From Paracoccus maritimus (GTDB lineage: Bacteria > Pseudomonadota > Alphaproteobacteria > Rhodobacterales > Rhodobacteraceae), in contig NZ_JANAVZ010000011.1 in assembly GCF_025195095.1 (NCBI RefSeq), positions 1 to 64,000 on the forward strand: 64,000 bases of DNA, written 5' to 3'. This document shows positions 1-64,000 of the stretch, in pieces. Position 1 is the first letter of the stretch; every line of letters begins with the position of its first letter. Under the pieces are notes generated by a model. It saw only the letters and a list, made by a program, of their open reading frames with translations. It was not told where the DNA came from and ran no database searches. Both the position numbers and the translations under genes were made by a program.

Positions 1-129
1 GAGCGCGCCGTGCGGATGGTTCTCGACAACGAGGGGCAGCACGGATCTCGCTGGCAGGCGATCACGTCGATCGCAGCAAAGATCGGCTGCTCGGCGAACA
101 CGCTGAACGACTGGGTCAAGAAGGCTGAG
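1..129 (+). mobile_element. IS3-family orfA fragment, cut by the window edge
   Basis: These bases match 47797-47925 inside orfA of the intact IS3 element, with no difference seen by eye. The match stops abruptly after the codons for KKAE, far from either terminal repeat of the element. This is therefore an internal fragment joined to IS256 sequence rather than an insertion. Only the helix-turn-helix part of OrfA is present, and whether the rest lies beyond the window cannot be seen. Confidence 0.85.
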
Positions 130-795
130 GTCGTCGGGGCGGATGAATACGGCCGGAAGGAACTGCTGGCCATGACCGACGGCTTCCGCGAGAGCACCCA
201 GAGCTGGCGCGAGGTGCTGCTCGATCTCAAGCGGCGCGGCCTCACGCAGGATCCCAAGCTCGCGATCGGCGACGGTGCCCTCGGCTTCTGGACGGCCCTG
301 CGCGAAGTCTTCCCCACGACGCAGGAGCAGCGGTGCTGGCTGCACAAGACCATGAACGTGCTGAACGCGCTGCCGAAATCGGCGCAGGCCAGGGCCAAAG
401 GACACCTGCACGACATCTGGCAGGCCGGGACAAAGGCCGAAGCCAACGTCGCCTTCAACTTCTTCGTCGAAACCTACGGCGTGAAATGGGACAAGGCGGT
501 GGCCAAGCTGGTCAAGGACCGGGACGCGCTGCTGACCCTCTACGACTATCCGGCCGAGCACTGGAAACATATCCGGACGTCAAATCCGATCGAGAGCACC
601 TTCGCCACCGTCCGGCACCGCACCCGGCGAACCAAGGGCTGCCTGAGCCGAAAGACCGGGCTCGCCATGGCCTTCCGGCTGATGATGTCGGCGCAGAAGA
701 AATGGCGGAGGCTCGACGGCCGGAACCGCCTGCCAGAGGTCATCAGCGGGGTTGAGTTCCGCGACGGCGTCCGCCACATTCAAGCTGCCGCCTGA
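130..795 (+). pseudogene. IS256-family transposase, C-terminal part
   Basis: The reading frame encodes the C-terminal two-thirds of an IS256 (mutator-type) transposase. The second catalytic Asp is in GDGALGFW and the catalytic Glu in SNPIESTFATVRHRT. The N-terminal region with the first catalytic Asp is missing; the IS3 OrfA fragment is joined in frame in its place. The result is an open chimeric ORF of about 261 codons (10-795) that cannot be an active transposase. The joint could be a real deletion or an assembly error between repeats. Confidence 0.85.
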
Positions 796-949
796 TCAAG
801 CGTCACCAACTTTCGAGCATATCTCCTGGGTCATCCGGAGCAACCCTCGCATGCAGAATGCCGTGGGAGAGACCGCCGACCTAATCACCTTGCAACGCGA
901 TCATGGGGTCTAGATATTCCCTTGTAACAATTGCTGGCCGGCCATCCTG

Positions 950-1600
950 TCAGGGCCGCAACGTCTGGATCGTCACAAAGCCAAGCACGGGTCCGATCCA
1001 TTGGCGCGACACGGCGATCTGGCCGCCCTGGACCATGTAGCTGTTCTGGAAACGCGCGCCATGGCCTTCGCAGGTCTCCACCGTGACGCCAGGGGCGGGT
1101 CCCGCGCCGACGGTGCAGGTAAACTGCAAGGGCCGTTCCACGCCATCGCCCGCGAAATAGCGCATGATCCGGGTGCCGGTCCCGGCGGCGCCCGCACGGA
1201 TCAGGGATTCGGTTCCCGGCTCGGCCACCGACAGGTCATTGCCCAGCCCGCGCGTGCCGACCAGCATCCCGTCGCGCAGGATCAGCGCTTCCTCGGCCGG
1301 GGTCATGTAGGTGCGCATGGCGCCGTTCTGGCCGGTCATGGCCATGACGGTCGTGCGGCCCAGGTTCTCGAACCCGGCCTGGATAAGCGGACCGGGATTG
1401 ACGCGCAGAGCCTCGGCCGCGGCGTCCTCGGGCGATCTAGCCGGTGCGGCAGGCTGTTCGGCGGCGCTGCGCTGCGCGACGACCTGGCCCGCCGTCTGGG
1501 CCAGGATGCCGAAGGGTCCGGTGCCTTCGCTGTCGTTTCCGCACCCTGCAAGGCCGGCCAGCAACGCGGCCGCCAGCGTGATCTTCAACGCGCCGTTCAT
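950..1600 (-). CDS. yjbF: YjbF-family outer-membrane lipoprotein
   Basis: This 216-residue protein starts with a lipoprotein signal peptide whose lipobox is LAGLAGC, with Cys at about residue 20. The rest resembles the YjbF/GfcB family of exopolysaccharide-associated lipoproteins. It lies directly downstream of yjbH and its ATG overlaps the yjbH stop (ATGA), so the two are probably translationally coupled. In E. coli the yjbEFGH operon affects extracellular polysaccharide. A role in export or anchoring of the polysaccharide made by the neighbouring genes is inferred from context. Confidence 0.75.
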   Translation of the reverse strand: MNGALKITLAAALLAGLAGCGNDSEGTGPFGILAQTAGQVVAQRSAAEQPAAPARSPEDAAAEALRVNPGPLIQAGFENLGRTTVMAMTGQNGAMRTYMTPAEEALILRDGMLVGTRGLGNDLSVAEPGTESLIRAGAAGTGTRIMRYFAGDGVERPLQFTCTVGAGPAPGVTVETCEGHGARFQNSYMVQGGQIAVSRQWIGPVLGFVTIQTLRP

Positions 1601-3801
1601 CGCCAGAACCTCCCCCAGCCTTCATAGAGTTTGACGGAATGACTGTCCCGGACGCGGTCATACAGGCGGTCGCGGACATTCAGTTGCGCGCCACCGTCGC
1701 GCGACAGCGACCGCAGGTTGGCATCCACACGCTCGCGCGAGGGTTGGCCGGTCGCCCAGCCAAGCGGGATCGACAGGGTGATGCCCTTGTCGAAGCTGCC
1801 CTCGCCGAATTCCTCGGCCGAGAGATCGGTCTTGGTGGCATAGGCCCCGATGCGCCAGCCATTGGCAAATTCGCGCGTCAGGGTCAGGGTCGCGCCCTTG
1901 TCCCCCGCCAGATACTTGCCGACATCCAGTTGCGCCGTGAAGCCTTGCGTGAATTCGTAATAGGCCGAGACATGGCCCATCGTGACCTCGTAATCGCGGA
2001 AATCGAACAACTGGTCGAAGTCGCGCTTCTTCACGCGGTTCACCTCGGCCCCGAAGGCCAGGGGGGAATTCGCGGGCTTCCACAGCACCTCGGTCGAGAC
2101 GCCGCCATAGGCGCGTTCCAGCAGGCCGGCGGTCACGCGGGTATAGACGGTCGGCGTGGGCTTGGCATACCAGGCCAGCGTCAGTTCCGGGATCACCGGG
2201 CTTTTGTTGCCCGTGTACATGCGCGTGTCCGAACGCACCCGCGGCACGCCTTCGGGCGTGGTTTCAAGGGCAGGGTTGGCCTCGTATTCCTCGGGCGTGT
2301 AATGTTCGCCTCTGATAGGCTGCCCAGTTTGAGGATCGCGGCGGCCTGGCCCACGCTGATCGATATTGCCGAAGGCCCGCTGGCGCAGGGCGCCGGTCAG
2401 GATCAGGCCGGGCGCGATTTCATAGCTTGCACGCGCCTCGGCCCCGACCTCGTGGGTCAACCCGTCCTCGGCGCTGAAGATGCCCAGATCGACATAGGGC
2501 TTGATGGACCAGCGGAACCGCGGATAGACGCCCTCGCTGCGGACCAGCCCAGGGGCGCCCGCAGCAGCGTCGGACAGGATGGACGCGTCGGCGATCTGCC
2601 CGGCTTCGGTGTTTTCCAGCCGCTCTACGTCCGAACGGCGCAGAGTGACGGAGGACGTGGGCACGCCCTGCGTGGTCGAGGTGATGACGAAGGTTTCCAC
2701 CGAAGGGGGCAGGGCGCGGGTCATCAGGCGCGCGGTGTGGCCGATGGCCTCGGCCTGGTTGATATAGCGGTTGTTGCGCAGCCGCACCTCGGCCCGGTTG
2801 GACGACAGCGCCATGCTTTCCAGGATCTGCCCTTCCTTGGCCATGGCATCGCCAAGCGCGGTCTGGATCGCGGGCTGCGCGGTCGGATCCTGCGCCCAGA
2901 CCCCTGACCAGCCATCAGGATCGGCAGCGGGCGCAGGGCGCGGGCGCACCGGGGCTGGGGCCTTCTCCAGCCCGGAAGGATAAGGCGCCTGGCGCGGGTT
3001 CAGCAGGATCGAGAACTGCGCGCCAAAGGTATTGCCGCCGATGGAATAGACGCCGACCTGATAGCTGTCGCCGAAGCTGTAATAGGCACCTAGGTTCAAA
3101 CCGTTGTCGGGCTCATCGCCTTGCTGGAAGGCACTCCCGCTTCGGTATTTTGCAACATATTCCTCATTGGAATATTCCGCGACCAGGTTCAGGCGGTCAT
3201 TGACCTGCCAGCTGACCGACGCGAAGGGCTTGGCGCCGCTGCGGAACCAGTCATCAACATTCGGCTCCCCACCTTGGCCGCTGTTATCGATAATACGCGG
3301 CTTGCCCGCCAGGACGCCCCAGCCCAGACCTGCGGACACCCGCACAGAAGGGGTGACGGTCTTGGTGGCGACGATGTATTCCCCTGAATAGACGCCGGTG
3401 CCCAGAAAGTCCTGCAAGCCCACCGCGACGGCAGGCCGCCATCCCTGTTCGTCAAGCACCTGATAGCGAAGATCCAGCGATCGGTCCGAAATATAGCCGT
3501 CGTTGCGATAGTCGTTGATACCCTCGACCCGCGAATAGCGCAGCACCGTTGTCAGCCCCGGCAGAGCCTGGAAGACGACGCTGCTGCGCCGGCCATAGTC
3601 GGACCAGGACACCGTGGCCCCCAGCGTGCCGTCAGGCAGCGTTTCCGCCGTGGGCGTGTCGATGCCGCCCCCCAGGCCATAGGTGGACATGTTCCGCGCA
3701 TACATCGGTTCCGCGACAGCGGTCGTGCCGGCGGACCCCAGCACCAGGGCCACCGGCAGGGACGTCGCCATCAGGCGTCTCAGGATGGGGGATCTGCGCA
3801 T
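1597..3801 (-). CDS. yjbH: YjbH-family outer-membrane exopolysaccharide protein
   Basis: This is a 734-residue exported protein. The N-terminal signal peptide (RRSPILRRLMATSLPVALVL, then an AVAEP cleavage region) is followed by a motif typical of the YjbH family, YGLGGGIDTPTAETLPDG. Many short aromatic-alternating stretches suggest an outer-membrane beta-barrel. The length is in the usual range for the family. It is first in a two-gene operon with the YjbF lipoprotein. A role in secretion or surface display of exopolysaccharide is family knowledge plus context; the biochemical function is not established. Confidence 0.8.
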   Translation of the reverse strand: MRRSPILRRLMATSLPVALVLGSAGTTAVAEPMYARNMSTYGLGGGIDTPTAETLPDGTLGATVSWSDYGRRSSVVFQALPGLTTVLRYSRVEGINDYRNDGYISDRSLDLRYQVLDEQGWRPAVAVGLQDFLGTGVYSGEYIVATKTVTPSVRVSAGLGWGVLAGKPRIIDNSGQGGEPNVDDWFRSGAKPFASVSWQVNDRLNLVAEYSNEEYVAKYRSGSAFQQGDEPDNGLNLGAYYSFGDSYQVGVYSIGGNTFGAQFSILLNPRQAPYPSGLEKAPAPVRPRPAPAADPDGWSGVWAQDPTAQPAIQTALGDAMAKEGQILESMALSSNRAEVRLRNNRYINQAEAIGHTARLMTRALPPSVETFVITSTTQGVPTSSVTLRRSDVERLENTEAGQIADASILSDAAAGAPGLVRSEGVYPRFRWSIKPYVDLGIFSAEDGLTHEVGAEARASYEIAPGLILTGALRQRAFGNIDQRGPGRRDPQTGQPIRGEHYTPEEYEANPALETTPEGVPRVRSDTRMYTGNKSPVIPELTLAWYAKPTPTVYTRVTAGLLERAYGGVSTEVLWKPANSPLAFGAEVNRVKKRDFDQLFDFRDYEVTMGHVSAYYEFTQGFTAQLDVGKYLAGDKGATLTLTREFANGWRIGAYATKTDLSAEEFGEGSFDKGITLSIPLGWATGQPSRERVDANLRSLSRDGGAQLNVRDRLYDRVRDSHSVKLYEGWGRFWR

Positions 3802-4262
3802 GGATCACGTATCCTCGTTCTGCTTCTGGCGGGTCATATAGGAATGGTTCAATACCTAACACCCCGATAATGAAGCGACAGGCCGGTTGACTCGACCAAA
3901 GCGCTTCCTCATCCGAATGTCGTGGTGAGTGCTGGCGGACAGCGTCCCAAGACAGGGTATATGAGGGGCGACCTTCGGAAAGGTCAGGGTTTGATCAGGA
4001 TGCCACGGCGGCGCAACCAGCCCGTCGCCATGACCAAGCGGGAAAACTCCAGCATCCGGCGGTCCAAAACGGTAGGCAGGGCAGTTGCTAGACGCTCGAG
4101 CAGCCGAACCTATACATCCCGGAGCACGCCCTCGGGCAATTTCCACAGCATCTGCGACACGACCAGCAAGACTTTTCTGCAGACAGAGGTTGCTAGCAGC
4201 GCCACGCTGGGTCATTGGGTCACGCCATACTCGACTCAGCTTCAAAACTTTGAGCCTCCAAC
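3802..4262. other. Intergenic region between yjbH and the WecA-type transferase
   Basis: This 461-base stretch separates two divergently transcribed genes and should hold both promoters, but I see no clear promoter boxes. On the minus strand around 3990-4190 one frame reads like degraded coding sequence (for example EFSRLVMATGWLRRRG) with an internal stop, so it may contain a decayed gene. The ORFs of about 120 codons here have no recognisable content. Confidence 0.4.
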
Positions 4263-5393
4263 ATGGCTGTAGACTGGAACACCGTCTTGATTGGTCAACT
4301 CACCACGTCCTTTCTCATTTCCGGGCTGTTGTCCTATATTTGCGCAGGGACAAGACATCACCCACTTACCCGCAAAGGCCGAACCAGTGACCTGCGCGCG
4401 GTCCAGGCATCGCATATTTTTGATGTGCCGCGCCTTGGAGGACTAGCGATCTTTTCTGGGTTCATGACCGCGATGCTGTCCAAAGGCACCATGAGCCAAG
4501 AGGTTATGCTAATGGGGTCGGGTTTGATTGTCTTCGTTGTGGGCATCTGGGAGGATATATCGGGCGATGTCAGTGCGCAACGGCGTTTGATCGCATCGAT
4601 GGTTGCCGCCGCAGCCGCCATGTACATGTCGGGCGCTATGATCACCCGCCTGGATCTACCGACGATCGATTTTCTGCTAGTTGCGGTTCCTGCGATCGCG
4701 GTCTGCCTGACGATCCTGCTTTCAGCCGCCTATACACACGCCTTCAACCTGATCGACGGGATGAACGGACTGTCTGCCACCGTGGGAATTTCCAGCTCTC
4801 TGGCGCTAGCTTGGACCGCTCATCAGAATGGGCAATCCTCGATCAGCGCGACAATGATTCTCTTAGCCGCCGCTATCTGTGGCTTTGCCCTTTTAAACTG
4901 GCCTAGAAGCCGGATTTTTTTGGGCGACGGTGGGGCCTATTTTATTGGTCATGTCTTGTTTTGGAGCGCCGTTCTGCTTGCCAGGGCCGTACCGGAAGTC
5001 AATATCGCGTCGATTATCCTGATCATGTTCTGGCCCGTGGCGGAACTGACAACCACCATTCTGCGGCGCCTGATCAGCGGAACTCCACTGGGGAAACCGG
5101 ACCGGCTGCATTTCCATCAGATCGTCCGCCGCGGCATCGAGATAGCGACTGAAGGCCGCCAAAAGCGATCATTCGCCAATGCCATGACAACGGTCTGCCT
5201 GCTGCCGGCCATTATCGTGCCGACCTGCCTTGGAGCAGTCTTGGCCAGAAATGGGACTTTCGCGGCACTAGCTCTTGTATTCTGTGCATTTCTTTACACA
5301 TGCAGCTATATCTTTCTACGCAAGCGTGTCGCCCGTCACAAGGCCCGGCGTCGGATTGGCAAATTGCGTCGTTCAAGTCGGAACAGGGGATGA
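4263..5393 (+). CDS. WecA/MraY-family polyprenyl-phosphate sugar-1-phosphate transferase
   Basis: This 376-residue multi-pass membrane protein belongs to glycosyltransferase family 4 of the phospho-sugar transferases (WecA/MraY superfamily). Family motifs appear in order: DVPRLGGLAIFSG, the Asp-rich NLIDGMNGLSA, LGDGGAYFIGH, and a C-terminal cytoplasmic HFHQIVRR. It is expected to move a HexNAc-1-phosphate, probably GlcNAc-1-P, from UDP-sugar to undecaprenyl phosphate and so start a polysaccharide repeat unit. It probably belonged to the same locus as the fnl/pse genes at 50-63 kb. The exact sugar is not visible from sequence. Confidence 0.85.
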   Translation: MAVDWNTVLIGQLTTSFLISGLLSYICAGTRHHPLTRKGRTSDLRAVQASHIFDVPRLGGLAIFSGFMTAMLSKGTMSQEVMLMGSGLIVFVVGIWEDISGDVSAQRRLIASMVAAAAAMYMSGAMITRLDLPTIDFLLVAVPAIAVCLTILLSAAYTHAFNLIDGMNGLSATVGISSSLALAWTAHQNGQSSISATMILLAAAICGFALLNWPRSRIFLGDGGAYFIGHVLFWSAVLLARAVPEVNIASIILIMFWPVAELTTTILRRLISGTPLGKPDRLHFHQIVRRGIEIATEGRQKRSFANAMTTVCLLPAIIVPTCLGAVLARNGTFAALALVFCAFLYTCSYIFLRKRVARHKARRRIGKLRRSSRNRG

Positions 5394-5508
5394 TTTAAAG
5401 CCTTTCGCCTTTAGTACTACAGATGGAGTGGTTGCCGCCCTCCCCATACGGCATCGCAATGTGCCAAGGTCGTGGTGTTGAAAGCCACACAACGGAGAGG
5501 ACGGCAGT

Positions 5509-6207
5509 ATGAAAGATATGATGATTGGGGTCGATCTGGCAAAGAATGTTTTCCAGGTTCATGGTGCCCTGCGAACGGGTGAGGTCCAGTTTCGCAAGAA
5601 GCTGACGCGACCACAGTTTTTAGGGTTTATGGCCAAGCAGGAGCCGAGCCTGGTCGTTTTTGAAGCTTGCGGCAGCGCGCACTATTGGGCTCGCGAGATG
5701 GAATCCTGTGGACACGACGCAGAGCTGATCGCCCCGCAATACGTGCGCCCCTTTGTGAAACGTCAGAAAAATGATGCGGCCGATGCCGAGGCGATCGTAA
5801 TCGCAGCCCGTCAACCCGAGATGCGTTTTGTTGAACCCAAGACAGTTCAGCAGCAATCCCGCGCAGCGATTTTCCGTGGCCGGGAGCGTCTGGTTCATCA
5901 GCGGACCGCAGATGTAAACGCGTTGCGGGCGCTCCTCTATGAACACGGCCATGTATTCCCAGCGGGAATACGCCATCTCAATCGCATAGCAACCGTTGTG
6001 GAGGATGCGTCCTCTGACTTGCCGGCGTTGATCCGGGAAGAGTGCCTCGACCTTCTGGCGCAGATTGCAGAGAAAACGACGCGTATCACAGAACGGACCA
6101 AGAAACTTTCGACGCTGGCCACGCAGTCGGACCAGGCGCGCCGCCTCCAGACCATGCCTGGTGTCGGGCCTCTGACGCGCAGCCTCGCGCTGGCTCATGC
6201 CTTCTGA
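5509..6207 (+). pseudogene. IS110-family transposase, C-terminally truncated
   Basis: The start reads MIGVDLAKNVFQVHGA, the N-terminal motif of IS110-family DEDD transposases, followed by EACGSAHYWA and KNDAADAEAI. The helix-hairpin motif MPGVGPLTRSLALAHAF is present, but the frame stops at 232 codons where about 340 are usual. The conserved C-terminal Ser-containing domain is gone. The sequence then passes into unrelated and IS5-derived DNA, so this is a dead remnant. Confidence 0.85.
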
Positions 6208-6357
6208 ACAAGCCAGGCGAACCTTCCGATACAAATCCACGGTGAAAATCCTCTCGCCCTCCCTGTCGCCAGAAAGGGTAAAGGTGGACGACTTTTACGC
6301 CGCCCGCAGCGGGCTCATCCCGCCGCTACCGTGGTCGACTTTCTCACCGCCGTTCTC

Positions 6358-6636
6358 ATCCTGCGAGCATCGAAGCACCTGGGCCGGGCACTCTGGCGGA
6401 ACTGGAGCGGGTACCACCGGCGCAGCAGGGTCGAGACGAAAATGAACTGCGTGAAGCTGCTCGGCCAGCGGCTGATGTCCCGGGAATTTGACCGCCAGGT
6501 GGCGGAGGTCCAGATCCGGGTGGCGGTCCTCAACCGCTTCACGGCACTCGGCATCCCGATGACCGTGGCCGCAGGATAAGTGTGCCCGGGGAAAGGGGGA
6601 TTGCGCTCGCCAGCTGATTTATCCAACAGCGCCATT
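6358..6636 (+). pseudogene. IS5-family transposase C-terminal remnant with terminal repeat
   Basis: The frame to 6579 reads [20 protein letters not shown] and ends GIPMTVAAG, closely matching the C-terminus of the IS5 transposase at 46992-49248. After the stop, the end sequence near 6617-6636 (GATTTATCCAACAGCGCC) resembles the IS5 terminal repeat seen at 46936. Only the last quarter or so of the element remains, joined to the IS110 remnant. It shows that IS5 elements of this type have acted at both edges of the polysaccharide genes. Confidence 0.75.
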
Positions 6637-6655
6637 AAACTCCCAGAGGCGTGCA

Positions 6656-6844
6656 TCAGATCTTTGTTGTAACTGGCGTACTTGCATTAAGCTTCTTTTT
6701 TAAGGCCATTTTTCGATCTCCGATAGCTGAACTGGGCGTATTACTCCCGGGATTGTCTTTAATTTCCCTTCCCTGATCATCTTCAAAGCTACCGAAGAAA
6801 TGTTCCGCCATCATTTCGTCACTATCTTTTTTCTTGCTGGTCAT
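6656..6844 (-). CDS. Small hypothetical protein downstream of glmS
   Basis: This 62-codon frame has a good ribosome-binding site (GGAG nine bases before the ATG) and starts 26 bases after the glmS stop on the same strand, so it could be co-transcribed. The product is very polar and rich in Lys, Asp and Glu (starts MTSKKKDSDEMMAEHFF), with no signal peptide or membrane segment. Base composition is more AT-rich than glmS. I recognise no family. It may be real, but the evidence is only position and ribosome-binding site. Confidence 0.4.
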   Translation of the reverse strand: MTSKKKDSDEMMAEHFFGSFEDDQGREIKDNPGSNTPSSAIGDRKMALKKKLNASTPVTTKI

Positions 6845-6870
6845 TCATATTACTCCAAATTAATTTAGAC

Positions 6871-8688
6871 CTATTCGACCGTCACGGATTTTGCAAGGTT
6901 TCTGGGTTGATCGACGTCGGTGCCCCTCGCGACGGCGCTGTGATAGGCCAGATACTGCATCGGGATGGCATACAGGATCGGCTGAAAGATCCCGCCGCCT
7001 TCGGGCAGGCACAGCGTCGCGTGGGGGCCGTCACCCGCAGCTGCGATCCCGGCGCGGTCCGACAGCAGCAGGATCTGGCCATGCCGGGCCATCACCTCCT
7101 GCATGTTCGAGACGGTCTTTTCGAACAGCGCGTCATGCGGGGCCAGCACGATCACCGGCACGTCGCGGTCGATCAGCGCGATGGGGCCGTGCTTCAGCTC
7201 GCCCGAGGCATAGCCCTCGGCGTGGATATAGCTTAGCTCCTTCAGCTTCAGCGCGCCTTCCAGCGCCACCGGGAACAGGGCGCCGCGTCCCAGATACAGC
7301 ACGTCCTGTGCCTGGGACAGCCATTCGGACAGCACCCGGCAATCATCCGACAGGTCCAGCGCCTGTTGCATAAGGCCGGGGATGCGGCGCAGGTCGGCCA
7401 GGTGCCGGGCCAGGTCCGCATCGCCGATCCGGCCCCGGTCATGGGCGGCCTTCAGCGCCAGGATCGCCAGAACCGTCAACTGGCAGGTAAACGCCTTCGA
7501 CGACGCGACGCTGACCTCGATCCCGGCCAGCGTCGGCAGCGCGATATCGCTGTCGCGGGCGATCGCCGAGGTGCCGACATTCACCAGCCCGACCGTCCGC
7601 GCGACATGGTCGCGCGCGTAATGCAGCGCGGCCAGCGTGTCGGCGGTCTCGCCCGACTGGCTGATCGCGACGAACCAGCTTTGCGCCGACAAGGGCGGCT
7701 CGCGATAGCGGAACTCGGACGCCACGTCGATGTCGCAGGGCAGTCCGGCCAGCTGCTCGAACCAGTATCGCGCCACATGTCCGGCCAGATGCGCGGTGCC
7801 GCAGCCGACCAGCGCGATACGGTCGACGCCCGCGAAATCAAGCCCGTCGGGCAGCACGATCCGGTCGCCCTTGACATAGTGGTTCAACACATCGCCGATC
7901 ACCACCGGCTGCTCGGCGATCTCCTTAGCCATGAAATGGCGGTAGCCGCCCTTGTCGATCGCGGTCGCGCCCACGTCGATGCGGGTCTCGCGGCGGGCGA
8001 CCGGGCTGCCGTCGCCGTCGAACACCTGCGCCCCGGCGCGGGTCAGCACGGCGTGGTCGCCGTCCTCAAGATAGGTGATGCGGTCGGTAAAGGGGGCCAG
8101 CGCCACCGCGTCCGAGCCGACGAACATCTCGCCCGCGCCATGGCCGATGGCCAGCGGGCTGCCCTTGCGGGCGACGACCATCAGGTCGGTCTCGCCCTGG
8201 AACAGGAAGGCCAGCGCGAAGGCGCCGCGCAGCCTGGCCAGCGTCGCGCGTGCGGCCTCGACCGGGGACAGGCCCTGTTCCATGTGCCGGCCGGTCATCA
8301 GGGCCACGGTCTCGGTATCGGTCTGCGATTGCGGCTGAATGCCGGCGGCGATCAGCTCGTCCCGCAATTCGCGGAAATTCTCGATGATGCCGTTATGGAC
8401 GACCGCGACCGGCCCGTGCCGGTGCGGATGCGCGTTCGCTTCGGTCGCGGCACCATGGGTGGCCCATCGCGTGTGGCCGATCCCGGCGTGACCGCGCAGC
8501 GGCTCGTGCACCAGTCGGTCGGACAGGTTGATCAGCTTGCCGACCGCGCGGCGGCGGTCCAGCCGGCCGCCCGCGTCCACGGTCGCGACGCCGGCGCTGT
8601 CATAGCCGCGATATTCCAGCCGCCGCAGCGCATCGACCAACTGCGGCGAGACCTCGTGCTTTCCCAGAATGCCGATGATGCCGCACAT
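6871..8688 (-). CDS. glmS: Glutamine-fructose-6-phosphate aminotransferase (isomerizing)
   Basis: This 605-residue enzyme makes glucosamine-6-phosphate from fructose-6-phosphate and glutamine. It begins MCGIIGILG, so the glutaminase nucleophile is Cys2, followed by GHTRWATHG and HNGIIENF of the class II amidotransferase domain. Two SIS sugar-isomerase domains follow, with SQSGETADT in the first, and the C-terminus LAKSVTVE is the conserved ending. Length is normal. In this setting it probably raises the UDP-GlcNAc pool for the L-FucNAc and pseudaminic acid branches at 50-62 kb. It may be a second copy alongside a chromosomal glmS. Confidence 0.97.
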   Translation of the reverse strand: MCGIIGILGKHEVSPQLVDALRRLEYRGYDSAGVATVDAGGRLDRRRAVGKLINLSDRLVHEPLRGHAGIGHTRWATHGAATEANAHPHRHGPVAVVHNGIIENFRELRDELIAAGIQPQSQTDTETVALMTGRHMEQGLSPVEAARATLARLRGAFALAFLFQGETDLMVVARKGSPLAIGHGAGEMFVGSDAVALAPFTDRITYLEDGDHAVLTRAGAQVFDGDGSPVARRETRIDVGATAIDKGGYRHFMAKEIAEQPVVIGDVLNHYVKGDRIVLPDGLDFAGVDRIALVGCGTAHLAGHVARYWFEQLAGLPCDIDVASEFRYREPPLSAQSWFVAISQSGETADTLAALHYARDHVARTVGLVNVGTSAIARDSDIALPTLAGIEVSVASSKAFTCQLTVLAILALKAAHDRGRIGDADLARHLADLRRIPGLMQQALDLSDDCRVLSEWLSQAQDVLYLGRGALFPVALEGALKLKELSYIHAEGYASGELKHGPIALIDRDVPVIVLAPHDALFEKTVSNMQEVMARHGQILLLSDRAGIAAAGDGPHATLCLPEGGGIFQPILYAIPMQYLAYHSAVARGTDVDQPRNLAKSVTVE

Positions 8689-9187
8689 TATCTCTTCTCC
8701 AATGACATCCAGAACGAGCTATTTGTCAACGCAAGAAGCTCAGACTGGCCTTCTGACAAGTAATACATTGCTACTCAAGGCATTAGTTACTCAGTCCCGG
8801 CATCTAATGAATTGGGACGACGATGAAACGATAATGAACTCTAAGGACGAGTTTTTGCAGATATATCCAGTTCACGTTCCATTCATATCGCGATCCCCGG
8901 GATCCATGATCCGCGACGGGTCGTCATCGACATCGGATAAAGGGTTCTGAACCATAGGATCCGCAGATTATCGCAATTCTGCGGATTACAGAAGCACACA
9001 TTTCCTTTGCCAATTACTCGTGATAAGGTGCACTTATCATGACTGTTGACGTAGCGGCCGATCGCGCCCCGATTTTCTGTTCTCCACAGCAGAAGCGCGT
9101 GCTATCGAAAGATGCTGTCTTCCCGGTTTTCGGGCCCATAACCGAGAACACCGCAAGCAACACACCTGCTTCGGGAAGGCAGCGCCC
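8689..9187. other. Non-coding region upstream of glmS, with an inverted repeat
   Basis: No gene is supported in these 499 bases. An inverted repeat with arms ATCCGCAGA (8959-8967) and TCTGCGGAT (8978-8986) and a 10-base AT-rich loop lies about 270 bases upstream of glmS. It could be an operator or a weak terminator. The glmS promoter and the transcript end of the convergent flank must lie here, but I cannot place them. Confidence 0.45.
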
Positions 9188-9517
9188 CTACCCCTTGTCG
9201 ATCGCGAAATCCTCTACCGTCTTCCCGGAGGCGATCGCCTCGGAAAGCCATTTCGGCTGACGGCCACGCCCTGACCAGGTTTGTGACGGGTTCTCGGGAT
9301 TGGCGTATTTGGGCGCAACCGGGGCCTTGACCTTGCCGGCCTTGGTCGTTGTCACCAGTTCCGACAGCGAAAACCCGTGTTGGCGGGCCGCGGCGTTCGC
9401 GGCCTCATAGGCCTCGCGGCGCTGGCGATCTGCATAGTCAGAAATACGCTTCTCGATATCGTGCTGCAGCGCCTTCAATTGCGGCAAGTCAAGTTTTTCC
9501 AGGTCGATCACTGACAT
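9188..9517 (-). CDS. H-NS family nucleoid-associated protein (HvrA/Spb type)
   Basis: This 109-residue protein has the H-NS layout. An N-terminal coiled-coil dimerisation region (residues 1-45) is followed by a linker and a C-terminal DNA-binding domain containing TWSGRGRQPKWLSEAI, the conserved H-NS core motif. Proteins of this type in Rhodobacter bind AT-rich DNA and silence or tune horizontally acquired genes. Carriage next to a plasmid replicon is common and may limit the cost of the plasmid to the host. Confidence 0.9.
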   Translation of the reverse strand: MSVIDLEKLDLPQLKALQHDIEKRISDYADRQRREAYEAANAAARQHGFSLSELVTTTKAGKVKAPVAPKYANPENPSQTWSGRGRQPKWLSEAIASGKTVEDFAIDKG

Positions 9518-9735
9518 AATCGTTATTCCATCAACTTATTTCATCACTGCGTCCTATTGCCGTTTTGAGAGTAGAGTTCAATCGCTAAGCCATCGCCTCA
9601 TGAGCCAAGGAGCGCAATGAGGATGGTCGGAATCCGGATGAGTTCACGACAGCATGATCAACTGCTTCAGGTTCAGACCGCCGCGCGGGCAGAGTATTTT
9701 TCTGCGGCCATACCCGCATCCAATTTGAAGGCGCC

Positions 9736-10068
9736 CTACCCTGCCGCGCGATCCAGAACCTCTTCTGCCCATTGATTCAGGCTCTTACCTGACAGCTCGG
9801 CCGCCAGTGCCGCTTTACGGTGCACTTCGGGATCAACACGGAACATCACCTGCCCCGAGAAAGTCTTTTGCGGTTCCTTGCCGATCTTTACACAGGTTTC
9901 GATGTAATCTTCTACCGCCTCATGAAAGGCATCGCGCAATCCTTCAACCGTGTCTGCATGAAAGCCGACACCATCACGGATACCGGCGAGGCGTCCGGTG
10001 AAGATCCCATCGTCATCATCATACTCGATGCGGGCCGAGTAGCCTTTGTAGGTCATGGAATTGGTCAT
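9736..10068 (-). CDS. hicB: HicB-type antitoxin
   Basis: This 110-residue protein has an N-terminal HicB partial-RNase-H fold (YKGYSARIEYDDDDGIFTGR, then ADTVEGLRDAFHEAVEDYI). A C-terminal ribbon-helix-helix-like segment follows (GQVMFRVDPEVHRKAALAAE, NQWAEEVLD). It is expected to neutralise HicA and repress the operon. Its ATG overlaps the hicA stop (ATGA). This is the addiction module of the first replicon. Confidence 0.9.
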   Translation of the reverse strand: MTNSMTYKGYSARIEYDDDDGIFTGRLAGIRDGVGFHADTVEGLRDAFHEAVEDYIETCVKIGKEPQKTFSGQVMFRVDPEVHRKAALAAELSGKSLNQWAEEVLDRAAG

Positions 10069-10319
10069 GGCGTCACTCCGATCCGTTCCAGAAACGCACG
10101 GGCGGCGCGTACCTGGTAGCGTTTGGCTTCCTTGGCAGGGTGCGGGCGGTGAAACGTCTCGACCTCCCCATCCTTCTCAAACCGCACACGCGAGCCGCGC
10201 CCTTCGATTACCTGTGCGCCAGCGGCGACAAGCAAGCGCTCGATTGCCGACCATTCGACGGTGCCGGACACCGGGTCTGTGAAGACGATTGCCAAGGTCT
10301 TGCGGTGTTTGCTGTTCAT
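10065..10319 (-). CDS. hicA: HicA-type mRNA interferase toxin
   Basis: I start this 84-residue protein at the ATG at 10319 (MNSKHRKTLAIVF) rather than the upstream TTG at 10334. HicA proteins are small double-stranded-RNA-binding-fold RNases with a catalytic His, here in VETFHRPHPAKEAKRYQV. It precedes and overlaps hicB on the same strand, the usual toxin-first order of hicAB. At 84 residues it is slightly longer than classical HicA (about 60), with an N-terminal extension of the kind seen in many alphaproteobacterial versions. Confidence 0.85.
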   Translation of the reverse strand: MNSKHRKTLAIVFTDPVSGTVEWSAIERLLVAAGAQVIEGRGSRVRFEKDGEVETFHRPHPAKEAKRYQVRAARAFLERIGVTP

Positions 10320-10393
10320 CAAGCTATATTGCAATTGCTAGCAAAAAATGCAAGCATATCCATGCTTATGATAGAGGGATTTTTCGCAAGCGA

Positions 10394-10620
10394 CTATCGG
10401 GAATTGTAAACATCCCACATCTGTTCAATCAGTTGGCCCTGGCTGATGCCGAGTTTCTCGGCCTCAGCCGAGATTGCCTCACCCGCCGTGTACAACATGT
10501 CCGGTGCGTTCTTCTCTTCGACCGGTCCAAGTGGCCCAAGGGCTTCTCTCGTTCTTAACTCTGCGTGTGTTTTTGTTCGAGCGAAGCCTTTTGCATCACC
10601 GCCCTCCCCTCTGTTTTTAA
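10394..10620 (-). CDS. Possible small ORF or gene remnant between hicA and parB
   Basis: A minus-strand frame open from about 10620 to the TAG at 10394 has protein-like content (GPLGPVEEKNAPDML, AISAEAEKLGISQGQLIEQM). The only ATG is at 10498, giving 34 codons, and no start with a clear ribosome-binding site is seen further up. It is either a small gene with an unusual start, or the surviving 3' end of a gene that followed the par operon. It has no recognised family. Confidence 0.3.
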
Positions 10621-10650
10621 ATCATAAATATGGTTTGGCACCATGCTTTA

Positions 10651-10668
10651 CACAAACCCACTTTTGTG
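10651..10668. repeat. Par-site repeat downstream of the parAB-1 operon
   Basis: The 18-base sequence CACAAACCCACTTTTGTG lies just after the small parB gene. Its near-copy at 11629-11646 (16 of 18 bases equal) lies just before parA. Because the pair brackets the operon and is partly palindromic (CACA...TGTG), it is a candidate centromere or operator for this partition system. This is inference from position. Confidence 0.45.
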
Positions 10669-10675
10669 TATTTGT

Positions 10676-10975
10676 TCATTTGCGGGTTATTCCTGCCTCA
10701 TCTTCGAGTTCTTTGGTCCGCACCTCGATGTATGCTTGCAGCTCACCGACCATCTTTCGGTCGGTCGCACTACAAGCGGTCTTAAACCGCGTGTGCAGGC
10801 TGGCCGGAAGATCGAGGCTCAGGCGCTTTGTTGGTTCGTTCGTCGCCATAGCTTTCGCCACCGGCGTCGATGTCCGTGTCGTGTCATGTCCTGCACCGCC
10901 CTGCTCGAACGCGAGGATTTGGTCATCCGTGGGCTGCTTTGGCTTCGGAGCCCCTGAAAACGTCTTCTTTGACAT
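10676..10975 (-). CDS. Small ParB-like centromere-binding protein of replicon 1
   Basis: This 99-residue protein starts at the ATG at 10975 (MSKKTFSGAPKPKQ) inside the 3' end of parA, overlapping it by 53 bases. A disordered basic N-terminus precedes a short segment (TKRLSLDLPASLHTRFKTAC) typical of ribbon-helix-helix DNA-binding proteins. Small proteins in this position after type Ib ParA genes act as the ParB/ParG centromere-binding partner. No ParB nuclease-like domain is present. Confidence 0.65.
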   Translation of the reverse strand: MSKKTFSGAPKPKQPTDDQILAFEQGGAGHDTTRTSTPVAKAMATNEPTKRLSLDLPASLHTRFKTACSATDRKMVGELQAYIEVRTKELEDEAGITRK

Positions 10976-11591
10976 ACTGCTCAATCTCTTTCGTAAGGCG
11001 CTCAATCTCACGGGCTGCGTTGCTATCACCTGCCCACTCGAAAATTGTTTGCCCCATGGTCATGCCTTCCGCGAAGGCGACTCGCTGCTCGATTTCGCTT
11101 TCCAAAATCGGCAAGCCCGCTTCTGCGGCCATGTTGCGGATATCCCGGCCAATCACGGTTTTCCCTATTTTGCGGGAAACCACAAAACCACATTTTAGGG
11201 ATGGCTTGAATTCTTGTGCTTCCTTCACTTGGCGCACCGTCAGGTCGGAGGCCCAGGTCGAAAGCCCCGAGGGTTCAATCGGGAGCGCCACGAAGTCAGA
11301 GGCAACGATACAGGACCGGGCAATCTCTTCGGCGTGGGGTGGCCCGTCGATGATTGTGTGGTCGTAATCCTGCGCCAGTTTGAGCGCGTCCCGTGCCATG
11401 TTCGCTCGCGCCATGCTTACGACTTGGAACGGCGCGTCTTCTCGCAAGCTCGCCCAAGTCGTGGCCGAACCCTGCTTGTCTGCATCAATCAGCAACACCC
11501 TATGTCCTTGACGTGCCAGACAGCCTGCCACGTTCACCGATAGGGTGGTTTTGCCGACACCGCCTTTTTGGTTCAGGAAAGATATTATCAT
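10923..11591 (-). CDS. parA: ParA-family plasmid partition ATPase, replicon 1
   Basis: This 222-residue type Ib ParA starts at the ATG at 11591 (MIISFLNQKGGVGKTTLSVN). The deviant Walker A KGGVGKTT is at the N-terminus, LLIDADKQGSATTW forms the A' region and YDHTIIDGPP is Walker B. The lack of an N-terminal helix-turn-helix domain is typical of the small ParA class. It lies between repA and a small ParB-like gene on the same strand and should drive segregation of the first replicon. Confidence 0.93.
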   Translation of the reverse strand: MIISFLNQKGGVGKTTLSVNVAGCLARQGHRVLLIDADKQGSATTWASLREDAPFQVVSMARANMARDALKLAQDYDHTIIDGPPHAEEIARSCIVASDFVALPIEPSGLSTWASDLTVRQVKEAQEFKPSLKCGFVVSRKIGKTVIGRDIRNMAAEAGLPILESEIEQRVAFAEGMTMGQTIFEWAGDSNAAREIERLTKEIEQYVKEDVFRGSEAKAAHG

Positions 11592-11628
11592 GAAACAACC
11601 TAACCACATTGGCGGGAACACGTAAAGG

Positions 11629-11646
11629 CACAAACCCACATATGTG
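11629..11646. repeat. Par-site repeat upstream of parA-1
   Basis: CACAAACCCACATATGTG lies between the repA-1 stop and the parA-1 start. It matches the downstream copy at 10651-10668 at 16 of 18 positions. The location fits an autoregulatory operator or parS for the partition operon. Confidence 0.45.
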
Positions 11647-11650
11647 CTTT

Positions 11651-12679
11651 TTAATACCTGTATGCGCCGCGTTTCTTGCAGAACGCCAAGAAGTGCTTAT
11701 CTGCGTCCTTCACGTCGATAGCCTTGTCGTGGACCCAAGACCGCCATTCGCTTTCGAGCGCATAGACATCCCAGCCAGGCGCAAGACGCCGCGCTTCGTC
11801 GTGGGTTTCAAGATTCTTGAAGCGCAAAGCTTGGAAGGGCAGGGCGACCACCGCCTCAGCCGCCTTGGGCCGAAAAACAACGTTATCGCCCTCGATGCTC
11901 ATAAGGTAATCGGGCATGTGGTCGTGCACCGCATCATCCTCGATAATTTTGCCGAGCAGGCGGCGGAATTCCTTGGTGGTCGAACCCGACCCACACTTGT
12001 CTCGCAAGAGCTCAATGCCGCATTTCCATTTTGGCTGAGACCCGCAATGCTTTCGCGCCAGCTCGTAAAGCCTCCGTTCGAGGGGCTTGCGAAGGAAGAA
12101 GTATTCTTTGTTCAGCGTCAGAACATGGTTGTTCTCTATGGCGTCGAAAACCCAGTCAGACAGGGTAATCTCGACATCTTGCATCCGCCCGTCGCGGGTT
12201 TCCCTTACAATTTCCGCAGACTCGATGAGGCCGAAGACCCTGAAATATTCCTTGCCCCCCTGGCGGATGTTCGTTTCGATCTGCGTCCCTTGCAGCCGCC
12301 GAAGTGCGTCCTTGAGCAGCTTGTAGCCTTGACCTGACGCCTGCCTATTTGTCGCCACGAGTAGCTCATGCGCCTTGAACCGCAGCGTCCGGCTTACCGT
12401 TCGACCTTCATTGAGTGCTGCCATGCACTGGCTGATGCAGTAAATCAGCACATCGCGGTCATGCACGGTGGCCAGCCCGTTCCGGGACGGCGACACTTCG
12501 ATGAAGTTCTCGCCATTCTGATACCGCCGAGGCTTCATATCCGGCTTCGTTGAAAGGGTGAAGACCGGGTGTTCCATCGAGGCCATATCGCCCTTCGGTA
12601 CGGCATCCACGATATCGCACACGAACAGGTCTTTTTGCGGATGGCGGTTCGGCAGTAGCGGGGAGCGTGAATTCGTCAT
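11651..12679 (-). CDS. repA: Replication initiator protein RepA, replicon 1
   Basis: This 342-residue protein belongs to the RepA initiator family common on Rhodobacterales plasmids (conserved LLPNRHPQKDLFVCDI, MEHPVFTLSTKP, RDVLIYCISQ, FFLRKPLERRLYELARKHCG). It shares these motifs with the second RepA at 40168-41238 but is clearly divergent, as expected for a different compatibility group. I start at the ATG at 12679. An upstream GTG exists at 12688, but the ATG fits the conserved N-terminus. The start codon lies inside the first iteron, which suggests RepA binding blocks its own translation or transcription. Confidence 0.93.
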   Translation of the reverse strand: MTNSRSPLLPNRHPQKDLFVCDIVDAVPKGDMASMEHPVFTLSTKPDMKPRRYQNGENFIEVSPSRNGLATVHDRDVLIYCISQCMAALNEGRTVSRTLRFKAHELLVATNRQASGQGYKLLKDALRRLQGTQIETNIRQGGKEYFRVFGLIESAEIVRETRDGRMQDVEITLSDWVFDAIENNHVLTLNKEYFFLRKPLERRLYELARKHCGSQPKWKCGIELLRDKCGSGSTTKEFRRLLGKIIEDDAVHDHMPDYLMSIEGDNVVFRPKAAEAVVALPFQALRFKNLETHDEARRLAPGWDVYALESEWRSWVHDKAIDVKDADKHFLAFCKKRGAYRY

Positions 12680-12825
12680 TTCACACACCGCAAAACAAGT
12701 TCAAGGTTCGTCATTTCACACACCATAGGGTACTATCGTCATTTCACACACTCCTCGTCAAGACTCGTCATTTCACACACTTAGATTCGTCATTCTACAC
12801 ACCGAGATTCGTCATTTCACACACC
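12673..12825. repeat. Iterons of origin 1 (six copies)
   Basis: The 16-base unit TCGTCATTTCACACAC occurs at 12673, 12708, 12736, 12765, 12787 (imperfect: CATTCTACAC) and 12809, all in the same direction. Spacings are 35, 28, 29, 22 and 22 bases. They lie directly upstream of repA and are followed at 12831-12905 by an AT-rich stretch that would serve as the unwinding element. This is the RepA-binding origin of replication of replicon 1. Confidence 0.9.
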
Positions 12826-13074
12826 GAGCATTCTTATTTTTTTATATTTAACAGTCACTTAATCGGAACAATCCAAAGTGTAACTCTATATAACTCTAGT
12901 TTAACTCCCTGAGGCTGAAACCTCGCTGCACACAAAACCACATTACCACAATTGAATACATCCCATCAGCACATCACCGTTTACCACTGATAGAACAGTC
13001 CGATAGCGACAGTACCAGCGGACCGCCAACAAGATAACCTCGAGAAAAAACCGGCAGCGCTTCTTGCCCCGTTA

Positions 13075-13566
13075 TCATGCTGAGAAGAGCAGGGTCAGAC
13101 CGAGCGTCAGCACGATGACCAGACCGGCAGCACTGGCCCAGATGACGGGCACCTTTCGCCGCCACGCGCTGGCGTCCGTGAGCTCCTGGCGCAGCTTGTC
13201 GAGACCAGCGTTTTCCGCCTGTTCCAACTGCTTGAGCCTGTCCGTGGTTTCCCGATGCTGTCGGTTGATCCCCTCGATGGCGTTTTCGAGCTTCTGGAAC
13301 AGCGGATCGAGATTGGCGTCCAGCGCCTCGACCATCTGCCCGGCATAGGTTTTCGCGTCGGTCTGCTTCGCGGCGCGGCGGGCCGCATCGCGTGTGTCGG
13401 CCAGTGCCTCCATCATCATCACGATGAGCCGTTCCTGTTCATCGATCTTCTCGCCCTGCGTGTCGATGCGCGCCGACATGCTGGCCACGACCTGGCCCAG
13501 GAGATCGAGGGTTTCGCGCAGGGCCGCGTCGGAAAGGGCGCGGGTGCCGGGATATTGATCGGGCAT
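13075..13566 (-). CDS. Coiled-coil protein with C-terminal membrane anchor, mobilisation block 1
   Basis: This 163-residue protein is mostly alpha-helical with heptad-like Leu spacing across residues 15-130. A single C-terminal membrane segment (VIWASAAGLVIVLTLGLTLL) places most of it on one side of the membrane as a tail-anchored protein. It is homologous to the protein at 41496-41987. It sits downstream of the coupling-protein gene on the same strand, so a role in mobilisation is likely, but I know no assigned function. Confidence 0.75.
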   Translation of the reverse strand: MPDQYPGTRALSDAALRETLDLLGQVVASMSARIDTQGEKIDEQERLIVMMMEALADTRDAARRAAKQTDAKTYAGQMVEALDANLDPLFQKLENAIEGINRQHRETTDRLKQLEQAENAGLDKLRQELTDASAWRRKVPVIWASAAGLVIVLTLGLTLLFSA

Positions 13567-13583
13567 GGGTACAGGGCCTCCTG

Positions 13584-14423
13584 TCAGGCGGGTTGCGGCG
13601 TAAAGAGATCCCTGAACCTGGGATCGGCGTAATAGCGCAGCTTTTCGGCCAGCATGACAGGCTGGCCCTGCACGCGCAGCAGCTGGAGATGGGCCGGCAT
13701 CTGCATGATCTCGTCGGGCGTCAGCAGGTCGCGGGCGAGCGGGGCGGTTGTGCGCCGGTCTGGCGACTTTCCGCGCTCCTGAGCTTCCTCGGGGGCCTCC
13801 AGCGCCTCTGTGGCGCTCCCAGGGCCGTTCAGGGCGTCTGCGGGGCGTTCCGCGGCCCGGGCGATGTCCTGGAGGGCCTGGGACACCATCAGGTGCAGCC
13901 AGCGGCTATAGGCATCGAGCCGGTTCGGCGGCAGGACGAGGAAGATCGAGGTCACGCCCCGGCGCAGATCGGCAAAATCCACCTCCGTCCGGGACAGTGC
14001 CGCGATGATGCGCGGGCTGTCGAGGAAACGGGTATGGCGCTGCGCGTTCGACATGACAGAGGCAGCCTCGCGCTCGGCCTTGCCGGCGCGTTCCGCCTTC
14101 GAGCTGAAGCGGGCCGAGCCGTGGCTGTTGCCGCGCCGGGCGAAGAGGTGATCGAAGCCGTGGAGATAGGCCCAGAAACGTACCGCCAGCGCCCAGAAGG
14201 CCAGCTGCACGACGAGGAATCCCAGCCGACCCACCGCGGAGGTCGGATCGGTCACCACCGCTTCCCCGAGGATCAGGGCCCGGACCAGCATGAAGGTGAC
14301 GATCGCCGCGCCCGAGGCCAGCAGCAGCAGGACCGCCAGCTGGAAGAGCAGCCAGGGCACCGCGATCGCCATCGCGGCCGACCCGGCGAGGAACCGGAAC
14401 AGCCGGCCAATGACCCGGCTCAT
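13584..14423 (-). pseudogene. Type IV coupling protein (TraG/VirD4) with both Walker motifs deleted
   Basis: Compared with the 591-residue protein at 42005-43780, this 279-residue frame keeps the N-terminal membrane segments (residues 1-112), a middle piece and the C-terminus. Two in-frame deletions remove the equivalents of full-length residues about 113-311 and 430-536. These contain Walker A (APTRAGKGVG) and Walker B (LFLLDEFAAL). The frame stays open throughout. It cannot work as an ATPase. It is either decaying or retained as an inactive membrane protein. The ATG overlaps the traD-like stop. Confidence 0.85.
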
Positions 14424-14758
14424 CCGGTCGTACCCGCGTCAGCATCCCCGACAGCCGGGGCAGGGGAGGCAGAGCCCTCCGCGTTCTCCTCACCCGATCC
14501 TGCCGCATCGCGTTCCGCGCTCCAGCCTTCGAAGGCTTTCCGGTCCTGGTCGCGGGGCAGGTTGCGGATCAGCCGGTCGAGCATCCGGGCGGCGGCATCG
14601 TCGCGCCCCGCGAGATCGATCAGCGCCCCGCCGAGGATGACCTTGCGGCGGGTATCGAGCTTGCGCTGTTTTGCGGATTCCCGGTTCTTCAGCGCCTGCA
14701 ACCTTGCCTTGGCCTGGGCATAACGCTTCTCGGCGCGTTCGAGCTCGGTTTCCGCCAT
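14420..14758 (-). CDS. TraD-like mobilisation accessory protein, copy 1
   Basis: This 112-residue protein starts at the ATG at 14758 (MAETELERAEKRYAQAK). The longer open frame upstream runs into the oriT region and is unlikely to be coding. A charged N-terminal helix is followed by RKLDTRRKVILGGALIDLA, the signature of the TraD/TraC relaxosome accessory family of MOBQ plasmids. It overlaps the coupling-protein start (ATGA) and is divergent from mobA across oriT, the usual arrangement for this class. An identical copy lies at 43777-44115. Confidence 0.8.
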   Translation of the reverse strand: MAETELERAEKRYAQAKARLQALKNRESAKQRKLDTRRKVILGGALIDLAGRDDAAARMLDRLIRNLPRDQDRKAFEGWSAERDAAGSGEENAEGSASPAPAVGDADAGTTG

Positions 14759-15403
14759 GGGAATGATCTCCGTGATAAAATGAGCCAAGTTGAAACGGTG
14801 CTTGCCAGCACAACCGGTAGCGCGTACCCGTAGGCCTCTAAAGGACAAGGGCGCACTTATGCAAACTCTCAACCTGAGGTTTCGAGATTTGCGTGCGATC
14901 TCCCCGGGGCAAAGCCCCGGCCGATGGCGAACCCCGTCGATGCGACGCGCATCGAGATGGAACGGCGCGCCGCCCCTTCCAAACCATCCCGGGCCAACAT
15001 GGGCTGTTGGATTGCCCGCCGGCGCGCAGGGCCTCTTCCGCCTCGACTGGCCCTTTGCGGGCGGTCTGGCGTCAGAGTCGGCGCGCCGGATGCCACGGAT
15101 CTCGTGGGGCCATGGTGGCCCCGATCCGCGCCAGGCACGCAAGCTGCGCGCCGCCTGTGCCATGCGCCGGCCTGCCGCCAGTTATGGGGCAGGGCAGGCG
15201 GTGGCGCGGTACAGGAGAGCCTGGCACTCGACGGTCCTGCTGACCGTCTCGGCCGGGCTATCTTTTCCGCTCCCTGCCCAGCCTTCCGGGGGGCGGCAGG
15301 GAACGGAAAAGATCGGCGTCCCCGATCATCCTCTGCCGCGCATTTTGGCGGGCAGATGGACGGCAGGGGAACGCCGACGGTCGTCACCGGAGGAGGGCGC
15401 GGC
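14759..15403. other. Origin of transfer region, copy 1
   Basis: This 645-base region separates the divergent traD-like and mobA genes. On the minus strand 14847-14862 reads GCATAAGTGCGCCCTT, which matches the nic core of RSF1010-type (MOBQ) oriT sites (TAAGTGCGCCCT). A GC hairpin (CCGGGGC-AAA-GCCCCGG, 14904-14920) lies close by. A long inverted repeat at 15260-15278 / 15295-15313 lies about 90 bases before mobA. I see no supported gene; ORFs here are high-GC artefacts. Confidence 0.75.
15260..15313. repeat. Long hairpin upstream of mobA, copy 1
   Basis: Arms at 15260-15278 (starting ATCTTTTCCGCTCCCTGCC) and 15295-15313 pair over about 18 bases with one mismatch, around a 16-base loop. The same structure is in copy 2 at 44617-44670. 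It may be a terminator, a relaxosome binding site or an RNA structure in the mobA leader. Confidence 0.6.
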
Positions 15404-16555
15404 ATGGCCAGCTACCATCTCTCGGTAAAGACCGTGAAGCGGTCGGCCGGCCGCTCGGCGACAGCGGCCGCGGCCTATCGCTCCGGCTCTGTCATTGTCT
15501 GCCACCGGGAGGGGCGCGTGCATGACTATTCCGCCAAGGGCGGCGTGGCGGAGACCTTCATCGTCGTGCCGGAGGATTCGCCGGTCTGGGCGCAGGACCG
15601 GGCCGCGCTGTGGAATGCCGCCGAGGCGCGCGAGACCCGCCGCAATTCCGTCACCGCCCGCGAATGGGAGCTGGCCCTGCCGGTCGAGATATCCGATGCC
15701 GACCGCTCGGCGATCGCCCGCGACTTCGCGCAGGCCCTGGTCGATCGCTACGGCGTGGCGGCCGATGTGGCGATCCATGCGCCGCATCGCGAGGGCGACC
15801 AGCGCAACCACCATGCCCATGTGCTGACCACCACGCGGGCGCTTGGCGCCGGGGGGCTGGGCGCCAAGACCCGCATTCTCGATGCCGCGCAGACTGGCGG
15901 CGCGGAGATCGAGGAAATGCGGGCGCTCTGGGGCCAACTGCAGAACCGGGCGTTGGAGCGCGCCGGCGTGGGAGAGCGGGTCGATCATCGCTCGCTGGAG
16001 GCGCAGCGCGCCGTGGCGCTGGAGCAGGGCGATGCGCTGGCGGCCGAGACACTGGACCGGGCGCCAGAAGTGAAGCTGGGGCCGGCGGCCAACGCGATGG
16101 AGCGCCGCGAGATGCGCGCGGCCGCGGCCGAGGGCCGGGATTACGTGCCGGTGACGGAACGGGGGGCGAAGGTGCACGCCGCCCGCCAGGCGCGGGCGCT
16201 CTTCGCCGAAATGCGGGAGCGGTTGGAGATCGCGCGCGACGCCTACGGGATCGCCCGTGAGCAGGGCGAGGGGCGGGTCAGTGCCGGGCTGGCCGCGCTC
16301 AGGGCCGCCGTGGGGAAGGACGGGGTCGGTGAGGAGCTGGGGGAGGGTAGCGATGCCGGCGACTTGCGCGACAGGCTGGCGGAGATCATCGGGAAAGGTG
16401 CACGGGATGGGCGCGCGCAATCACAGAAGGGGGTCAATGAGCGGCTGGCCGATCTGCTCGGAAAAGAGCGGGAGGTGCCGGATGTTGGCGAGGAACGCGA
16501 CAGGGGACGAAACAGGGAACGGGATATCGGACTCGATGATGGGTTTGAGCTATAG
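15404..16555 (+). CDS. mobA: MobA/MobL-family MOBQ relaxase, copy 1
   Basis: I start this 383-residue protein at the ATG at 15404 after an AGGAGGG ribosome-binding site; the frame is open further up but that is oriT. Motif I holds the likely nicking Tyr in ATAAAAYRSG and motif III is the metal-binding HREGDQRNHHAHVL. These match the MobA/MobL family, which nicks oriT and pilots the strand. No primase domain is present. Copy 2 (44761-45921) is identical until the last 45 or so residues, where the C-termini diverge. Confidence 0.92.
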   Translation: MASYHLSVKTVKRSAGRSATAAAAYRSGSVIVCHREGRVHDYSAKGGVAETFIVVPEDSPVWAQDRAALWNAAEARETRRNSVTAREWELALPVEISDADRSAIARDFAQALVDRYGVAADVAIHAPHREGDQRNHHAHVLTTTRALGAGGLGAKTRILDAAQTGGAEIEEMRALWGQLQNRALERAGVGERVDHRSLEAQRAVALEQGDALAAETLDRAPEVKLGPAANAMERREMRAAAAEGRDYVPVTERGAKVHAARQARALFAEMRERLEIARDAYGIAREQGEGRVSAGLAALRAAVGKDGVGEELGEGSDAGDLRDRLAEIIGKGARDGRAQSQKGVNERLADLLGKEREVPDVGEERDRGRNRERDIGLDDGFEL

Positions 16556-16719
16556 CGCCATACGTTCAATATCGCACCAAACCTGTTGACGCAGCTGACG
16601 CAGACTGGACCTGTCGCATCTATAAGAGGGGATGCGATGGTAGAGCTGCGAGAGCACATGCAGGAGCGCTATGCGGGCTGGCGGGGGCCCGACGGACAGG
16701 CCATGCCACGTCAGGCGGC

Positions 16720-17736
16720 TCAACGCGCCCTCGATACAGGATCCCCTAGCGCGCTTTGGATGGAGGCGAGAAGCCCGCGCCAACGCCAAGCCGCGCAGAA
16801 GCCCGGGGACGTCGCCACTACGATGCCAGACAGGAGTCCGCGGACACGGCCGATAGCACTCAGCACAGTGCTCTGCCAAGCGGCGCTACTGAGCCGGTAG
16901 GGCGGGCACGCCGTAGATCCGCCGTTAAAATCGTTGGCGAAGACGTCTAGGTCAATATGAAGGATGACAATCCCCTCGGATTGCGTGCTGAAGACAGCGT
17001 CGACGTCCTGAGTGGCGAGGTATCGATGCAGCCCCGCATCTGCGCCTTGGCGCTCTACACCCGCGAAGGTGTGGTCTGGGAGGAAGCTATAGCCCAATGG
17101 GACTGGGAGGATCGCAGACTGACCAAGCGGTATATGCCCGTTCCCAGGCGGCACAAGATGATGCACTTCGACGGGTCCTGCCCCGGGGCGAGCCATAAGG
17201 CCCAGAAGCACCGCGGTTAGCCAATTCCCGATGTTCACAGCCCCGCTGCCTATCGCGCCGATCCAGTCCTTCGGATCGGCCGCGTCGAATAAGCAGCGGC
17301 GCATCGGATCCACGAGAGCCCCCGAGGGTGTCCATGCGAGTAGCGTGGGCCCAAGATCTAGGTGGTCGTCGAGATGCAACAGAGTTACAGGTGTGCCCGG
17401 GGGGGTGCCCCGCAGCATCCACGCCAGCGCATGTCCTGACCAACTGTCTTCCAAGCAGATGAGTAAAGGAGAGGACACGTCCCCGCCCGAACTCTGGGCG
17501 GGCCCGTCAATGAGACCCAGAGAGGCCGCGACGTTGGCCGCGCGCGGGTCGGCGGCATGATGGGAAACGTCCTGACCGTCGATCCAGAGAGAGCGCCCGT
17601 CGCTCGACAAACGATGAGCCGAGTTTGTCACCGCCGGAAGTAGCGCCCGGTGCGTGCCAGGAAACCCGCAAGTGTCCCGCGGAAGTGGCTGGCAGCGCAG
17701 CGGCGCGCTCGTAACATGCGAAATAGGAGAGGGCAT
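16720..17736 (-). CDS. UPF0489-family peptide arginase candidate
   Basis: This 338-residue protein carries the UPF0489 signatures: LEDSWSGHALAWML (95-108), the metal-binding HLDDHLDLGP (121-130) and a second metal motif HIDLDVF (260-266). UPF0489 members such as OspR convert Arg to ornithine in ribosomal peptides. The precursor at 22281-22433 ends in Arg-Arg, a plausible substrate. The start ATG has an AGGA ribosome-binding site seven bases upstream. The gene is divergent from the oxygenase-like gene at 17821. The family call is strong; the substrate is inference. Confidence 0.75.
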   Translation of the reverse strand: MPSPISHVTSAPLRCQPLPRDTCGFPGTHRALLPAVTNSAHRLSSDGRSLWIDGQDVSHHAADPRAANVAASLGLIDGPAQSSGGDVSSPLLICLEDSWSGHALAWMLRGTPPGTPVTLLHLDDHLDLGPTLLAWTPSGALVDPMRRCLFDAADPKDWIGAIGSGAVNIGNWLTAVLLGLMARPGAGPVEVHHLVPPGNGHIPLGQSAILPVPLGYSFLPDHTFAGVERQGADAGLHRYLATQDVDAVFSTQSEGIVILHIDLDVFANDFNGGSTACPPYRLSSAAWQSTVLSAIGRVRGLLSGIVVATSPGFCAAWRWRGLLASIQSALGDPVSRAR

Positions 17737-17820
17737 CGATTTTCCTTTGGCAGGCTCGCGCCGAATTGTTAAGCTTTCCTAAAAAGGATAATCATCGCAC
17801 GAACCTGCAAGCCAGTCCCC

Positions 17821-18756
17821 ATGCGTCGATCCGCACATAGCGTTGCAAAAGATTTTCCAGGTCAGGTGCGGATCGACCGGGATATTGGCGCGCTTTACTC
17901 TGCCGATGCCGCGGCCTCAGGTGCCCGTCCCGATCTCCTCATCCTTGAAAAGGGGCTATGGAGCCCGTCTCTCGCGGCCGCCTTTGCCACGCCCGCGTGG
18001 TCGATCGACTTGGTCGAGACGCTTCCCCTGCCGAAGGGTCACCATTGGATGTTCGCTCGATCGGACAGCCAGGATCCCACCGGACACGATCCGCCCTTGG
18101 ATGAGACCGGCCTTGGCGCGTTGCGGGCCGCCGCGGGGCTGGAGGCGCCCGCGCGGGGCAACGTCCGCTGCACTTGGTGGATCCGACCTTACAACCGGCG
18201 CACGTCGTCGAACGGCGACGCGAAATTCTTCGACCGGATCGCCGAGGGAGGCGAGGGTCTGAGGCCCGTCACGCGGGCGCTACTCGACGCGATCCGAGGG
18301 CTCCAGACCGCGACAGCCGATGCGGGAGGCTCGCTTCTTGTGGAGCAGATCACTATCGTCCTTGCCAAAGACGCCTCTGCGCCCTTGGCGACGCTCACCC
18401 CCCGACTGCATGCCGACGAGTACTATGGTCGACGTGAGACGGCCATCGCGGCGCTGTTGGAGCGTGGCTGGAGTCCGTGGGGTGGTGCCATGTTTCTTCC
18501 CACGCTGCGGATGAGCGATCTCGGTTGCGCGGGGCCAGTGGGGCTCGACGAACTCGACGCCGTCGCCGCGGGCGCGCCGGTCCTCGTACCCGGCACCGGT
18601 GACGTCCTTCTGTATGACGGGATGATCGGGCCTGATGGTCAGGTGGATCGTCGCCTCGGTACGCCGCACATCTCCGCTGATGTCGCCGGCCGGAGTGCGC
18701 GCCTCGTCGTACTGATGCGCCACATGTCCCCACCCGTCCATTCTGGTCAGGCGTAG
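17821..18756 (+). CDS. Putative Fe(II)/2-oxoglutarate oxygenase-like protein of the RiPP cluster
   Basis: I do not recognise a named family for this 311-residue protein. The C-terminal half has the order expected of a double-stranded beta-helix oxygenase. His197 and Asp199 lie in PRLHADEYYG, then come WGGAMFLPT and VPGTGDVLLYDGM, with a distal His283 in GTPHISAD and Arg in SARLVVLMR. That would supply an HxD...H facial triad and a 2-oxoglutarate-binding Arg. It is divergent from the arginase gene and convergent with the sulfotransferase gene, overlapping it by ten bases. A role in hydroxylating the peptide is inference. Confidence 0.5.
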   Translation: MRRSAHSVAKDFPGQVRIDRDIGALYSADAAASGARPDLLILEKGLWSPSLAAAFATPAWSIDLVETLPLPKGHHWMFARSDSQDPTGHDPPLDETGLGALRAAAGLEAPARGNVRCTWWIRPYNRRTSSNGDAKFFDRIAEGGEGLRPVTRALLDAIRGLQTATADAGGSLLVEQITIVLAKDASAPLATLTPRLHADEYYGRRETAIAALLERGWSPWGGAMFLPTLRMSDLGCAGPVGLDELDAVAAGAPVLVPGTGDVLLYDGMIGPDGQVDRRLGTPHISADVAGRSARLVVLMRHMSPPVHSGQA

Positions 18757-19523
18757 CCGAGCCGTTCTTGGTAGATGGCGAAGCGCGCCGAGATGTCGCG
18801 CTCAACACGCCCCGACATCTCGCTGCGCCAATCTCCGCACCGCCCTCGGTGCAGGTGCCCCTCAGAGATCCACCGCTCCACCGGAACGCTTCCTCCGCCT
18901 CGTGCGCGCGCCATCGTTTCAAAATGATGCGCCTTGGCGATTTTCACGATCTTCTCTGAGGGTATCCTAATCTTCCAGAAGGTCATTACCTTCGCCAGGC
19001 TCTTCTCGGGGCGGGCTAGGAGATCTTCGAAACGTAGGATTGGGAAGGCCCGCGCTGAGACGAAGTCGAGCCAAGGCTCCAGATTTCCCTGACCGAAACG
19101 GGGACTGGTGCGTAAGAGTCCGAGCAGATGCTCGAAGTAGAACGTTTCGACGCTTGCAAAGCGCGGGACATCGTAACCCGCCCGTAGGTCGTTGCGACGT
19201 GTCTCGTGGAACCATGAGACGACAATGTCTCTGAGGTCCCTCACGAGAACGACGCAGCGTATACCGTGGGCGGTCAACTCACTTGGTCCATCACAGGCAT
19301 GGGAGAAGTTGACCCGAGTCTGGGCATTCTCCGGTAGCGCCGCCGACAGCATCGCCGCAACCCACAACGTACCGGACTTGGGCATACTGTTGATGACGAA
19401 GCTCCACTCAGCGGGAATTTGACCTACAGGGGTCGGCATTGCGACATGCCGTTCGTAACTTTCCGCAGAATGCAGAACGAACTCCGGCGCAAGATGCGCA
19501 TATGTCTTGTGTTTAAAATCCAA
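18747..19523 (-). CDS. PAPS-dependent sulfotransferase
   Basis: This protein of up to 258 residues has the sulfotransferase P-loop PKSGT (48-52) for the 5'-phosphosulfate, VLVRDLRDIVVSWFHE for 3'-phosphate binding, and a C-terminal HRGRCGDWRSEM, equivalent to the conserved RxGxxGDW motif. The first in-frame start is a TTG immediately after the preceding stop. An ATG at 19439 (MPTPVGQ) would shorten it by 28 residues. It could transfer sulfate to a hydroxyl put on the peptide by the neighbouring oxygenases. Confidence 0.85.
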   Translation of the reverse strand: MDFKHKTYAHLAPEFVLHSAESYERHVAMPTPVGQIPAEWSFVINSMPKSGTLWVAAMLSAALPENAQTRVNFSHACDGPSELTAHGIRCVVLVRDLRDIVVSWFHETRRNDLRAGYDVPRFASVETFYFEHLLGLLRTSPRFGQGNLEPWLDFVSARAFPILRFEDLLARPEKSLAKVMTFWKIRIPSEKIVKIAKAHHFETMARARGGGSVPVERWISEGHLHRGRCGDWRSEMSGRVERDISARFAIYQERLGYA

Positions 19524-20336
19524 CTAGTTCACACTGGCTGCGCTTGGCATCTCTTCAAACTCATCCACTAGAGCAAAGCAAATCCCAGGATGGCGAATAA
19601 GATCAGCTATTTTCCTGAGGTAATCTGAAAATTCTTTTATATTTAATTTATCCGACTCTGGCGTGGCATTTGAATGGCGAAGATTGAAGTATACCTTGCT
19701 TTCGTTGAGGAATTTGTTGCTTGAATGCTTCTCGACAAGTATGCTCAACCCGTCGGCGGCCTCGCGCACATGTTCGATCAATTCAGAAATACTTGTTGAT
19801 ATAACATACAAGTCTCTATAATACTTATCAGAAAATATCCCTGAATTTCCAGATGCTTCAATTGTATATGCGATCATGCCGCTATCTGAAACCTCACTGA
19901 GGTGCGGCAGGTTGTTTGAGAGCCGCTTCAGTTTTCTTCCTGTAATTTGTGCTGCGCTAGAAGCTTGAGATAACTTTACAGAAATAAGAGATACTTGCGA
20001 TTGCACATCGTCAGATAGGCCGCTTAATGAAAATCGGGCGGCAACATCAAAAATCGCATTCTTTTCCACGATCTCATCGAGCGCTTTTTCGAAATTTTGT
20101 CGTATGTGCGCTCTTCCATCGCGTTCGGGAATATAGTATCTAAGAGCTCGAGTCACGCTCAAGCTGATCGAGAGGCAGTGTGCATAGAACTCGCGTTGAC
20201 TTGCGGACCAATCTTCCGTTTTCTTAATCTCGTTAAGCTTTTTAAGCCGCTTATCTATGTAAAGATAAGCGATGGCAAGTTGAATTATGGCCACCGGTAG
20301 CCCAGCTAGAAAACCGATAAGTAAGCCATTTGTCAA
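19524..20336 (-). CDS. Membrane-anchored hypothetical protein, AT-rich
   Basis: This 270-residue protein has one N-terminal membrane segment (LLIGFLAGLPVAIIQLAIAYL) followed by a long, mostly helical soluble domain. No family motif is recognised. Its base composition is clearly more AT-rich than the genes on both sides, which suggests separate acquisition. It sits between the 2OG oxygenase and sulfotransferase genes with little spacing on the same strand, so it is probably co-transcribed with the cluster. A role in modification is not indicated. Confidence 0.6.
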   Translation of the reverse strand: MTNGLLIGFLAGLPVAIIQLAIAYLYIDKRLKKLNEIKKTEDWSASQREFYAHCLSISLSVTRALRYYIPERDGRAHIRQNFEKALDEIVEKNAIFDVAARFSLSGLSDDVQSQVSLISVKLSQASSAAQITGRKLKRLSNNLPHLSEVSDSGMIAYTIEASGNSGIFSDKYYRDLYVISTSISELIEHVREAADGLSILVEKHSSNKFLNESKVYFNLRHSNATPESDKLNIKEFSDYLRKIADLIRHPGICFALVDEFEEMPSAASVN

Positions 20337-20356
20337 ATTCGCCCCCGATTTTTAAA

Positions 20357-20968
20357 TCACGGTCTTTGAAATCCATAACATCCGGTAATTGCTACCACGC
20401 TCTCTTCCGGCGCTAGCGCAGGTCTTTCGTGCCAGATCCTGGAGCCGCGACCAAGAACGATCGAGCCGGCCACGGTGGGAATCGTCAATCGCGGGCTGGC
20501 GACGCTATCGGGCTCCTCGCCGTAGACGTGGAGGACGAGCCCCGTCTCCCGACCTTTCGGGTCGGGCCCTTCCGCCTCTAGATAGACGAGGACCGTGGCT
20601 GCGCAGCGATCACGTGGCGTGTCGAGATGCGCGCCCAAGTGAGAGCCGGCGTCGTAACGCGTCAGGCAACTGATCTCTTCCGACAGGGAATAGCGGCTAC
20701 CAAAGTGGCGAGCGAGCAGGTCGATGAGAGTTGGGCTCCGTAGAAAACTGAGCGCATGCGGTCCTAAGGACGTCAGATGCGCACGGTATCTCAAGGTGCC
20801 CGCGGTATTTTCGGCGAGCATGGCATCGACAAGCTGTGCACGCGCCTCAGCCCGCATCGCCGATAGGGCTGGCGCGGCAACGGCTCCCGGAAGGGCCGCA
20901 AAGCCGTAGTGGGCGATGCTCAGGGCCACGGCCTCGTGGTCGACCGGTGCAAGCACCGCCTCGCTCAC
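20357..20968 (-). CDS. Fe(II)/2-oxoglutarate-dependent oxygenase of the RiPP cluster
   Basis: This 203-residue protein has the facial-triad arrangement of the non-heme iron oxygenases. His114 and Asp116 are in HLGAHLDTPRDR, followed by the beta-strand VLVYLE, and the distal His180 is in RIWHERPAL, near a conserved Arg. It starts inside the stop of the radical SAM gene (ATGA overlap), so the two are translationally coupled and almost certainly act on the same substrate. Peptide side-chain hydroxylation is the likely reaction, by family. Confidence 0.7.
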   Translation of the reverse strand: MSEAVLAPVDHEAVALSIAHYGFAALPGAVAAPALSAMRAEARAQLVDAMLAENTAGTLRYRAHLTSLGPHALSFLRSPTLIDLLARHFGSRYSLSEEISCLTRYDAGSHLGAHLDTPRDRCAATVLVYLEAEGPDPKGRETGLVLHVYGEEPDSVASPRLTIPTVAGSIVLGRGSRIWHERPALAPEESVVAITGCYGFQRP

Positions 20969-22167
20969 GCCGATACCCGGTGACGCGCCGAATCCGCGGC
21001 ATGCGACTCTAGGTCGTCGAGCAGCGCGTCGGTCAACGCCTTAACATGGATGGCACATTCCGGCGTCTCGGATCCGTCGAAATCACCGTGGCGCGCGAGC
21101 TTCGTCAGCTCAAACCCGCCGGGGCAAACTCCGAAGTAGGGGCAGGCTGCGGCGCAGGCCGCGCGACTCCGCTCAAAGTCGCGTGCGATGGAGGAGAGCT
21201 TTGGCGAGCCAGCGATTTCTTGAAGAGTGGTATCGAGAATATTGCCGAGCGTCACTCCACCTTCGTAGCGCTCAGGGAACGCATCCGGTGCGAGGCCGGC
21301 GTAGAAGCTCGTCACGAACCCGTTCGCGTCGATGTTGAGTGACTGTAGCGGCGCGGTGGCCTGAGCTTCGGGCTCGTCGGCGTCGCCGGCAGCAAGAATG
21401 CGGCGCAGTCCATGCGTCAGGTTGCCGATCTCGAAGGCATCGTCGTGCCCCGCGTGCGACGTCGCCAAATGGATGAGCCGTCTGTAGAAGCTGCGGTACC
21501 GCTCACGATCGGACGTATCGTAATTCAGTGCGGGGTCCGCAGCGGCGCCACCATCTGCCAGCGCGTTGAAATGGAAACCTCGGATCTGGGCGCGGCGCTC
21601 CCAGAAAAACTCGAAGAAGGCGTCAGGATCGTCGAGTGTCCGGTCCGTGACGACGGCAATGACTTTCGGCGCGATCCCGTGTGCCGCCAGAAGGTCGAAC
21701 GCACGGACGACCGCGGCATGGCTCGCTCGCCCGCTCCAGTTCCTACGAAAAGCATCGTGCATCCCGGCGGGGCCGTCGCAGCTCATCCCAAGGTCGAGAT
21801 GGGCGGCGTGTCGCACAAAGAATGCGCACCATGCCTCGTCGATTAGTACACCGTTCGTCTGGATATCGAAGCGCACGTCAATGTCATCGCGCCCGCAAGC
21901 CGTGCGGATCGCCAAGATGAGGCCGATCGCGTCGTCGTAGTAAGCGATCGGGAGCGTCAGTGGCTCGCCAGAGTGCCAGATCACCGTCAACGTGTCGCCG
22001 AGGAATGGGCTCTCGAAGATCTCGCGAAAGCTTCGCTCAATCAGCTCCGGCGCCATGAGGATCCGCGTCCGGCGGCTCTCGCGGCTCAGGTCGCAATAGG
22101 TGCAGTTGAGGTTGCAGAAGGGGGTGCCTTGAAGCACTACCAAGTCAATCCGATACTCGGAGGACAC
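20965..22167 (-). CDS. Radical SAM/SPASM peptide maturase
   Basis: The radical SAM motif is CNLNCTYC (Cys18, 22, 25 from the start used here), followed by WHSGEPL and QTNGVLID. The C-terminal SPASM region has CPYFGVCPGG and a trailing ETPEC, the pattern of maturases that form three-residue cyclophane crosslinks in RiPPs. I chose the GTG at 22167 because GGAG lies six bases upstream and YRIDLVVLQGTPFCNLNC begins right after it. A GTG at 22257 would add 30 residues but has poor spacing. It begins shortly after the precursor gene and overlaps the oxygenase gene. Confidence 0.88.
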   Translation of the reverse strand: MSSEYRIDLVVLQGTPFCNLNCTYCDLSRESRRTRILMAPELIERSFREIFESPFLGDTLTVIWHSGEPLTLPIAYYDDAIGLILAIRTACGRDDIDVRFDIQTNGVLIDEAWCAFFVRHAAHLDLGMSCDGPAGMHDAFRRNWSGRASHAAVVRAFDLLAAHGIAPKVIAVVTDRTLDDPDAFFEFFWERRAQIRGFHFNALADGGAAADPALNYDTSDRERYRSFYRRLIHLATSHAGHDDAFEIGNLTHGLRRILAAGDADEPEAQATAPLQSLNIDANGFVTSFYAGLAPDAFPERYEGGVTLGNILDTTLQEIAGSPKLSSIARDFERSRAACAAACPYFGVCPGGFELTKLARHGDFDGSETPECAIHVKALTDALLDDLESHAADSARHRVSA

Positions 22168-22280
22168 GGGCGTCTCCGGTCTTGAGAATGAAAATCGCGG
22201 TACGGCCAAACCTGCGCCTTGGTCAAGAAGGACGGAGAGGCGCCGAAATCTGACCACGCCTCCCTCTTGTAAACTGGCGC

Positions 22281-22433
22281 CTAGCGGCGCATCGCCGGAC
22301 CCCAGCTGTTGGAGAGCGTGCCGTCATTCTTCTCGGCACATTCCACGATCACGTGATCCGCGAGGGCACCATCCCGACGTGCGGTCGCAGCATCGGCGAT
22401 GCGATTGGAAACGGTGGCGTTGGATTGCTGCAT
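22281..22433 (-). CDS. Candidate RiPP precursor peptide
   Basis: This is a 50-residue peptide (starts MQQSNATVSNRIADAATARR, ends GTLSNSWGPAMRR). It has a ribosome-binding site (GAGG nine bases before the ATG) and ends with TAG just ahead of the radical SAM gene. The first 30 or so residues look like a helical leader. The C-terminal part has a single aromatic residue, Trp44, in SNSWGP and ends Met-Arg-Arg. Trp is the usual ring donor for SPASM cyclophane enzymes, and the two Arg residues suit the UPF0489 arginase. No cleavage site is evident. Confidence 0.7.
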   Translation of the reverse strand: MQQSNATVSNRIADAATARRDGALADHVIVECAEKNDGTLSNSWGPAMRR

Positions 22434-22833
22434 GTGTCTGAACCTCGCTTTTATGGACTAACGACAGTCACGATGACACAATTGCGAAAAACAACAAGCC
22501 ATGTTTTCAAGTGATCCTGTGAAATGCTTTTTGCTCCTTGGACAGGAGCTGGCGGTTTCTAAATTACTTTCTGGGCCTAATGGCCGGGGTGCGTGATCGC
22601 CGTGGCAATGTCATAGACTACGTCCGCTGCCTGTCCGGCGACGGTGTGGTCAACGAAAACCTAACCCGGATACAGGCAGGCGGCGTCGTGTGAGTTTTTG
22701 AACTGATTTCAGTGACTCGGCGACGGCCCGCGGCATCTCCAAATTGGGGCGTCGTCCGAGGACTACGGGAAAGGAGAAGCTTTCCTTGGAGCCGAGTTAC
22801 GCGCCGACCCCATGCAGGTACTGAGGACATGGA
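22434..22833. other. Non-coding region upstream of the precursor gene
   Basis: This 400-base gap lies between the VOC gene stop and the precursor start, both on the minus strand. The 90 bases next to the precursor (22440-22530) are AT-rich and are the likely promoter region, though I cannot assign -35/-10 boxes. A minus-strand ORF of 70 codons at 22618-22830 has no convincing features. The region could allow the precursor-rSAM-oxygenase set to be expressed separately from the GMC/VOC genes. Confidence 0.4.
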
Positions 22834-23334
22834 TTAGGGCTTTCGAGGCGGTTCGGGATCGGCGACCGTGACGACCGAAGACTGGCTCAGGTCTTGCGGG
22901 CCAAAATGGCGGACCTGCCAGCAGAACTCCAGTTGAAGCCCGTTGGGGTCCATAACATAGATGGCCTGCGCATAGCCATGGTCGACGAGATCCGAGACCT
23001 GTACACCGGCATTCTCCAGCTGGTCCCGGCGTGCCGACAGGCCTTCGAGCGAGGATTCCTTGAAGGCGTAATGGTACATGCCCGGTGGCACACCGAGCTG
23101 GCCATTGATTCCGGTGTCGAAATCGACCGGCAACTGTGGAACATTGGTCCCTTGCATGAAGACGATGAAGCCACCCTCTCCCACGTCGAAATAGACGAGA
23201 CGTACGATGCCGCCTTCGGCGACGGTCGCGTTTTGTTCGGCGACGATTGCGAAGCCGAGGACGTCACGGTAGAACCAGATTGTCTTTTCCATGTCGTGGG
23301 TTCCTAGACCCACGTGCGAGTATCCGGCCATCAA
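22834..23334 (-). CDS. VOC (glyoxalase/dioxygenase) superfamily protein
   Basis: This 166-residue protein has the paired beta-alpha-beta-beta-beta modules of the vicinal oxygen chelate fold. Likely metal ligands are His in GYSHVGLGTHDMEKTIWFYR, His in GMYHYAFK and Glu in LQLEFCW. The final 25 residues are a disordered extension. It overlaps the GMC oxidoreductase stop by four bases, so the two form an operon. VOC proteins catalyse isomerisation, epimerisation, ring cleavage or drug binding. Which applies here cannot be told. Confidence 0.8.
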   Translation of the reverse strand: MMAGYSHVGLGTHDMEKTIWFYRDVLGFAIVAEQNATVAEGGIVRLVYFDVGEGGFIVFMQGTNVPQLPVDFDTGINGQLGVPPGMYHYAFKESSLEGLSARRDQLENAGVQVSDLVDHGYAQAIYVMDPNGLQLEFCWQVRHFGPQDLSQSSVVTVADPEPPRKP

Positions 23335-24764
23335 GTGTTACTCCCTGCTTTCGGTTGGGACGACGCAAACTTGGTTTTCAGGTGCTCGGCAAGTCGCAGC
23401 GTTAGAGCCAACAGTGTGAGCGTCGGGTTCGCCCAACTCACCGTAGGAAAGATGCCACCGCTCATGATGTAAAGATTTTCGAGCCCATGCAGACGAGCGT
23501 TTGCGTCGACGACGCCAAGCTCTGGATTTGCAGCCATGCGGGTCGTTCCCAAGTGATGGTTCGAATGTAGGATGGAGGTATTGTCGCGTCGCAGCGATCT
23601 CAGTTGGCGGCGACGGCCGAACCGCGCCGCTTCGAGCGCTGCGCCTAAAACCGTGCCGGTTTCCTCGAAGGTTCGCCAATCCAGGTCTGTCAATCGCCAG
23701 TCGAGCGCGATACGCCGCATACCTAGTGCGTCGCGGCAATCGATCAGGATGACTCTGCTGGCGGGATTTGGTGCCTGTTCGGCAAACAAGCCAAGTAGTG
23801 GCGATTCCTCGTCGCTCATGGCGGGCGTCCGGTAGATGTGAGCGCGCGCATTGAGAATGCGGTGGTCCTCCTGCTCTTTCGACGAGATACCGAGGTTGAA
23901 CATGATCTCATCGCCCCAGCCGCTCCGAAGTCGCGTGATCCATCCGGCCAGATCCTTCTCCGCGTCGAGGGAAAAGGACGCGACTTGCTGATGGGGGTGT
24001 TCCATGAAGAAGCGTCCGACGATGTCGTGGCGGTTGCCGAGACCTCCTGCCATCTGGGCATCGGAATTGAGCAGAAGACGAGCGGTCTCGATGCCACCAC
24101 AGGCGAGCACGATCTGCTTGGCCGTGATCGATCCCTGCCGGCCGTTGAGTGTGCGGATCACAAGCCGACGTGCCTCGCTTCCCGTCGCATCGACGGCTAT
24201 TTCGGCTGCGGTGGCATTGATCAGAACCGAGACGTTCTCATGCATGACGAGTGCCTGGACCGATTGGTCAATCCTCATGGTCGGCGCACCGAAGCGCCAG
24301 AGAGAGGCACGCTCGAGGATCTCCCGTGGCAAGGCGACGCCTTCTTCGGTTGCCACCTCACGGGCGCCGAACGCGGGGCGGCTAAGGTTCAGCCTGAGGG
24401 CAGCCCTTTCTACGAAGGGGTCCAGCTCGCTGGCCGGGAAGGGCCAGCCGCTGAACGGCACCCATGAGCGGGGCTCGAAGTCCTGCCGGTCGAAGGGCGC
24501 GCAGTAGCCGGCCCAGAGGTGGCTCGAGCCTCCGAACTGGCGCGTCCGCGTGGATGTGAGAGGGTAGGGAAGGCCGATGACGTCCCCCGCGTTGAGCGCC
24601 TCGGTGTCGTCGTCCGCGCCAAAGCCGCCCGATTCCACGATCAGGATGTTTGCAGCATCGGCTAGTTCTTCGGCCAGCCGCATGCCAACATGCCCGGATC
24701 CGACGATGACCAGGTCAGCCGAACGATTGAGATTTACAAGGTCTTGGCGGGCGTCGAGAATCAT
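23331..24764 (-). CDS. GMC-family FAD-dependent oxidoreductase
   Basis: This 477-residue flavoenzyme has the FAD dinucleotide motif VIVGSGHVGMRLAEEL near the N-terminus, FGGSSHLWAGYC in the flavin-binding region, and the C-terminal GMC domain (HSNHHLGTTRMAANPELGVV, then IFPTVSWANPTLTLLALTLR). The likely catalytic bases are the His in HHLGTTRM and the Asn in WANPTLT. No signal peptide is present. It lies upstream of the VOC gene on the same strand as the RiPP genes and may be an additional tailoring oxidase, but membership is uncertain. Confidence 0.85.
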   Translation of the reverse strand: MILDARQDLVNLNRSADLVIVGSGHVGMRLAEELADAANILIVESGGFGADDDTEALNAGDVIGLPYPLTSTRTRQFGGSSHLWAGYCAPFDRQDFEPRSWVPFSGWPFPASELDPFVERAALRLNLSRPAFGAREVATEEGVALPREILERASLWRFGAPTMRIDQSVQALVMHENVSVLINATAAEIAVDATGSEARRLVIRTLNGRQGSITAKQIVLACGGIETARLLLNSDAQMAGGLGNRHDIVGRFFMEHPHQQVASFSLDAEKDLAGWITRLRSGWGDEIMFNLGISSKEQEDHRILNARAHIYRTPAMSDEESPLLGLFAEQAPNPASRVILIDCRDALGMRRIALDWRLTDLDWRTFEETGTVLGAALEAARFGRRRQLRSLRRDNTSILHSNHHLGTTRMAANPELGVVDANARLHGLENLYIMSGGIFPTVSWANPTLTLLALTLRLAEHLKTKFASSQPKAGSNT

Positions 24765-25896
24765 AAAGGCGGGACCAGTGGAAAAATTATTACAGCGTGA
24801 TCAGGCGCAATCACGCTTGATGCAAGTATCCGAAGAATCGGAAGTTATGCCACCCACCCGGCGTTGATGATGTGACCGCCCCCCGACATGACCGTCCTCC
24901 TATGTGGATCATCGCAGACCCACCTTGTTGGAGTGGACGGCCCCCGAATGGCATCGAAATGTGCCAGATTGAGTCGTCGAAGAACTCAAACGAAGGAGCC
25001 GTCCGTGGACAAGATTATTCGTTATGGCATGGATACGTCAAAGCACGTCTTCCAACTGCACGGTGTGAACGCCGCCGAACAACCGGTTCTGCGCAGGAAG
25101 ATGCGCCGCAAGGAAATGGTGGATTTCTTTGCGAAGTGCCCGCCGACCATCATCGCAATCGAAGCGTGTGGTGCCTCGCATTATTGGGCGCGGCTGCTTG
25201 GAGGGTTCGGTCATGAGGTCAAGCTAATTGCGCCGCAGCTTGCGAAGCCCTACGTCAAGCGCGGCAAGAATGATGCGGCCGACGCCGAGGCGCTATGCGA
25301 GGCGATGAGCCGCCCGACAATGCGGTTCGTGCCTGTGAAGAGCGCCGAGCAACAAGCGGCATTGATGCTGGTCGGCTTGCGTGAACGTGCGGTCGCCGAC
25401 CGAACGCAGCTGGCCAATACGATCCGCGGCTATGCTGCTGAATTCGGAACTACCGCAGCCAAAGGCCTCTGTCATATTCCGCGCCTGCTGGACCGGATCA
25501 TGGCTGATGAGACCATTCCTGCCCTTGCGCGCGATCTGTTTGCGGAACTGGCGGCAGAGTTCGCGCAGATGAAGGAACGCCTTAAGGAGATAGAGGCGAA
25601 ACTAATGACCTGGTACCGAAGCGACGAGTGCTGTCGTCGCCTCGCAACGATCCCCGGTGTCGGGCCGATCGGTGCGGTTTTGTTGGTGATGAAAGCGCCC
25701 GCACCGGAGCAGTTTACATCTGGAAGGCAGTTTGCGGCCTGGATGGGGCTGACGCCCCGGGATCACTCGACTGCCGGTAAAGTCAGACCAGGTGTCATCA
25801 CGCGAGCAGGCGATGAGGTTTTGCGCAAAACACTCGTCGTGGGCGCGACTTCATTGCTTCGACAGGTGAGAGCGGGGTAACCGTCCGGTCTGACCG

Positions 25897-27396
25897 CTAT
25901 CCGTTCCAGCGCCATGGCAGCAGGTCGTCGACCTTGGTGATCTTGTAGTCCGGGATGCGGGCGAGGGTATCGGCGAGCCAGGCGTGTGGATCCACGGCGT
26001 TCAGTTTGGCCGTTTCGATCAGGGTGTAGGCGATGGCGGCGGCCTTGCCGCCCGCTTCGGAGCCGATGAAGAGGTAGTTCTTTCGCCCGAGCGCGATGGC
26101 GCGCATGCTGCGTTCGGCGGCGTTGTTATCCAACTCAAGGATTCCGTTGTCGAGGTAGGGGCGCAGGCGTTCCATTCGGGCGAGCGCATAGCGTATGGCG
26201 GCCGCGAGCGGGGATTTTCCTGAGATCGTGGTGAGTTGCATGGCCAGCCATCGCTCCAGGTCGTCGAAGATCGGGGCAGCGTGGTCTCTTCGCAGTTCGG
26301 CACGGCGATCTGGCGGGGACCCTCGGGCCTCCTTCTCGACGGCGTAGAGCCGGGCGATCCTGCCGATAGCCTCTTCGGCGATGGGGGAGCTCTGCGACCG
26401 GTGGATGTCGACGAACTTGCGCCGGACATGGGCCATGCAGGCAACTTCGCGGATGGTGCCTGATCGATAGAGATCCTCGAACCCGGCATAGCCATCGGCG
26501 TGCATCCAGCCACGGAAGCGGGCGAGATGGTCCTTGGGATGTTGGCCCCTTCGGTCGCCCGAGAAGCGATACCAAGCCGCGGGTGGAGCATCCCCGCCCC
26601 AGGGGCGCTCGTCGCGGGCATAGGTCCAGAGCCGAGCCGTCTGGGTCTTGCCGGTGCCGGGAGCGAGCATCTGCACCGGCGTGTCATCGGCGAAGATCGC
26701 CTCGGCCGACAGGACATGGCGCCCGATGGCGTCAGCCAGGGGGTCCAGCAGTGCCGTGGTCTTGCCGACCCAGTCAGCCAGCGTTGAGCGATCAAGGTCC
26801 AGCCCTTCACGGTCGAAGATCTGGCTCTGGCGATAGAGGGGGAGATGGTCGGCGTATTTGCTGACCAGCACATGAGCCAGGAGGCCCGGCCCCGGGCGGC
26901 CGCGTTCGATCGGGCGCGACGGCAGTGGGACTTGGACGAAGCGTTCGCAGCAGGCGCAGGTCAGCCGGGGCCGCACGATCCGCTTCACGATGAAGCGCCC
27001 GGGGACATACTCCAGTTCCTCGGTCACATCCTCGCCGATCCGGCGCAGGCGGCCGCCGCAATCGGCGCAAGCCTCGGCACCGGGGCTGAGTTCAACCTCC
27101 ATCCGGGGGATGTGGTCCGGGATCGGGCGACGCTTGGGTTTGTCCTTCTCTTCGATGTCCGGCAGGCGCATCCGCGCGGTCATCGCGGCGGCGGCGATCT
27201 CGCTGGTCTCAAGGGCAAGCTGAAGCTGCTCCGCCGTCTCCGACGAGGCCCCGAACCGATGCGCCCGGTGTCCGGCCAGCTGGTGCCGCAGCTTCTCGAT
27301 CAGGATCGCCTGTGCCTTCACCTCGGCCAGAAGCCGCGCGGTAAAGCTGCGCAACTCCTCGGGGTCTTCCGGCAAGGTCAGGGTCTGAGTGAGCAT
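25897..27396 (-). CDS. tnpC: IS66 transposase TnpC
   Basis: This 499-residue protein has the full IS66 TnpC layout: an N-terminal leucine-zipper-like region, a zinc-binding segment (EACADCGG, then LTCACCERFV), the DDE core starting with IFADDTPVQML, and the C-terminal NGILELDNNAAERSMRAIAL that holds the catalytic Glu. It ends DDLLPWRWNG. It is the third gene of the element. Confidence 0.95.
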   Translation of the reverse strand: MLTQTLTLPEDPEELRSFTARLLAEVKAQAILIEKLRHQLAGHRAHRFGASSETAEQLQLALETSEIAAAAMTARMRLPDIEEKDKPKRRPIPDHIPRMEVELSPGAEACADCGGRLRRIGEDVTEELEYVPGRFIVKRIVRPRLTCACCERFVQVPLPSRPIERGRPGPGLLAHVLVSKYADHLPLYRQSQIFDREGLDLDRSTLADWVGKTTALLDPLADAIGRHVLSAEAIFADDTPVQMLAPGTGKTQTARLWTYARDERPWGGDAPPAAWYRFSGDRRGQHPKDHLARFRGWMHADGYAGFEDLYRSGTIREVACMAHVRRKFVDIHRSQSSPIAEEAIGRIARLYAVEKEARGSPPDRRAELRRDHAAPIFDDLERWLAMQLTTISGKSPLAAAIRYALARMERLRPYLDNGILELDNNAAERSMRAIALGRKNYLFIGSEAGGKAAAIAYTLIETAKLNAVDPHAWLADTLARIPDYKITKVDDLLPWRWNG

Positions 27397-27455
27397 GTCG
27401 AGAGTTTATCTTATTGGATTCCTTGTGGGAATCCTTCGATCATTGGCCCTGCAGA

Positions 27456-27803
27456 TTATCCCGCCGCCAGAGGCCGCCAGGTCCGTTCCGGGGCTCGCCA
27501 GTCGATCCCTTCCAGAAGCATCGACAGTTGCGCGGGGGACAGCGCCACCTTCCCCTCCTTCGCCGAGGGCCAGACGAACCGCCCCCGCTCCAGCCGTTTC
27601 ATGAACATGCAGGCGCCTTGCCCGTCCCACCAGATGACCTTGACCAGATCGCCCCGGCGGCCCCTGAACACGAAGAGATGCCCGGCGAACGGGTCCTGCT
27701 TCAGCACAGCCTCAGCCTGCGCAGCCAAGGCCGCAAAGCCCTTGCGCATGTCGGTGACGCCCGCCGCCAGCCAGACCCGCGTGTTGGCCGGGACCGGGAT
27801 CAA
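27456..27803 (-). CDS. tnpB: IS66 accessory protein TnpB
   Basis: This 115-residue protein has the IS66 Orf2 signature ([19 protein letters not shown], then [20 protein letters not shown] and LERGRFVWP). It overlaps tnpA by four bases and precedes tnpC. It is required for IS66 transposition, but its biochemical role is not known. Confidence 0.95.
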
Positions 27804-28147
27804 ACCGACAGACCCCGGATCAGCCGCGCCAACGCCTCGGGATCGTAGCTGCCGCTGATGCGCATCCGATGCCCGCCGGCCAACTCAATCTCGATGCGGC
27901 TGTCGGCCGCAGGCGCTGCCACTGGTGCCTTCGCCTCCGCGACGATCTCCACCGGCAGAAAGCGCGCGATATCGGCCGCGTCGGCATCAGCAAACCGGGC
28001 ATCGCGCAGCCAGGAAAACACCAGATTGGCGTTCACGTCATACCGGCGGGCAACTTGGCTCACCGAGACGCCGGGCACACGCGTCTGCCCGCAGATCATC
28101 CGCTTCTCGTCGTCAGACCAGACCCGACGCTTCCGCCGCTTCGTCAC
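27800..28147 (-). CDS. tnpA: IS66 accessory protein TnpA
   Basis: This 115-residue protein has an N-terminal helix-turn-helix of the IS66 Orf1/IS3 OrfA type ([40 protein letters not shown]). The C-terminal half carries [19 protein letters not shown]. It is the first gene of the IS66 operon and ends in an overlap with tnpB. Confidence 0.92.
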
Positions 28148-28835
28148 AAGCCACCCCGATAGTGTCCATTATCCGATAGTGGACACTATCCTCTACGCAG
28201 CACCCTCGGCAGAGCGGTCAGGCCGGACGGTTACAGAGCGGGCAGAGGCAGGAACGCCTCGCCCTGGCTCATCTCCCTGCTTCAGCGCAAGCCGCCAAAA
28301 CTTGTGGCCGTGGCACTTGCCAACAAGATCGCCAGGATTGCGTGGACAATGATGATGTCGGGCGAAGCCTACAAAAACACCGCTGCGCGACCAGTTATGG
28401 CCAGCGCGGCGTGATCCGATCGGTCAGTTACGGTGAGCAAGAGAAAGACGTTGCCGTGCTGAGCTGATGCGTGAACTTGCAGGAAACCTGAAGATGGTGT
28501 GATCGATCGATCCAAGATGTGGGACACCCCGTATGTGCCAATGGCCCGATGTGGCCGTCACCTTGTTTGGAACCCATGTCGCGGAATCCATCTTGGCCAG
28601 CGTTCATGTGCGAGCGCACCAACAGGCCGGACATATGAACGCAAGCGATCTGATCAAAATCGTCAGAGTGTTCTTGCGGGGAGGAGGCCGTCCACATATG
28701 GCACATCGATGCCGTCGGGGGGCGGTCACATCATCAACGCCCATCAGACGTGCAAAAATCAAAAATTATGCACGCTTGCTATTCTGCTTGTCTTAAGCTT
28801 TAGTGATGTTTTGGAGATAAGGGGGATTTTGCGAA

Positions 28836-29480
28836 ATGAAAAATATATTCATTATGAAAATGATTTCAGTGCTGCTATTTCCAAGTATTGCCATGGCGCA
28901 GGACAGTAATTCAGCATCGGCAATTGGGGCGTGTACGAGTCCTAATATTGGCGATAGGGAGGGGGTACTTTTAAAATCAGGGTGGTTACCTTCAGAAGAT
29001 CCAAGTCTCGTAAAGCGCGTATTAAGCCAGTTCCTCTTATATGAAATGAGCCGTGAAGAACTGGAAGCTGAAGTGGTTGATATTTCGAGATATGAAGATT
29101 ATGCAGACAGATATTTGAAGGCCTTTTCCTTTAGAGCGTTTGTTTTCGAAGAGGTCGAAGAGGTTCTGATTTTTGGACAACGGACGCGCGAGGGTTCTTC
29201 GGCAGATAAAGTGTCTAACGTGATGTGCGTCATTGCATCTCTTGATAATGTTGTAAATTCAACTGACTATGATGGATTTGTCAGGAACCTTCCGGTGAAG
29301 GAAGAGGAGGACTTTGGGTCCCACGTAATTGCAGGAGGCTTCTGGTGGATTGTAGATAAAGATGGTTTCTGGAGCCAAGCTTACTTTTCTGAATTTACAG
29401 TCAGTGATGTCGTTTCACTTGCAAGCGATGGGCCAGCGTACCGTGCTCTTGTACATGTATCAACGGAATTCAGAGAATAA
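28836..29480 (+). CDS. Secreted hypothetical protein, AT-rich
   Basis: This 214-residue protein has a signal peptide (KNIFIMKMISVLLFPSIAMA, likely cut after AMA) and no further membrane segment. The mature part is acidic and holds two Cys. I recognise no family. The gene is markedly more AT-rich than most of the window, which suggests recent transfer. It begins just after the IS110 right end and faces the same way as the exported proteins at 31-34.6 kb. Confidence 0.6.
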   Translation: MKNIFIMKMISVLLFPSIAMAQDSNSASAIGACTSPNIGDREGVLLKSGWLPSEDPSLVKRVLSQFLLYEMSREELEAEVVDISRYEDYADRYLKAFSFRAFVFEEVEEVLIFGQRTREGSSADKVSNVMCVIASLDNVVNSTDYDGFVRNLPVKEEEDFGSHVIAGGFWWIVDKDGFWSQAYFSEFTVSDVVSLASDGPAYRALVHVSTEFRE

Positions 29481-29555
29481 GAATTACGCACGGAACCTGT
29501 GGATAAGCGATTTTAGCGACTTGGCCTGTGCAAAACTCGCGTGCATAATAAGGGC

Positions 29556-29753
29556 ATGAAATCCATCGGCCATGCCCGCGTTCCCACTTCCGGCCAGACC
29601 CTCGATGCGCAGCTCGACCAGCTCCACGCGCAAGACTGCGTTCCGATCTTACGGGAGACGATGAGCGGGGCCAAGTCCGACCGGACCGAACTGAAGAATG
29701 CGCTCGCGGCACTAGACCAGGAAGAATGGCCTGCTGCACCGACTGTCAGGTAA
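29556..29753 (+). pseudogene. Serine resolvase N-terminal remnant
   Basis: The frame reads MKSIGHARVPTSGQTLDAQL and then RETMSGAKSDRTEL, the start of a Tn3-type resolvase catalytic domain. The nucleophilic Ser of the ARVST motif is replaced by Pro, and the frame ends after 65 codons with no DNA-binding domain. It is a dead fragment. Confidence 0.75.
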
Positions 29754-29774
29754 AAGACAGTCTTCTACCTCAAC

Positions 29775-30671
29775 TCACTTATTCTGCTTGGAAGGCAAGT
29801 GACCTTTCAACTCGCGTGCTCTCAGATCATCCAGAACATCAGCAAGATTTGGATCATTCTCGAGTGCGGATATATGTACATGGGCAAGGGGGCCTCTTGG
29901 TCCTTGTACTCTCCTGAGAAAAATTGGACCAGACCAATGCGGGCCTTGATTTGAGATCGCCATAACCGACCCGGACATAATTTCAGTTGAAGTATGTTGA
30001 CTCGGTTCCGGTTCTCTCATTGTAAAAGAGTAGCACTTCATGCACACATTTCCGAGGTCTTTTGATAGGCAAGCGATGGACTGAGCAAACGGAAAAAGTA
30101 CCCCTTCATCGACTTCATCAACGGGATATCCGCGAAATTCAAATTTTTGGTGCTCGCGGAGCCAGTAAGCGTTACCCTTGCGTCTGATTTCGACATGGCT
30201 CCTAATTATATAACCATCTCCGCCCGTTCGCCAAGACGGTCGATACGCTTCCCAATTATCACCGGCTAAGCCAGCAAGACTTTCATACGGCCTGAACAAA
30301 ATTTCATTGAAATGCCTTAGGAGACTATCAGCGAAGCGTTCCCCGGAGTTGCGTGGAACACCGCCTAAGCCCCGCGTTGTAATCAATGGCCCTTTGTCCC
30401 ATCCAAATGAGAAGAATGCGTAGAGGACTCGCGCTTTCTCCCACGATGGTATGTGGCCCTCGTTGGCCATTTTCGAAAGCGTTCCGACCGAGATACTGAA
30501 TCTGTCTGCGCTGGTGTCAGGTCCAACTGATAGCCACCATTCTATGCAAGCATCACACGCAGTGCGGTAGGACATCCCTGGACTGTCTCGAATGAGGCGA
30601 ACGGCATCCGCCAGATCCTCGCGCTGAGCCTTGGTGCCAATGTAGACCAGAGTTGCTTCATCGACTTTCAT
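29775..30671 (-). CDS. Hypothetical protein
   Basis: This protein of 298 residues is started at the ATG at 30671 (MKVDEATLVYIG); a TTG 60 bases upstream is also in frame. Residues about 55-95 (RFSISVGTLSKMANEGHIPS) could be a small helix-turn-helix, but I recognise no family. There is no signal peptide or membrane segment, so it is probably cytoplasmic. It faces the opposite way to the exported genes on either side. Confidence 0.55.
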   Translation of the reverse strand: MKVDEATLVYIGTKAQREDLADAVRLIRDSPGMSYRTACDACIEWWLSVGPDTSADRFSISVGTLSKMANEGHIPSWEKARVLYAFFSFGWDKGPLITTRGLGGVPRNSGERFADSLLRHFNEILFRPYESLAGLAGDNWEAYRPSWRTGGDGYIIRSHVEIRRKGNAYWLREHQKFEFRGYPVDEVDEGVLFPFAQSIACLSKDLGNVCMKCYSFTMREPEPSQHTSTEIMSGSVMAISNQGPHWSGPIFLRRVQGPRGPLAHVHISALENDPNLADVLDDLRARELKGHLPSKQNK

Positions 30672-30790
30672 TGTAAGACCGTTCAGAATTTGTTCAGCCA
30701 AGTGAACACATCCCTTTGTGGGTCGCAACAACCTTTCATCAAACGCCAGTTAGAAATCATGCATCGTAGCCAGATTAGAAGGAGCACAGC

Positions 30791-30955
30791 ATGTCCTGGC
30801 AGACCAACAATCCGACTTGGAAAGGTGGCTATCAAGGCCATCAGTTGCCGAGCAACGCCACCCAGCAACAGGTTCACGACCACAATCAGGGTCGTGCTCA
30901 GGCGGAAGCCGACCGGCAGAAGAAGATAGCGGAAGCCTACAAGCCGAAGAAGTGA
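30791..30955 (+). CDS. Small hydrophilic protein of 54 residues
   Basis: An AGGAG ribosome-binding site lies six bases before the ATG. The product starts MSWQTNNPTWKGGYQGHQLP, is rich in Gln, Asn and His, and ends with a charged, Lys-rich helix (EAYKPKK). It is followed directly by a strong hairpin at 30974-30999, as expected for a complete single-gene transcript. No family is recognised. Confidence 0.6.
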   Translation: MSWQTNNPTWKGGYQGHQLPSNATQQQVHDHNQGRAQAEADRQKKIAEAYKPKK

Positions 30956-30973
30956 TGAACGCGTTAGACTGAT

Positions 30974-30999
30974 GGTTGCCCCACCGGTGTGGGGCAACC
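30974..30999 (+). terminator. Hairpin after the 54-residue gene
   Basis: A perfect 10-base stem, GGTTGCCCCA against TGGGGCAACC, with a CCGGTG loop follows the stop at 30955. There is no T-run after it, so termination may be weak or factor-assisted. Confidence 0.6.
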
Positions 31000-31096
31000 T
31001 GCCTGCGCAAACTGGAAAGCAACACTTGCGACGTCGGCCCGTTGGCGCGACAGTCGGGTTCGGAAACATTTTTACAGCAGCTAAAGCGGTGATCCT

Positions 31097-31957
31097 GTGA
31101 TTACACGGCGTAATGCAATTTTATTTGGCACCAGTGCGGCGCTGCTCTCACCGATCTCGGCTCAAGCGGAGATGTCCTTTTCTCCAACATTGATTCTGCA
31201 GAACCTGAAGAAATCTGTTTGGCTATCAACAAACCGCTCTGCACAACGAGCTGTTTATGTCGTTGCGGCGCCTTGGTGCCCATTTTGCGAGCAGCTTTAC
31301 AAAGCACAAACTCAGATGGCGCATGATATCGATTTTCGATACGTTTTCATGAGCTTTCGCCAATCTGGAAACGCCGTTGTCAATGCGTTTTTTTCCAATG
31401 TGGAAGACCAAGTTGGATTATTCTATTCCGATAGAATGGCCCGAAACCCAGCACTTGGATCTGGCTCTGCGGATTGGTTTGGGAACATCAACCTAGTGGC
31501 AGGGCACAGGATGGCTCGGGATTTCCGGGGCCTCTTCGTTGGAACCAACGCAGGCAGTGGGTCAAGTGCTGGCTTTGCATACCCGACCGTAGTTCAGAAA
31601 GATCAGCAGGGACAGATTGCCGCTATTCTTGGTGCTTGGTTGCACCTTGATGCCATCGTGCAAACCAATGGGGATCTTGCATCTGATTCACCGGATACCT
31701 CACGCTTCGCGGAAATAATTCGTTCGGCCCCGCAATTGCGTTCGGACCGCAGGAATTACTTTTCCACGGAGGCAGACACGCCGATCTTCACAGCGCCGAT
31801 GTTGAGTTCCGCAATTGTGGAGAGGCTTGCCGCTCGGGAAGGATACAGTATGTCCGGGGCGTTGACTTTCGGCGGAGAGGAGTGGCTCGCGGCGCAGGCT
31901 TTCACAAGTGGAAGCGCGATGGTCTGGGCAAAGAAGTCGGACCTATATTCACGCTGA
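31097..31957 (+). CDS. Exported thioredoxin-fold protein with CPFC motif
   Basis: This 286-residue protein has a twin-arginine-like leader (ITRRNAILFGTSAALLSP) with a cleavage site near AQAE. A thioredoxin-fold motif AAPWCPFCEQLYKAQ follows, with the redox pair CPFC, resembling periplasmic DsbC/DsbG-type oxidoreductases. The C-terminal 100 residues have no recognised domain. It is the first of three closely spaced exported genes on the plus strand and is paralogous to the next one. A role in disulfide handling for the Cys-rich third protein is inference. Confidence 0.65.
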   Translation: MITRRNAILFGTSAALLSPISAQAEMSFSPTLILQNLKKSVWLSTNRSAQRAVYVVAAPWCPFCEQLYKAQTQMAHDIDFRYVFMSFRQSGNAVVNAFFSNVEDQVGLFYSDRMARNPALGSGSADWFGNINLVAGHRMARDFRGLFVGTNAGSGSSAGFAYPTVVQKDQQGQIAAILGAWLHLDAIVQTNGDLASDSPDTSRFAEIIRSAPQLRSDRRNYFSTEADTPIFTAPMLSSAIVERLAAREGYSMSGALTFGGEEWLAAQAFTSGSAMVWAKKSDLYSR

Positions 31958-32074
31958 AAGTCAAAGCCAACGAAAACTTCCGACTTCACGAAGCTCTCGA
32001 TTCATTTTGACCCCAGCGTAACTAAGACTCGAGAGCAGGCCACGAGCTGCTATTTGATCAGAGGGACCATCTTG

Positions 32075-32944
32075 ATGTTTAACCGTCGCAATCTCATTCT
32101 TTCCGGCTTGGCTGGCGCCACCCTTCCGAGGTCTGCCATGGCGTTCTACGACTGCAAGGTCATCCGATTTGGAGATCTCCAGACAGGACTCGAGATGTCC
32201 CTCTGGAGACCCGTAGGTCCGCAAGATCGAGGCGCAACGGCCTACGGCTTCGTTGCACCTTGGTGCCCGAGGTGTCGCGAGTTGATCCTCGCCGCGGAGG
32301 CGGGTCAGCTCCCGGTTAACTTGAGACTGATTCCGGCCTATGCACGCTCGCCGTCTGACCGGCAGAAAATCTGGGACCTTGTTGTTCATGAGGGAGACGA
32401 GGCAATCGGAGCCTTCCATGACCGCCGCCCCACGACATTGACCCCCGCAAATCCCGCTGCACTTCAGACCATGGTGAACATTACGGACATGGAGCTTCAG
32501 TCAGCCAGCCTCTGGAACAAGACGATCTACGGAAGCGAACTTAATGCTACGCCTGCGGTGGTCATCTTCAAGGAGCATCAGGACTCGGAGACAGGCACCC
32601 TGCCGGAGATCATTCTTGGCTATGCACCTCAAATCATTCCAGCGTATGAGCGCCTCGCGCGGCCTATCGTGTCTTCTGGAGGCCCTTTCCCAAAGAACTA
32701 CTTCCTCGAACTCCCCCGGATAGCGGACTTCAAGGGACGCAACGTCTCGAGCGGTACCGATCGGGGTCAGGTCCATGTCCTGCCGCATAGGAGCGCACTC
32801 GTGGCTCAGTGCTTCGGCGGTGGAAAAGAGTTCCGTATGACGCTCGGAACCCAATCGGTGTTCGGCGAGGAGTGGTTGGTTCAGCGGACGTCCGATGGCA
32901 AGCTGCTATTCCTGAACCCAGACCAGTATTCTGAGTTTGCCTGA
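32075..32944 (+). CDS. Exported thioredoxin-fold protein with CPRC motif
   Basis: I start this 289-residue protein at the ATG at 32075 (MFNRRNLILSGLAGATLPRS), which gives a twin-arginine-like leader; an earlier in-frame start lacks one. The active-site region is VAPWCPRCRELIL, at the same place as CPFC in the gene before, and both share the C-terminal FGEEWL-type ending. The two appear to be diverged duplicates. Function beyond redox chemistry is unknown. Confidence 0.62.
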   Translation: MFNRRNLILSGLAGATLPRSAMAFYDCKVIRFGDLQTGLEMSLWRPVGPQDRGATAYGFVAPWCPRCRELILAAEAGQLPVNLRLIPAYARSPSDRQKIWDLVVHEGDEAIGAFHDRRPTTLTPANPAALQTMVNITDMELQSASLWNKTIYGSELNATPAVVIFKEHQDSETGTLPEIILGYAPQIIPAYERLARPIVSSGGPFPKNYFLELPRIADFKGRNVSSGTDRGQVHVLPHRSALVAQCFGGGKEFRMTLGTQSVFGEEWLVQRTSDGKLLFLNPDQYSEFA

Positions 32945-32980
32945 TCCATTGCGACACGCGGCAGAGAAAGAACCTACTGA

Positions 32981-34621
32981 ATGACATATCTCAAAAAGGC
33001 TGCGTTCGTCCTGACGGTGGTGATTTTTCCGGGAGCGGCGGCAGCCTGTTTCGAAACTCCCGATTCCCGTCCTATCCTTGGTTGCATGCCATTTAACTTT
33101 TCCGTTCCGATGGACTGGGCAGGTTTTGAAGTTGGGCGGGATGATGCCAAACGGCCTGAAGTCGCTTGCTACAGAAGATCCGCACGCAAGCATGTCGGCC
33201 TGATCGAGCGCCTTTACGGGCAAATGATGCGCGGGGAGCCGGCCGACGCATTCGCATCAATGTCGAAAGGGCCGGATTTGAACGGAGACAGCCCCTTTGA
33301 CTTCGACGCTGTGCAAAAGATCAAGGATTTTTCGCCGGAGTTCGTGAGGGCTTACTACCCGCCGCTATTTGCTCTGATCAGGGATTTCGAAACCTGCATG
33401 ACCGGCGTTGCCAAGCAGGGATGCGGCGAAAACTCCGACTGTCGCATCCACGGGTTCGTCTGGATGGGATACCTGCCCGATGGCAGTCAGTACCCGGTCG
33501 TCGGGATGCCGGATCTCGATGCGCCATGCGAGGACATGACTGACCCGGAGTCACGAAACTGCCCTGACCCTCTGTGGGAAGCAGTTCATCCAGAGCAACC
33601 ACTCTCTGCTCCGCTTCCATCGCAGAAGCCGGTCCTTGACGGGCCGCCAATTCCGACGCGAAAACCAACGCCAGCGTCGCAGGCCGCGTCTCCGGAACCA
33701 CAGCTTGTCATCATCGGTGATGTTGGCATGATGGCAAAGCCGTCTTTCCAGGAGGCATGGACGGATGCGTTTCGACTGCGTCTGACCGAGCACTATAGGA
33801 TCATGGCAACGCATGCCGAGGATGTCGCCGCATTCACATTGATGAGCGCTGTTATCAACGGCCTCGGCGAAGTCGGTCCGCGGCAGCTGCGCAGTTTCAT
33901 TCAGGGCAGCAAGGATCTAGAAGTCCTGCTTCCGACACTTCAGGAAGGGCGTCGGGTTATGCTGGACAATCCCGACCTGACCGATGCCGAGACGGTTTTC
34001 CTGCGCGCCGCTGAGGGCCTCGTTGACTTGGTCGCCGGCATCATGGTCGATAAGGGCTTGGAACAGTCAGCAAGTAAGCTCTCGAAGACCGGAATGTCAG
34101 CCTATGTGCGGACGGCCGCTGGAGGAGTGATGGTGGAGGCCTCATGGCAGGCTGGAACCGTGGGAGCGATTGCCTATTTCGCCTACCGTGACGCGATTGC
34201 TGCGACGCAGGCGGAGGAGATCCCAGCCGCGCTCTGGGATGATATCAGCGCCCGGATTCTCCCCAACTGCCGCGGTAGCCAGGCCAGCATACCCGGACAT
34301 GCCATCTTCTCACCGCTTACAGATGTCGTGGGCGTGCGCCTCGGCCTCGTCGAGTGTGACTGGTATCCTTACACCGAGCCCTGCACCTACGGACTGGGCT
34401 GCGACGTCATGCAGTTTCGCCGGGACGCCGGTGGCTGGAGCAGCCTGCCCGATTTGAACTCCGACCAAATCGGAGATGCTATGATGGTCGGGCGGACGCG
34501 ACCCCATGATCGACCTGACGTGCCGCCACCGCCTGAGGTCGCCGCCGATCCGAGATACCAAGAAATCTATGATCTCAAAGATGCTCCGTCTGGTACTGGG
34601 GCGAGACTTGATTCTGAATGA
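32981..34621 (+). CDS. Large exported Cys-rich hypothetical protein
   Basis: This 546-residue protein has a signal peptide (KKAAFVLTVVIFPGAAAAC). A Cys-rich N-terminal domain (about ten Cys before residue 200) is followed by a Pro-rich linker near 205-235, a helical middle region and a C-terminal domain with more Cys (ECDWYPYTEPCTYGLGCDVM). The many Cys after export suggest disulfides made with help from the two CPxC proteins upstream. No family is recognised. Confidence 0.6.
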   Translation: MTYLKKAAFVLTVVIFPGAAAACFETPDSRPILGCMPFNFSVPMDWAGFEVGRDDAKRPEVACYRRSARKHVGLIERLYGQMMRGEPADAFASMSKGPDLNGDSPFDFDAVQKIKDFSPEFVRAYYPPLFALIRDFETCMTGVAKQGCGENSDCRIHGFVWMGYLPDGSQYPVVGMPDLDAPCEDMTDPESRNCPDPLWEAVHPEQPLSAPLPSQKPVLDGPPIPTRKPTPASQAASPEPQLVIIGDVGMMAKPSFQEAWTDAFRLRLTEHYRIMATHAEDVAAFTLMSAVINGLGEVGPRQLRSFIQGSKDLEVLLPTLQEGRRVMLDNPDLTDAETVFLRAAEGLVDLVAGIMVDKGLEQSASKLSKTGMSAYVRTAAGGVMVEASWQAGTVGAIAYFAYRDAIAATQAEEIPAALWDDISARILPNCRGSQASIPGHAIFSPLTDVVGVRLGLVECDWYPYTEPCTYGLGCDVMQFRRDAGGWSSLPDLNSDQIGDAMMVGRTRPHDRPDVPPPPEVAADPRYQEIYDLKDAPSGTGARLDSE

Positions 34622-34811
34622 CCTCCGAAGCGGCCGAGCACGTCAAGTGCGGATGGAAGACAGATGCTTCGGGAAGTGAGTATCATTCTTGTTGGTTCTT
34701 GCACTGAGTCAACAAAGGAAGAAAATGGCCGTTTCTGGCCTGATCGGCCGCCGGTAGTGGTTTAGTTGCGGTCGAGGATAGGTGGCAGGTCAGGACGGAT
34801 CAGTGAGGCGC

Positions 34812-35417
34812 CTACCCCCACATCCTGGCGGCGATGTCCTGTTCTTCCTTGCCGGTGGCATCGGCATAGATCGCGGTGGTGCTGAGCTGGGCGTGCCCCA
34901 GCCATTTCTGGAGCATGTGCAGCGGGATGCCGTTGACGGCGGCGTTGATGCCGAACCCGTGCCGCAATCCCTTCGGGCTGCGCTGCGGGGCGTCGGGGAT
35001 GCCGGCCTCGATCATGATCCGCGTGACGATCTGCCAGACCCGCACCCGGCTCAGAGGCCAGATGGAGGCCTGGGCCTGTTTTCGGGATCTCTGGGCCTCG
35101 CGGATGCCATGCGCGGTGTTGAGCGTGTCCAGGTAATCCGGCGGGACCGGGACCGTCCGGTAGACCAGTTTGGCGCGGCCGGAAGCGTCCCGGCGCTTCT
35201 TCAGGGATCGGATCGCAATCGCGCCGCCGGAGAGATCCACGCGGGCGGGCGTGATCTCGATCAGCTCGGAGGGCCGGCAGCCGGTGAAGTGCAGCGTCTC
35301 GCAGAGCGTACGGTCGCGCGCCGGCTGGCGCCGGGCCGCGGCCAGGAAGGCGGCGCGTTCCTCAGCGTTCAGATAGAGCCGGTTCCCGGCCGGGTCATGG
35401 AGGCGCATCTCGCTCAT
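34812..35417 (-). CDS. Tyrosine recombinase/integrase
   Basis: This 201-residue protein is a catalytic domain with little N-terminal arm domain. Catalytic residues are visible: Arg in TGCRPSELIEI, Lys in SLKKRRDASGRAKL, the SPKGLRHGFG box (Arg and the following His), His in WLGHAQLS and the nucleophile Tyr in TTAIYAD. Small integrases of this kind resolve plasmid multimers or move small elements. The palindromic site just upstream (35506-35530) is a good candidate target. Confidence 0.85.
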   Translation of the reverse strand: MSEMRLHDPAGNRLYLNAEERAAFLAAARRQPARDRTLCETLHFTGCRPSELIEITPARVDLSGGAIAIRSLKKRRDASGRAKLVYRTVPVPPDYLDTLNTAHGIREAQRSRKQAQASIWPLSRVRVWQIVTRIMIEAGIPDAPQRSPKGLRHGFGINAAVNGIPLHMLQKWLGHAQLSTTAIYADATGKEEQDIAARMWG

Positions 35418-35439
35418 GGGAAACAGTTTACGGGCGAAG

Positions 35440-35530
35440 TGTTAAGCCGGGAAGCGGAAAGACGCGCCCTGCCCGGCCCTGGCGCGGGGCCGGCGGATTG
35501 CGGGCTTAACACTATGGATAATAGTGTTAA
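35440..35530. repeat. Palindromic recombination or operator site next to the integrase
   Basis: TTAACACTAT (35506-35515) and ATAGTGTTAA (35521-35530) form a perfect 10-base inverted repeat with a 5-base spacer. An additional arm, GTGTTAAGCC at 35440-35449, is inverted with respect to GGCTTAACAC at 35503-35512. Inverted arms of this length around a short spacer are the usual shape of tyrosine recombinase core sites. An operator is the alternative. Confidence 0.5.
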
Positions 35531-35698
35531 AGCCGGCCTCGATCCAGAGGCCGGCCCCTTACACGAATATCTGGATCACCCCGGCGACCGCCAGTGCCAG
35601 CATGCTCCGGCGGTAGTTTACATCGTTCAGAGGCAGATTCCCGGGCCTTTTCAAGATCATCAACTGTATAGGCCATATCGTCAGTCACTGAGTAAGGG

Positions 35699-37061
35699 TT
35701 AGAAGCGGTCGTCTAGGCAAACCTCGACGATCTCTTCCACGCTCGTCTTGAAGCGCGATCTGATCTTACCGGTGTTGGTGAGCGTCCATGCCGTATAGCC
35801 GTCATCAGCGATCTTCTTGAGCGTGTCGTTGTTCCAGCGTCCGGCTGTGATGAGGCGCACGATCATGATCTTCCGGCCGCTGTCGTCGCGTATCGCCAGC
35901 AGTTTCCGGCCTGCATCCGTCGCAAGGTAGGGTTCGCCCTTCGGGTCGATGGCAAACACCGTGTCGTTCTTCCAGACGAGAAAATCCGGATAGAAGTTTC
36001 GGGTCTTTCCACGGTCGAGAAGCGGGATCGAGAAGCCGCCCGGTGAGGGATTCCGCGCCCAGTCATGCCCGGTCTTGTCGAGAGCATGGGCGACGGCTTC
36101 CTCGTCCGGATTAAGGTCGCTGTAGCCGTCGTGGATCGCGTTGTTGAAGTGAACCAGCTTCTCGGTGCGGACAAGCACCGGCCCAACCTCGTGCGGGTTG
36201 TCCTCTTCGCAGACCAGCCGCGTATGATCGAGATAGAGGCCGACCAGCTCGTCAGCCGCTCGCCGAAGCTCCTCCGCGGCCAGGCTGTTGATTTCAATCT
36301 GTGCGTCAAACTTCTGATCGGCCCAGTTGATGACGTTGGCCGTCTTGGGGTGCTGTGCCTGCAGCGCGCGCCGGAGAACGAAGCGCGCCAGGACAGGATT
36401 GGAGTGCGCGGTTGTCTCTTCCTCGATGACAGGTGCCAAACCTGAACCTATGGCCTGGATGGCGCGGACGTGCCTCCCCTCCCCCACTGTGTAAACGCGG
36501 TCGCTGCGATAGTCGCGCAGGGCGCCGATCGCCGAGGCGATCGGCTCGATGGCATCTTCGGAATCCGCATGAACCGAAGGAAGCGTCTTCGCCTTCTTCG
36601 GCTCCAAGCGTGTACTCGAACGGCCGCCCTTGCCGACATAGGTGGTGAGCTTGGTTTCAGGAGCGTCGGCGGCGAGCTTCGCCTGAACCAGCTTGAGGAT
36701 TTCGGTGAAGGCCTGCCGGTCGTCCATGCGGACGAAAAACTCGGCCGTGTTTAGGTCAGGGTCGCCGTAGTGCTGCGCACCAGGCTGGCGCAGCACGCGC
36801 CCGATCACCTGTTCGATCTGGACGTTCGACCCCATGCTCTTGTCGATGTAGGCAAAGCCGCACTCCGGATCGTCCCAGCCTTCCTGCAGGGTCAGGTTGA
36901 AGATGATGTGCCGGTAGTTGCCCTCCTTGAAGAGGGCGTAGTCTTCATCTCCGCCGCTAAACAGCGCGAAGTCGTCGGGGCGGGGGTACTTCTTGTCGAA
37001 CTTGAGGTCGCAGTAGACGGCGATCTCGGCGGGATCGATTCCGGTCGTTTCCGTGAGGTAG
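35699..37061 (-). pseudogene. Type III restriction enzyme Res, C-terminal part
   Basis: The frame keeps the last helicase motif (QVIGRVLRQPG) and the C-terminal nuclease domain (FYPDFLVWKNDTVFAIDPKG, a PD-DxK site). The N-terminal helicase half with Walker A and DEAD-type motifs is missing. The sequence begins at YLTETTGIDPAEIAVYCDLK, joined at about 37061 to the truncated mod gene. The deletion leaves no complete restriction subunit. Confidence 0.85.
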
Positions 37062-38204
37062 CGCCCAGAAGGTCGTCGGGACTTTCCCCTGCCGCACGTC
37101 CTCAAGATACTTTTTCATGCCAAAGGTGCCCTGCCCGCCGTCGCGCCAGTGCGCGGCAGGCCAGCATCCTTTGTCGCGTATCCGTTCGGCCTCCGTGCGG
37201 GCCGCTGCGAGAACCTTATTATCCGGGGAGAACTTTGCTTCGCCTGGCAGGGGCGCATCTTTAATGACCAGGGCGGGCGGGTTGCCGTCTTTCAGGTCGC
37301 GCTCGACATACTTCGATCCCCAGGCCGCCAGCCAGGACTTGATGTTCTTGCGCTCCGAACTCCAATGCCGTCCGGGTGTCGGATAGTGCAGCTCACCAGT
37401 GAACGGGCTTTGCACGGCATAGATCATGCCCTTGTGCGTCGTCGATCCTGGTGCTGTCAGGTCGCCTGGCTTCCACAGCCGCGGATCGCCGTCCGGTGAT
37501 CTGTATCGGGCGTTCATTTCGTCGGTGCGCGGCAGAGGGTTGGTCTGCGACTGCGGCTCGTTCTTGGCATAGACCAGCACATATTCGGTGGCGGTCGAGA
37601 CGTGGCCCCGATCATTGCGCGGTGAGTAGGACTTCTGCCAGTTTAGGACAGCGAGACGGTTTTCCTCGCCGAAAATGCCGTCCAGCAGCAGGCCGAGGCG
37701 AAACAGCTCCCGCTGGTCGATGCAGATGGCGAGGACACCGCTCGGCCGCAGCATTTCGCGCATCATCCAGATGCGCGGCTCGATGAAACGCAGCCATTTG
37801 CTGTGCTTGGAGCCGTCTTCCTCGGCCACGAGCTTGCCAAGATCGGGGTCGTTCGGGTCTTCGTCCCATTTGTCGTTGTACCGGAAATCGCGCCCGGTGT
37901 TGTAGGGCGGATCGGTCAGCACAAAATCGACCTGGCCGCGATATTTGTAGAGGCTGACCATCGCCTGCAGGTTCTCGCCTTCGACGATGAGATTGCAATC
38001 CTGATCGGCTTCGTCACCGACGCAAAGTTCCGCCTCGATCTTCTGACGGCGCGGCCGGACACGGCGGGCGATCCGCCAAGGCGGCGTCTGCCCCTTGTAG
38101 GTCAGACGGATTCCGCCGCGCTCGCTTTCATCCCGTTCTTCCAGATGCGCGATAAGCTGTTCGCGCGTCAGGCGTGTGTAATCCATAGCGAGCAATTTCC
38201 GCAT
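37062..38204 (-). pseudogene. Type III DNA methyltransferase Mod, 3'-truncated
   Basis: The N-terminal two-thirds or so of a beta-class adenine methyltransferase is present, with DPPYNTGRDFRYNDKWDE as the catalytic motif IV and VDFVLTDPPY preceding it. The frame runs to GKVPTTFWA and then continues out of phase into res sequence. The target-recognition and SAM-binding C-terminal parts are lost. The start could be 38204 or the ATG for MDYTRLTREQL at 38186. The system is probably inactive in both functions. Confidence 0.85.
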
Positions 38205-38316
38205 TTATGGGCGATTCGGCGTTCTGTCAACCTGCCATGTTCACGGTAAGTTCTCAACCGGTGTGCCTCAAGATTTCGTTGTCAGCGCCGGAAAAACCGG
38301 CGCTTTACGGGAGCGA

Positions 38317-38634
38317 TCAGACGAGGCGGGGCTGTTCGTTCTGTGGCGGCAGGCTGGCTCTCGTCGGCAGGTGCCGGATGGAGTCGCCCGTTTCACGGTC
38401 GGCCAGAACCAGCTCGTGTTGCGCCTGCAGGTTCAGCCAGAACTGCGGGTCGGTGCCGAACCAGTGCCCGAAACGTAGGGCAGTGTCGCCGGTGATACTG
38501 CGCTTGCCGGTGATGATCTGGCTGACACGGTTTGGCGGCACGTCGATCTGGCGGGCGAACTCGGTCGGCGTGACGCCCAGCTCGTCCAGCTCGTCCTTCA
38601 AGATTTCGCCGGGATGTACGGCTCTCATAAACAT
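38317..38634 (-). CDS. higA: HigA-type antitoxin
   Basis: This 105-residue protein starts at the ATG at 38634 (MFMRAVHPGEILKDELDEL) after an AAAGGAGG ribosome-binding site. It has an XRE-type helix-turn-helix (TPTEFARQIDVPPNRVSQII) and the C-terminal region typical of VapI/HigA antidotes. It lies directly after higB and should repress the operon. It is the addiction module next to replicon 2. Confidence 0.93.
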   Translation of the reverse strand: MFMRAVHPGEILKDELDELGVTPTEFARQIDVPPNRVSQIITGKRSITGDTALRFGHWFGTDPQFWLNLQAQHELVLADRETGDSIRHLPTRASLPPQNEQPRLV

Positions 38635-38648
38635 GGCATGGCCTCCTT

Positions 38649-38936
38649 TCATCGGTGGTAGTCCACGATCTCAACATTGCCTGGTCCGGGCTGCCCGTGC
38701 GGCCAATCGAAGCATATGCGCCACTGCTGGTTGATCCGGATCGAGTACTGCCCTGCCCTGTCGCCTTTCAGGGCCTCAAGCCGGTTGCCCGGTAAGGCCC
38801 GCAGGGTATCGAGGGACGGGGCGGCATTCAGGATCGCCAGCCGCCGCGCGGCCTGGCTCTCAAAACCCTGAAACGCCTTGACGAACTCACCGCTGGCGAA
38901 CGCTTCCGTCTTTTTGTCTCGATAACTCAGGATCAT
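38649..38936 (-). CDS. higB: HigB-type mRNA interferase toxin
   Basis: This 95-residue RelE-superfamily toxin starts at the ATG at 38936 (MILSYRDKKTEAFASGE); the longer frame upstream has no ribosome-binding site. Family motifs include AARRLAILNAAPSLDTLR, LEALKGDRAGQYSIRINQQW and RICFDW. It precedes higA, the reversed toxin-first order usual for higBA. It would cut mRNA at ribosomes if HigA is lost. Confidence 0.93.
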   Translation of the reverse strand: MILSYRDKKTEAFASGEFVKAFQGFESQAARRLAILNAAPSLDTLRALPGNRLEALKGDRAGQYSIRINQQWRICFDWPHGQPGPGNVEIVDYHR

Positions 38937-39137
38937 ATTACTATCAGTATAAGGGATTTGACGCTGTACGTCAAGCGTCAAATCCCCATCTCCGCAAATC
39001 CGAATCCTGAACCATCAATCCGCCCGCTATAACGGTATAGCCGCGGTTGCGCAGTTCCTCGTAGACCCGAATCAGCGTTAGGCCGCAAGCCCCCGCGTCT
39101 GATAGCGCTTCCAAGATAGATCTATGGTATCATGAAA

Positions 39138-39377
39138 TCAGCGTTTCATGGATCTGTAAGCTTCCCACATCGCCATGAAGAACTGAGACTTCGCGCCCTT
39201 TGAGAAGCCGAACTCCTCCCCTGCCCTTGCACTGAATGCGTCGAAGACCTCCGGTGGTACCATGACCTGGAGCGGCTTCTTCTTGCCCTCTGCAGGGCGC
39301 GGATCGGCCTCGATGACGCTTGGCGCTTTCTCACGCGACGGCGGAGCGCCCTTTTTCAAGAGTGATGTGTTGGCCAT
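39138..39377 (-). CDS. Small ParB-like centromere-binding protein of replicon 2
   Basis: This 79-residue protein has a basic disordered N-terminus and a ribbon-helix-helix-like segment (KPLQVMVPPEVFDAFSARAG). Its ATG shares one base with the parA stop. Position and size match the small ParB of replicon 1, with no sequence similarity that I can see. Its stop overlaps one copy of the ATCATGAAATCA repeat that also lies upstream of parA. Confidence 0.65.
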   Translation of the reverse strand: MANTSLLKKGAPPSREKAPSVIEADPRPAEGKKKPLQVMVPPEVFDAFSARAGEEFGFSKGAKSQFFMAMWEAYRSMKR

Positions 39378-40033
39378 TACGCAACCTCCTTCGCCGCGGT
39401 CAGTGCGGCCAAGCGGTCGATGATCGACTGCGCCAGCCTTTCGGCCTTCTCGTTTAGCGTTCGGTGCGGCGTCTCCGTGATGACCTTTCCAGCATCGTGC
39501 GCGATGCCATACGCGGTCGAGACAGGCACAAACCCGTCAAGCGTCGTGTAGTCGGTCTGCTCAAGGTATGTCCGCGCAGCATTCATCTCAGCATCGCTGT
39601 TCGTCGTCTTCACAAGAGCGAACGCGATCTTGCCAGGGCTGATCCCTGCATCCGCAAGGCCGTGTGCGAGTTTCACGGCAGGCCGCAAATCATCTTTCGT
39701 CTGTCCTGTCGGGATGACGACCAGATCAGCTGCCTTGGCGATGTCCAGCGTTTGCTGGGATGAGTGCGGACGGCCGTCGAGGATGTAGGCGTCGAAGCGA
39801 GGCGCTTCGGCCAAGGCCGTCTTGATGTTGCCGAAGGGCTGTACCTGAATTTCTGGCTCGATCTTCGCCTCGGCGCGATCAGCCGCCCACTCGGTGCATG
39901 TTGTTTGTTGGGTGTCTAGGTCTGCGATCTTGACCGCGAAGCCGTCCTTGGCGAGTTCGCGCGCAAAGAGACGTGCCAGAGTCGACTTCCCTGCCCCGCC
40001 TTTCTGCGAGACCATTCCGATGATGTAGCTCAT
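39377..40033 (-). CDS. parA: ParA-family plasmid partition ATPase, replicon 2
   Basis: This 218-residue type Ib ParA has the deviant Walker A SQKGGAGKSTLARL, the A' region IADLDTQQTTCTEWA and the Walker B region FDAYILDGRPH. It lies between repA-2 and its small partner gene. Divergence from the replicon 1 ParA fits two independent, compatible partition systems. Confidence 0.93.
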   Translation of the reverse strand: MSYIIGMVSQKGGAGKSTLARLFARELAKDGFAVKIADLDTQQTTCTEWAADRAEAKIEPEIQVQPFGNIKTALAEAPRFDAYILDGRPHSSQQTLDIAKAADLVVIPTGQTKDDLRPAVKLAHGLADAGISPGKIAFALVKTTNSDAEMNAARTYLEQTDYTTLDGFVPVSTAYGIAHDAGKVITETPHRTLNEKAERLAQSIIDRLAALTAAKEVA

Positions 40034-40071
40034 GATTTACCTGCTCGATTTGATTATGCATTTTACATGTT

Positions 40072-40173
40072 ACCATGAAATCATGCTTCTCAATAGCCGG
40101 ACATCATGACACCATGACGCGCCGTTATCATGAAGTCATGGAAAAATGATAGCGCGGAACCATGAAATCATGG
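40072..40173. repeat. Centromere-like repeats upstream of parA-2
   Basis: Variants of ACCATGAAATCATGG occur at 40072, 40104, 40128 and 40159, about 24-32 bases apart. The last overlaps the repA-2 stop codon. A further copy (ATCATGAAATCA) is at 39129-39140 at the end of the small parB gene. The unit is itself nearly palindromic. These bracket the par operon and are candidate ParB-binding sites. Confidence 0.6.
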
Positions 40174-41238
40174 ACGCCCCCTCTTCTCGTACCAACTCTT
40201 GCAGAACTTCACGAAGTGACGGGGAGGGTGTTTAGGCTCGATCTCGTTCTCGCCCAGCCATGACCGCCATTCCCGCTCCAGCATGTGTGTGTCCCAGCCA
40301 GGAGCGGCCGACTTGGCTTCAATGTGTGCATCCCCGTCAAGGTGGCCTTCCCATGCTTCCGCGCCGGAGCTGGCAAGCATGGAGCCACGATTGCGGAACG
40401 TCACCATATCGGTCTCAGCATCGAAGGTAACGCTGTAGTCTGGCAGGTGGTCGTAGTCGGCCAGATCACGGATCATCTGACGAAACCGCTTCATAGGACT
40501 CTGCGAACCCGTCTTTTTGAGAAGGGTAGGGAGGCCGATCCGCCACTCATCCTGATAGCCGCAATGCTTGCGGGCGATCTCGTACACCCGCCGCTCAATA
40601 GGCTTCCGCAGCCGAAAATAGTCCTTGTGGAGCGTCAAGACTTCTTGAGAGCGGATCGCGTTGAACACCCAATCCGAGAGCTTCACCTCGCACCAGAGCA
40701 GCCGCCCGTCGAGGCCGTGCTTGCGACGGATCGAAGCCGTGTCGATCAGGCCGAAGGTGTCGTACTGCTCTTCGTCGGAAGTCTTGATGTTCGTGCTAAT
40801 ACGCGTGCCTGCAAGGCGGTCGATGGCTTCGACCAGGGCTGTGTAGTCTTTTCCCGCCGTCCCACGGTTCGTGAAGACCAGGAGATCGCGTGAGTTGATC
40901 CTCACCCGTGGCGACACTTCCTCGTTCTTCTTGAGCTTCGCCATGATCTGAGAAATGCAGTAGATGAGAATGTCCTTGTCGTAGATCGTCGCTAAGCCTT
41001 TGACGCTGGGCGTTATTTCGATCCAATTTCCGTTATGCTCATAGCGTCGTACGTTCGTCTCGGGCTTCTTCGACAGCGAGTAAAAGGGGTGCTCCATGTG
41101 CGCCATCATGTCCTTGAGGATCGCGTCGGCCACGTCGCAGATGAACAGGTCATGCTGCGGATGCCTCTCAGGCAGGAGTGGAGCAGGGAGCTTTGTCGCC
41201 TCATCGGAAGCATCAAGATTCGGGGTTTTAGTGTCCAT
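40168..41238 (-). CDS. repA: Replication initiator protein RepA, replicon 2
   Basis: This 356-residue protein is of the same family as RepA-1 (LLPERHPQHDLFICDVADAI, MEHPFYSLSKKP, KDILIYCISQIM, FRLRKPIERRVYEIARKHCG). It is only moderately similar overall, consistent with a separate incompatibility group. The ATG lies right after the first iteron (TTTTAGTGTCCATG). ParA follows on the same strand. Confidence 0.93.
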   Translation of the reverse strand: MDTKTPNLDASDEATKLPAPLLPERHPQHDLFICDVADAILKDMMAHMEHPFYSLSKKPETNVRRYEHNGNWIEITPSVKGLATIYDKDILIYCISQIMAKLKKNEEVSPRVRINSRDLLVFTNRGTAGKDYTALVEAIDRLAGTRISTNIKTSDEEQYDTFGLIDTASIRRKHGLDGRLLWCEVKLSDWVFNAIRSQEVLTLHKDYFRLRKPIERRVYEIARKHCGYQDEWRIGLPTLLKKTGSQSPMKRFRQMIRDLADYDHLPDYSVTFDAETDMVTFRNRGSMLASSGAEAWEGHLDGDAHIEAKSAAPGWDTHMLEREWRSWLGENEIEPKHPPRHFVKFCKSWYEKRGRP

Positions 41239-41365
41239 GCCCTGACTTTCGGGGTTTTAGTGTCCGTCTGTCAAGGTTCGGGGTTTTAGTTACCCATAAA
41301 AGATTCGGGGCTTTAAGTACCAAGATTCGGGGTTTTAGTTACCGAAATTCGGGGTTTTAGTTACC
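41219..41365. repeat. Iterons of origin 2 (six copies)
   Basis: The 18-base unit TTCGGGGTTTTAGTTACC occurs six times in one direction at 41219, 41248, 41277, 41304 (imperfect), 41326 and 41348. The first two copies end GTGTCC instead of GTTACC. Spacings are 29, 29, 27, 22 and 22 bases. They start at the repA-2 start codon and form the RepA-2-binding origin. Confidence 0.9.
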
Positions 41366-41495
41366 GATAGGTCCCGTAAGCGTCTGATTCCAATTAGCTA
41401 AAAGGCCATAAGTCCTCGCGTAACACAGACTCTAACACCTATTAACACCCGCCGCCTGTGGATAACTTGCGCCAGCGGCGCTTCCGGCCCCGGCA

Positions 41496-41987
41496 TCATG
41501 CTGAGAAGACCAGGCTCAGACCGACCGTCAGCACGACCGCCAGACCGGCGGCGCCGGCCCAGATGACGGGCACCTTTCGCCGCCACGCGCTGGCGGACGC
41601 CAGCTCCTGCCGCAGCTTGTCGAGGCCCTCGCGTTCCGCCTGTTCCAGCTGCCTCAGTCGATGGGCCGTGTCGTTGTGCTGTCGATAAAGCCCGTCGATG
41701 GCGTTCTGGAGCTTCCGGAACAGCGGGTCGAGATTGGCGTCCAGTGCCTCGACCATCTGACCGGCATAGGTTTTGGCGTCCGTCTGTTTTGCGGCGCGGC
41801 GGGCCGCATCGCGTGTGTCGGCCAGCGCCTCCGTCATCATCACGATGAGCCGTTCCTGTTCGTCGATCTTCTCGCCCTGCCTGTCGATTCGCGCCGACAT
41901 GCTGGCCACGACCTGGCCCAGGAGATCGAGGGTTTCGCGCAGGGCGGCGTCGGAAAGGGCAGGGGAGACGGGATGTCGATCGGGCAT
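41496..41987 (-). CDS. Coiled-coil protein with C-terminal membrane anchor, mobilisation block 2
   Basis: This 163-residue homologue of 13075-13566 is started at the ATG at 41987 (MPDRHPVSPALSDAALRE); the longer frame runs back through the coupling-protein gene. The helical central part and C-terminal membrane segment (VIWAGAAGLAVVLTVGLSLV) are conserved. The divergence between the two copies is much greater than in the adjacent 2.3 kb repeat. Confidence 0.75.
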   Translation of the reverse strand: MPDRHPVSPALSDAALRETLDLLGQVVASMSARIDRQGEKIDEQERLIVMMTEALADTRDAARRAAKQTDAKTYAGQMVEALDANLDPLFRKLQNAIDGLYRQHNDTAHRLRQLEQAEREGLDKLRQELASASAWRRKVPVIWAGAAGLAVVLTVGLSLVFSA

Positions 41988-42004
41988 GGACACGGGTTCT
42001 CCTG

Positions 42005-43780
42005 TCAGGCGGGTTGCGGCGTAAAGAGATTTTCGAACTCGGGATCGGCGTAGTAGCGCAGCTTTTCGGCCAGCATGACCGGCTGGCCCTGCACGCGCAG
42101 CAGCTGGAGATGGGCCGGCATCTGCATGATCTCGTCGGGCGTCAGCAGGTCGCGGGCAAGCGGCGCGGTGGTCAGCGAGGCCGGTTCGCCCGGCTGATGG
42201 CTTTCCGACTGCCCATAGGCGGTTTCCCTGCCGATGCTCTCGCTCAGCCATTTCGCGGTGTCGAGATCGTTGACCCCGAAGACCTGCTGCACGGCCGCAT
42301 TGGCGAGGAACGTGCCGGCGCGGGCGCCATAGAGATCCCGGAGCTGGCTCAGGTCTTGCAGGATCGGCCAGAGTTGAATGCCGTAACCGGCCATCAGCCC
42401 CATGCCGCGTTCCACCGCCTCCAGCCGGCCAAGCGCCGCGAACTCGTCCAGCAGGAAGAGGGCAGGGGCCGGGACCGCCCGCGCGGCGTCCCTGCGCCGT
42501 TCCGGCGGCTCTGCGGCCTCCTGAGCCTCCTTGGGGTCCTGCAGCGCCTCTGTGGCGCTCCCAGGACCGTTCAGGGCGCCTGCGGGCGTGTCAGCGGCGC
42601 CGTGGGCCTCTCCGGGGCGCTCCGCGGCCCGGGCGATGTCCTGGAGGGCCTGGGACAGCATCAGGCGCAGCCAGCGGCTATAGGCATCCAGCCGGTTCGG
42701 CGGCAGGACGAGAAAGATCGAGGTCACCCCCCGGCGCAGATCGGCAAAATCCACCTCCGAACGGGCCATCGCCGCGACGATGCGCGGGCTGTCGAGGAAA
42801 CGGGTGTGGCGCTGCGCGTTCGACATGACCGAGGCGGCCTCGCGCCCGGCCTTGCCGGCGAAGCGGTTGGCGGCGCGGGCGATCAGCCCGCCGGCCGCGT
42901 CGCTCTCCTGCATCAGCTCCAGCAGCGCCGCCCATTTCTCGGGTGGCAGCGACAGGTAATCCCGCACGGAGGCCAGCGTCCGGCGCTCCGGGGACTCGTG
43001 GCAGGCACAGAACAGGATCAGCCCGGCGAGGAGCGATTTCGCCTCCTCGTTCCAATGCGCGTCATGGACCTGTCCGGGCGGGTCCATGACCAGCGCCTCG
43101 GAGAGGGTCGCGGCCTCGTCGCCGAGATCGGGATCACCGGGATCGAGCCCCGCCATCGGGTTGCAGGCGGCGGATGGCATTCCGGTAACGCCGAAGGGAT
43201 CGAGGACATGGACCGGGCCGAAGCGCTCCCGCGCTTTTGCCGCGATGCGGGCATTCTCGCCCTTGGGGTCGATCACCAGCACCGGGCGGTTCGCGGTCAG
43301 CAGGTTGGGGATGATGGTGCCCACCCCTTTCCCTGCACGGGTCGGTGCCAGGGTCAGCAGATGGGCGGGACCGTCATAGCGCAACAGCCGGCCGGTCTCC
43401 GGATCGCGACCGATCAGCAGCCCGTCGCCCTGCCGGAAAGCGGCGCGTTCCGCCTTCGAGCTGAAACGGGCGGAGCCGTGGCTGTTGCCGCGCCGGGCGA
43501 AGAGGTGATCGAAGCCGTGGAGATAGGCCCAGAAACGTACCGCCAGCGCCCAGAAGGCCAGCTGCACGACGAGGAATCCCAGCCGACCCACCGCGGAGGT
43601 CGGATCGGTCACCACCGCTTCCCCGAGGATCAGGGCCCGGACCAGCATGAAGGTGACGATCGCCGCGCCCGAGGCCAGCAGCAGCAGGACCGCCAGCTGG
43701 AAGAGCAGCCAGGGCACCGCGATCGCCATCGCGGCCGACCCGGCGAGGAACCGGAACAGCCGGCCAATGACCCGGCTCAT
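42005..43780 (-). CDS. traG: Type IV coupling protein (TraG/VirD4 family)
   Basis: This 591-residue inner-membrane ATPase couples the relaxosome to a secretion channel. Two or three N-terminal membrane segments (residues 15-85) precede Walker A (LAPTRAGKGVG, 145-154) and Walker B (LFLLDEFAAL, 441-450). Its ATG overlaps the traD-like stop. No VirB/Trb channel genes are in the window, so transfer would need a helper system or genes elsewhere. This is the intact counterpart of the broken copy at 13584-14423. Confidence 0.92.
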   Translation of the reverse strand: MSRVIGRLFRFLAGSAAMAIAVPWLLFQLAVLLLLASGAAIVTFMLVRALILGEAVVTDPTSAVGRLGFLVVQLAFWALAVRFWAYLHGFDHLFARRGNSHGSARFSSKAERAAFRQGDGLLIGRDPETGRLLRYDGPAHLLTLAPTRAGKGVGTIIPNLLTANRPVLVIDPKGENARIAAKARERFGPVHVLDPFGVTGMPSAACNPMAGLDPGDPDLGDEAATLSEALVMDPPGQVHDAHWNEEAKSLLAGLILFCACHESPERRTLASVRDYLSLPPEKWAALLELMQESDAAGGLIARAANRFAGKAGREAASVMSNAQRHTRFLDSPRIVAAMARSEVDFADLRRGVTSIFLVLPPNRLDAYSRWLRLMLSQALQDIARAAERPGEAHGAADTPAGALNGPGSATEALQDPKEAQEAAEPPERRRDAARAVPAPALFLLDEFAALGRLEAVERGMGLMAGYGIQLWPILQDLSQLRDLYGARAGTFLANAAVQQVFGVNDLDTAKWLSESIGRETAYGQSESHQPGEPASLTTAPLARDLLTPDEIMQMPAHLQLLRVQGQPVMLAEKLRYYADPEFENLFTPQPA

Positions 43781-44115
43781 CCGGTCGTACCCGCGTCAGC
43801 ATCCCCGACAGCCGGGGCAGGGGAGGCAGAGCCCTCCGCGTTCTCCTCACCCGATCCTGCCGCATCGCGTTCCGCGCTCCAGCCTTCGAAGGCTTTCCGG
43901 TCCTGGTCGCGGGGCAGGTTGCGGATCAGCCGGTCGAGCATCCGGGCGGCGGCATCGTCGCGCCCCGCGAGATCGATCAGCGCCCCGCCGAGGATGACCT
44001 TGCGGCGGGTATCGAGCTTGCGCTGTTTTGCGGATTCCCGGTTCTTCAGCGCCTGCAACCTTGCCTTGGCCTGGGCATAACGCTTCTCGGCGCGTTCGAG
44101 CTCGGTTTCCGCCAT
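43777..44115 (-). CDS. TraD-like mobilisation accessory protein, copy 2
   Basis: This 112-residue protein is identical to the copy at 14420-14758, including RKLDTRRKVILGGALIDLA. The stop overlaps the traG start. It should assist relaxase action at the adjacent oriT. Confidence 0.8.
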   Translation of the reverse strand: MAETELERAEKRYAQAKARLQALKNRESAKQRKLDTRRKVILGGALIDLAGRDDAAARMLDRLIRNLPRDQDRKAFEGWSAERDAAGSGEENAEGSASPAPAVGDADAGTTG

Positions 44116-44760
44116 GGGAATGATCTCCGTGATAAAATGAGCCAAGTTGAAACGGTGCTTGCCAGCACAACCGGTAGCGCGTACCCGTAGGCCTCTAAAG
44201 GACAAGGGCGCACTTATGCAAACTCTCAACCTGAGGTTTCGAGATTTGCGTGCGATCTCCCCGGGGCAAAGCCCCGGCCGATGGCGAACCCCGTCGATGC
44301 GACGCGCATCGAGATGGAACGGCGCGCCGCCCCTTCCAAACCATCCCGGGCCAACATGGGCTGTTGGATTGCCCGCCGGCGCGCAGGGCCTCTTCCGCCT
44401 CGACTGGCCCTTTGCGGGCGGTCTGGCGTCAGAGTCGGCGCGCCGGATGCCACGGATCTCGTGGGGCCATGGTGGCCCCGATCCGCGCCAGGCACGCAAG
44501 CTGCGCGCCGCCTGTGCCATGCGCCGGCCTGCCGCCAGTTATGGGGCAGGGCAGGCGGTGGCGCGGTACAGGAGAGCCTGGCACTCGACGGTCCTGCTGA
44601 CCGTCTCGGCCGGGCTATCTTTTCCGCTCCCTGCCCAGCCTTCCGGGGGGCGGCAGGGAACGGAAAAGATCGGCGTCCCCGATCATCCTCTGCCGCGCAT
44701 TTTGGCGGGCAGATGGACGGCAGGGGAACGCCGACGGTCGTCACCGGAGGAGGGCGCGGC
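44116..44760. other. Origin of transfer region, copy 2
   Basis: This region is identical to 14759-15403. The nic-like sequence GCATAAGTGCGCCCTT is on the minus strand at 44204-44219, and the long hairpin before mobA is at 44617-44670. Two oriT sites in direct orientation on one molecule could also be substrates for relaxase-mediated site-specific recombination. Confidence 0.75.
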
Positions 44761-45921
44761 ATGGCCAGCTACCATCTCTCGGTAAAGACCGTGAAGCGGT
44801 CGGCCGGCCGCTCGGCGACAGCGGCCGCGGCCTATCGCTCCGGCTCTGTCATTGTCTGCCACCGGGAGGGGCGCGTGCATGACTATTCCGCCAAGGGCGG
44901 CGTGGCGGAGACCTTCATCGTCGTGCCGGAGGATTCGCCGGTCTGGGCGCAGGACCGGGCCGCGCTGTGGAATGCCGCCGAGGCGCGCGAGACCCGCCGC
45001 AATTCCGTCACCGCCCGCGAATGGGAGCTGGCCCTGCCGGTCGAGATATCCGATGCCGACCGCTCGGCGATCGCCCGCGACTTCGCGCAGGCCCTGGTCG
45101 ATCGCTACGGCGTGGCGGCCGATGTGGCGATCCATGCGCCGCATCGCGAGGGCGACCAGCGCAACCACCATGCCCATGTGCTGACCACCACGCGGGCGCT
45201 TGGCGCCGGGGGGCTGGGCGCCAAGACCCGCATTCTCGATGCCGCGCAGACTGGCGGCGCGGAGATCGAGGAAATGCGGGCGCTCTGGGGCCAACTGCAG
45301 AACCGGGCGTTGGAGCGCGCCGGCGTGGGAGAGCGGGTCGATCATCGCTCGCTGGAGGCGCAGCGCGCCGTGGCGCTGGAGCAGGGCGATGCGCTGGCGG
45401 CCGAGACACTGGACCGGGCGCCAGAAGTGAAGCTGGGGCCGGCGGCCAACGCGATGGAGCGCCGCGAGATGCGCGCGGCCGCGGCCGAGGGCCGGGATTA
45501 CGTGCCGGTGACGGAACGGGGGGCGAAGGTGCACGCCGCCCGCCAGGCGCGGGCGCTCTTCGCCGAAATGCGGGAGCGGTTGGAGATCGCGCGCGACGCC
45601 TACGGGATCGCCCGTGAGCAGGGCGAGGGGCGGGTCAGTGCCGGGCTGGCCGCGCTCAGGGCCGCCGTGGGGAAGGACGGGGTCGGTGAGGAGCTGGGGG
45701 AGGGTAGCGATGCCGGCGACTTGCGCGACAGGCTGGCGGAGATCATCGGGAAAGGTGCACGGGATGGGCGCACGCAATCACAGAAGGGGGTCAATGAGCG
45801 GCTGGCCGATCTGCTCGGGAAAGAGCAGGAGGCGCGTGAACAGTCCGATGTTGGCGAGGAGCGCGGCAAGGAACGGAGTCGAAGCATTGGGCTGGAGCGC
45901 GATGATGGGCTCGAGTTGTAA
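44761..45921 (+). CDS. mobA: MobA/MobL-family MOBQ relaxase, copy 2
   Basis: This 386-residue protein is identical to copy 1 through about residue 336 (AAAAYRSG and HREGDQRNHHAHVL motifs retained). It then has its own acidic C-terminus ending RDDGLEL. It starts at the ATG at 44761 after AGGAGGG. Either relaxase should recognise both oriT copies. Confidence 0.92.
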   Translation: MASYHLSVKTVKRSAGRSATAAAAYRSGSVIVCHREGRVHDYSAKGGVAETFIVVPEDSPVWAQDRAALWNAAEARETRRNSVTAREWELALPVEISDADRSAIARDFAQALVDRYGVAADVAIHAPHREGDQRNHHAHVLTTTRALGAGGLGAKTRILDAAQTGGAEIEEMRALWGQLQNRALERAGVGERVDHRSLEAQRAVALEQGDALAAETLDRAPEVKLGPAANAMERREMRAAAAEGRDYVPVTERGAKVHAARQARALFAEMRERLEIARDAYGIAREQGEGRVSAGLAALRAAVGKDGVGEELGEGSDAGDLRDRLAEIIGKGARDGRTQSQKGVNERLADLLGKEQEAREQSDVGEERGKERSRSIGLERDDGLEL

Positions 45922-46005
45922 AAGCGCACCAAGGCGGGCTAATAACCTGCGCGACAACGTCACGGCTCAGCGGAGCGTGTTCGAGTTCTCCGAATAGAGG
46001 TGGTC

Positions 46006-46134
46006 ATGCAGTGCACATGGGAGATTGATCAAGCTGACATTGATAGTGTGAAGAAAATTCTCAAAAAGCATGACGCGAACCCTTTTGTACAGGATAGGCC
46101 CAACAGGCCCGAACGTGCATATATGGACATTTGA
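46006..46134 (+). CDS. Short ORF, probable 5' remnant of a truncated gene
   Basis: The 42-codon frame starts MQCTWEIDQADIDSVKKILK with a GAGG ribosome-binding site five bases before the ATG, and ends at 46134 shortly before the Tn3 remnant. The content looks like the N-terminus of a real protein (NPFVQDRPNRPERAY), cut off where transposon debris begins. No family is assigned. Confidence 0.4.
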   Translation: MQCTWEIDQADIDSVKKILKKHDANPFVQDRPNRPERAYMDI

Positions 46135-46161
46135 AGGAACATATAGCGAACGAACTGACTG

Positions 46162-46740
46162 TTGACCGTGTGGTCCGAAGTCGGGAGGCTGCTTCTGGCA
46201 TGGTTGGGGGTTGGCGAGTTGGAACGGTCATTTGTCGAGGTTTGGAGCCTGCCCTTCGATGACGTGGGATTGATCGAGGGTGTCAATCGTTCTGGCCGTG
46301 TATGGTTTGCGTTTCAGCTGAGCTTTTTCCGGGAGCGGTCGCGCTTTCCGTGCCGGTCGGGCGATGTCCCGGCCGATGTTGTGCAATACCTTTGCGAACA
46401 ACTGGGAATCGCAGCCCCAGACGAACGGGATTTCGAGTACGGTCATGTGACCGCGCGCAGGCACCGGGCGGCAATCTTGCGACATTTGGGTATTCGTCGC
46501 GCCACGGATCGGGACCGGCAGGCGTTGCGGGGCGAACTGGCCGAGATGTTTCAGGGGGCTTTCTGGAAGATCGAGAACCAGGTCGAACTCGGGTATCGCA
46601 AGAGCCGCGCGCGGGGATATTTCGTGCCGTCGGACAAGATCATGGAGCGGTTGGTGCGCGGGGCTCGGCACGATGCCGTTGAAAACCTTCTTGCGAGGAT
46701 TGCCGAGACTGTCCGGAATTCTGTGCCCCGGCGCGTTGGA
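46162..46740 (+). pseudogene. Tn3-family transposase N-terminal remnant
   Basis: The frame matches the N-terminal DUF4158-type domain of Tn3 transposases (GRVWFAFQLSFFRERSRFPC, ADVVQYLCEQLGI, TARRHRAAILRHLGIRRATD, FVPSDKIMERLV). It breaks off at about 46740, where antisense IS256 sequence begins. The DDE catalytic domain is absent. The apparent C-terminal extension of the ORF to 47034 runs through other elements and is not genuine. Confidence 0.75.
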
Positions 46741-46935
46741 TTACGCCATTGGGAAGCGGTCCTCGAACATGATGGCGAGCTGGCTTTTCACTGCGTGCCA
46801 CTCGCGCACCGAGCGCTTCCACTCCTGAGAAGTAGCATTCAGGGCCAGATAGATCAATTTCGCCGCCGCTTCGTCGCTGGGGAAATGCCCCCGTGTGCGG
46901 ACGGCCCGGCGGATCTTCGAATTCAGCGCCTCTAC
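46741..46935 (-). pseudogene. IS256-family transposase C-terminal remnant
   Basis: On the minus strand the frame reads VEALNSKIRRAVRTRGHFPS, then KLIYLALNATSQEWKRSVRE, and ends IMFEDRFPMA, the C-terminus of an IS256 transposase including the catalytic-Glu helix. The rest was removed when IS5 inserted at 46936. It belongs to a different subgroup from the fragment at 130-795. Confidence 0.75.
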
Positions 46936-47757
46936 GGGGCGCTGTTGCACAAATCGGGGCCTGAGCGGAGTTCCCCTTTCCCCGGACGGACTTATCCTAC
47001 GGGCACAGTGACAGGAATTCCGAGGGCGGTGTAGCCGTTGAGTACGGCGATGCGAACCTGGAGTTCCGCGACCTGGCGGTCGAAGTCGCGCGCCATCAAG
47101 GATTGGCCGAGCAGCTTGATGCAGTTCATCTTTGCCTCGACACGGCTTCGGCGATGGTAGCCGCTCCATCGTCGCCAAAGGGCCGGGCCCAGGTGCTTCG
47201 TGGCGCGCAGGGCGTCATTGCGTGCGATGGCACCCGGGCTCGTGGGCTTCCAGGGCTTGGCATTCTTGCGTGGTGGAATGACAGCAGCGGCGTCTCTAGC
47301 GGCGATTGCCTCGTGGCATTTGCGGGTGTCATAGGCGCCGTCGGCAGTCACGGAACCGATCTGTTCCTCTGCCGGGATCTGATCGAGCAGGTCAGGCAGG
47401 ATGGGTGCGTCACCGATGTTGCTGCCGGTGATCTCGACGGCCCGCACCTCCAGCGTTTCCTCATCAATGCCGATATGTATCTTGCGCCAGATACGTCGTT
47501 TGGGGCCGCCGTGCTTGCGGGCGTTCCACTCGCCTTCACCCTCGGCCTTGATGCCGGTGCTGTCGATCAGGAGGTTCAGCGGACCCGTGCCGCCGCGATA
47601 GGGGATGTTTACGTTCAGCGTCCGCTGGCGACGGCACAGGGTGCTGAAGTCCGGTACGGTCCAGTCCATCCCGATCAGCCGAAGAAGGCTCTGCATGAAG
47701 CCTGTGAACCGCCCCGGGTTTGCCGGAGGCTCCAACTCTTGAGTAGGATAGAGCATC

Positions 47758-48081
47758 ATGAGCAAGACCACGAACAAGTTTTCCCCCGAAGTGCGTGAGC
47801 GCGCCGTGCGGATGGTTCTCGACAACGAGGGGCAGCACGGATCTCGCTGGCAGGCGATCACGTCGATCGCAGCAAAGATCGGCTGCTCGGCGAACACGCT
47901 GAACGACTGGGTCAAGAAGGCTGAGATCGACAGCGGCAAGCGTTCAGGCGTTCCCAGCGAGATGGCCGAGAGAATGAAGGCGCTGGAGCGGGAGAACCGC
48001 GAACTGCGTCAGGCCAACGAGATACTTCGGAAGGCGTCGGCGTATTTTGCGATGGCGAAGCTCGACCGCCGGTCGAAGTGA
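47758..48081 (+). CDS. IS3-family transposase OrfA
   Basis: This 107-residue protein has a helix-turn-helix ([20 protein letters not shown]) followed by a leucine-zipper region ([20 protein letters not shown]). It binds the element ends. The stop overlaps the OrfB start by four bases (GTGA), and in this family OrfA and OrfB are usually fused by a -1 ribosomal frameshift. Confidence 0.95.
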
Positions 48082-48986
48082 TGGTGGATTTCATTGAGGC
48101 GCATCGTGATGCGCATGGGGTCGAGCCGATCTGCAGGGTGCTGCCGATCGCCCCCTCCACCTACTATGATCATCTTGCGAAGCGGGCCAATCCGGCCCGC
48201 TTGTCGGACCGTGCCCGTCGTGATGCCGCCCTGCGGCCCGAGATCGAACGCGTCTGGGAGGAGAACTACAAGGTCTACGGCGTCCGTAAGGTCTGGCGGC
48301 AGCTTTTCCGGGAAGGCTTCGTTGCCGCGCGTTGCACGGTGGCACGGCTCATGCGGGACATGGACATCCAGGGCATCATCCGCGGCAAACCGCATCGGAC
48401 AACGATCCCCGACAAGAAGGCCCCGTGTCCTCTGGACAAGGTGAACCGCGAGTTCCGCGTCCCGGCTCCCAACATGCTCTGGGTCAGCGACTTCACCTAT
48501 GTCGCCACCTGGAAGGGGTTCGTATATGTCGCTTTCGTCATCGACGCCTATGCGCGCAAGATCGTCGGCTGGCGCGCCAGCACCTCGGCGCAGACTGGTT
48601 TTGTCTTGGATGCACTGGAGCAGGCAGTCCATGACCGAAGGCCGACAAAGGCCATGGGGCTGGTCCATCATAGCGATCGCGGCTCGCAATATCTGTCCAT
48701 TCGCTACACCGAAAGGCTGGGCGAAGCCGGCATCGAACCATCGGTCGGCAGTGTTGGCGACAGCTATGACAATGCCTTGGCCGAAACGATCAACGGCCTC
48801 TACAAGGCCGAAGTCATTCATCGTCGCGGCCCATGGCGCAGCTTCGAGGCCGTCGAATATGCCACCCTCGAATGGGTCGACTGGTTCAACAACCGCCGCC
48901 TGCTCGAGCCCATCGGGAATATCCCACCAGCCGAGGCAGAAGCCAACTTCTACGCAGCTCTGGAAACTGAAGAGATGGCCGCGTAA
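48078..48986 (+). CDS. IS3-family transposase OrfB
   Basis: This 302-residue catalytic subunit has the DDE(35)E integrase-type core: Asp in [13 protein letters not shown], Asp in [13 protein letters not shown] and Glu in [17 protein letters not shown]. It starts with GTG at 48078 overlapping orfA. All catalytic residues are present, so the element is probably active. Confidence 0.95.
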
Positions 48987-49313
48987 CTAACGACAATCAG
49001 CCTCCGGCAAACCCGGGGCGGTTCACTGTCGTCTGTCTCAGCGGCATGCCGAACAGCACCTTCATGGTCAGGCAGGTCTGGATCGCGGCATCACTGAAAC
49101 TCGGCTGCCGCCCACGTTTTCCGGTTGGAGGCGGCTTCCACACCATTTCGGGATCGAACCAGATCGTCAGCGATCCTCGTTGCTTCAACGCTTCGTTATA
49201 GGTCGACCAGTTCGTGGTCTTGTACTTCGTGGGGGCCCAACTGCTCATTCCCTCGAGCTATCATGCTGGATTCACGCAGTGAATCCCCCAACCGATTTCT
49301 GCAACAAGGCCCC

Positions 49314-49455
49314 ATGCACCTGAAACACATTCTTCGCCAGATCGAGCCCGACCGTGATAATCTCCAACATGACCGCTCCCCTTGTGGATCGTTGCAGACC
49401 CACCTTGGCACATCAGATGCCTTTGGGTGGCGGTCACATCATCAACGCCCATCAG
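49314..49455 (-). pseudogene. IS110-family left-end remnant with transposase N-terminus
   Basis: On the minus strand an ATG at 49370 starts MLEIITVGLDLAKNVFQVHG, an IS110 transposase N-terminus, cut off by the IS5 end at 49313. Upstream, 49426-49451 carries a GGCGTTGATGATGTGACCGCC-like end (first 20: GGCGTTGATGATGTGACCGC) matching the repeat of the IS110 element at 24861. Only this end survives. Confidence 0.75.
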
Positions 49456-49966
49456 ACCAGCCGACAAACACGATTGCTACCAATTATCTCGTATCGTGTA
49501 GGTTTTATAGTCAATTAACATGGAGATCTTATGAAATTTACTGCCTTTCGGGCAGTGCTCAACAGAAAGAAATCTTCTCAGTACCAATAAAACGGCAATT
49601 GGCAACCCGTCTATAGTATCCGATATTTGCGACGCAAGAGTATCTGAATTGATACTATCCTCCTTAAGCATGAGAATTTTTTTATTATTCTGGTCGGGGG
49701 AGATATTATTGAGTAAATATGTAATATTACTCTTCCAGATAGCCTTGCTCTTAAAAGGAGAGGGGACATGATAAATTTAAATGACAAAATTAAAAATTAA
49801 GATTGGTCTTTCCAGAAACATTGTGAACCCCTTGTAGCATTCAGTGCTTACTCTTTTATTGGTCGAAAATCCGTGTCCAGCTCTAACCAAAGTCATCAGC
49901 CGATTTGTGTAAAAGAGTCTGATCTGATTTGTCGACGCAACTACCCTGCCTGCATAGATGTGATGA
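49456..49966. other. AT-rich non-coding region before the polysaccharide genes
   Basis: I see no supported gene in these 511 bases. The stretch is much more AT-rich than the fnl genes next to it. ORFs of 60-90 codons lack ribosome-binding sites or recognisable content. It lies downstream of wbuB and may be a degraded foreign fragment left by the mobile elements. Confidence 0.45.
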
Positions 49967-51244
49967 TCATGCCTTCGCTTCTTCCTCCAGCCATGATTCC
50001 AGCTTGTCATAGACCAAGTCGCGCCGGTAATGGGCATCATAGAACGCGCGGGCGGCCAAGCCCATCTTAGCTCGTTCTTCGGGCGACATGGCCATCAGCG
50101 ACAACACGGCGGATTTCAGCGCCTCGACATTGCCGGGCGCGACGGCGATGCCCCCCCCCGAAGCAGTCACGACGCGGGCGCCCTCTCCTGCCAACGCCGC
50201 AAGCACCGGTTTCTGGCAAGCCATGTAGCATTGTACCTTGTAGGGGACGGTCAGATTGAAAATGTCGTTTTCCTTCAGGCTGACCAGAAGCGCATCAGCA
50301 TGTGCGAAAAAATCGGGCATCGTTTCCTCGGGGTGGCGCCCTAGAAGAAGGAAGCGATCCTCTATCTCCAATTCAGCTACACGAGCCTTAACCCGGTCGA
50401 AATCACGCCCACTTCCTAAGATTACCCATCGTAAATCCTTTCGTTCGCGCAGTGCCTCGGCTGCGGCAAGGATAGTATCGAAGTTCTGGCTTTCACCGAT
50501 ATTGCCTGCGAACATTACCGTGAACTGGCTTGGCGCCCAGGGCAGACCGCGATCAGCGGCCCGCTCGGGCGTCAGCGGCCGGAACATGGCTGGCGCCGTG
50601 TTTGGAAGAACCCGGATCCGGTCCGCCGGAATCCCGAACCGCGTGATCATCGGTGGAAAGGCGGCGCTCTGGACCAGGACTAGATCGGCGCGGCGCAGAA
50701 TCCATCCCGAAACCCAGGTCAGCGGCCGGACGATCAATGGATTATTCAGCTTCAGCGTGTAAATGGCGCTTTCTGGCCAAATGTCCTGCACCCAGCAGAC
50801 CAGGGGGCTGCGATGCCGCCGCGCTAGTACGATCGCCGGAAGGGCCTGGAACACCGGCGAGGTGAGCGAGGTGAAGATTACGTCGGGACGGTTGCGCAGT
50901 CGCCAAAGCGCAGTCCAGCTGCCGGTCACCGGGAATGTCAGGTAATTGAACAGAAGCTGCAGCTTGCTTTTGCCGCGAGCCACAGACCGGGCGCGATGCA
51001 CACGGGCGCCGCGCCAACTCTCCTCGCGGCGCTCGCGGTTGGAATAACCCTCGAAGAAGGTCTCACGCCCGTAATTGGGCACTCCCGTCACCACGCTCAC
51101 GTCGTGGCCCCGTTGGACCAGATCCTCGACGATGGCGTTGTTGCTGAACTGTTCGGGAAAGAAATACTGCGCCACGAAGGCGATTGACAGCCCGCGCCGA
51201 CCGGGCGGGGCCTTCGGATCGGTGTCGGCAGCGGGCTGGGTCAT
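49967..51244 (-). CDS. wbuB: WbuB-type glycosyltransferase family 4 (L-FucNAc transferase)
   Basis: This 425-residue GT-B enzyme starts its catalytic fold at IAFVAQYFFPEQFSNNAIVE. The C-terminal donor-binding region has FTVMFAGNIGESQNFDTILA and a terminal domain with GGGIAVAPGNVEALKSAV. WbuB proteins usually follow fnlABC and transfer L-FucNAc to the lipid-linked GlcNAc. Here it overlaps fnlC by four bases in that same order. The donor sugar is inferred from context. Confidence 0.85.
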   Translation of the reverse strand: MTQPAADTDPKAPPGRRGLSIAFVAQYFFPEQFSNNAIVEDLVQRGHDVSVVTGVPNYGRETFFEGYSNRERREESWRGARVHRARSVARGKSKLQLLFNYLTFPVTGSWTALWRLRNRPDVIFTSLTSPVFQALPAIVLARRHRSPLVCWVQDIWPESAIYTLKLNNPLIVRPLTWVSGWILRRADLVLVQSAAFPPMITRFGIPADRIRVLPNTAPAMFRPLTPERAADRGLPWAPSQFTVMFAGNIGESQNFDTILAAAEALRERKDLRWVILGSGRDFDRVKARVAELEIEDRFLLLGRHPEETMPDFFAHADALLVSLKENDIFNLTVPYKVQCYMACQKPVLAALAGEGARVVTASGGGIAVAPGNVEALKSAVLSLMAMSPEERAKMGLAARAFYDAHYRRDLVYDKLESWLEEEAKA

Positions 51245-52395
51245 GTCAGGTCGTTCTGCCGGATTCCGTCCCAGGCGTTCGACAGCCGGGCGGTGCCGGC
51301 GATCAGGCTCAGCACTCGTTCTGAGGTATTAAGGATGGTATAATCCTCGGGCAGGGGGTGGGGAATGCCGGCTTCGACCCGTTCCGCATGAAGCCGGGTC
51401 GTCATGGCCACAGCCTCACGAATGGTATCGCGGTTCAGGCCGGTGACGACGATGCAGCCCGCATCCAGGCCCTCAGGACGTTCGATGGCATCGCGGGGGG
51501 TGATCGCCGGAAAGCCCAGGATCGAGCTTTCCTCGGCGATGGTGCCGCTGTCCGAAATCACGCAGAAGGCCGATTTCTGCAGCTTGTTGTAATCGATGAA
51601 GCCGAAGGGCGTCATGTATTGCACACGCCCGTCGATCTCGGCATCCTCCAGGGCTTCAATACGCTTACGGGTGCGCGGATGGGTCGAGACGATGACCGGC
51701 ATGTCGTATTCCGCCGCCAAGGCGTTCAGCGTGCCCAGCAACGTACGCAGACGCGCGCTGTTGTCCACGTTCTCTTCGCGGTGCAGCGAAACGACGAAAT
51801 ACCGTCCCTGCTCCAGCGACAGCCGGGCCAGTGCGTCCGAAGCCTCTATTTTCCGGGCGTAATGGGTCAGCACCTCACGCATCGGCGATCCGGTCAGATA
51901 GATCCGGCGGTGCTGGATGCCCTCGGACAGCAGATGGCGGCGGGCATGTTCGGTATAGACCAGGTTGAAATCGGCGATATGGTCCACCAGCTTGCGATTG
52001 GTTTCCTCGGGCACGTTGCGGTCGAAGGACCGGTTGCCTGCCTCCATGTGATAGACGGGCACCTTCAGGCGGCGGGCAATTATGGCCGAGATGGCCGAGT
52101 TGGTGTCACCCAGGATCAGGACCGCATCGGGTTTTTCCGCGCGGATCACCTTTTCACTTTCAATCAGGATCTTGCCCAGTGTTTCACCCAGCGTCCCGCC
52201 GCCGGTTCCCAGGAAATGATCCGGCTTGCGCACGTCAAGTTCGTTGAAGAAGATATCGTTCAGGCTGTAATCCCAGTTCTGTCCGGTATGGACGATCCGA
52301 TGATCGGTATGGGCGTCCAGCCGCGCCATCACGCGGGACAGGCGGATGATTTCGGGACGCGTCCCGAGGATCGTCATGACTTTCAGCTTGCTCAC
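51241..52395 (-). CDS. fnlC: UDP-2-acetamido-2,6-dideoxy-L-talose 2-epimerase (FnlC/CapG)
   Basis: This 384-residue protein belongs to the WecB-type non-hydrolysing 2-epimerase fold (TILGTRPEIIRLSRVMARLD, HMEAGNRSFDRNVPEETNRK, VSLHREENVDN, SDSGTIAEESSILGFPAI). The start TGQNWDYSLNDIFFNEL is typical of FnlC/CapG rather than WecB proper. It makes UDP-L-FucNAc in the last step of that pathway. It overlaps both neighbours by four bases. Confidence 0.88.
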   Translation of the reverse strand: MSKLKVMTILGTRPEIIRLSRVMARLDAHTDHRIVHTGQNWDYSLNDIFFNELDVRKPDHFLGTGGGTLGETLGKILIESEKVIRAEKPDAVLILGDTNSAISAIIARRLKVPVYHMEAGNRSFDRNVPEETNRKLVDHIADFNLVYTEHARRHLLSEGIQHRRIYLTGSPMREVLTHYARKIEASDALARLSLEQGRYFVVSLHREENVDNSARLRTLLGTLNALAAEYDMPVIVSTHPRTRKRIEALEDAEIDGRVQYMTPFGFIDYNKLQKSAFCVISDSGTIAEESSILGFPAITPRDAIERPEGLDAGCIVVTGLNRDTIREAVAMTTRLHAERVEAGIPHPLPEDYTILNTSERVLSLIAGTARLSNAWDGIRQNDLT

Positions 52396-53564
52396 GGGGA
52401 TTCCTTAAGAACCGGATCAAAGTAGGTGTCGGGCGCGGCCGGGTCGAACAGATCATGGGTCCAGAACAACGTCAGCAGCGGCCGGTTCCCGACATTCTCG
52501 ATTGAATGGGTGTGCAGGGTCGGCATATCCACCGGCGCCGGTTTCCGTCCGCTGACCCGGTATGTCCAGACCGGACCGCCCAAGACGCGGCGGATGCGGA
52601 TAATTGCCTCACCCTCAAGAACGAGGAAGCGTTCGATCTTGTGCAGGTGGAAATGATTGCCCCGCGTGATGCCGGGCTGCGTCCAACTTGCAAAGCTCTG
52701 CCCGCCGCCGCCACCTTTCACTGTCTCGAATAATGTTCCTCGAACATCGGTGTGGAGACGCAAAGGGCGCGGGAAGGACTGTGGATAAAGCGCGGCTCGA
52801 TAACTGTTGAACAGATCACGAATAAAGGGCTGAGACAGATCCGGGAGCAAGTTCACTGCGTAGTCGGCATGAAATCGCCGCAGGGTGTCGAACAGCGAGG
52901 GCACTTCCGTTGGGCGTGGGGCAGGGACTAGTTCGCCCTGCAGTCCCTGCATTGCAGCGTCGATGGTGACCTGCGCCGCTGTTCCTGCATAAAGAAGCTG
53001 AACCCTACCTGCCGGGTCGACATTTGGGGTTTCTTCCCGGATCACCTTGTCGATGAAGGTGGCGGTGACGTTGTTGTAGTTCGGCCGCGCGCACTCTCCG
53101 AAAATGTGGGGCAGGATCATGTCGGTGAAGCCGCCGCCGATTCCGGCCAGAATTTCGGCGGCTTGGCGCTTGGCTTGCCCATAGACGGACGTTCCCTGCG
53201 CATGGGTCGAATTGGCATAGACCACATGTGGAGTTGCGCCCTGTGCGCGGCAAATATTAGCCAGGCGCCGCGCAATGGCCACATTGCCCTCGATCTCGGT
53301 ATCCGAGCCTCGGTTGACGCCCGCAAAATGCAAAACGCTCTCTGAGCCCGAGACCGCCTTGCTCAGCACTGCGTCGTCCTGAAAGGCTGCGCGATCCAAC
53401 TGGACGATCTCAAAGGGCTCGGTCTCGTTCCGGTAGCGGGCCATGCAGTTGGCCGCGTGAAGCCGCGCAGACGCATGCCAGCCGAGCAGGCCCGCCGCGC
53501 CGGTCACGACGATCTTTCGCAACCTGTGCGGTCTCTCCGCCGGAACGTTCGCCTCGTTCGCCAT
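52392..53564 (-). CDS. fnlB: UDP-2-acetamido-2,6-dideoxy-hexulose reductase (FnlB/CapF)
   Basis: This 390-residue bifunctional protein has an N-terminal short-chain dehydrogenase domain (VVTGAAGLLGWHASARLHAA) and a C-terminal cupin (GITRGNHFHLHKIERFLVLE). This is the CapF arrangement, in which the cupin binds zinc and performs C3 epimerisation before reduction at C4. It sits between fnlA and fnlC in the operon. Confidence 0.88.
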   Translation of the reverse strand: MANEANVPAERPHRLRKIVVTGAAGLLGWHASARLHAANCMARYRNETEPFEIVQLDRAAFQDDAVLSKAVSGSESVLHFAGVNRGSDTEIEGNVAIARRLANICRAQGATPHVVYANSTHAQGTSVYGQAKRQAAEILAGIGGGFTDMILPHIFGECARPNYNNVTATFIDKVIREETPNVDPAGRVQLLYAGTAAQVTIDAAMQGLQGELVPAPRPTEVPSLFDTLRRFHADYAVNLLPDLSQPFIRDLFNSYRAALYPQSFPRPLRLHTDVRGTLFETVKGGGGGQSFASWTQPGITRGNHFHLHKIERFLVLEGEAIIRIRRVLGGPVWTYRVSGRKPAPVDMPTLHTHSIENVGNRPLLTLFWTHDLFDPAAPDTYFDPVLKESP

Positions 53565-53604
53565 CAGCTTACCAACCCGTGCATTGTGCTATCCGCCGAT
53601 CGCC

Positions 53605-54633
53605 TTATTCTTCCGGCTCGACCTGCCGGCCCTCCAGGATGCCTTCGACGAATTTCAGCTTGCGCAGCAGCGCCTGCATTCCCTCGACATCCAGTCGGAC
53701 GGTGTTGTGGGAATTATAGTCAACCGCTTGCGAGATGCGCACCTCGCCTTCTTCGACGAACTTGTCATAGTTTAGATCCCGCAAATCCGGCGGCACCCGG
53801 TAATAGTTGCCCATATCCTCGGCAGCGACCATTTCCTCGCGGCTCAGCAGAACCTCGAACAATTTCTCACCGTGGCGCGTACCGATCACGTTGATGGGAT
53901 GGTCAGGCACCCCCATCAAGCCCGTCAGCGCCCGTGCCAGGACATCGATGGTCGCAGCCGGGGCCTTCTGCACGAAGATTTCACCGGGCTTACCGTGTTC
54001 GAAGGCATACAGCACCAGATCCACCGCATCGTCCAGAGTCATCATGAAGCGGGTCATCGACCCATCCGTGATGGTGATGGGTTTCCGGGCCCAGATCTGG
54101 TTGGCGAAAAGCGGGATCACGGACCCGCGCGAGGCCATCACGTTGCCATAGCGCGTGGCGCAAATTACTGTGTGGTTGCTGGAGCGTGACTTGGCGACGA
54201 TCACCTTTTCCATCATCGCCTTGCTGATCCCCATGGCGTTGATAGGATAGACGGCCTTGTCGGTGCTGAGGCAGACGACCCGTTCGACGCCGCAGACGAT
54301 CGCGGCTTCCAGGGCATTTTCAGTTCCCAGGACATTGGTCTTGACCGCTTCCATCGGGTGGAACTCGCACGAGGGCACCTGTTTCAGCGCCGCGGCGTGA
54401 TAGACATAATCGGCGCCGCGCATAGCGTTCAGGATTGACTGATAATCGCGCACATCGCCGATATAGAACTTCAGCTTGTCGCTGTTGTAGCGCTTGCGCA
54501 TGTCGTCCTGCTTCTTCTCGTCTCGGCTGAAGATGCGGATTTCGCGCAGGTCGGAGTCCAGGAAGCGGCGCAGAACGGCATTGCCGAAAGATCCGGTGCC
54601 GCCGGTAATGAGAAGGGTCTTGTTAGTAAACAT
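53605..54633 (-). CDS. fnlA: UDP-GlcNAc 4,6-dehydratase/5-epimerase (FnlA/CapE)
   Basis: This 342-residue enzyme is started at the ATG at 54633 (MFTNKTLLITGGTGSFGNAV), where the NAD-binding motif begins; the longer frame has no family match. FSRDEKKQDDMRKRYNSDKL, HAAALKQVPSCEFHPMEAV and the SMK-type active site (STDKAVYPINAMGISKAMME) identify the CapE/FnlA subfamily over PseB. It converts UDP-GlcNAc to the L-arabino 4-keto intermediate, which is also the PseB product. No pseB is in the window, so this enzyme may serve both pathways. Confidence 0.9.
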   Translation of the reverse strand: MFTNKTLLITGGTGSFGNAVLRRFLDSDLREIRIFSRDEKKQDDMRKRYNSDKLKFYIGDVRDYQSILNAMRGADYVYHAAALKQVPSCEFHPMEAVKTNVLGTENALEAAIVCGVERVVCLSTDKAVYPINAMGISKAMMEKVIVAKSRSSNHTVICATRYGNVMASRGSVIPLFANQIWARKPITITDGSMTRFMMTLDDAVDLVLYAFEHGKPGEIFVQKAPAATIDVLARALTGLMGVPDHPINVIGTRHGEKLFEVLLSREEMVAAEDMGNYYRVPPDLRDLNYDKFVEEGEVRISQAVDYNSHNTVRLDVEGMQALLRKLKFVEGILEGRQVEPEE

Positions 54634-54893
54634 GAACGCTCGTCTGGGTTGTGTTGTTGACTGGCCGTTCGTCTGAGGGCCCGCGAATCTTATTCCAGCC
54701 TTTTCGTCATCAGAACAGGAGATGCAAGGCTCTGCCACTCGGAATGATCCATCCGGAGAGGCTTGCGCAGGAAGGCCCATCCTTCTAGAGACTGGCCTTG
54801 ATACATCTTATTCCGAGGCGTAATAGCCCCCGAAGATCCTGCCCGTCCCGCCCGGAAAACTCTGCAGATCGCCCCCTGGACCAAGGCCTGTTG

Positions 54894-56081
54894 ATGAAGA
54901 CCGGAAAACGACCCAAGGTGCTGGCCGTAGCCGATTACTACCTGCCTGGCTTTCAGGCCGGAGGCCCGATCCGCACCATTGTCAACATCCGCCAGGCCCT
55001 TCTTGACCAGATCGAGTTCGACCTCATCACCCGCGATCGTGATCTGGGCATGACCGGTCCCTATCCGGGCATTGCCGCGGATTGCTGGCTCGGCGATCAG
55101 GGCGCACGCCTCTACTACGCCAGTCCGAAGACCTTCGGTCCAAAAAGCATCAGCATGGCGATCGGGCAGGGTGATTACGATATCATCTATCTGAACAGCT
55201 TCTTCAGCGTGAAGGGTTCTATCCTGCCGAATGCAGTCCTTCGCAGGAAGGAAAAAGAATCCCATATCCTCATAGCGCCTCGGGGCGAATTCTCGCCGGG
55301 CGCCCTTTCGCAGAAGACTGCCAAGAAGAAGGCCTTTCTGACTTTTGCCAAACTATCCGGTCTCTATCGGAACGTACATTGGCATGTCTCATCGGAAGCA
55401 GAGAAAGCAGATCTGCTTCGCGTCTTCCCGGTGGAACGAGCACGGGTTCACATTGCCGCCGATCCCGTCGCCATCTCTGTCGATGACCACAAGCATCCAT
55501 TGAAGACCGCAGGTGTTCTCAGCCTGGTCTTCATTTCACGCGTTTCCCCGATGAAGAACCTTGATGGCTTGATCGCGATCCTGAAGGAGGTTCGCCGAAA
55601 GGTCGCACTGGCAATTCATGGACCCGCCGAGAACGAAGCCTACCTGAGACAATGCAAGATGCTGTCCGAAACGCTTCCGTCGAATATCTCGATTACGTGG
55701 AAGGGTCCGATCACGCCCGACGAGGTCCGCAGTACCTTTGCGCGACACGATGCCTTTGCCTTTCCCACACTGGGGGAAAACTTCGGTCACGTGATCTTTG
55801 AAGCACTCGATTCCGGAACGCCGGTCCTGATCAGTGACACGACCATGTGGAAAGAGGACGGAACGCCTGCACTGCGGGTTCTGCCCCTGCATGACAAAGC
55901 GAAATGGGTCAGGGCCATCGAGGAAGCAGCCGACCGCGACGAGACCGGCCAGAGAAATGCCAGAGCGGCGGCTTTGGGCTACGCCAAGGACTATGCTAGC
56001 AAAGATCGCGGCAGGAAGGATACCTTGGCGATGTTCCGCAGGATCGCAGCCGATCGGGTCAGCGCGACTTCAGGGTCGTAG
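54894..56081 (+). CDS. Glycosyltransferase family 4
   Basis: This 395-residue GT-B enzyme is started at the ATG at 54894 (MKTGKRPKVLAVADYYLPGF). GGPIRTIVNIRQAL is the N-terminal acceptor-side motif, SLVFISRVSPMKNLDGLIAI opens the donor domain, and FAFPTLGENFGHVIFEALDS is the GT4 nucleotide-sugar site. It is divergent from fnlA and is the first gene of the plus-strand half of the locus. The sugar is not predictable. Confidence 0.85.
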   Translation: MKTGKRPKVLAVADYYLPGFQAGGPIRTIVNIRQALLDQIEFDLITRDRDLGMTGPYPGIAADCWLGDQGARLYYASPKTFGPKSISMAIGQGDYDIIYLNSFFSVKGSILPNAVLRRKEKESHILIAPRGEFSPGALSQKTAKKKAFLTFAKLSGLYRNVHWHVSSEAEKADLLRVFPVERARVHIAADPVAISVDDHKHPLKTAGVLSLVFISRVSPMKNLDGLIAILKEVRRKVALAIHGPAENEAYLRQCKMLSETLPSNISITWKGPITPDEVRSTFARHDAFAFPTLGENFGHVIFEALDSGTPVLISDTTMWKEDGTPALRVLPLHDKAKWVRAIEEAADRDETGQRNARAAALGYAKDYASKDRGRKDTLAMFRRIAADRVSATSGS

Positions 56082-56228
56082 CAAATCTGCGCCGCTGTGA
56101 AAGAGCCGCAGATCACGCTGTTGAAGAACGTGTCCGAAGCTCAGCGGCGCCGGTATTCCGCATTGAACAATCGCGCTCTTGCGAGCAGAGGGTGAACCTC
56201 ACGGGACCGCGCCGGATAGCGCATCCGT

Positions 56229-57503
56229 ATGGGAGAACAGGGCTTGTCGGGACAATACGGACGCCTTCTGAACATCGCCTTGCGAATGACGACCCTGATC
56301 GTCCGCTTCCTGCTGATGTTCTTCCTGGCGCGGTTCCTGGAACCTGAGGCGGTCGGCTATTATGGCCTGTTCACCGCTTCGATCGGCTTCATCCTCTATT
56401 TTGTAGGCCTCGACTTCTACATCTATACGACACGCGAACTGCTGCAATTGCCCCAGCACGAACGCGCCAAGCCGCTGAAGGCGCAGATCCTGATGTCGTT
56501 GTGCCTCTATGCAGCCGTGCTGCCGATCACCTTCGCGCTGCTCGTGCATCTCGACTGGCCGCGTTCCCTGATCTGGTGGTTCCTGGCGATTGCCGTGCTC
56601 GAACATGTGAATCAGGAGGTGTTCCGGCTGCTGATCGCCCTATCAAAGCAGATTCAGGCGGGGATCCTACTGTTCGCGCGCCAAGGGGTCTGGGCGCTGG
56701 CGGTGATCGCTCTAATGGCGGCGCGCCCCGAGACCCGCGGGCTAAATACGGTCATGGGGCTGTGGGCCGGATCGGGAATTGCGACAGTCTTGCTGGGGCT
56801 GTGGTATATTCGTCGGCAGTCCTTCGGAAGCTGGCGCCATCCGGTCGACTGGGCCTGGGTGCGCAGGGGCATCAAGATCAGCACTGCCTTTTTGATCGCC
56901 ACCCTTGCTCTGCGGGCGATGCAGACCTCGGACCGCTACCTCGTGGAAGCCTTCACGGGGCTGGAAGGCGTGGCAGGCTATGTGCTGTTCCTGGGCGTTG
57001 CCAGCGCGCTGATGACCTTCCTGGACGCGGGCGTTTTCGCCTTCGCCTATCCCGAACTGATCTCGCTGCATCACCAAAAGGATCATGCGGCCGCTCGCCG
57101 GCGCGTCCAGCGAATGCTGTGGCAGACGCTTAGCTGCTGCGGGTTGTTCGCCGTGGCCAGCTGGTTGGTGCTGCCTTGGCTTCTGACTTGGATCGGCAAT
57201 CCGATTTATGGCCGGATGATCGACCTTTATCCTTGGCTGCTGCTGGCCACGATCCTAAACGCGATCGGCTTGGTGCCGCATTACGCCCTTTATGCCAAGG
57301 GTAGTGACCGCCCCATCATCCACAGCCATCTGGCCGCTTTGCCGACCTTCCTGCTGATGGCTTGGCTTCTGGAAAAAATCTTGCCGAACTTGGCAGTGCC
57401 GGTTGCTTTGGCTATGTCTTTCGCGTTGATCCTCGTCTGGAAGACCGTTGCTTATCTGCGGCAAGGTTTCGGTGATTCCACGAACCCGCCAATATGGCAA
57501 TGA
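56229..57503 (+). CDS. Wzx-type polysaccharide flippase
   Basis: This 424-residue integral membrane protein has 12 or so predicted segments, beginning IALRMTTLIVRFLLMFFLAR, and FLEPEAVGYYGLFTA-like sequence near the N-terminus typical of the MOP flippase family. It would move lipid-linked repeat units across the inner membrane. No Wzy polymerase is recognisable in the window. Confidence 0.82.
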   Translation: MGEQGLSGQYGRLLNIALRMTTLIVRFLLMFFLARFLEPEAVGYYGLFTASIGFILYFVGLDFYIYTTRELLQLPQHERAKPLKAQILMSLCLYAAVLPITFALLVHLDWPRSLIWWFLAIAVLEHVNQEVFRLLIALSKQIQAGILLFARQGVWALAVIALMAARPETRGLNTVMGLWAGSGIATVLLGLWYIRRQSFGSWRHPVDWAWVRRGIKISTAFLIATLALRAMQTSDRYLVEAFTGLEGVAGYVLFLGVASALMTFLDAGVFAFAYPELISLHHQKDHAAARRRVQRMLWQTLSCCGLFAVASWLVLPWLLTWIGNPIYGRMIDLYPWLLLATILNAIGLVPHYALYAKGSDRPIIHSHLAALPTFLLMAWLLEKILPNLAVPVALAMSFALILVWKTVAYLRQGFGDSTNPPIWQ

Positions 57504-57529
57504 ACCTACAAAGACAGGGTGCTTCCCGC

Positions 57530-58690
57530 ATGATCCGCTACGGCCAGCAAGACATCACTCAGCAAGACATCGACGCTGTCACCGAGGTGCTGAGATCGGT
57601 CAACCTCACGCAGGGACCGTCGATCTCCCGGTTCGAGCAGGCGGTAATGGACCACACAGGGGCTGCCCATGCAGTCGCGGTGAACAGCGCGACCTCGGCG
57701 CTGCATATCGCCTGCGTGGCGCTGGATCTGGGGCCTGGGGATTGGCTATGGACCACGCCTAATACCTTCGTCGCCTCAGCCAATTGCGGACTTTATTGTG
57801 GCGCGCGGGTGGATTTCGTCGACATTGACCCTCGGACCTACAACCTCTGTCCGGCTACCCTTGAGCAAAAGTTGATCGCCGCCGAAAAGACCGGCCAGCT
57901 GCCCAAGGTCGTAGTACCCGTGCATCTGAGCGGCCAGCCCTGCGACATGGCGGCCATCCATGCGCTGGGACAGAAATACGGTTTCCGCATCATTGAGGAC
58001 GCCTCGCACGCCATTGGGGGGAGCTATAAAGGCGAGCCGATCGGCAATTGCCGTTACAGCGACATCACAGTGTTTAGCTTCCATCCGGTCAAGATCATCA
58101 CCACGGCCGAAGGCGGAATGGCCATGACAAACTGCCCCGATTTGGCCACCCGGCTTAGCCTATTGCGCAGCCACGGCATTACCCGCGACGCCGCGCTGAT
58201 GACCCAGCCAATGGATGGACCGTGGTACTACCAGCAGGTGGCACTTGGCTTCAATTACCGGATGACCGATCTTCAGGCTGCCTTGGGGATCACGCAGATG
58301 ACCCGGCTGACGCATTATGTCGAACGCCGTCACCAGATCGCGGACCGCTATGCCCATCTGTTAGCCGACCTGCCGGTGATCTTGCCGTGGCAAGCGCCCG
58401 ACAGCTATTCGGCCTGGCATCTTTACGTGATCCGCTTGAAGCTTGACCGGATCGGTGTGTCTCATCGCAAGGTGTTCGAAGATTTCCGCGCCCACGACAT
58501 CATGGTTAACCTACATTACATCCCCGTGCATACCCAGCCTTATTATCAGCAAATGGGCTTCCGTCAGGGCGACTATCCCCAAGCCGAGCAATATTACCGC
58601 GAGGCGATCAGCATTCCGATGCACCCTCTAGTGACGGAGGCCGAGCAGGACTTTGTCGTCCAAGTCCTGCGCGAGGCCGTTGCCTCATGA
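57530..58690 (+). CDS. pseC: UDP-4-amino-4,6-dideoxy-N-acetyl-beta-L-altrosamine transaminase
   Basis: This 386-residue PLP enzyme is started at the ATG at 57530 (MIRYGQQDITQQDIDAVTEV); an ATG at 57494 overlapping the flippase is possible. DegT/DnrJ motifs include VNSATSALHIACVALDLGPG, EDASHAIGGSYKG and the PLP-Lys region VFSFHPVKIITTAEGGMAMT. The sequence pattern is that of PseC. It aminates C4 in the second step to pseudaminic acid. Confidence 0.93.
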   Translation: MIRYGQQDITQQDIDAVTEVLRSVNLTQGPSISRFEQAVMDHTGAAHAVAVNSATSALHIACVALDLGPGDWLWTTPNTFVASANCGLYCGARVDFVDIDPRTYNLCPATLEQKLIAAEKTGQLPKVVVPVHLSGQPCDMAAIHALGQKYGFRIIEDASHAIGGSYKGEPIGNCRYSDITVFSFHPVKIITTAEGGMAMTNCPDLATRLSLLRSHGITRDAALMTQPMDGPWYYQQVALGFNYRMTDLQAALGITQMTRLTHYVERRHQIADRYAHLLADLPVILPWQAPDSYSAWHLYVIRLKLDRIGVSHRKVFEDFRAHDIMVNLHYIPVHTQPYYQQMGFRQGDYPQAEQYYREAISIPMHPLVTEAEQDFVVQVLREAVAS

Positions 58691-59388
58691 GGCTGGGAGT
58701 CATCCCCGCGCGGGGCGGCAGCAAGCGCATTCCGCGCAAGAACGTGAAGATGTTCTGCGGCCAACCGATAATCGGCTGGTCGATCAGGACGGCGCTTGAA
58801 TCTGGCTGCTTCGATCGGGTGATTGTCAGCACCGATGATGATGAAATCGCCGCCGTCGCACGGGATGCTGGCGCAGAGATCCCCTTTCGCCGCCCTAGTG
58901 ATCTTTCGGACGATCATACTGGCACCATCCCCGTCATCGCCCACGCCGTAGCTTGGCAAGCCGCCAACGGTCCCGCTCCGTCCGAGGTCTGCTGTCTTTA
59001 TGCAACGGCCCCCTTTGTCCGCGCGGGCGACCTGCAACGCGGCCTGTCGATTTTGCAGGATAGCGGGGCCGATTACGCCTTTTCCATCACCAGTTATGCC
59101 TATCCTATCCAGCGCGCGTTGCGCCTGACTGCAGATGATCGCGTCGAGATGTTCCAGCCCGAACATTTTACCACCCGGTCTCAGGATCTGGACGAGGCTT
59201 GGCACGATGCGGGCCAGTTCTACTGGGGCACCGCCGCCGCCTGGTTGGCGCAAAAACCTCTGTTTGGTTGCGACAGTGCCGCTGTCATCCTGCCGCGCCA
59301 CCGGGTCCAAGACATTGACACGCCCGACGACTGGCTGCGGGCCGAACTGATGTTCCGCATCCTGCGCGAAATGCCGGCAACGGCGTGA
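58687..59388 (+). CDS. pseF: Pseudaminic acid cytidylyltransferase
   Basis: This 233-residue protein has the N-terminal CMP-sugar synthetase motif MRLGVIPARGGSKRIPRKNV, then GWSIRTALESGCFDRVIVST and the DTPDDW C-terminal signature. It activates pseudaminic acid with CTP. It overlaps pseC (ATGA) and pseG, so the operon is translationally coupled. Confidence 0.93.
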   Translation: MRLGVIPARGGSKRIPRKNVKMFCGQPIIGWSIRTALESGCFDRVIVSTDDDEIAAVARDAGAEIPFRRPSDLSDDHTGTIPVIAHAVAWQAANGPAPSEVCCLYATAPFVRAGDLQRGLSILQDSGADYAFSITSYAYPIQRALRLTADDRVEMFQPEHFTTRSQDLDEAWHDAGQFYWGTAAAWLAQKPLFGCDSAAVILPRHRVQDIDTPDDWLRAELMFRILREMPATA

Positions 59389-60518
59389 CCATGGCGGGCG
59401 GAAAAGCACCTCGCATTGCCTTTCGGGTCGATGCCTCTCTGTCAATCGGAACCGGGCATGTAATGCGCTGCCTGACGCTGGCCGACAGGCTGCGCGATCA
59501 GGGAGCCGTCTGCCGCTTTCTCTGTCGTTCGCACAAGGGCGATCTGACCTCATTGGTCGAGGAACGCGGTTATGCTGTCGCTAGGCTTACCTGCCGGGAT
59601 ACTGCCGCGAAATCCGCCATCCCGGCTGAAAGGGCGTCCGGCCCCGCCCATGCGCATTGGCTGGGCGTAGATTGGGCCGAGGACTGCGCCGATACTGTCG
59701 CCGCGCTGGGAACCGGGGAGACGGACTGGCTGGTCGTCGATCACTATGCCCTAAACCGGAGTTGGGAAAGAGCGTTGCGCCCTCGGGTGCGCCGACTGAT
59801 GGTGATCGACGACCTTGCCGATCGCAGCCATGACTGCGATCTGCTGCTGGACCAGACGTTAGGCCGGATTCCTACCGATTATGCGGCGCATGTGGGAAGC
59901 GAGACCCAACTGTTGCTAGGCGCAAGATTTGCGTTGCTGCGGCCCGAATTCAGGAAGCTGCGTCAAGAAAGCCTGGCGCGGCGGGTCAGGCCCGAATTCA
60001 ACCGGATTTTGGTGACGATGGGCGGCATGGATCAGGACAACGTGACTGGTGCCGTCTTGGACATGCTGGACCGCGCCCCTCTGCCTGAAGACCTGCAGAT
60101 CGTGGTGGTCATGGGGCGGAACGCGCCCTGGTTGGCAGAGGTCCGTCGGCGCGCAGCTTGCATGGGGCGCCTGACCAGGGTGTTGAGTGGCGTGGACGAC
60201 ATGGCCCGGCTGATGGCCGACAGCGACCTAGCCATCGGTGCGGCCGGCGGCACGGCTTGGGAACGTTGCTGCATGGGATTGCCCAGCTTCTGCCTGGTCT
60301 TGGCCGCCAACCAGAGCGTTATTGCAACGATTTTGGATGCTGCAGGCGCCGCCGTGACGGTATGCGATCCCAATGACATTGCGGCAGTTCTGGCGCGGTA
60401 TGATAGCCAAGCCGGCATGACCGCATTCTTGGCTGGCTTGGCTAAAGCATCGGCCAGTATAACCGATGGCGAGGGTGCCCTGCATGTGGCGCGAAAGATG
60501 ATGACCTGGCATGATTAA
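59385..60518 (+). CDS. pseG: UDP-2,4-diacetamido-2,4,6-trideoxy-beta-L-altropyranose hydrolase
   Basis: This 377-residue enzyme has the PseG N-terminus (IAFRVDASLSIGTGHVMRCL, His being catalytic), VVDHYALNRSWERALRP and the C-terminal GT-B-like site AIGAAGGTAWERCCMGLPSF. It releases UDP to give the free 6-deoxy sugar. The start is either GTG at 59385 in overlap with pseF or the ATG at 59391. Confidence 0.92.
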   Translation: MTMAGGKAPRIAFRVDASLSIGTGHVMRCLTLADRLRDQGAVCRFLCRSHKGDLTSLVEERGYAVARLTCRDTAAKSAIPAERASGPAHAHWLGVDWAEDCADTVAALGTGETDWLVVDHYALNRSWERALRPRVRRLMVIDDLADRSHDCDLLLDQTLGRIPTDYAAHVGSETQLLLGARFALLRPEFRKLRQESLARRVRPEFNRILVTMGGMDQDNVTGAVLDMLDRAPLPEDLQIVVVMGRNAPWLAEVRRRAACMGRLTRVLSGVDDMARLMADSDLAIGAAGGTAWERCCMGLPSFCLVLAANQSVIATILDAAGAAVTVCDPNDIAAVLARYDSQAGMTAFLAGLAKASASITDGEGALHVARKMMTWHD

Positions 60519-61011
60519 CAGCTGCAGCCTCCGCCCTCTGACCGAGAATGACCTGGCCATGGTCCTGTCCTGGCGCAACGAACCCGCAGTCCGCGCGGTC
60601 ATGTTCAACCGGCATGAAATCGGAATGGATGAACATCGTGACTGGTTCGCCACAGCCAGCCGAGACGAAACCCGCCGCCTGTTGCTGGTCGAGGAGGCCG
60701 GGGTACCGATCGGCTACGTCCAGTTCGCCAATGTTCGACCCGGCGGGGTATCCGACTGGGGCTTCTACGCGACTCCAAGCGCGCGAAAGGGCACGGGGCG
60801 CAGACTGGGCGCCGCCGCGCTGAACCATGCGTTCGGTGCCTTGGGTTTGCACAAGGTCTGTGGTCAGGCGCTTGCCTCGAATACGGCTTCGATCCGAATG
60901 CATTGCGCGCTAGGGTTTTGTCAGGAAGGCATTCTGCGGCAGCACCATCCGATCGACGATCGCCACGAGGATGTCATTTGCTTCGGACTTTTGTCCCATG
61001 AATGGGACTGA
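60511..61011 (+). CDS. pseH: UDP-4-amino-sugar N-acetyltransferase (GNAT)
   Basis: This 166-residue GNAT protein begins with LRPLTENDLAMVLSWRNEPA, typical of PseH/RimJ-like enzymes, and has the acetyl-CoA loop ATPSARKGTGRRLGAAALNH. It acetylates the C4 amino group between the PseC and PseG steps. It overlaps pseG by eight bases. Confidence 0.9.
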   Translation: MINSCSLRPLTENDLAMVLSWRNEPAVRAVMFNRHEIGMDEHRDWFATASRDETRRLLLVEEAGVPIGYVQFANVRPGGVSDWGFYATPSARKGTGRRLGAAALNHAFGALGLHKVCGQALASNTASIRMHCALGFCQEGILRQHHPIDDRHEDVICFGLLSHEWD

Positions 61012-61029
61012 ACCAATCGGGAACTGGAT

Positions 61030-62088
61030 GTGACCACCATCAAAATTGCAGATCGCTTCATCGGGCCTGATTACCCGCCCTATGTCATCGCCGAACTGTC
61101 GGCCAACCATAACGGCCAGCTGGAGACCGCGCTGCGCATCATCGACGCAGCGAAAGCGGCCGGGGCAGATGCCGTCAAGCTGCAGACCTACCGGCCCGAC
61201 ACCATCACGCTGGACAGCGATGCAGAAGAATTCCGCATCAAGGGCGGACTTTGGGATGGGCGCACACTCTACGAGCTTTACGCCGAGGCGCATATGCCCT
61301 GGGAGTGGCATAAGCCCCTGTTCAACCATGCGCACAGAGTCGGCATCACGATTTTCTCGTCCCCTTTCGACTGCACGGCGGTTGACCTACTTGAGGATTT
61401 GGGCGCCCCGGCCTACAAAATCGCCTCGTTCGAAGCCGTGGATTTGGCGCTGATCCGCTATGCTGCCTCGACCGGCAAGCCGATGATCATCTCGACCGGC
61501 ATGGCTGATGCCGAGGAGGTCGCCGAAGCCATCGCGGCGGCGCGGGACGGGGGCTGCAACCAGCTTGCGATCCTGCATTGCGTCAGCGGCTATCCGGCCC
61601 CGGCAGCGGATTACAACCTGCGCACCATTCCTGACATGATCCAGCGGTTCGGCCTGGTCACGGGCCTGTCGGACCACACGCTGGATAACACCACCGCCAT
61701 TGCCAGCATCGCTCTAGGGGCGTCGATCATCGAAAAGCACTTCACCCTGGACCGCAGCGGCGGCGGGCCCGATGACAGCTTCTCGCTGGAACCGGCGGAA
61801 ATGGCCGCCCTCTGCGCCGGCGCCAGGACGGCCTGGCAGGCACTTGGACAGGTAGATTACGGCCGCAAATCCAGCGAGCAGGGCAATGCCCAGTTCCGCC
61901 GGTCCCTGTATTTCCTGCGTGACCTGAAGGCGGGCGAGACGGTCGACGCCAACGCCGTCCGCAGCGTCCGCCCCGGCTTTGGCCTTGCGCCCCGGCACCT
62001 GGACCGGGTCATCGGCGCGACGCTGACCCGCGATGTGGCCGCAATGACCCCGGTCAAGGCCGCGGATCTGGATGGGTTCGAGACATGA
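61030..62088 (+). CDS. pseI: Pseudaminic acid synthase
   Basis: This 352-residue protein of the NeuB/PseI family starts with GTG. Motifs are YVIAELSANHNGQLETALRI, the metal-binding region GLSDHTLDNTTAIASIALGA and EKHFTLDRSGGGPDDSFSLE, then a C-terminal antifreeze-like SAF domain (RRSLYFLRDLKAGETVDANA). It condenses the 6-deoxy sugar with phosphoenolpyruvate. The GGGPDDSFS motif favours PseI over NeuB. Confidence 0.93.
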   Translation: MTTIKIADRFIGPDYPPYVIAELSANHNGQLETALRIIDAAKAAGADAVKLQTYRPDTITLDSDAEEFRIKGGLWDGRTLYELYAEAHMPWEWHKPLFNHAHRVGITIFSSPFDCTAVDLLEDLGAPAYKIASFEAVDLALIRYAASTGKPMIISTGMADAEEVAEAIAAARDGGCNQLAILHCVSGYPAPAADYNLRTIPDMIQRFGLVTGLSDHTLDNTTAIASIALGASIIEKHFTLDRSGGGPDDSFSLEPAEMAALCAGARTAWQALGQVDYGRKSSEQGNAQFRRSLYFLRDLKAGETVDANAVRSVRPGFGLAPRHLDRVIGATLTRDVAAMTPVKAADLDGFET

Positions 62089-62170
62089 AGCGGCACACTG
62101 AATTATAGCATTTCTGTTGGCGGATATTTCCGAAAGACAATTTCGCCCACTAATATCATCAGGAATAAAA

Positions 62171-63082
62171 ATGAAAATCCCTGAAATTTCCTTTGAGGGA
62201 AGAAGCGCCTTTATTGTCACGAAACCGCTTCAGTTGATGATCGCAGGCAGCATCATCGATCAGCTGGGGATAAAAGATAATGTCGACATCTTGTTGACAG
62301 ATGATTTTTCAGGGTCTCGCGCGGCGTTCGAAAGATACAAGGCAACGAACAATGCGGCACCATGGGGCGAGATGAAATTCTTTGACTGCAAGAGTGCAGC
62401 ATTTCGCCACATCCAGAAACAGAAAAATTATAAGCAGATCCTGGTTGATTCCGATGTTGGAGCGCGAAATGCACTGCAACTTGCAAGACTACTCATATCC
62501 TACAAAAAAGTTAGAATATTTGCTTACGAAGAGGGAATAGGAACATATCGATCCGACCTTTATGCATCAACAAAGAAATTTATTCTTGACAGGTTTGGTG
62601 TCGGCACATGCTTTGGTGGATCAGCCATGACTTCTGGAATATTTGTACATGAACCAGAAAGATACAAGGAGGCTACAAAATCCAAGGCAAGGATGGTTTG
62701 TGGAATAAGAAAAAGTCTTGGCGAATTCATTCTTCATAACATGGAATTTCTTAGCTATCTATTTGGCTTCAGCGGGATTCCACATTCAGGAAACAATGAT
62801 TATTGTCTGCTTTATCTTACAAATTACTCTTTCGATCAAAAAATTATTTCACAATTCCGGAATAATGGCAAAGATTTCTTTGTAAAGCCGCATCCGCACA
62901 TCAAGAACATAAACCCGACAGCCCTTGGCGTTGATGCTGACGCACTACTGCCAGCAGTAACTCCCGCAGAGATAATAATAAAATTTCTGCGGGACAGATA
63001 TGAGAAAGTCACCGTATATCATCACGGCAGCAGCGCCGCATATTACATGTCTGACTCTGACGTGAAATTTATTCTTCTTTAG
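62171..63082 (+). CDS. Putative sialyl/pseudaminyltransferase
   Basis: This 303-residue protein is started at the ATG at 62171 (MKIPEISFEGRSAFIVTKPL). It has the two short motifs shared by bacterial sialyltransferases of several families: EEG in AYEEGIGTYRSDLY and HP in FFVKPHPHIKN. The SS-like motif is VYHHGSSAAYY. Position right after pseI suggests CMP-pseudaminic acid as donor. The gene is much more AT-rich than the pse operon, so it may have been acquired separately. Confidence 0.6.
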   Translation: MKIPEISFEGRSAFIVTKPLQLMIAGSIIDQLGIKDNVDILLTDDFSGSRAAFERYKATNNAAPWGEMKFFDCKSAAFRHIQKQKNYKQILVDSDVGARNALQLARLLISYKKVRIFAYEEGIGTYRSDLYASTKKFILDRFGVGTCFGGSAMTSGIFVHEPERYKEATKSKARMVCGIRKSLGEFILHNMEFLSYLFGFSGIPHSGNNDYCLLYLTNYSFDQKIISQFRNNGKDFFVKPHPHIKNINPTALGVDADALLPAVTPAEIIIKFLRDRYEKVTVYHHGSSAAYYMSDSDVKFILL

Positions 63083-63122
63083 CTGGTCATATTGCAGTCC
63101 CTTTCCGAAAACGGCCTCAGGG

Positions 63123-64000
63123 TCAAGCGATGCTGCTGTCCTCGCGACGACGATGGGCCTTGGCAATCGCGACAACCATGGCCAGAATCGTTCCCAAAAA
63201 GGTGACCGCAAGGATGATGATGGATCGGCCACGGCCAACCGGCCGGTCGTCTGCAAGGGGTTCGTCAAGGATGCGAACCGTTCCATAGGCGCTTGCGCGC
63301 TGCACACGCTGTTCCTGGACCACCTTCATCAGGCCGATGTAAATCTCTTGGGCGATCTCGATGTCGCGTTGAAGATTCAGCATCTGCTGCTGCGTATTTG
63401 GAATTTCTCCTAGGGACTTCATGATCTCGTCGCGGATTTCTTCCAGACGCTCTTGTTCGGCGGGCCGCTGATCTTGGCGCAGCAGCGCCTCGTTCTCGGC
63501 CAGAAGCTTGAGGAGATATTCCGTCTGGATCTGCACGTCGATCATACGGCTTTCCTCTTGAAACTCCTTCAGCGCCTCTTCGGCCTCATCGATGGCTTTC
63601 ATCGCGACAGGCAATTCGCCTTCGACATGGTCCAACCGCTTCTGCGCCTTTTCCACGACATAATCGTTATTGAAGGCGGAGTAGACATCCAAGGCAGCGG
63701 CCAGGATCTTCTGCGACCGCTCGGCATCGAAATCCGTCATCGATAGGGTGACAAGGTCGGTCCGCCTGACCTGAAAAACTTCAAGGTTCTTCTGCAGCCA
63801 GGCCAGGGTCGAGAAAAACCGATCCTTCCTGAGGGTGAAATCCTGCCCCACTGGTCCGGAAAGGCTGGCAACGGTTAAAGTAAGGCCGGATTTGGGGTGG
63901 GTCAGCGGCTCACCAACCCGACCCTCCAATGCGGTCTCGTCAGGCAAGCGAAAGTTGAAACTGTCCTCGCCCTCATATGTCAGGAAGAACTCTTTTCCTT
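63123..64000 (-). CDS. Wzz/chain-length determinant family protein, 5' end beyond the window
   Basis: The frame is open through the window edge (TYEGEDSFNFRL continues upstream of the apparent TTG at 63947), so this is the C-terminal part of a longer gene. It has a long periplasmic coiled coil (residues 75-200), the conserved PxxP-type ILDEPLADDRPVGRGRS, and a C-terminal membrane segment (IIILAVTFLGTILAMVVAIA). These are typical of Wzz/GNVR proteins that set polysaccharide length. No kinase domain is visible. Confidence 0.85.
   Translation of the reverse strand, partial: GKEFFLTYEGEDSFNFRLPDETALEGRVGEPLTHPKSGLTLTVASLSGPVGQDFTLRKDRFFSTLAWLQKNLEVFQVRRTDLVTLSMTDFDAERSQKILAAALDVYSAFNNDYVVEKAQKRLDHVEGELPVAMKAIDEAEEALKEFQEESRMIDVQIQTEYLLKLLAENEALLRQDQRPAEQERLEEIRDEIMKSLGEIPNTQQQMLNLQRDIEIAQEIYIGLMKVVQEQRVQRASAYGTVRILDEPLADDRPVGRGRSIIILAVTFLGTILAMVVAIAKAHRRREDSSIA

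Follow-up and report, generated by a model that had tools for sequence, protein, structure and literature searches.

A predicted FnlA-type dehydratase as a possible shared first enzyme of L-FucNAc and pseudaminic acid synthesis in Paracoccus maritimus

The plasmid-like contig of Paracoccus maritimus analyzed here carries a pseudaminic acid (Pse) gene set lacking PseB next to an fnlABC module, and FnlA is predicted, with good confidence, to be the shared first enzyme of the L-FucNAc and pseudaminic acid pathways, making PseB dispensable. FnlA would convert UDP-GlcNAc into UDP-4-keto-6-deoxy-L-AltNAc (UDP-2-acetamido-2,6-dideoxy-beta-L-arabino-hexulose). FnlB would then epimerize C3 and reduce C4, and FnlC would epimerize C2, giving UDP-L-FucNAc or a close relative; in the other branch, PseC would aminate the same keto sugar at C4, with PseH, PseG, PseI and PseF leading on to CMP-pseudaminic acid. 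We infer that this PseC would receive its keto sugar from this FnlA and that one polysaccharide may contain both Pse and L-FucNAc.

Supply of PseC by FnlA best explains the locus because CapE/WbjB (FnlA) and PseB reportedly make the same keto sugar. Passages in two publications say so (PMC3699295, PMC7439481), in agreement with the original prediction on the FnlA/CapE product, and one also describes the reactions catalyzed by CapE and FlaA1 as identical (PMC3699295). In one publication (PMC7198725), FnlA is described as epimerizing positions 3 and 5; a C3-epimerized product should be unsuited to PseC, which counts against supply by FnlA. According to a passage in PMC7439481, SpsM, an M-type relative from B. 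subtilis, turned out to be C5-retaining, so sequence alone does not prove stereochemistry.

Organization of the locus and identity of FnlA

The window, a 64,000-nucleotide stretch of the contig, comes from a 3.93-Mb genome assembled in 44 contigs with completeness rated 100%. FnlA (53605..54633, minus strand), assigned by profile, motif and structural match, lies outside the pse operon. It is followed on the same strand by a divergent FnlB/CapF-type reductase with a C-terminal cupin (52392..53564; NF047837, 175 bits against a cut-off of 500; cupin PF14667, 145 bits), a FnlC/CapG-type UDP-HexNAc 2-epimerase of the WecB family (51241..52395; WecB model, 250 bits) and, last in the run, a group 1 glycosyltransferase identified by profile match (49967..51244), whose position in the E. 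coli fnl cluster is presumably occupied by WbuB. The fnlABC set is predicted to make UDP-L-FucNAc or a close relative. A spacer at 54634..54797, a putative promoter region, separates this run from the divergent plus-strand unit.

The plus-strand genes begin with a second group 1 glycosyltransferase (54798..56081; profile match), which neighborhood comparison finds at several FnlA-type pse loci, and a Wzx-like flippase (56229..57503; PF01943), homologs of which stand immediately upstream of pseC at several such loci. Then come the PseC aminotransferase (57494..58690; profile match from residue 13), the PseF CMP-pseudaminic acid synthetase (58687..59388), the PseG UDP-sugar hydrolase (59385..60518), the PseH N-acetyltransferase (60511..61011) and the PseI pseudaminic acid synthase (61030..62088). 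All five reading frames are open, and all five exceed their NCBIfam cut-offs: PseC with 561 bits (423.5), PseF with 331 (205.7), PseG with 300 (153.6), PseH with 120 (93.1) and PseI with 495 (340.3). Given overlaps of 4 bp (PseC/PseF), 4 bp (PseF/PseG) and 8 bp (PseG/PseH) and an 18-bp gap before PseI, they are likely to form one transcription unit. The original prediction of a complete PseC, F, G, H and I set in one operon is thus upheld, with the operon itself as the likely arrangement. Downstream lies a candidate nonulosonate transferase, possibly a Pse transferase (62117..63082, plus strand), with a weak match to the polysialyltransferase family PF07388 (24 bits).

The best and far strongest profile for FnlA is TIGR04130, at 634 bits. 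This is below the curated cut-off of 730; the aligned stretches of the solved structures of Ab-WbjB (4j2o) and CapE (3vvb) also fall below it, at 691 and 556 bits, so the cut-off is stricter than the FnlA/CapE/WbjB family and does not mark its boundary. Aligned to 4j2o and CapE, the active site reads TDK-x-M-x3-K (D125, K126, M134 and K138), with Met replacing Tyr. The match to 4j2o is nearly full length, and the start codon is likely the ATG at 54633 rather than 54780, since the match then begins at residue 1. FnlA falls short of a PseB assignment on two counts: it scores 319 bits with the PseB profile TIGR03589 (cut-off 407.75; FlaA1, 524 bits), and it carries MGISK instead of the Tyr-type YG[AS][TS]K. 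It is predicted to be a UDP-GlcNAc 4,6-dehydratase that inverts C5.

Absence of PseB and other possible suppliers

Over the whole genome, TIGR03589 gave nothing above its cut-off, the matches besides FnlA being three of at most 36 bits, and PF02719 gave FnlA at 347 bits and four others that do not exceed 52 bits. Strong PseB/CapE-type matches in the genome are limited to FnlA. These searches bear out the original prediction that PseB is missing: they revealed no pseB elsewhere in the genome, and a distant PseB was ruled out on the same basis. A real pseB missed through an assembly gap or an unsequenced plasmid is very improbable. Although the assembly is split into 44 contigs and a second plasmid could be absent alongside this plasmid-like contig, its completeness is rated as full, the pse run is bordered by further genes rather than a contig end, and the same accident would be needed every time in the 15 other FnlA genomes that share the absence.

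The keto sugar might instead come from a Pen/Pal-type pair, a WbpM-type dehydratase with an epimerase, or an unrecognized SDR. Pen and Pal are described in passages of two papers as replacing PseB in Bacillus thuringiensis (PMC7439481, PMC8987622), and long WbpM-length relatives are present in many of the other genomes. We nevertheless regard this as quite unlikely. Pen itself scores 298 bits with TIGR03589, so a Pen-type enzyme would have been detected; no Pen-type 5,6-dehydratase appeared in the source genome, where matches besides FnlA stay at or below 36 bits, and PseB-profile searches of this and the relatives' genomes ruled out such an enzyme as supplier. Two further genomes (G296 and G304) have FnlA as their sole genome-wide match at E<=1e-40, and a passage in PMC7910423 states that the GlcNAc-configured keto sugar is no substrate of PseC. 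A supplier with no relation to these enzymes is conceivable.

Recurrence and evolution of the arrangement

In a set of 80 loci whose PseC is closely related to the one described here, PseB lies nearby in 59 and not in 21. Fifteen of the 21 genomes without PseB near pseC have no PseB over the cut-off but do have FnlA, which scores 316-326 bits, is 73-85% identical to the source FnlA and carries MGISK in every case; FnlA and the pse genes share a contig in 14 of the 15. FnlA occurs in 15/19 of the other genomes that lack PseB and have a close PseC, as against 1/50 PseB-bearing genomes searched (50 of the 59 PseB-locus genomes, leaving out L112, L115, L118, L139, L141, L144, L146, L147 and L148). 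Together with the lack of pseB and of a Pen-like enzyme in the source genome, this strengthens, as a prediction, the original proposal that one dehydratase could feed both pathways. A further FnlA-type pse locus lies on a conjugative plasmid of Mesorhizobium sp. 113-3-3, for which the plasmid alone was searched.

These counts also bear on whether FnlA serves L-FucNAc only, the pse run being inactive or making another product after losing its first step. No PseB match in the source genome exceeds the cut-off, as this would have it, but the five pse genes are open and score over their cut-offs, and FnlA is distributed unevenly between PseB-less and PseB-bearing genomes. PseB-less pse sets recur in the 15 other FnlA genomes, and PseC remains 68-94% identical pairwise over 16 loci, which is hard to reconcile with a dead pathway. 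We consider this explanation unlikely; like a Pen/Pal bypass or a hidden PseB, it is less likely than FnlA feeding PseC.

The opposite state within one PseC group also speaks for supply by FnlA: L071, L079 and L082 have a PseC nested among FnlA-type PseC proteins together with PseB, and their genomes gave no FnlA match at E<=1e-60. Other loci depart from the pattern. G512 holds PseB and FnlA in one locus, in which the PseI match contains stops and FnlB is in two pieces. Four PseB-less loci (L073, L084, L088 and L092) have no ordinary FnlA anywhere in the genome; L073 and L088 stop at a contig end or close to one and L092 is on an 8-kb contig, while L084 is neither. Some loci seemed from their first flanks to have a partnerless FnlA; extended loci and a PF14667 search found FnlB farther out, and the three Mesorhizobium loci carry an RmlD-like SDR in its place.

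In an even phylum sample of 398 genomes, PseI exceeded its cut-off in 62, of which 58 had PseB over the cut-off. The exceptions were the source genome, G414 and G592, in which the contig bearing PseI measures 5.8 and 6.4 kb, respectively (G414 having a 260-bit relative elsewhere), and G373, with no match at E<=1e-60. The sample added no further FnlA-type case, so the arrangement is rare overall. A family sample of 295 genomes gave PseB in 15 of 17 PseI genomes, the exceptions being the source genome and G252, where a long WbpM-type protein alone matches at E<=1e-40.

Trees were built without frames below 85% (PseC) or 80% (FnlA) query coverage, FnlA below 48% identity, any second copy from a locus, and six repeat loci (L001, L005, L158-L161). 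PseB presence changes only 3 times on the PseC tree, and a test of FnlA against loss of PseB that allows for phylogeny has just 2-3 independent pairs and lacks power; the strong raw association (FnlA in 16/20 PseB-less vs 2/54 PseB-bearing) does not amount to many independent events and may reflect few. On the FnlA tree, the partners of one PseC group come from several lineages. A specialized, pse-dedicated FnlA clade was rejected, pse-linked FnlA being intermixed with ordinary FnlA and at least 4 changes being forced. PseC and FnlA distances co-vary over 16 loci (r 0.31, p 0.015), compared with r 0.39 for PseC-PseF and r 0.27 (p 0.07) for PseC-PseI; PseC-FnlC distances hardly do (r 0.12, p 0.19).

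Comparison with known systems and implications

The locus resembles the PseBCHGIF pathway of Campylobacter and Helicobacter (psaABCDEF in Acinetobacter) in having PseC, H, G, I and F, for which the same chemistry is predicted, and differs in that PseB is absent from the genome. We take psaA to be PseB. In the curated table of A. baumannii capsules in PMC9676051, psaA is written in each of the three psa module kinds (24, 13 and 2 loci). With FnlABC/WbjBCD/CapEFG the locus has in common the order fnlA-fnlB-fnlC followed by a glycosyltransferase; here, FnlB is divergent and the module is proposed to supply the first intermediate to a second pathway. Pen/Pal of B. thuringiensis likewise replace PseB at the same step, according to a passage in PMC7439481, but as two enzymes for one step, whereas here one enzyme from another sugar pathway is proposed as shared. 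The gdr gene of Acinetobacter K loci also accompanies different sugar modules (fnr/gdr, qnr/gdr), as tabulated in PMC9676051; its product is described in part of PMC3628348 as UDP-4-keto-6-deoxy-D-GlcNAc, for D-sugars. The gdr system has no nonulosonic acid branch. Our literature search found no earlier description of FnlA replacing PseB.

The balance between the two sugars that had been originally proposed is unsupported: a precursor in common sets PseC and FnlB in competition, which alone does not balance the two products. If FnlA does feed PseC, it may offer an alternative first enzyme for CMP-Pse made in vitro, where further C5 epimerization by PseB is, as noted in part of PMC7910423, a known nuisance. 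In addition, pseB would be unsafe as a marker of pseudaminic acid synthesis, and pathway predictions that score such genomes as incomplete would be wrong. More broadly, it is probable that a PseB-less pse lineage depends on the FnlA of a neighboring module for L-FucNAc or a related L-sugar, the modules traveling together, plasmids included, among alpha-, beta- and gammaproteobacteria; FnlA would then be the branch-point enzyme of two unusual surface sugars sharing one precursor.

Organization of the pse–fnl locus and its contig

On the plus strand, genes for a glycosyltransferase and a Wzx-like flippase are followed by pseC, F, G, H and I and then by a possible nonulosonate transferase. As the original prediction stated, all five Pse enzymes are encoded in the window; each exceeds its curated NCBIfam cut-off, and the genes are tightly spaced (overlaps of 4, 4 and 8 bp, then an 18 bp gap). 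The minus strand carries FnlA (53605-54633), FnlB (52392-53564), FnlC (51241-52395) and a glycosyltransferase (49967-51244) in a single run, with spacings of 40, -4 and -4 bp. The ATG at 54633 is most likely the FnlA start, because the alignment from there with the solved Ab-WbjB structure (4j2o) begins at residue 1. FnlA scored 634 bits with the FnlA/CapE/WbjB profile TIGR04130, compared with 319 bits with the PseB profile TIGR03589. The curated TIGR04130 cut-off of 730 bits is not decisive, since Ab-WbjB (691) and CapE (556) also fall below it. The Met-type active site (D125, K126, M134, K138) aligns with those of 4j2o and CapE. FnlA is 74–85% identical to its counterparts at three compared loci (L081, L085, L086), unlike FnlB, which shares only 29–30% identity with theirs.

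The contig looks like a plasmid, judging from a RepA-type replication initiator (PF10134, 40168-41238), a TraG/VirD4 coupling protein (42005-43780), two MobA/MobL relaxases of equal Pfam score (14924-16555 and 44281-45921), and repeats in which parts of 13051-14383 recur within 41472-43740 at 81–99% identity. The first 133 bp of the contig (1-133) recur as a direct repeat (99%) at 47797-47929 in an IS3-like element (about 47758-48986); the assembly therefore probably ends inside a further copy of this element. The contig also bears a glmS-type gene (SIS and glutamine amidotransferase domains, 6871-8688), which may supply extra UDP-GlcNAc precursor; Mesorhizobium plasmid MesoLj113b2 carries glmS too, next to its pse–fnl locus.

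Absence of PseB and the candidate shared precursor

The original prediction that PseB is absent held in a search across all 44 contigs of the 3.93 Mb genome (100% complete): no protein exceeded the PseB cut-off (407.75 bits), and FnlA was the only strong relative, followed by three matches of at most 36 bits. Within the wider PF02719 family, FnlA scored 347 bits and four other matches at most 52 bits. The method detects real PseB, as shown by scores of 449–560 bits in all 50 PseB-locus genomes searched and 524 bits for the Helicobacter pylori FlaA1 stretch. That a real pseB was missed is less likely, as the same accident would be required in 16 genomes. Supply of the PseC substrate by a Pen-type enzyme, the Bacillus thuringiensis alternative described in PMC7439481, is also the less likely explanation: the aligned Pen stretch reaches 298 bits with the PseB profile and would have shown up, whereas nothing but FnlA exceeded 36 bits in the window genome, and two further genomes (G296, G304) had no match besides FnlA at E≤1e-40.

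According to PMC3699295, CapE catalyzes 4,6-dehydration and C5 epimerization, the same reactions as FlaA1, and PMC3699295 and PMC5774825 assign the next step, C3 epimerization and C4 reduction, to CapF/WbjC. PseC and FnlB should therefore use one pool. Two cautions apply: in a figure legend of PMC7198725, FnlA is given as epimerizing at positions 3 and 5, and SpsM, whose triad is of the same Met type, was found to retain the C5 configuration (PMC7439481). Because PseC rejects the GlcNAc-configured epimer (PMC7910423), FnlA stereochemistry is the critical point. In the paper passages searched, mostly outside the subscription literature, we found no earlier proposal of FnlA in place of PseB; a Pse pathway that lacks PseB and is coupled to ordinary fnl genes tentatively appears new.

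Recurrence of FnlA-bearing pse loci without PseB

Searching an 84,980-species collection with the window PseC yielded 157 pattern matches, 146 relatives and finally 80 loci, whose fetched DNA contained PseB in 59 cases, FnlA without PseB in 10 and neither in 11. The genomes of the latter 21 were searched whole. Two (L096 and L128, Psychrobacter) encode PseB outside the locus, 15 have no PseB over the cut-off and an FnlA at 316–326 bits, and four (L073, L084, L088, L092) lack both PseB and an ordinary FnlA, although the L073 genome has a divergent FnlA relative (286 bits, 55% identical). The 15 FnlA proteins share 73–85% identity with that of the window, and all contain MGISK. FnlA and the pse genes lie on one contig in 14 of these genomes, with FnlA just past the first flank in four; in the remaining one (L080), FnlA is on a different contig, near a window-like Wzx and glycosyltransferase. 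The 15 genomes include alphaproteobacteria (Mesorhizobium, Tsuneonella, a Rhodobacteraceae MAG), betaproteobacteria (Massilia, Rhodoferax, Vogesella, Pseudogulbenkiania, Polaromonas) and gammaproteobacteria (Pseudomonas, Halopseudomonas, Stutzerimonas). A dead pse pathway is less probable, as it would not readily explain why open pse sets persist in many genera.

Another instance comes from MesoLj113b2, a conjugative plasmid of Mesorhizobium sp. 113-3-3, with the order flippase (52% like that of the window), pseC-F-G-H-I, two genes, FnlA (84% identical, with MGISK), RmlD-like SDR and FnlC-like epimerase; across the whole plasmid, the only PseB-profile match was its FnlA (319 bits). Elsewhere, L154 (genome G305) encodes a divergent FnlA (55% identical, MGISK) with an RmlD-like SDR and an FnlC-like epimerase, and the pse locus of that genome is interrupted by a contig end. 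Another group of PseB/CapE relatives, scoring about 254–273 bits, occurs at L247 (G414, 7670-8760) and similarly in G395, G456, G475, G505 and G536; L247, the sole member read, carries MGTSK.

Association, evolutionary history and a probable branch point

FnlA also occurred in one of the 50 PseB-locus genomes searched (of 59), G317, where fnlABC lies on a separate contig (L157). Both states were known for 74 rows of the PseC tree, comprising the window, 71 of the 80 loci and two from an even phylum sample (L237 and L249). Among these, FnlA was present in 16 of 20 PseB-less versus 2 of 54 PseB-bearing genomes (Fisher p 1e-10), or in 17 of 20 if the divergent L073 relative is counted. This p value overstates the case, because all 16 FnlA-type PseC proteins fall within one 25-row group of the 83-row tree (SH-aLRT 94), PseB presence requires only 3 changes (FnlA presence 8–9), and only 2–3 independent pairs exist. 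The group also holds five PseB-type rows and four with neither enzyme. PseB-type loci L071, L074, L079 and L082 are nested among FnlA-type loci, so a switch between the two types, in one direction or the other, seems possible for this pathway. L071 is labelled an Akkermansia muciniphila MAG, and its PseC groups with Limnohabitans, indicating contamination or transfer.

The variant is rare: in the phylum sample (398 genomes), 58 of 62 PseI genomes had PseB, and no FnlA-type case besides the window was found. Two counter-cases were identified. In G512, fnlABC shares a single locus (L237, 3209-14660) with a PseB-containing pse set, although the PseI match there contains three stops and FnlB is split in two; L084 has a pse set without PseB or FnlA in its 21 kb and, genome-wide, only a long WbpM-length relative. 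At L239 (G373, 2962-7478), PseI adjoins a 1154-aa open frame containing a PseG-like part, and at E≤1e-60 that genome yielded neither a PseB- nor an FnlA-type match.

Pse-linked FnlA proteins do not group on their own in the tree but are interspersed among FnlA from genomes in which no pse set is known, with at least 4 changes forced; this indicates that one PseC group was joined to several ordinary FnlA lineages. Over 16 loci, PseC distances correlate with those of FnlA (r 0.31, p 0.015) about as strongly as with those of PseF (0.39), PseG (0.44) and PseI (0.27, p 0.07); the value for FnlC is lower (r 0.12, p 0.19).

Counting the window, 13 of the 16 FnlA-type genomes have a strong CapF cupin match (PF14667, 145–170 bits) next to FnlA, one gene away in G306. 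The three Mesorhizobium genomes have no strong CapF cupin (at most 29.3 bits), and FnlA is followed there by an RmlD-like SDR and an FnlC-like epimerase. All 16 genomes thus carry a second L-sugar module along with FnlA, a pattern that suits a branch point better than simple gene replacement. At such a point, one pool would be drawn on by both PseC and FnlB. The results lend no support to the original prediction of balanced production of the two sugars; a common precursor for both creates competition between them.
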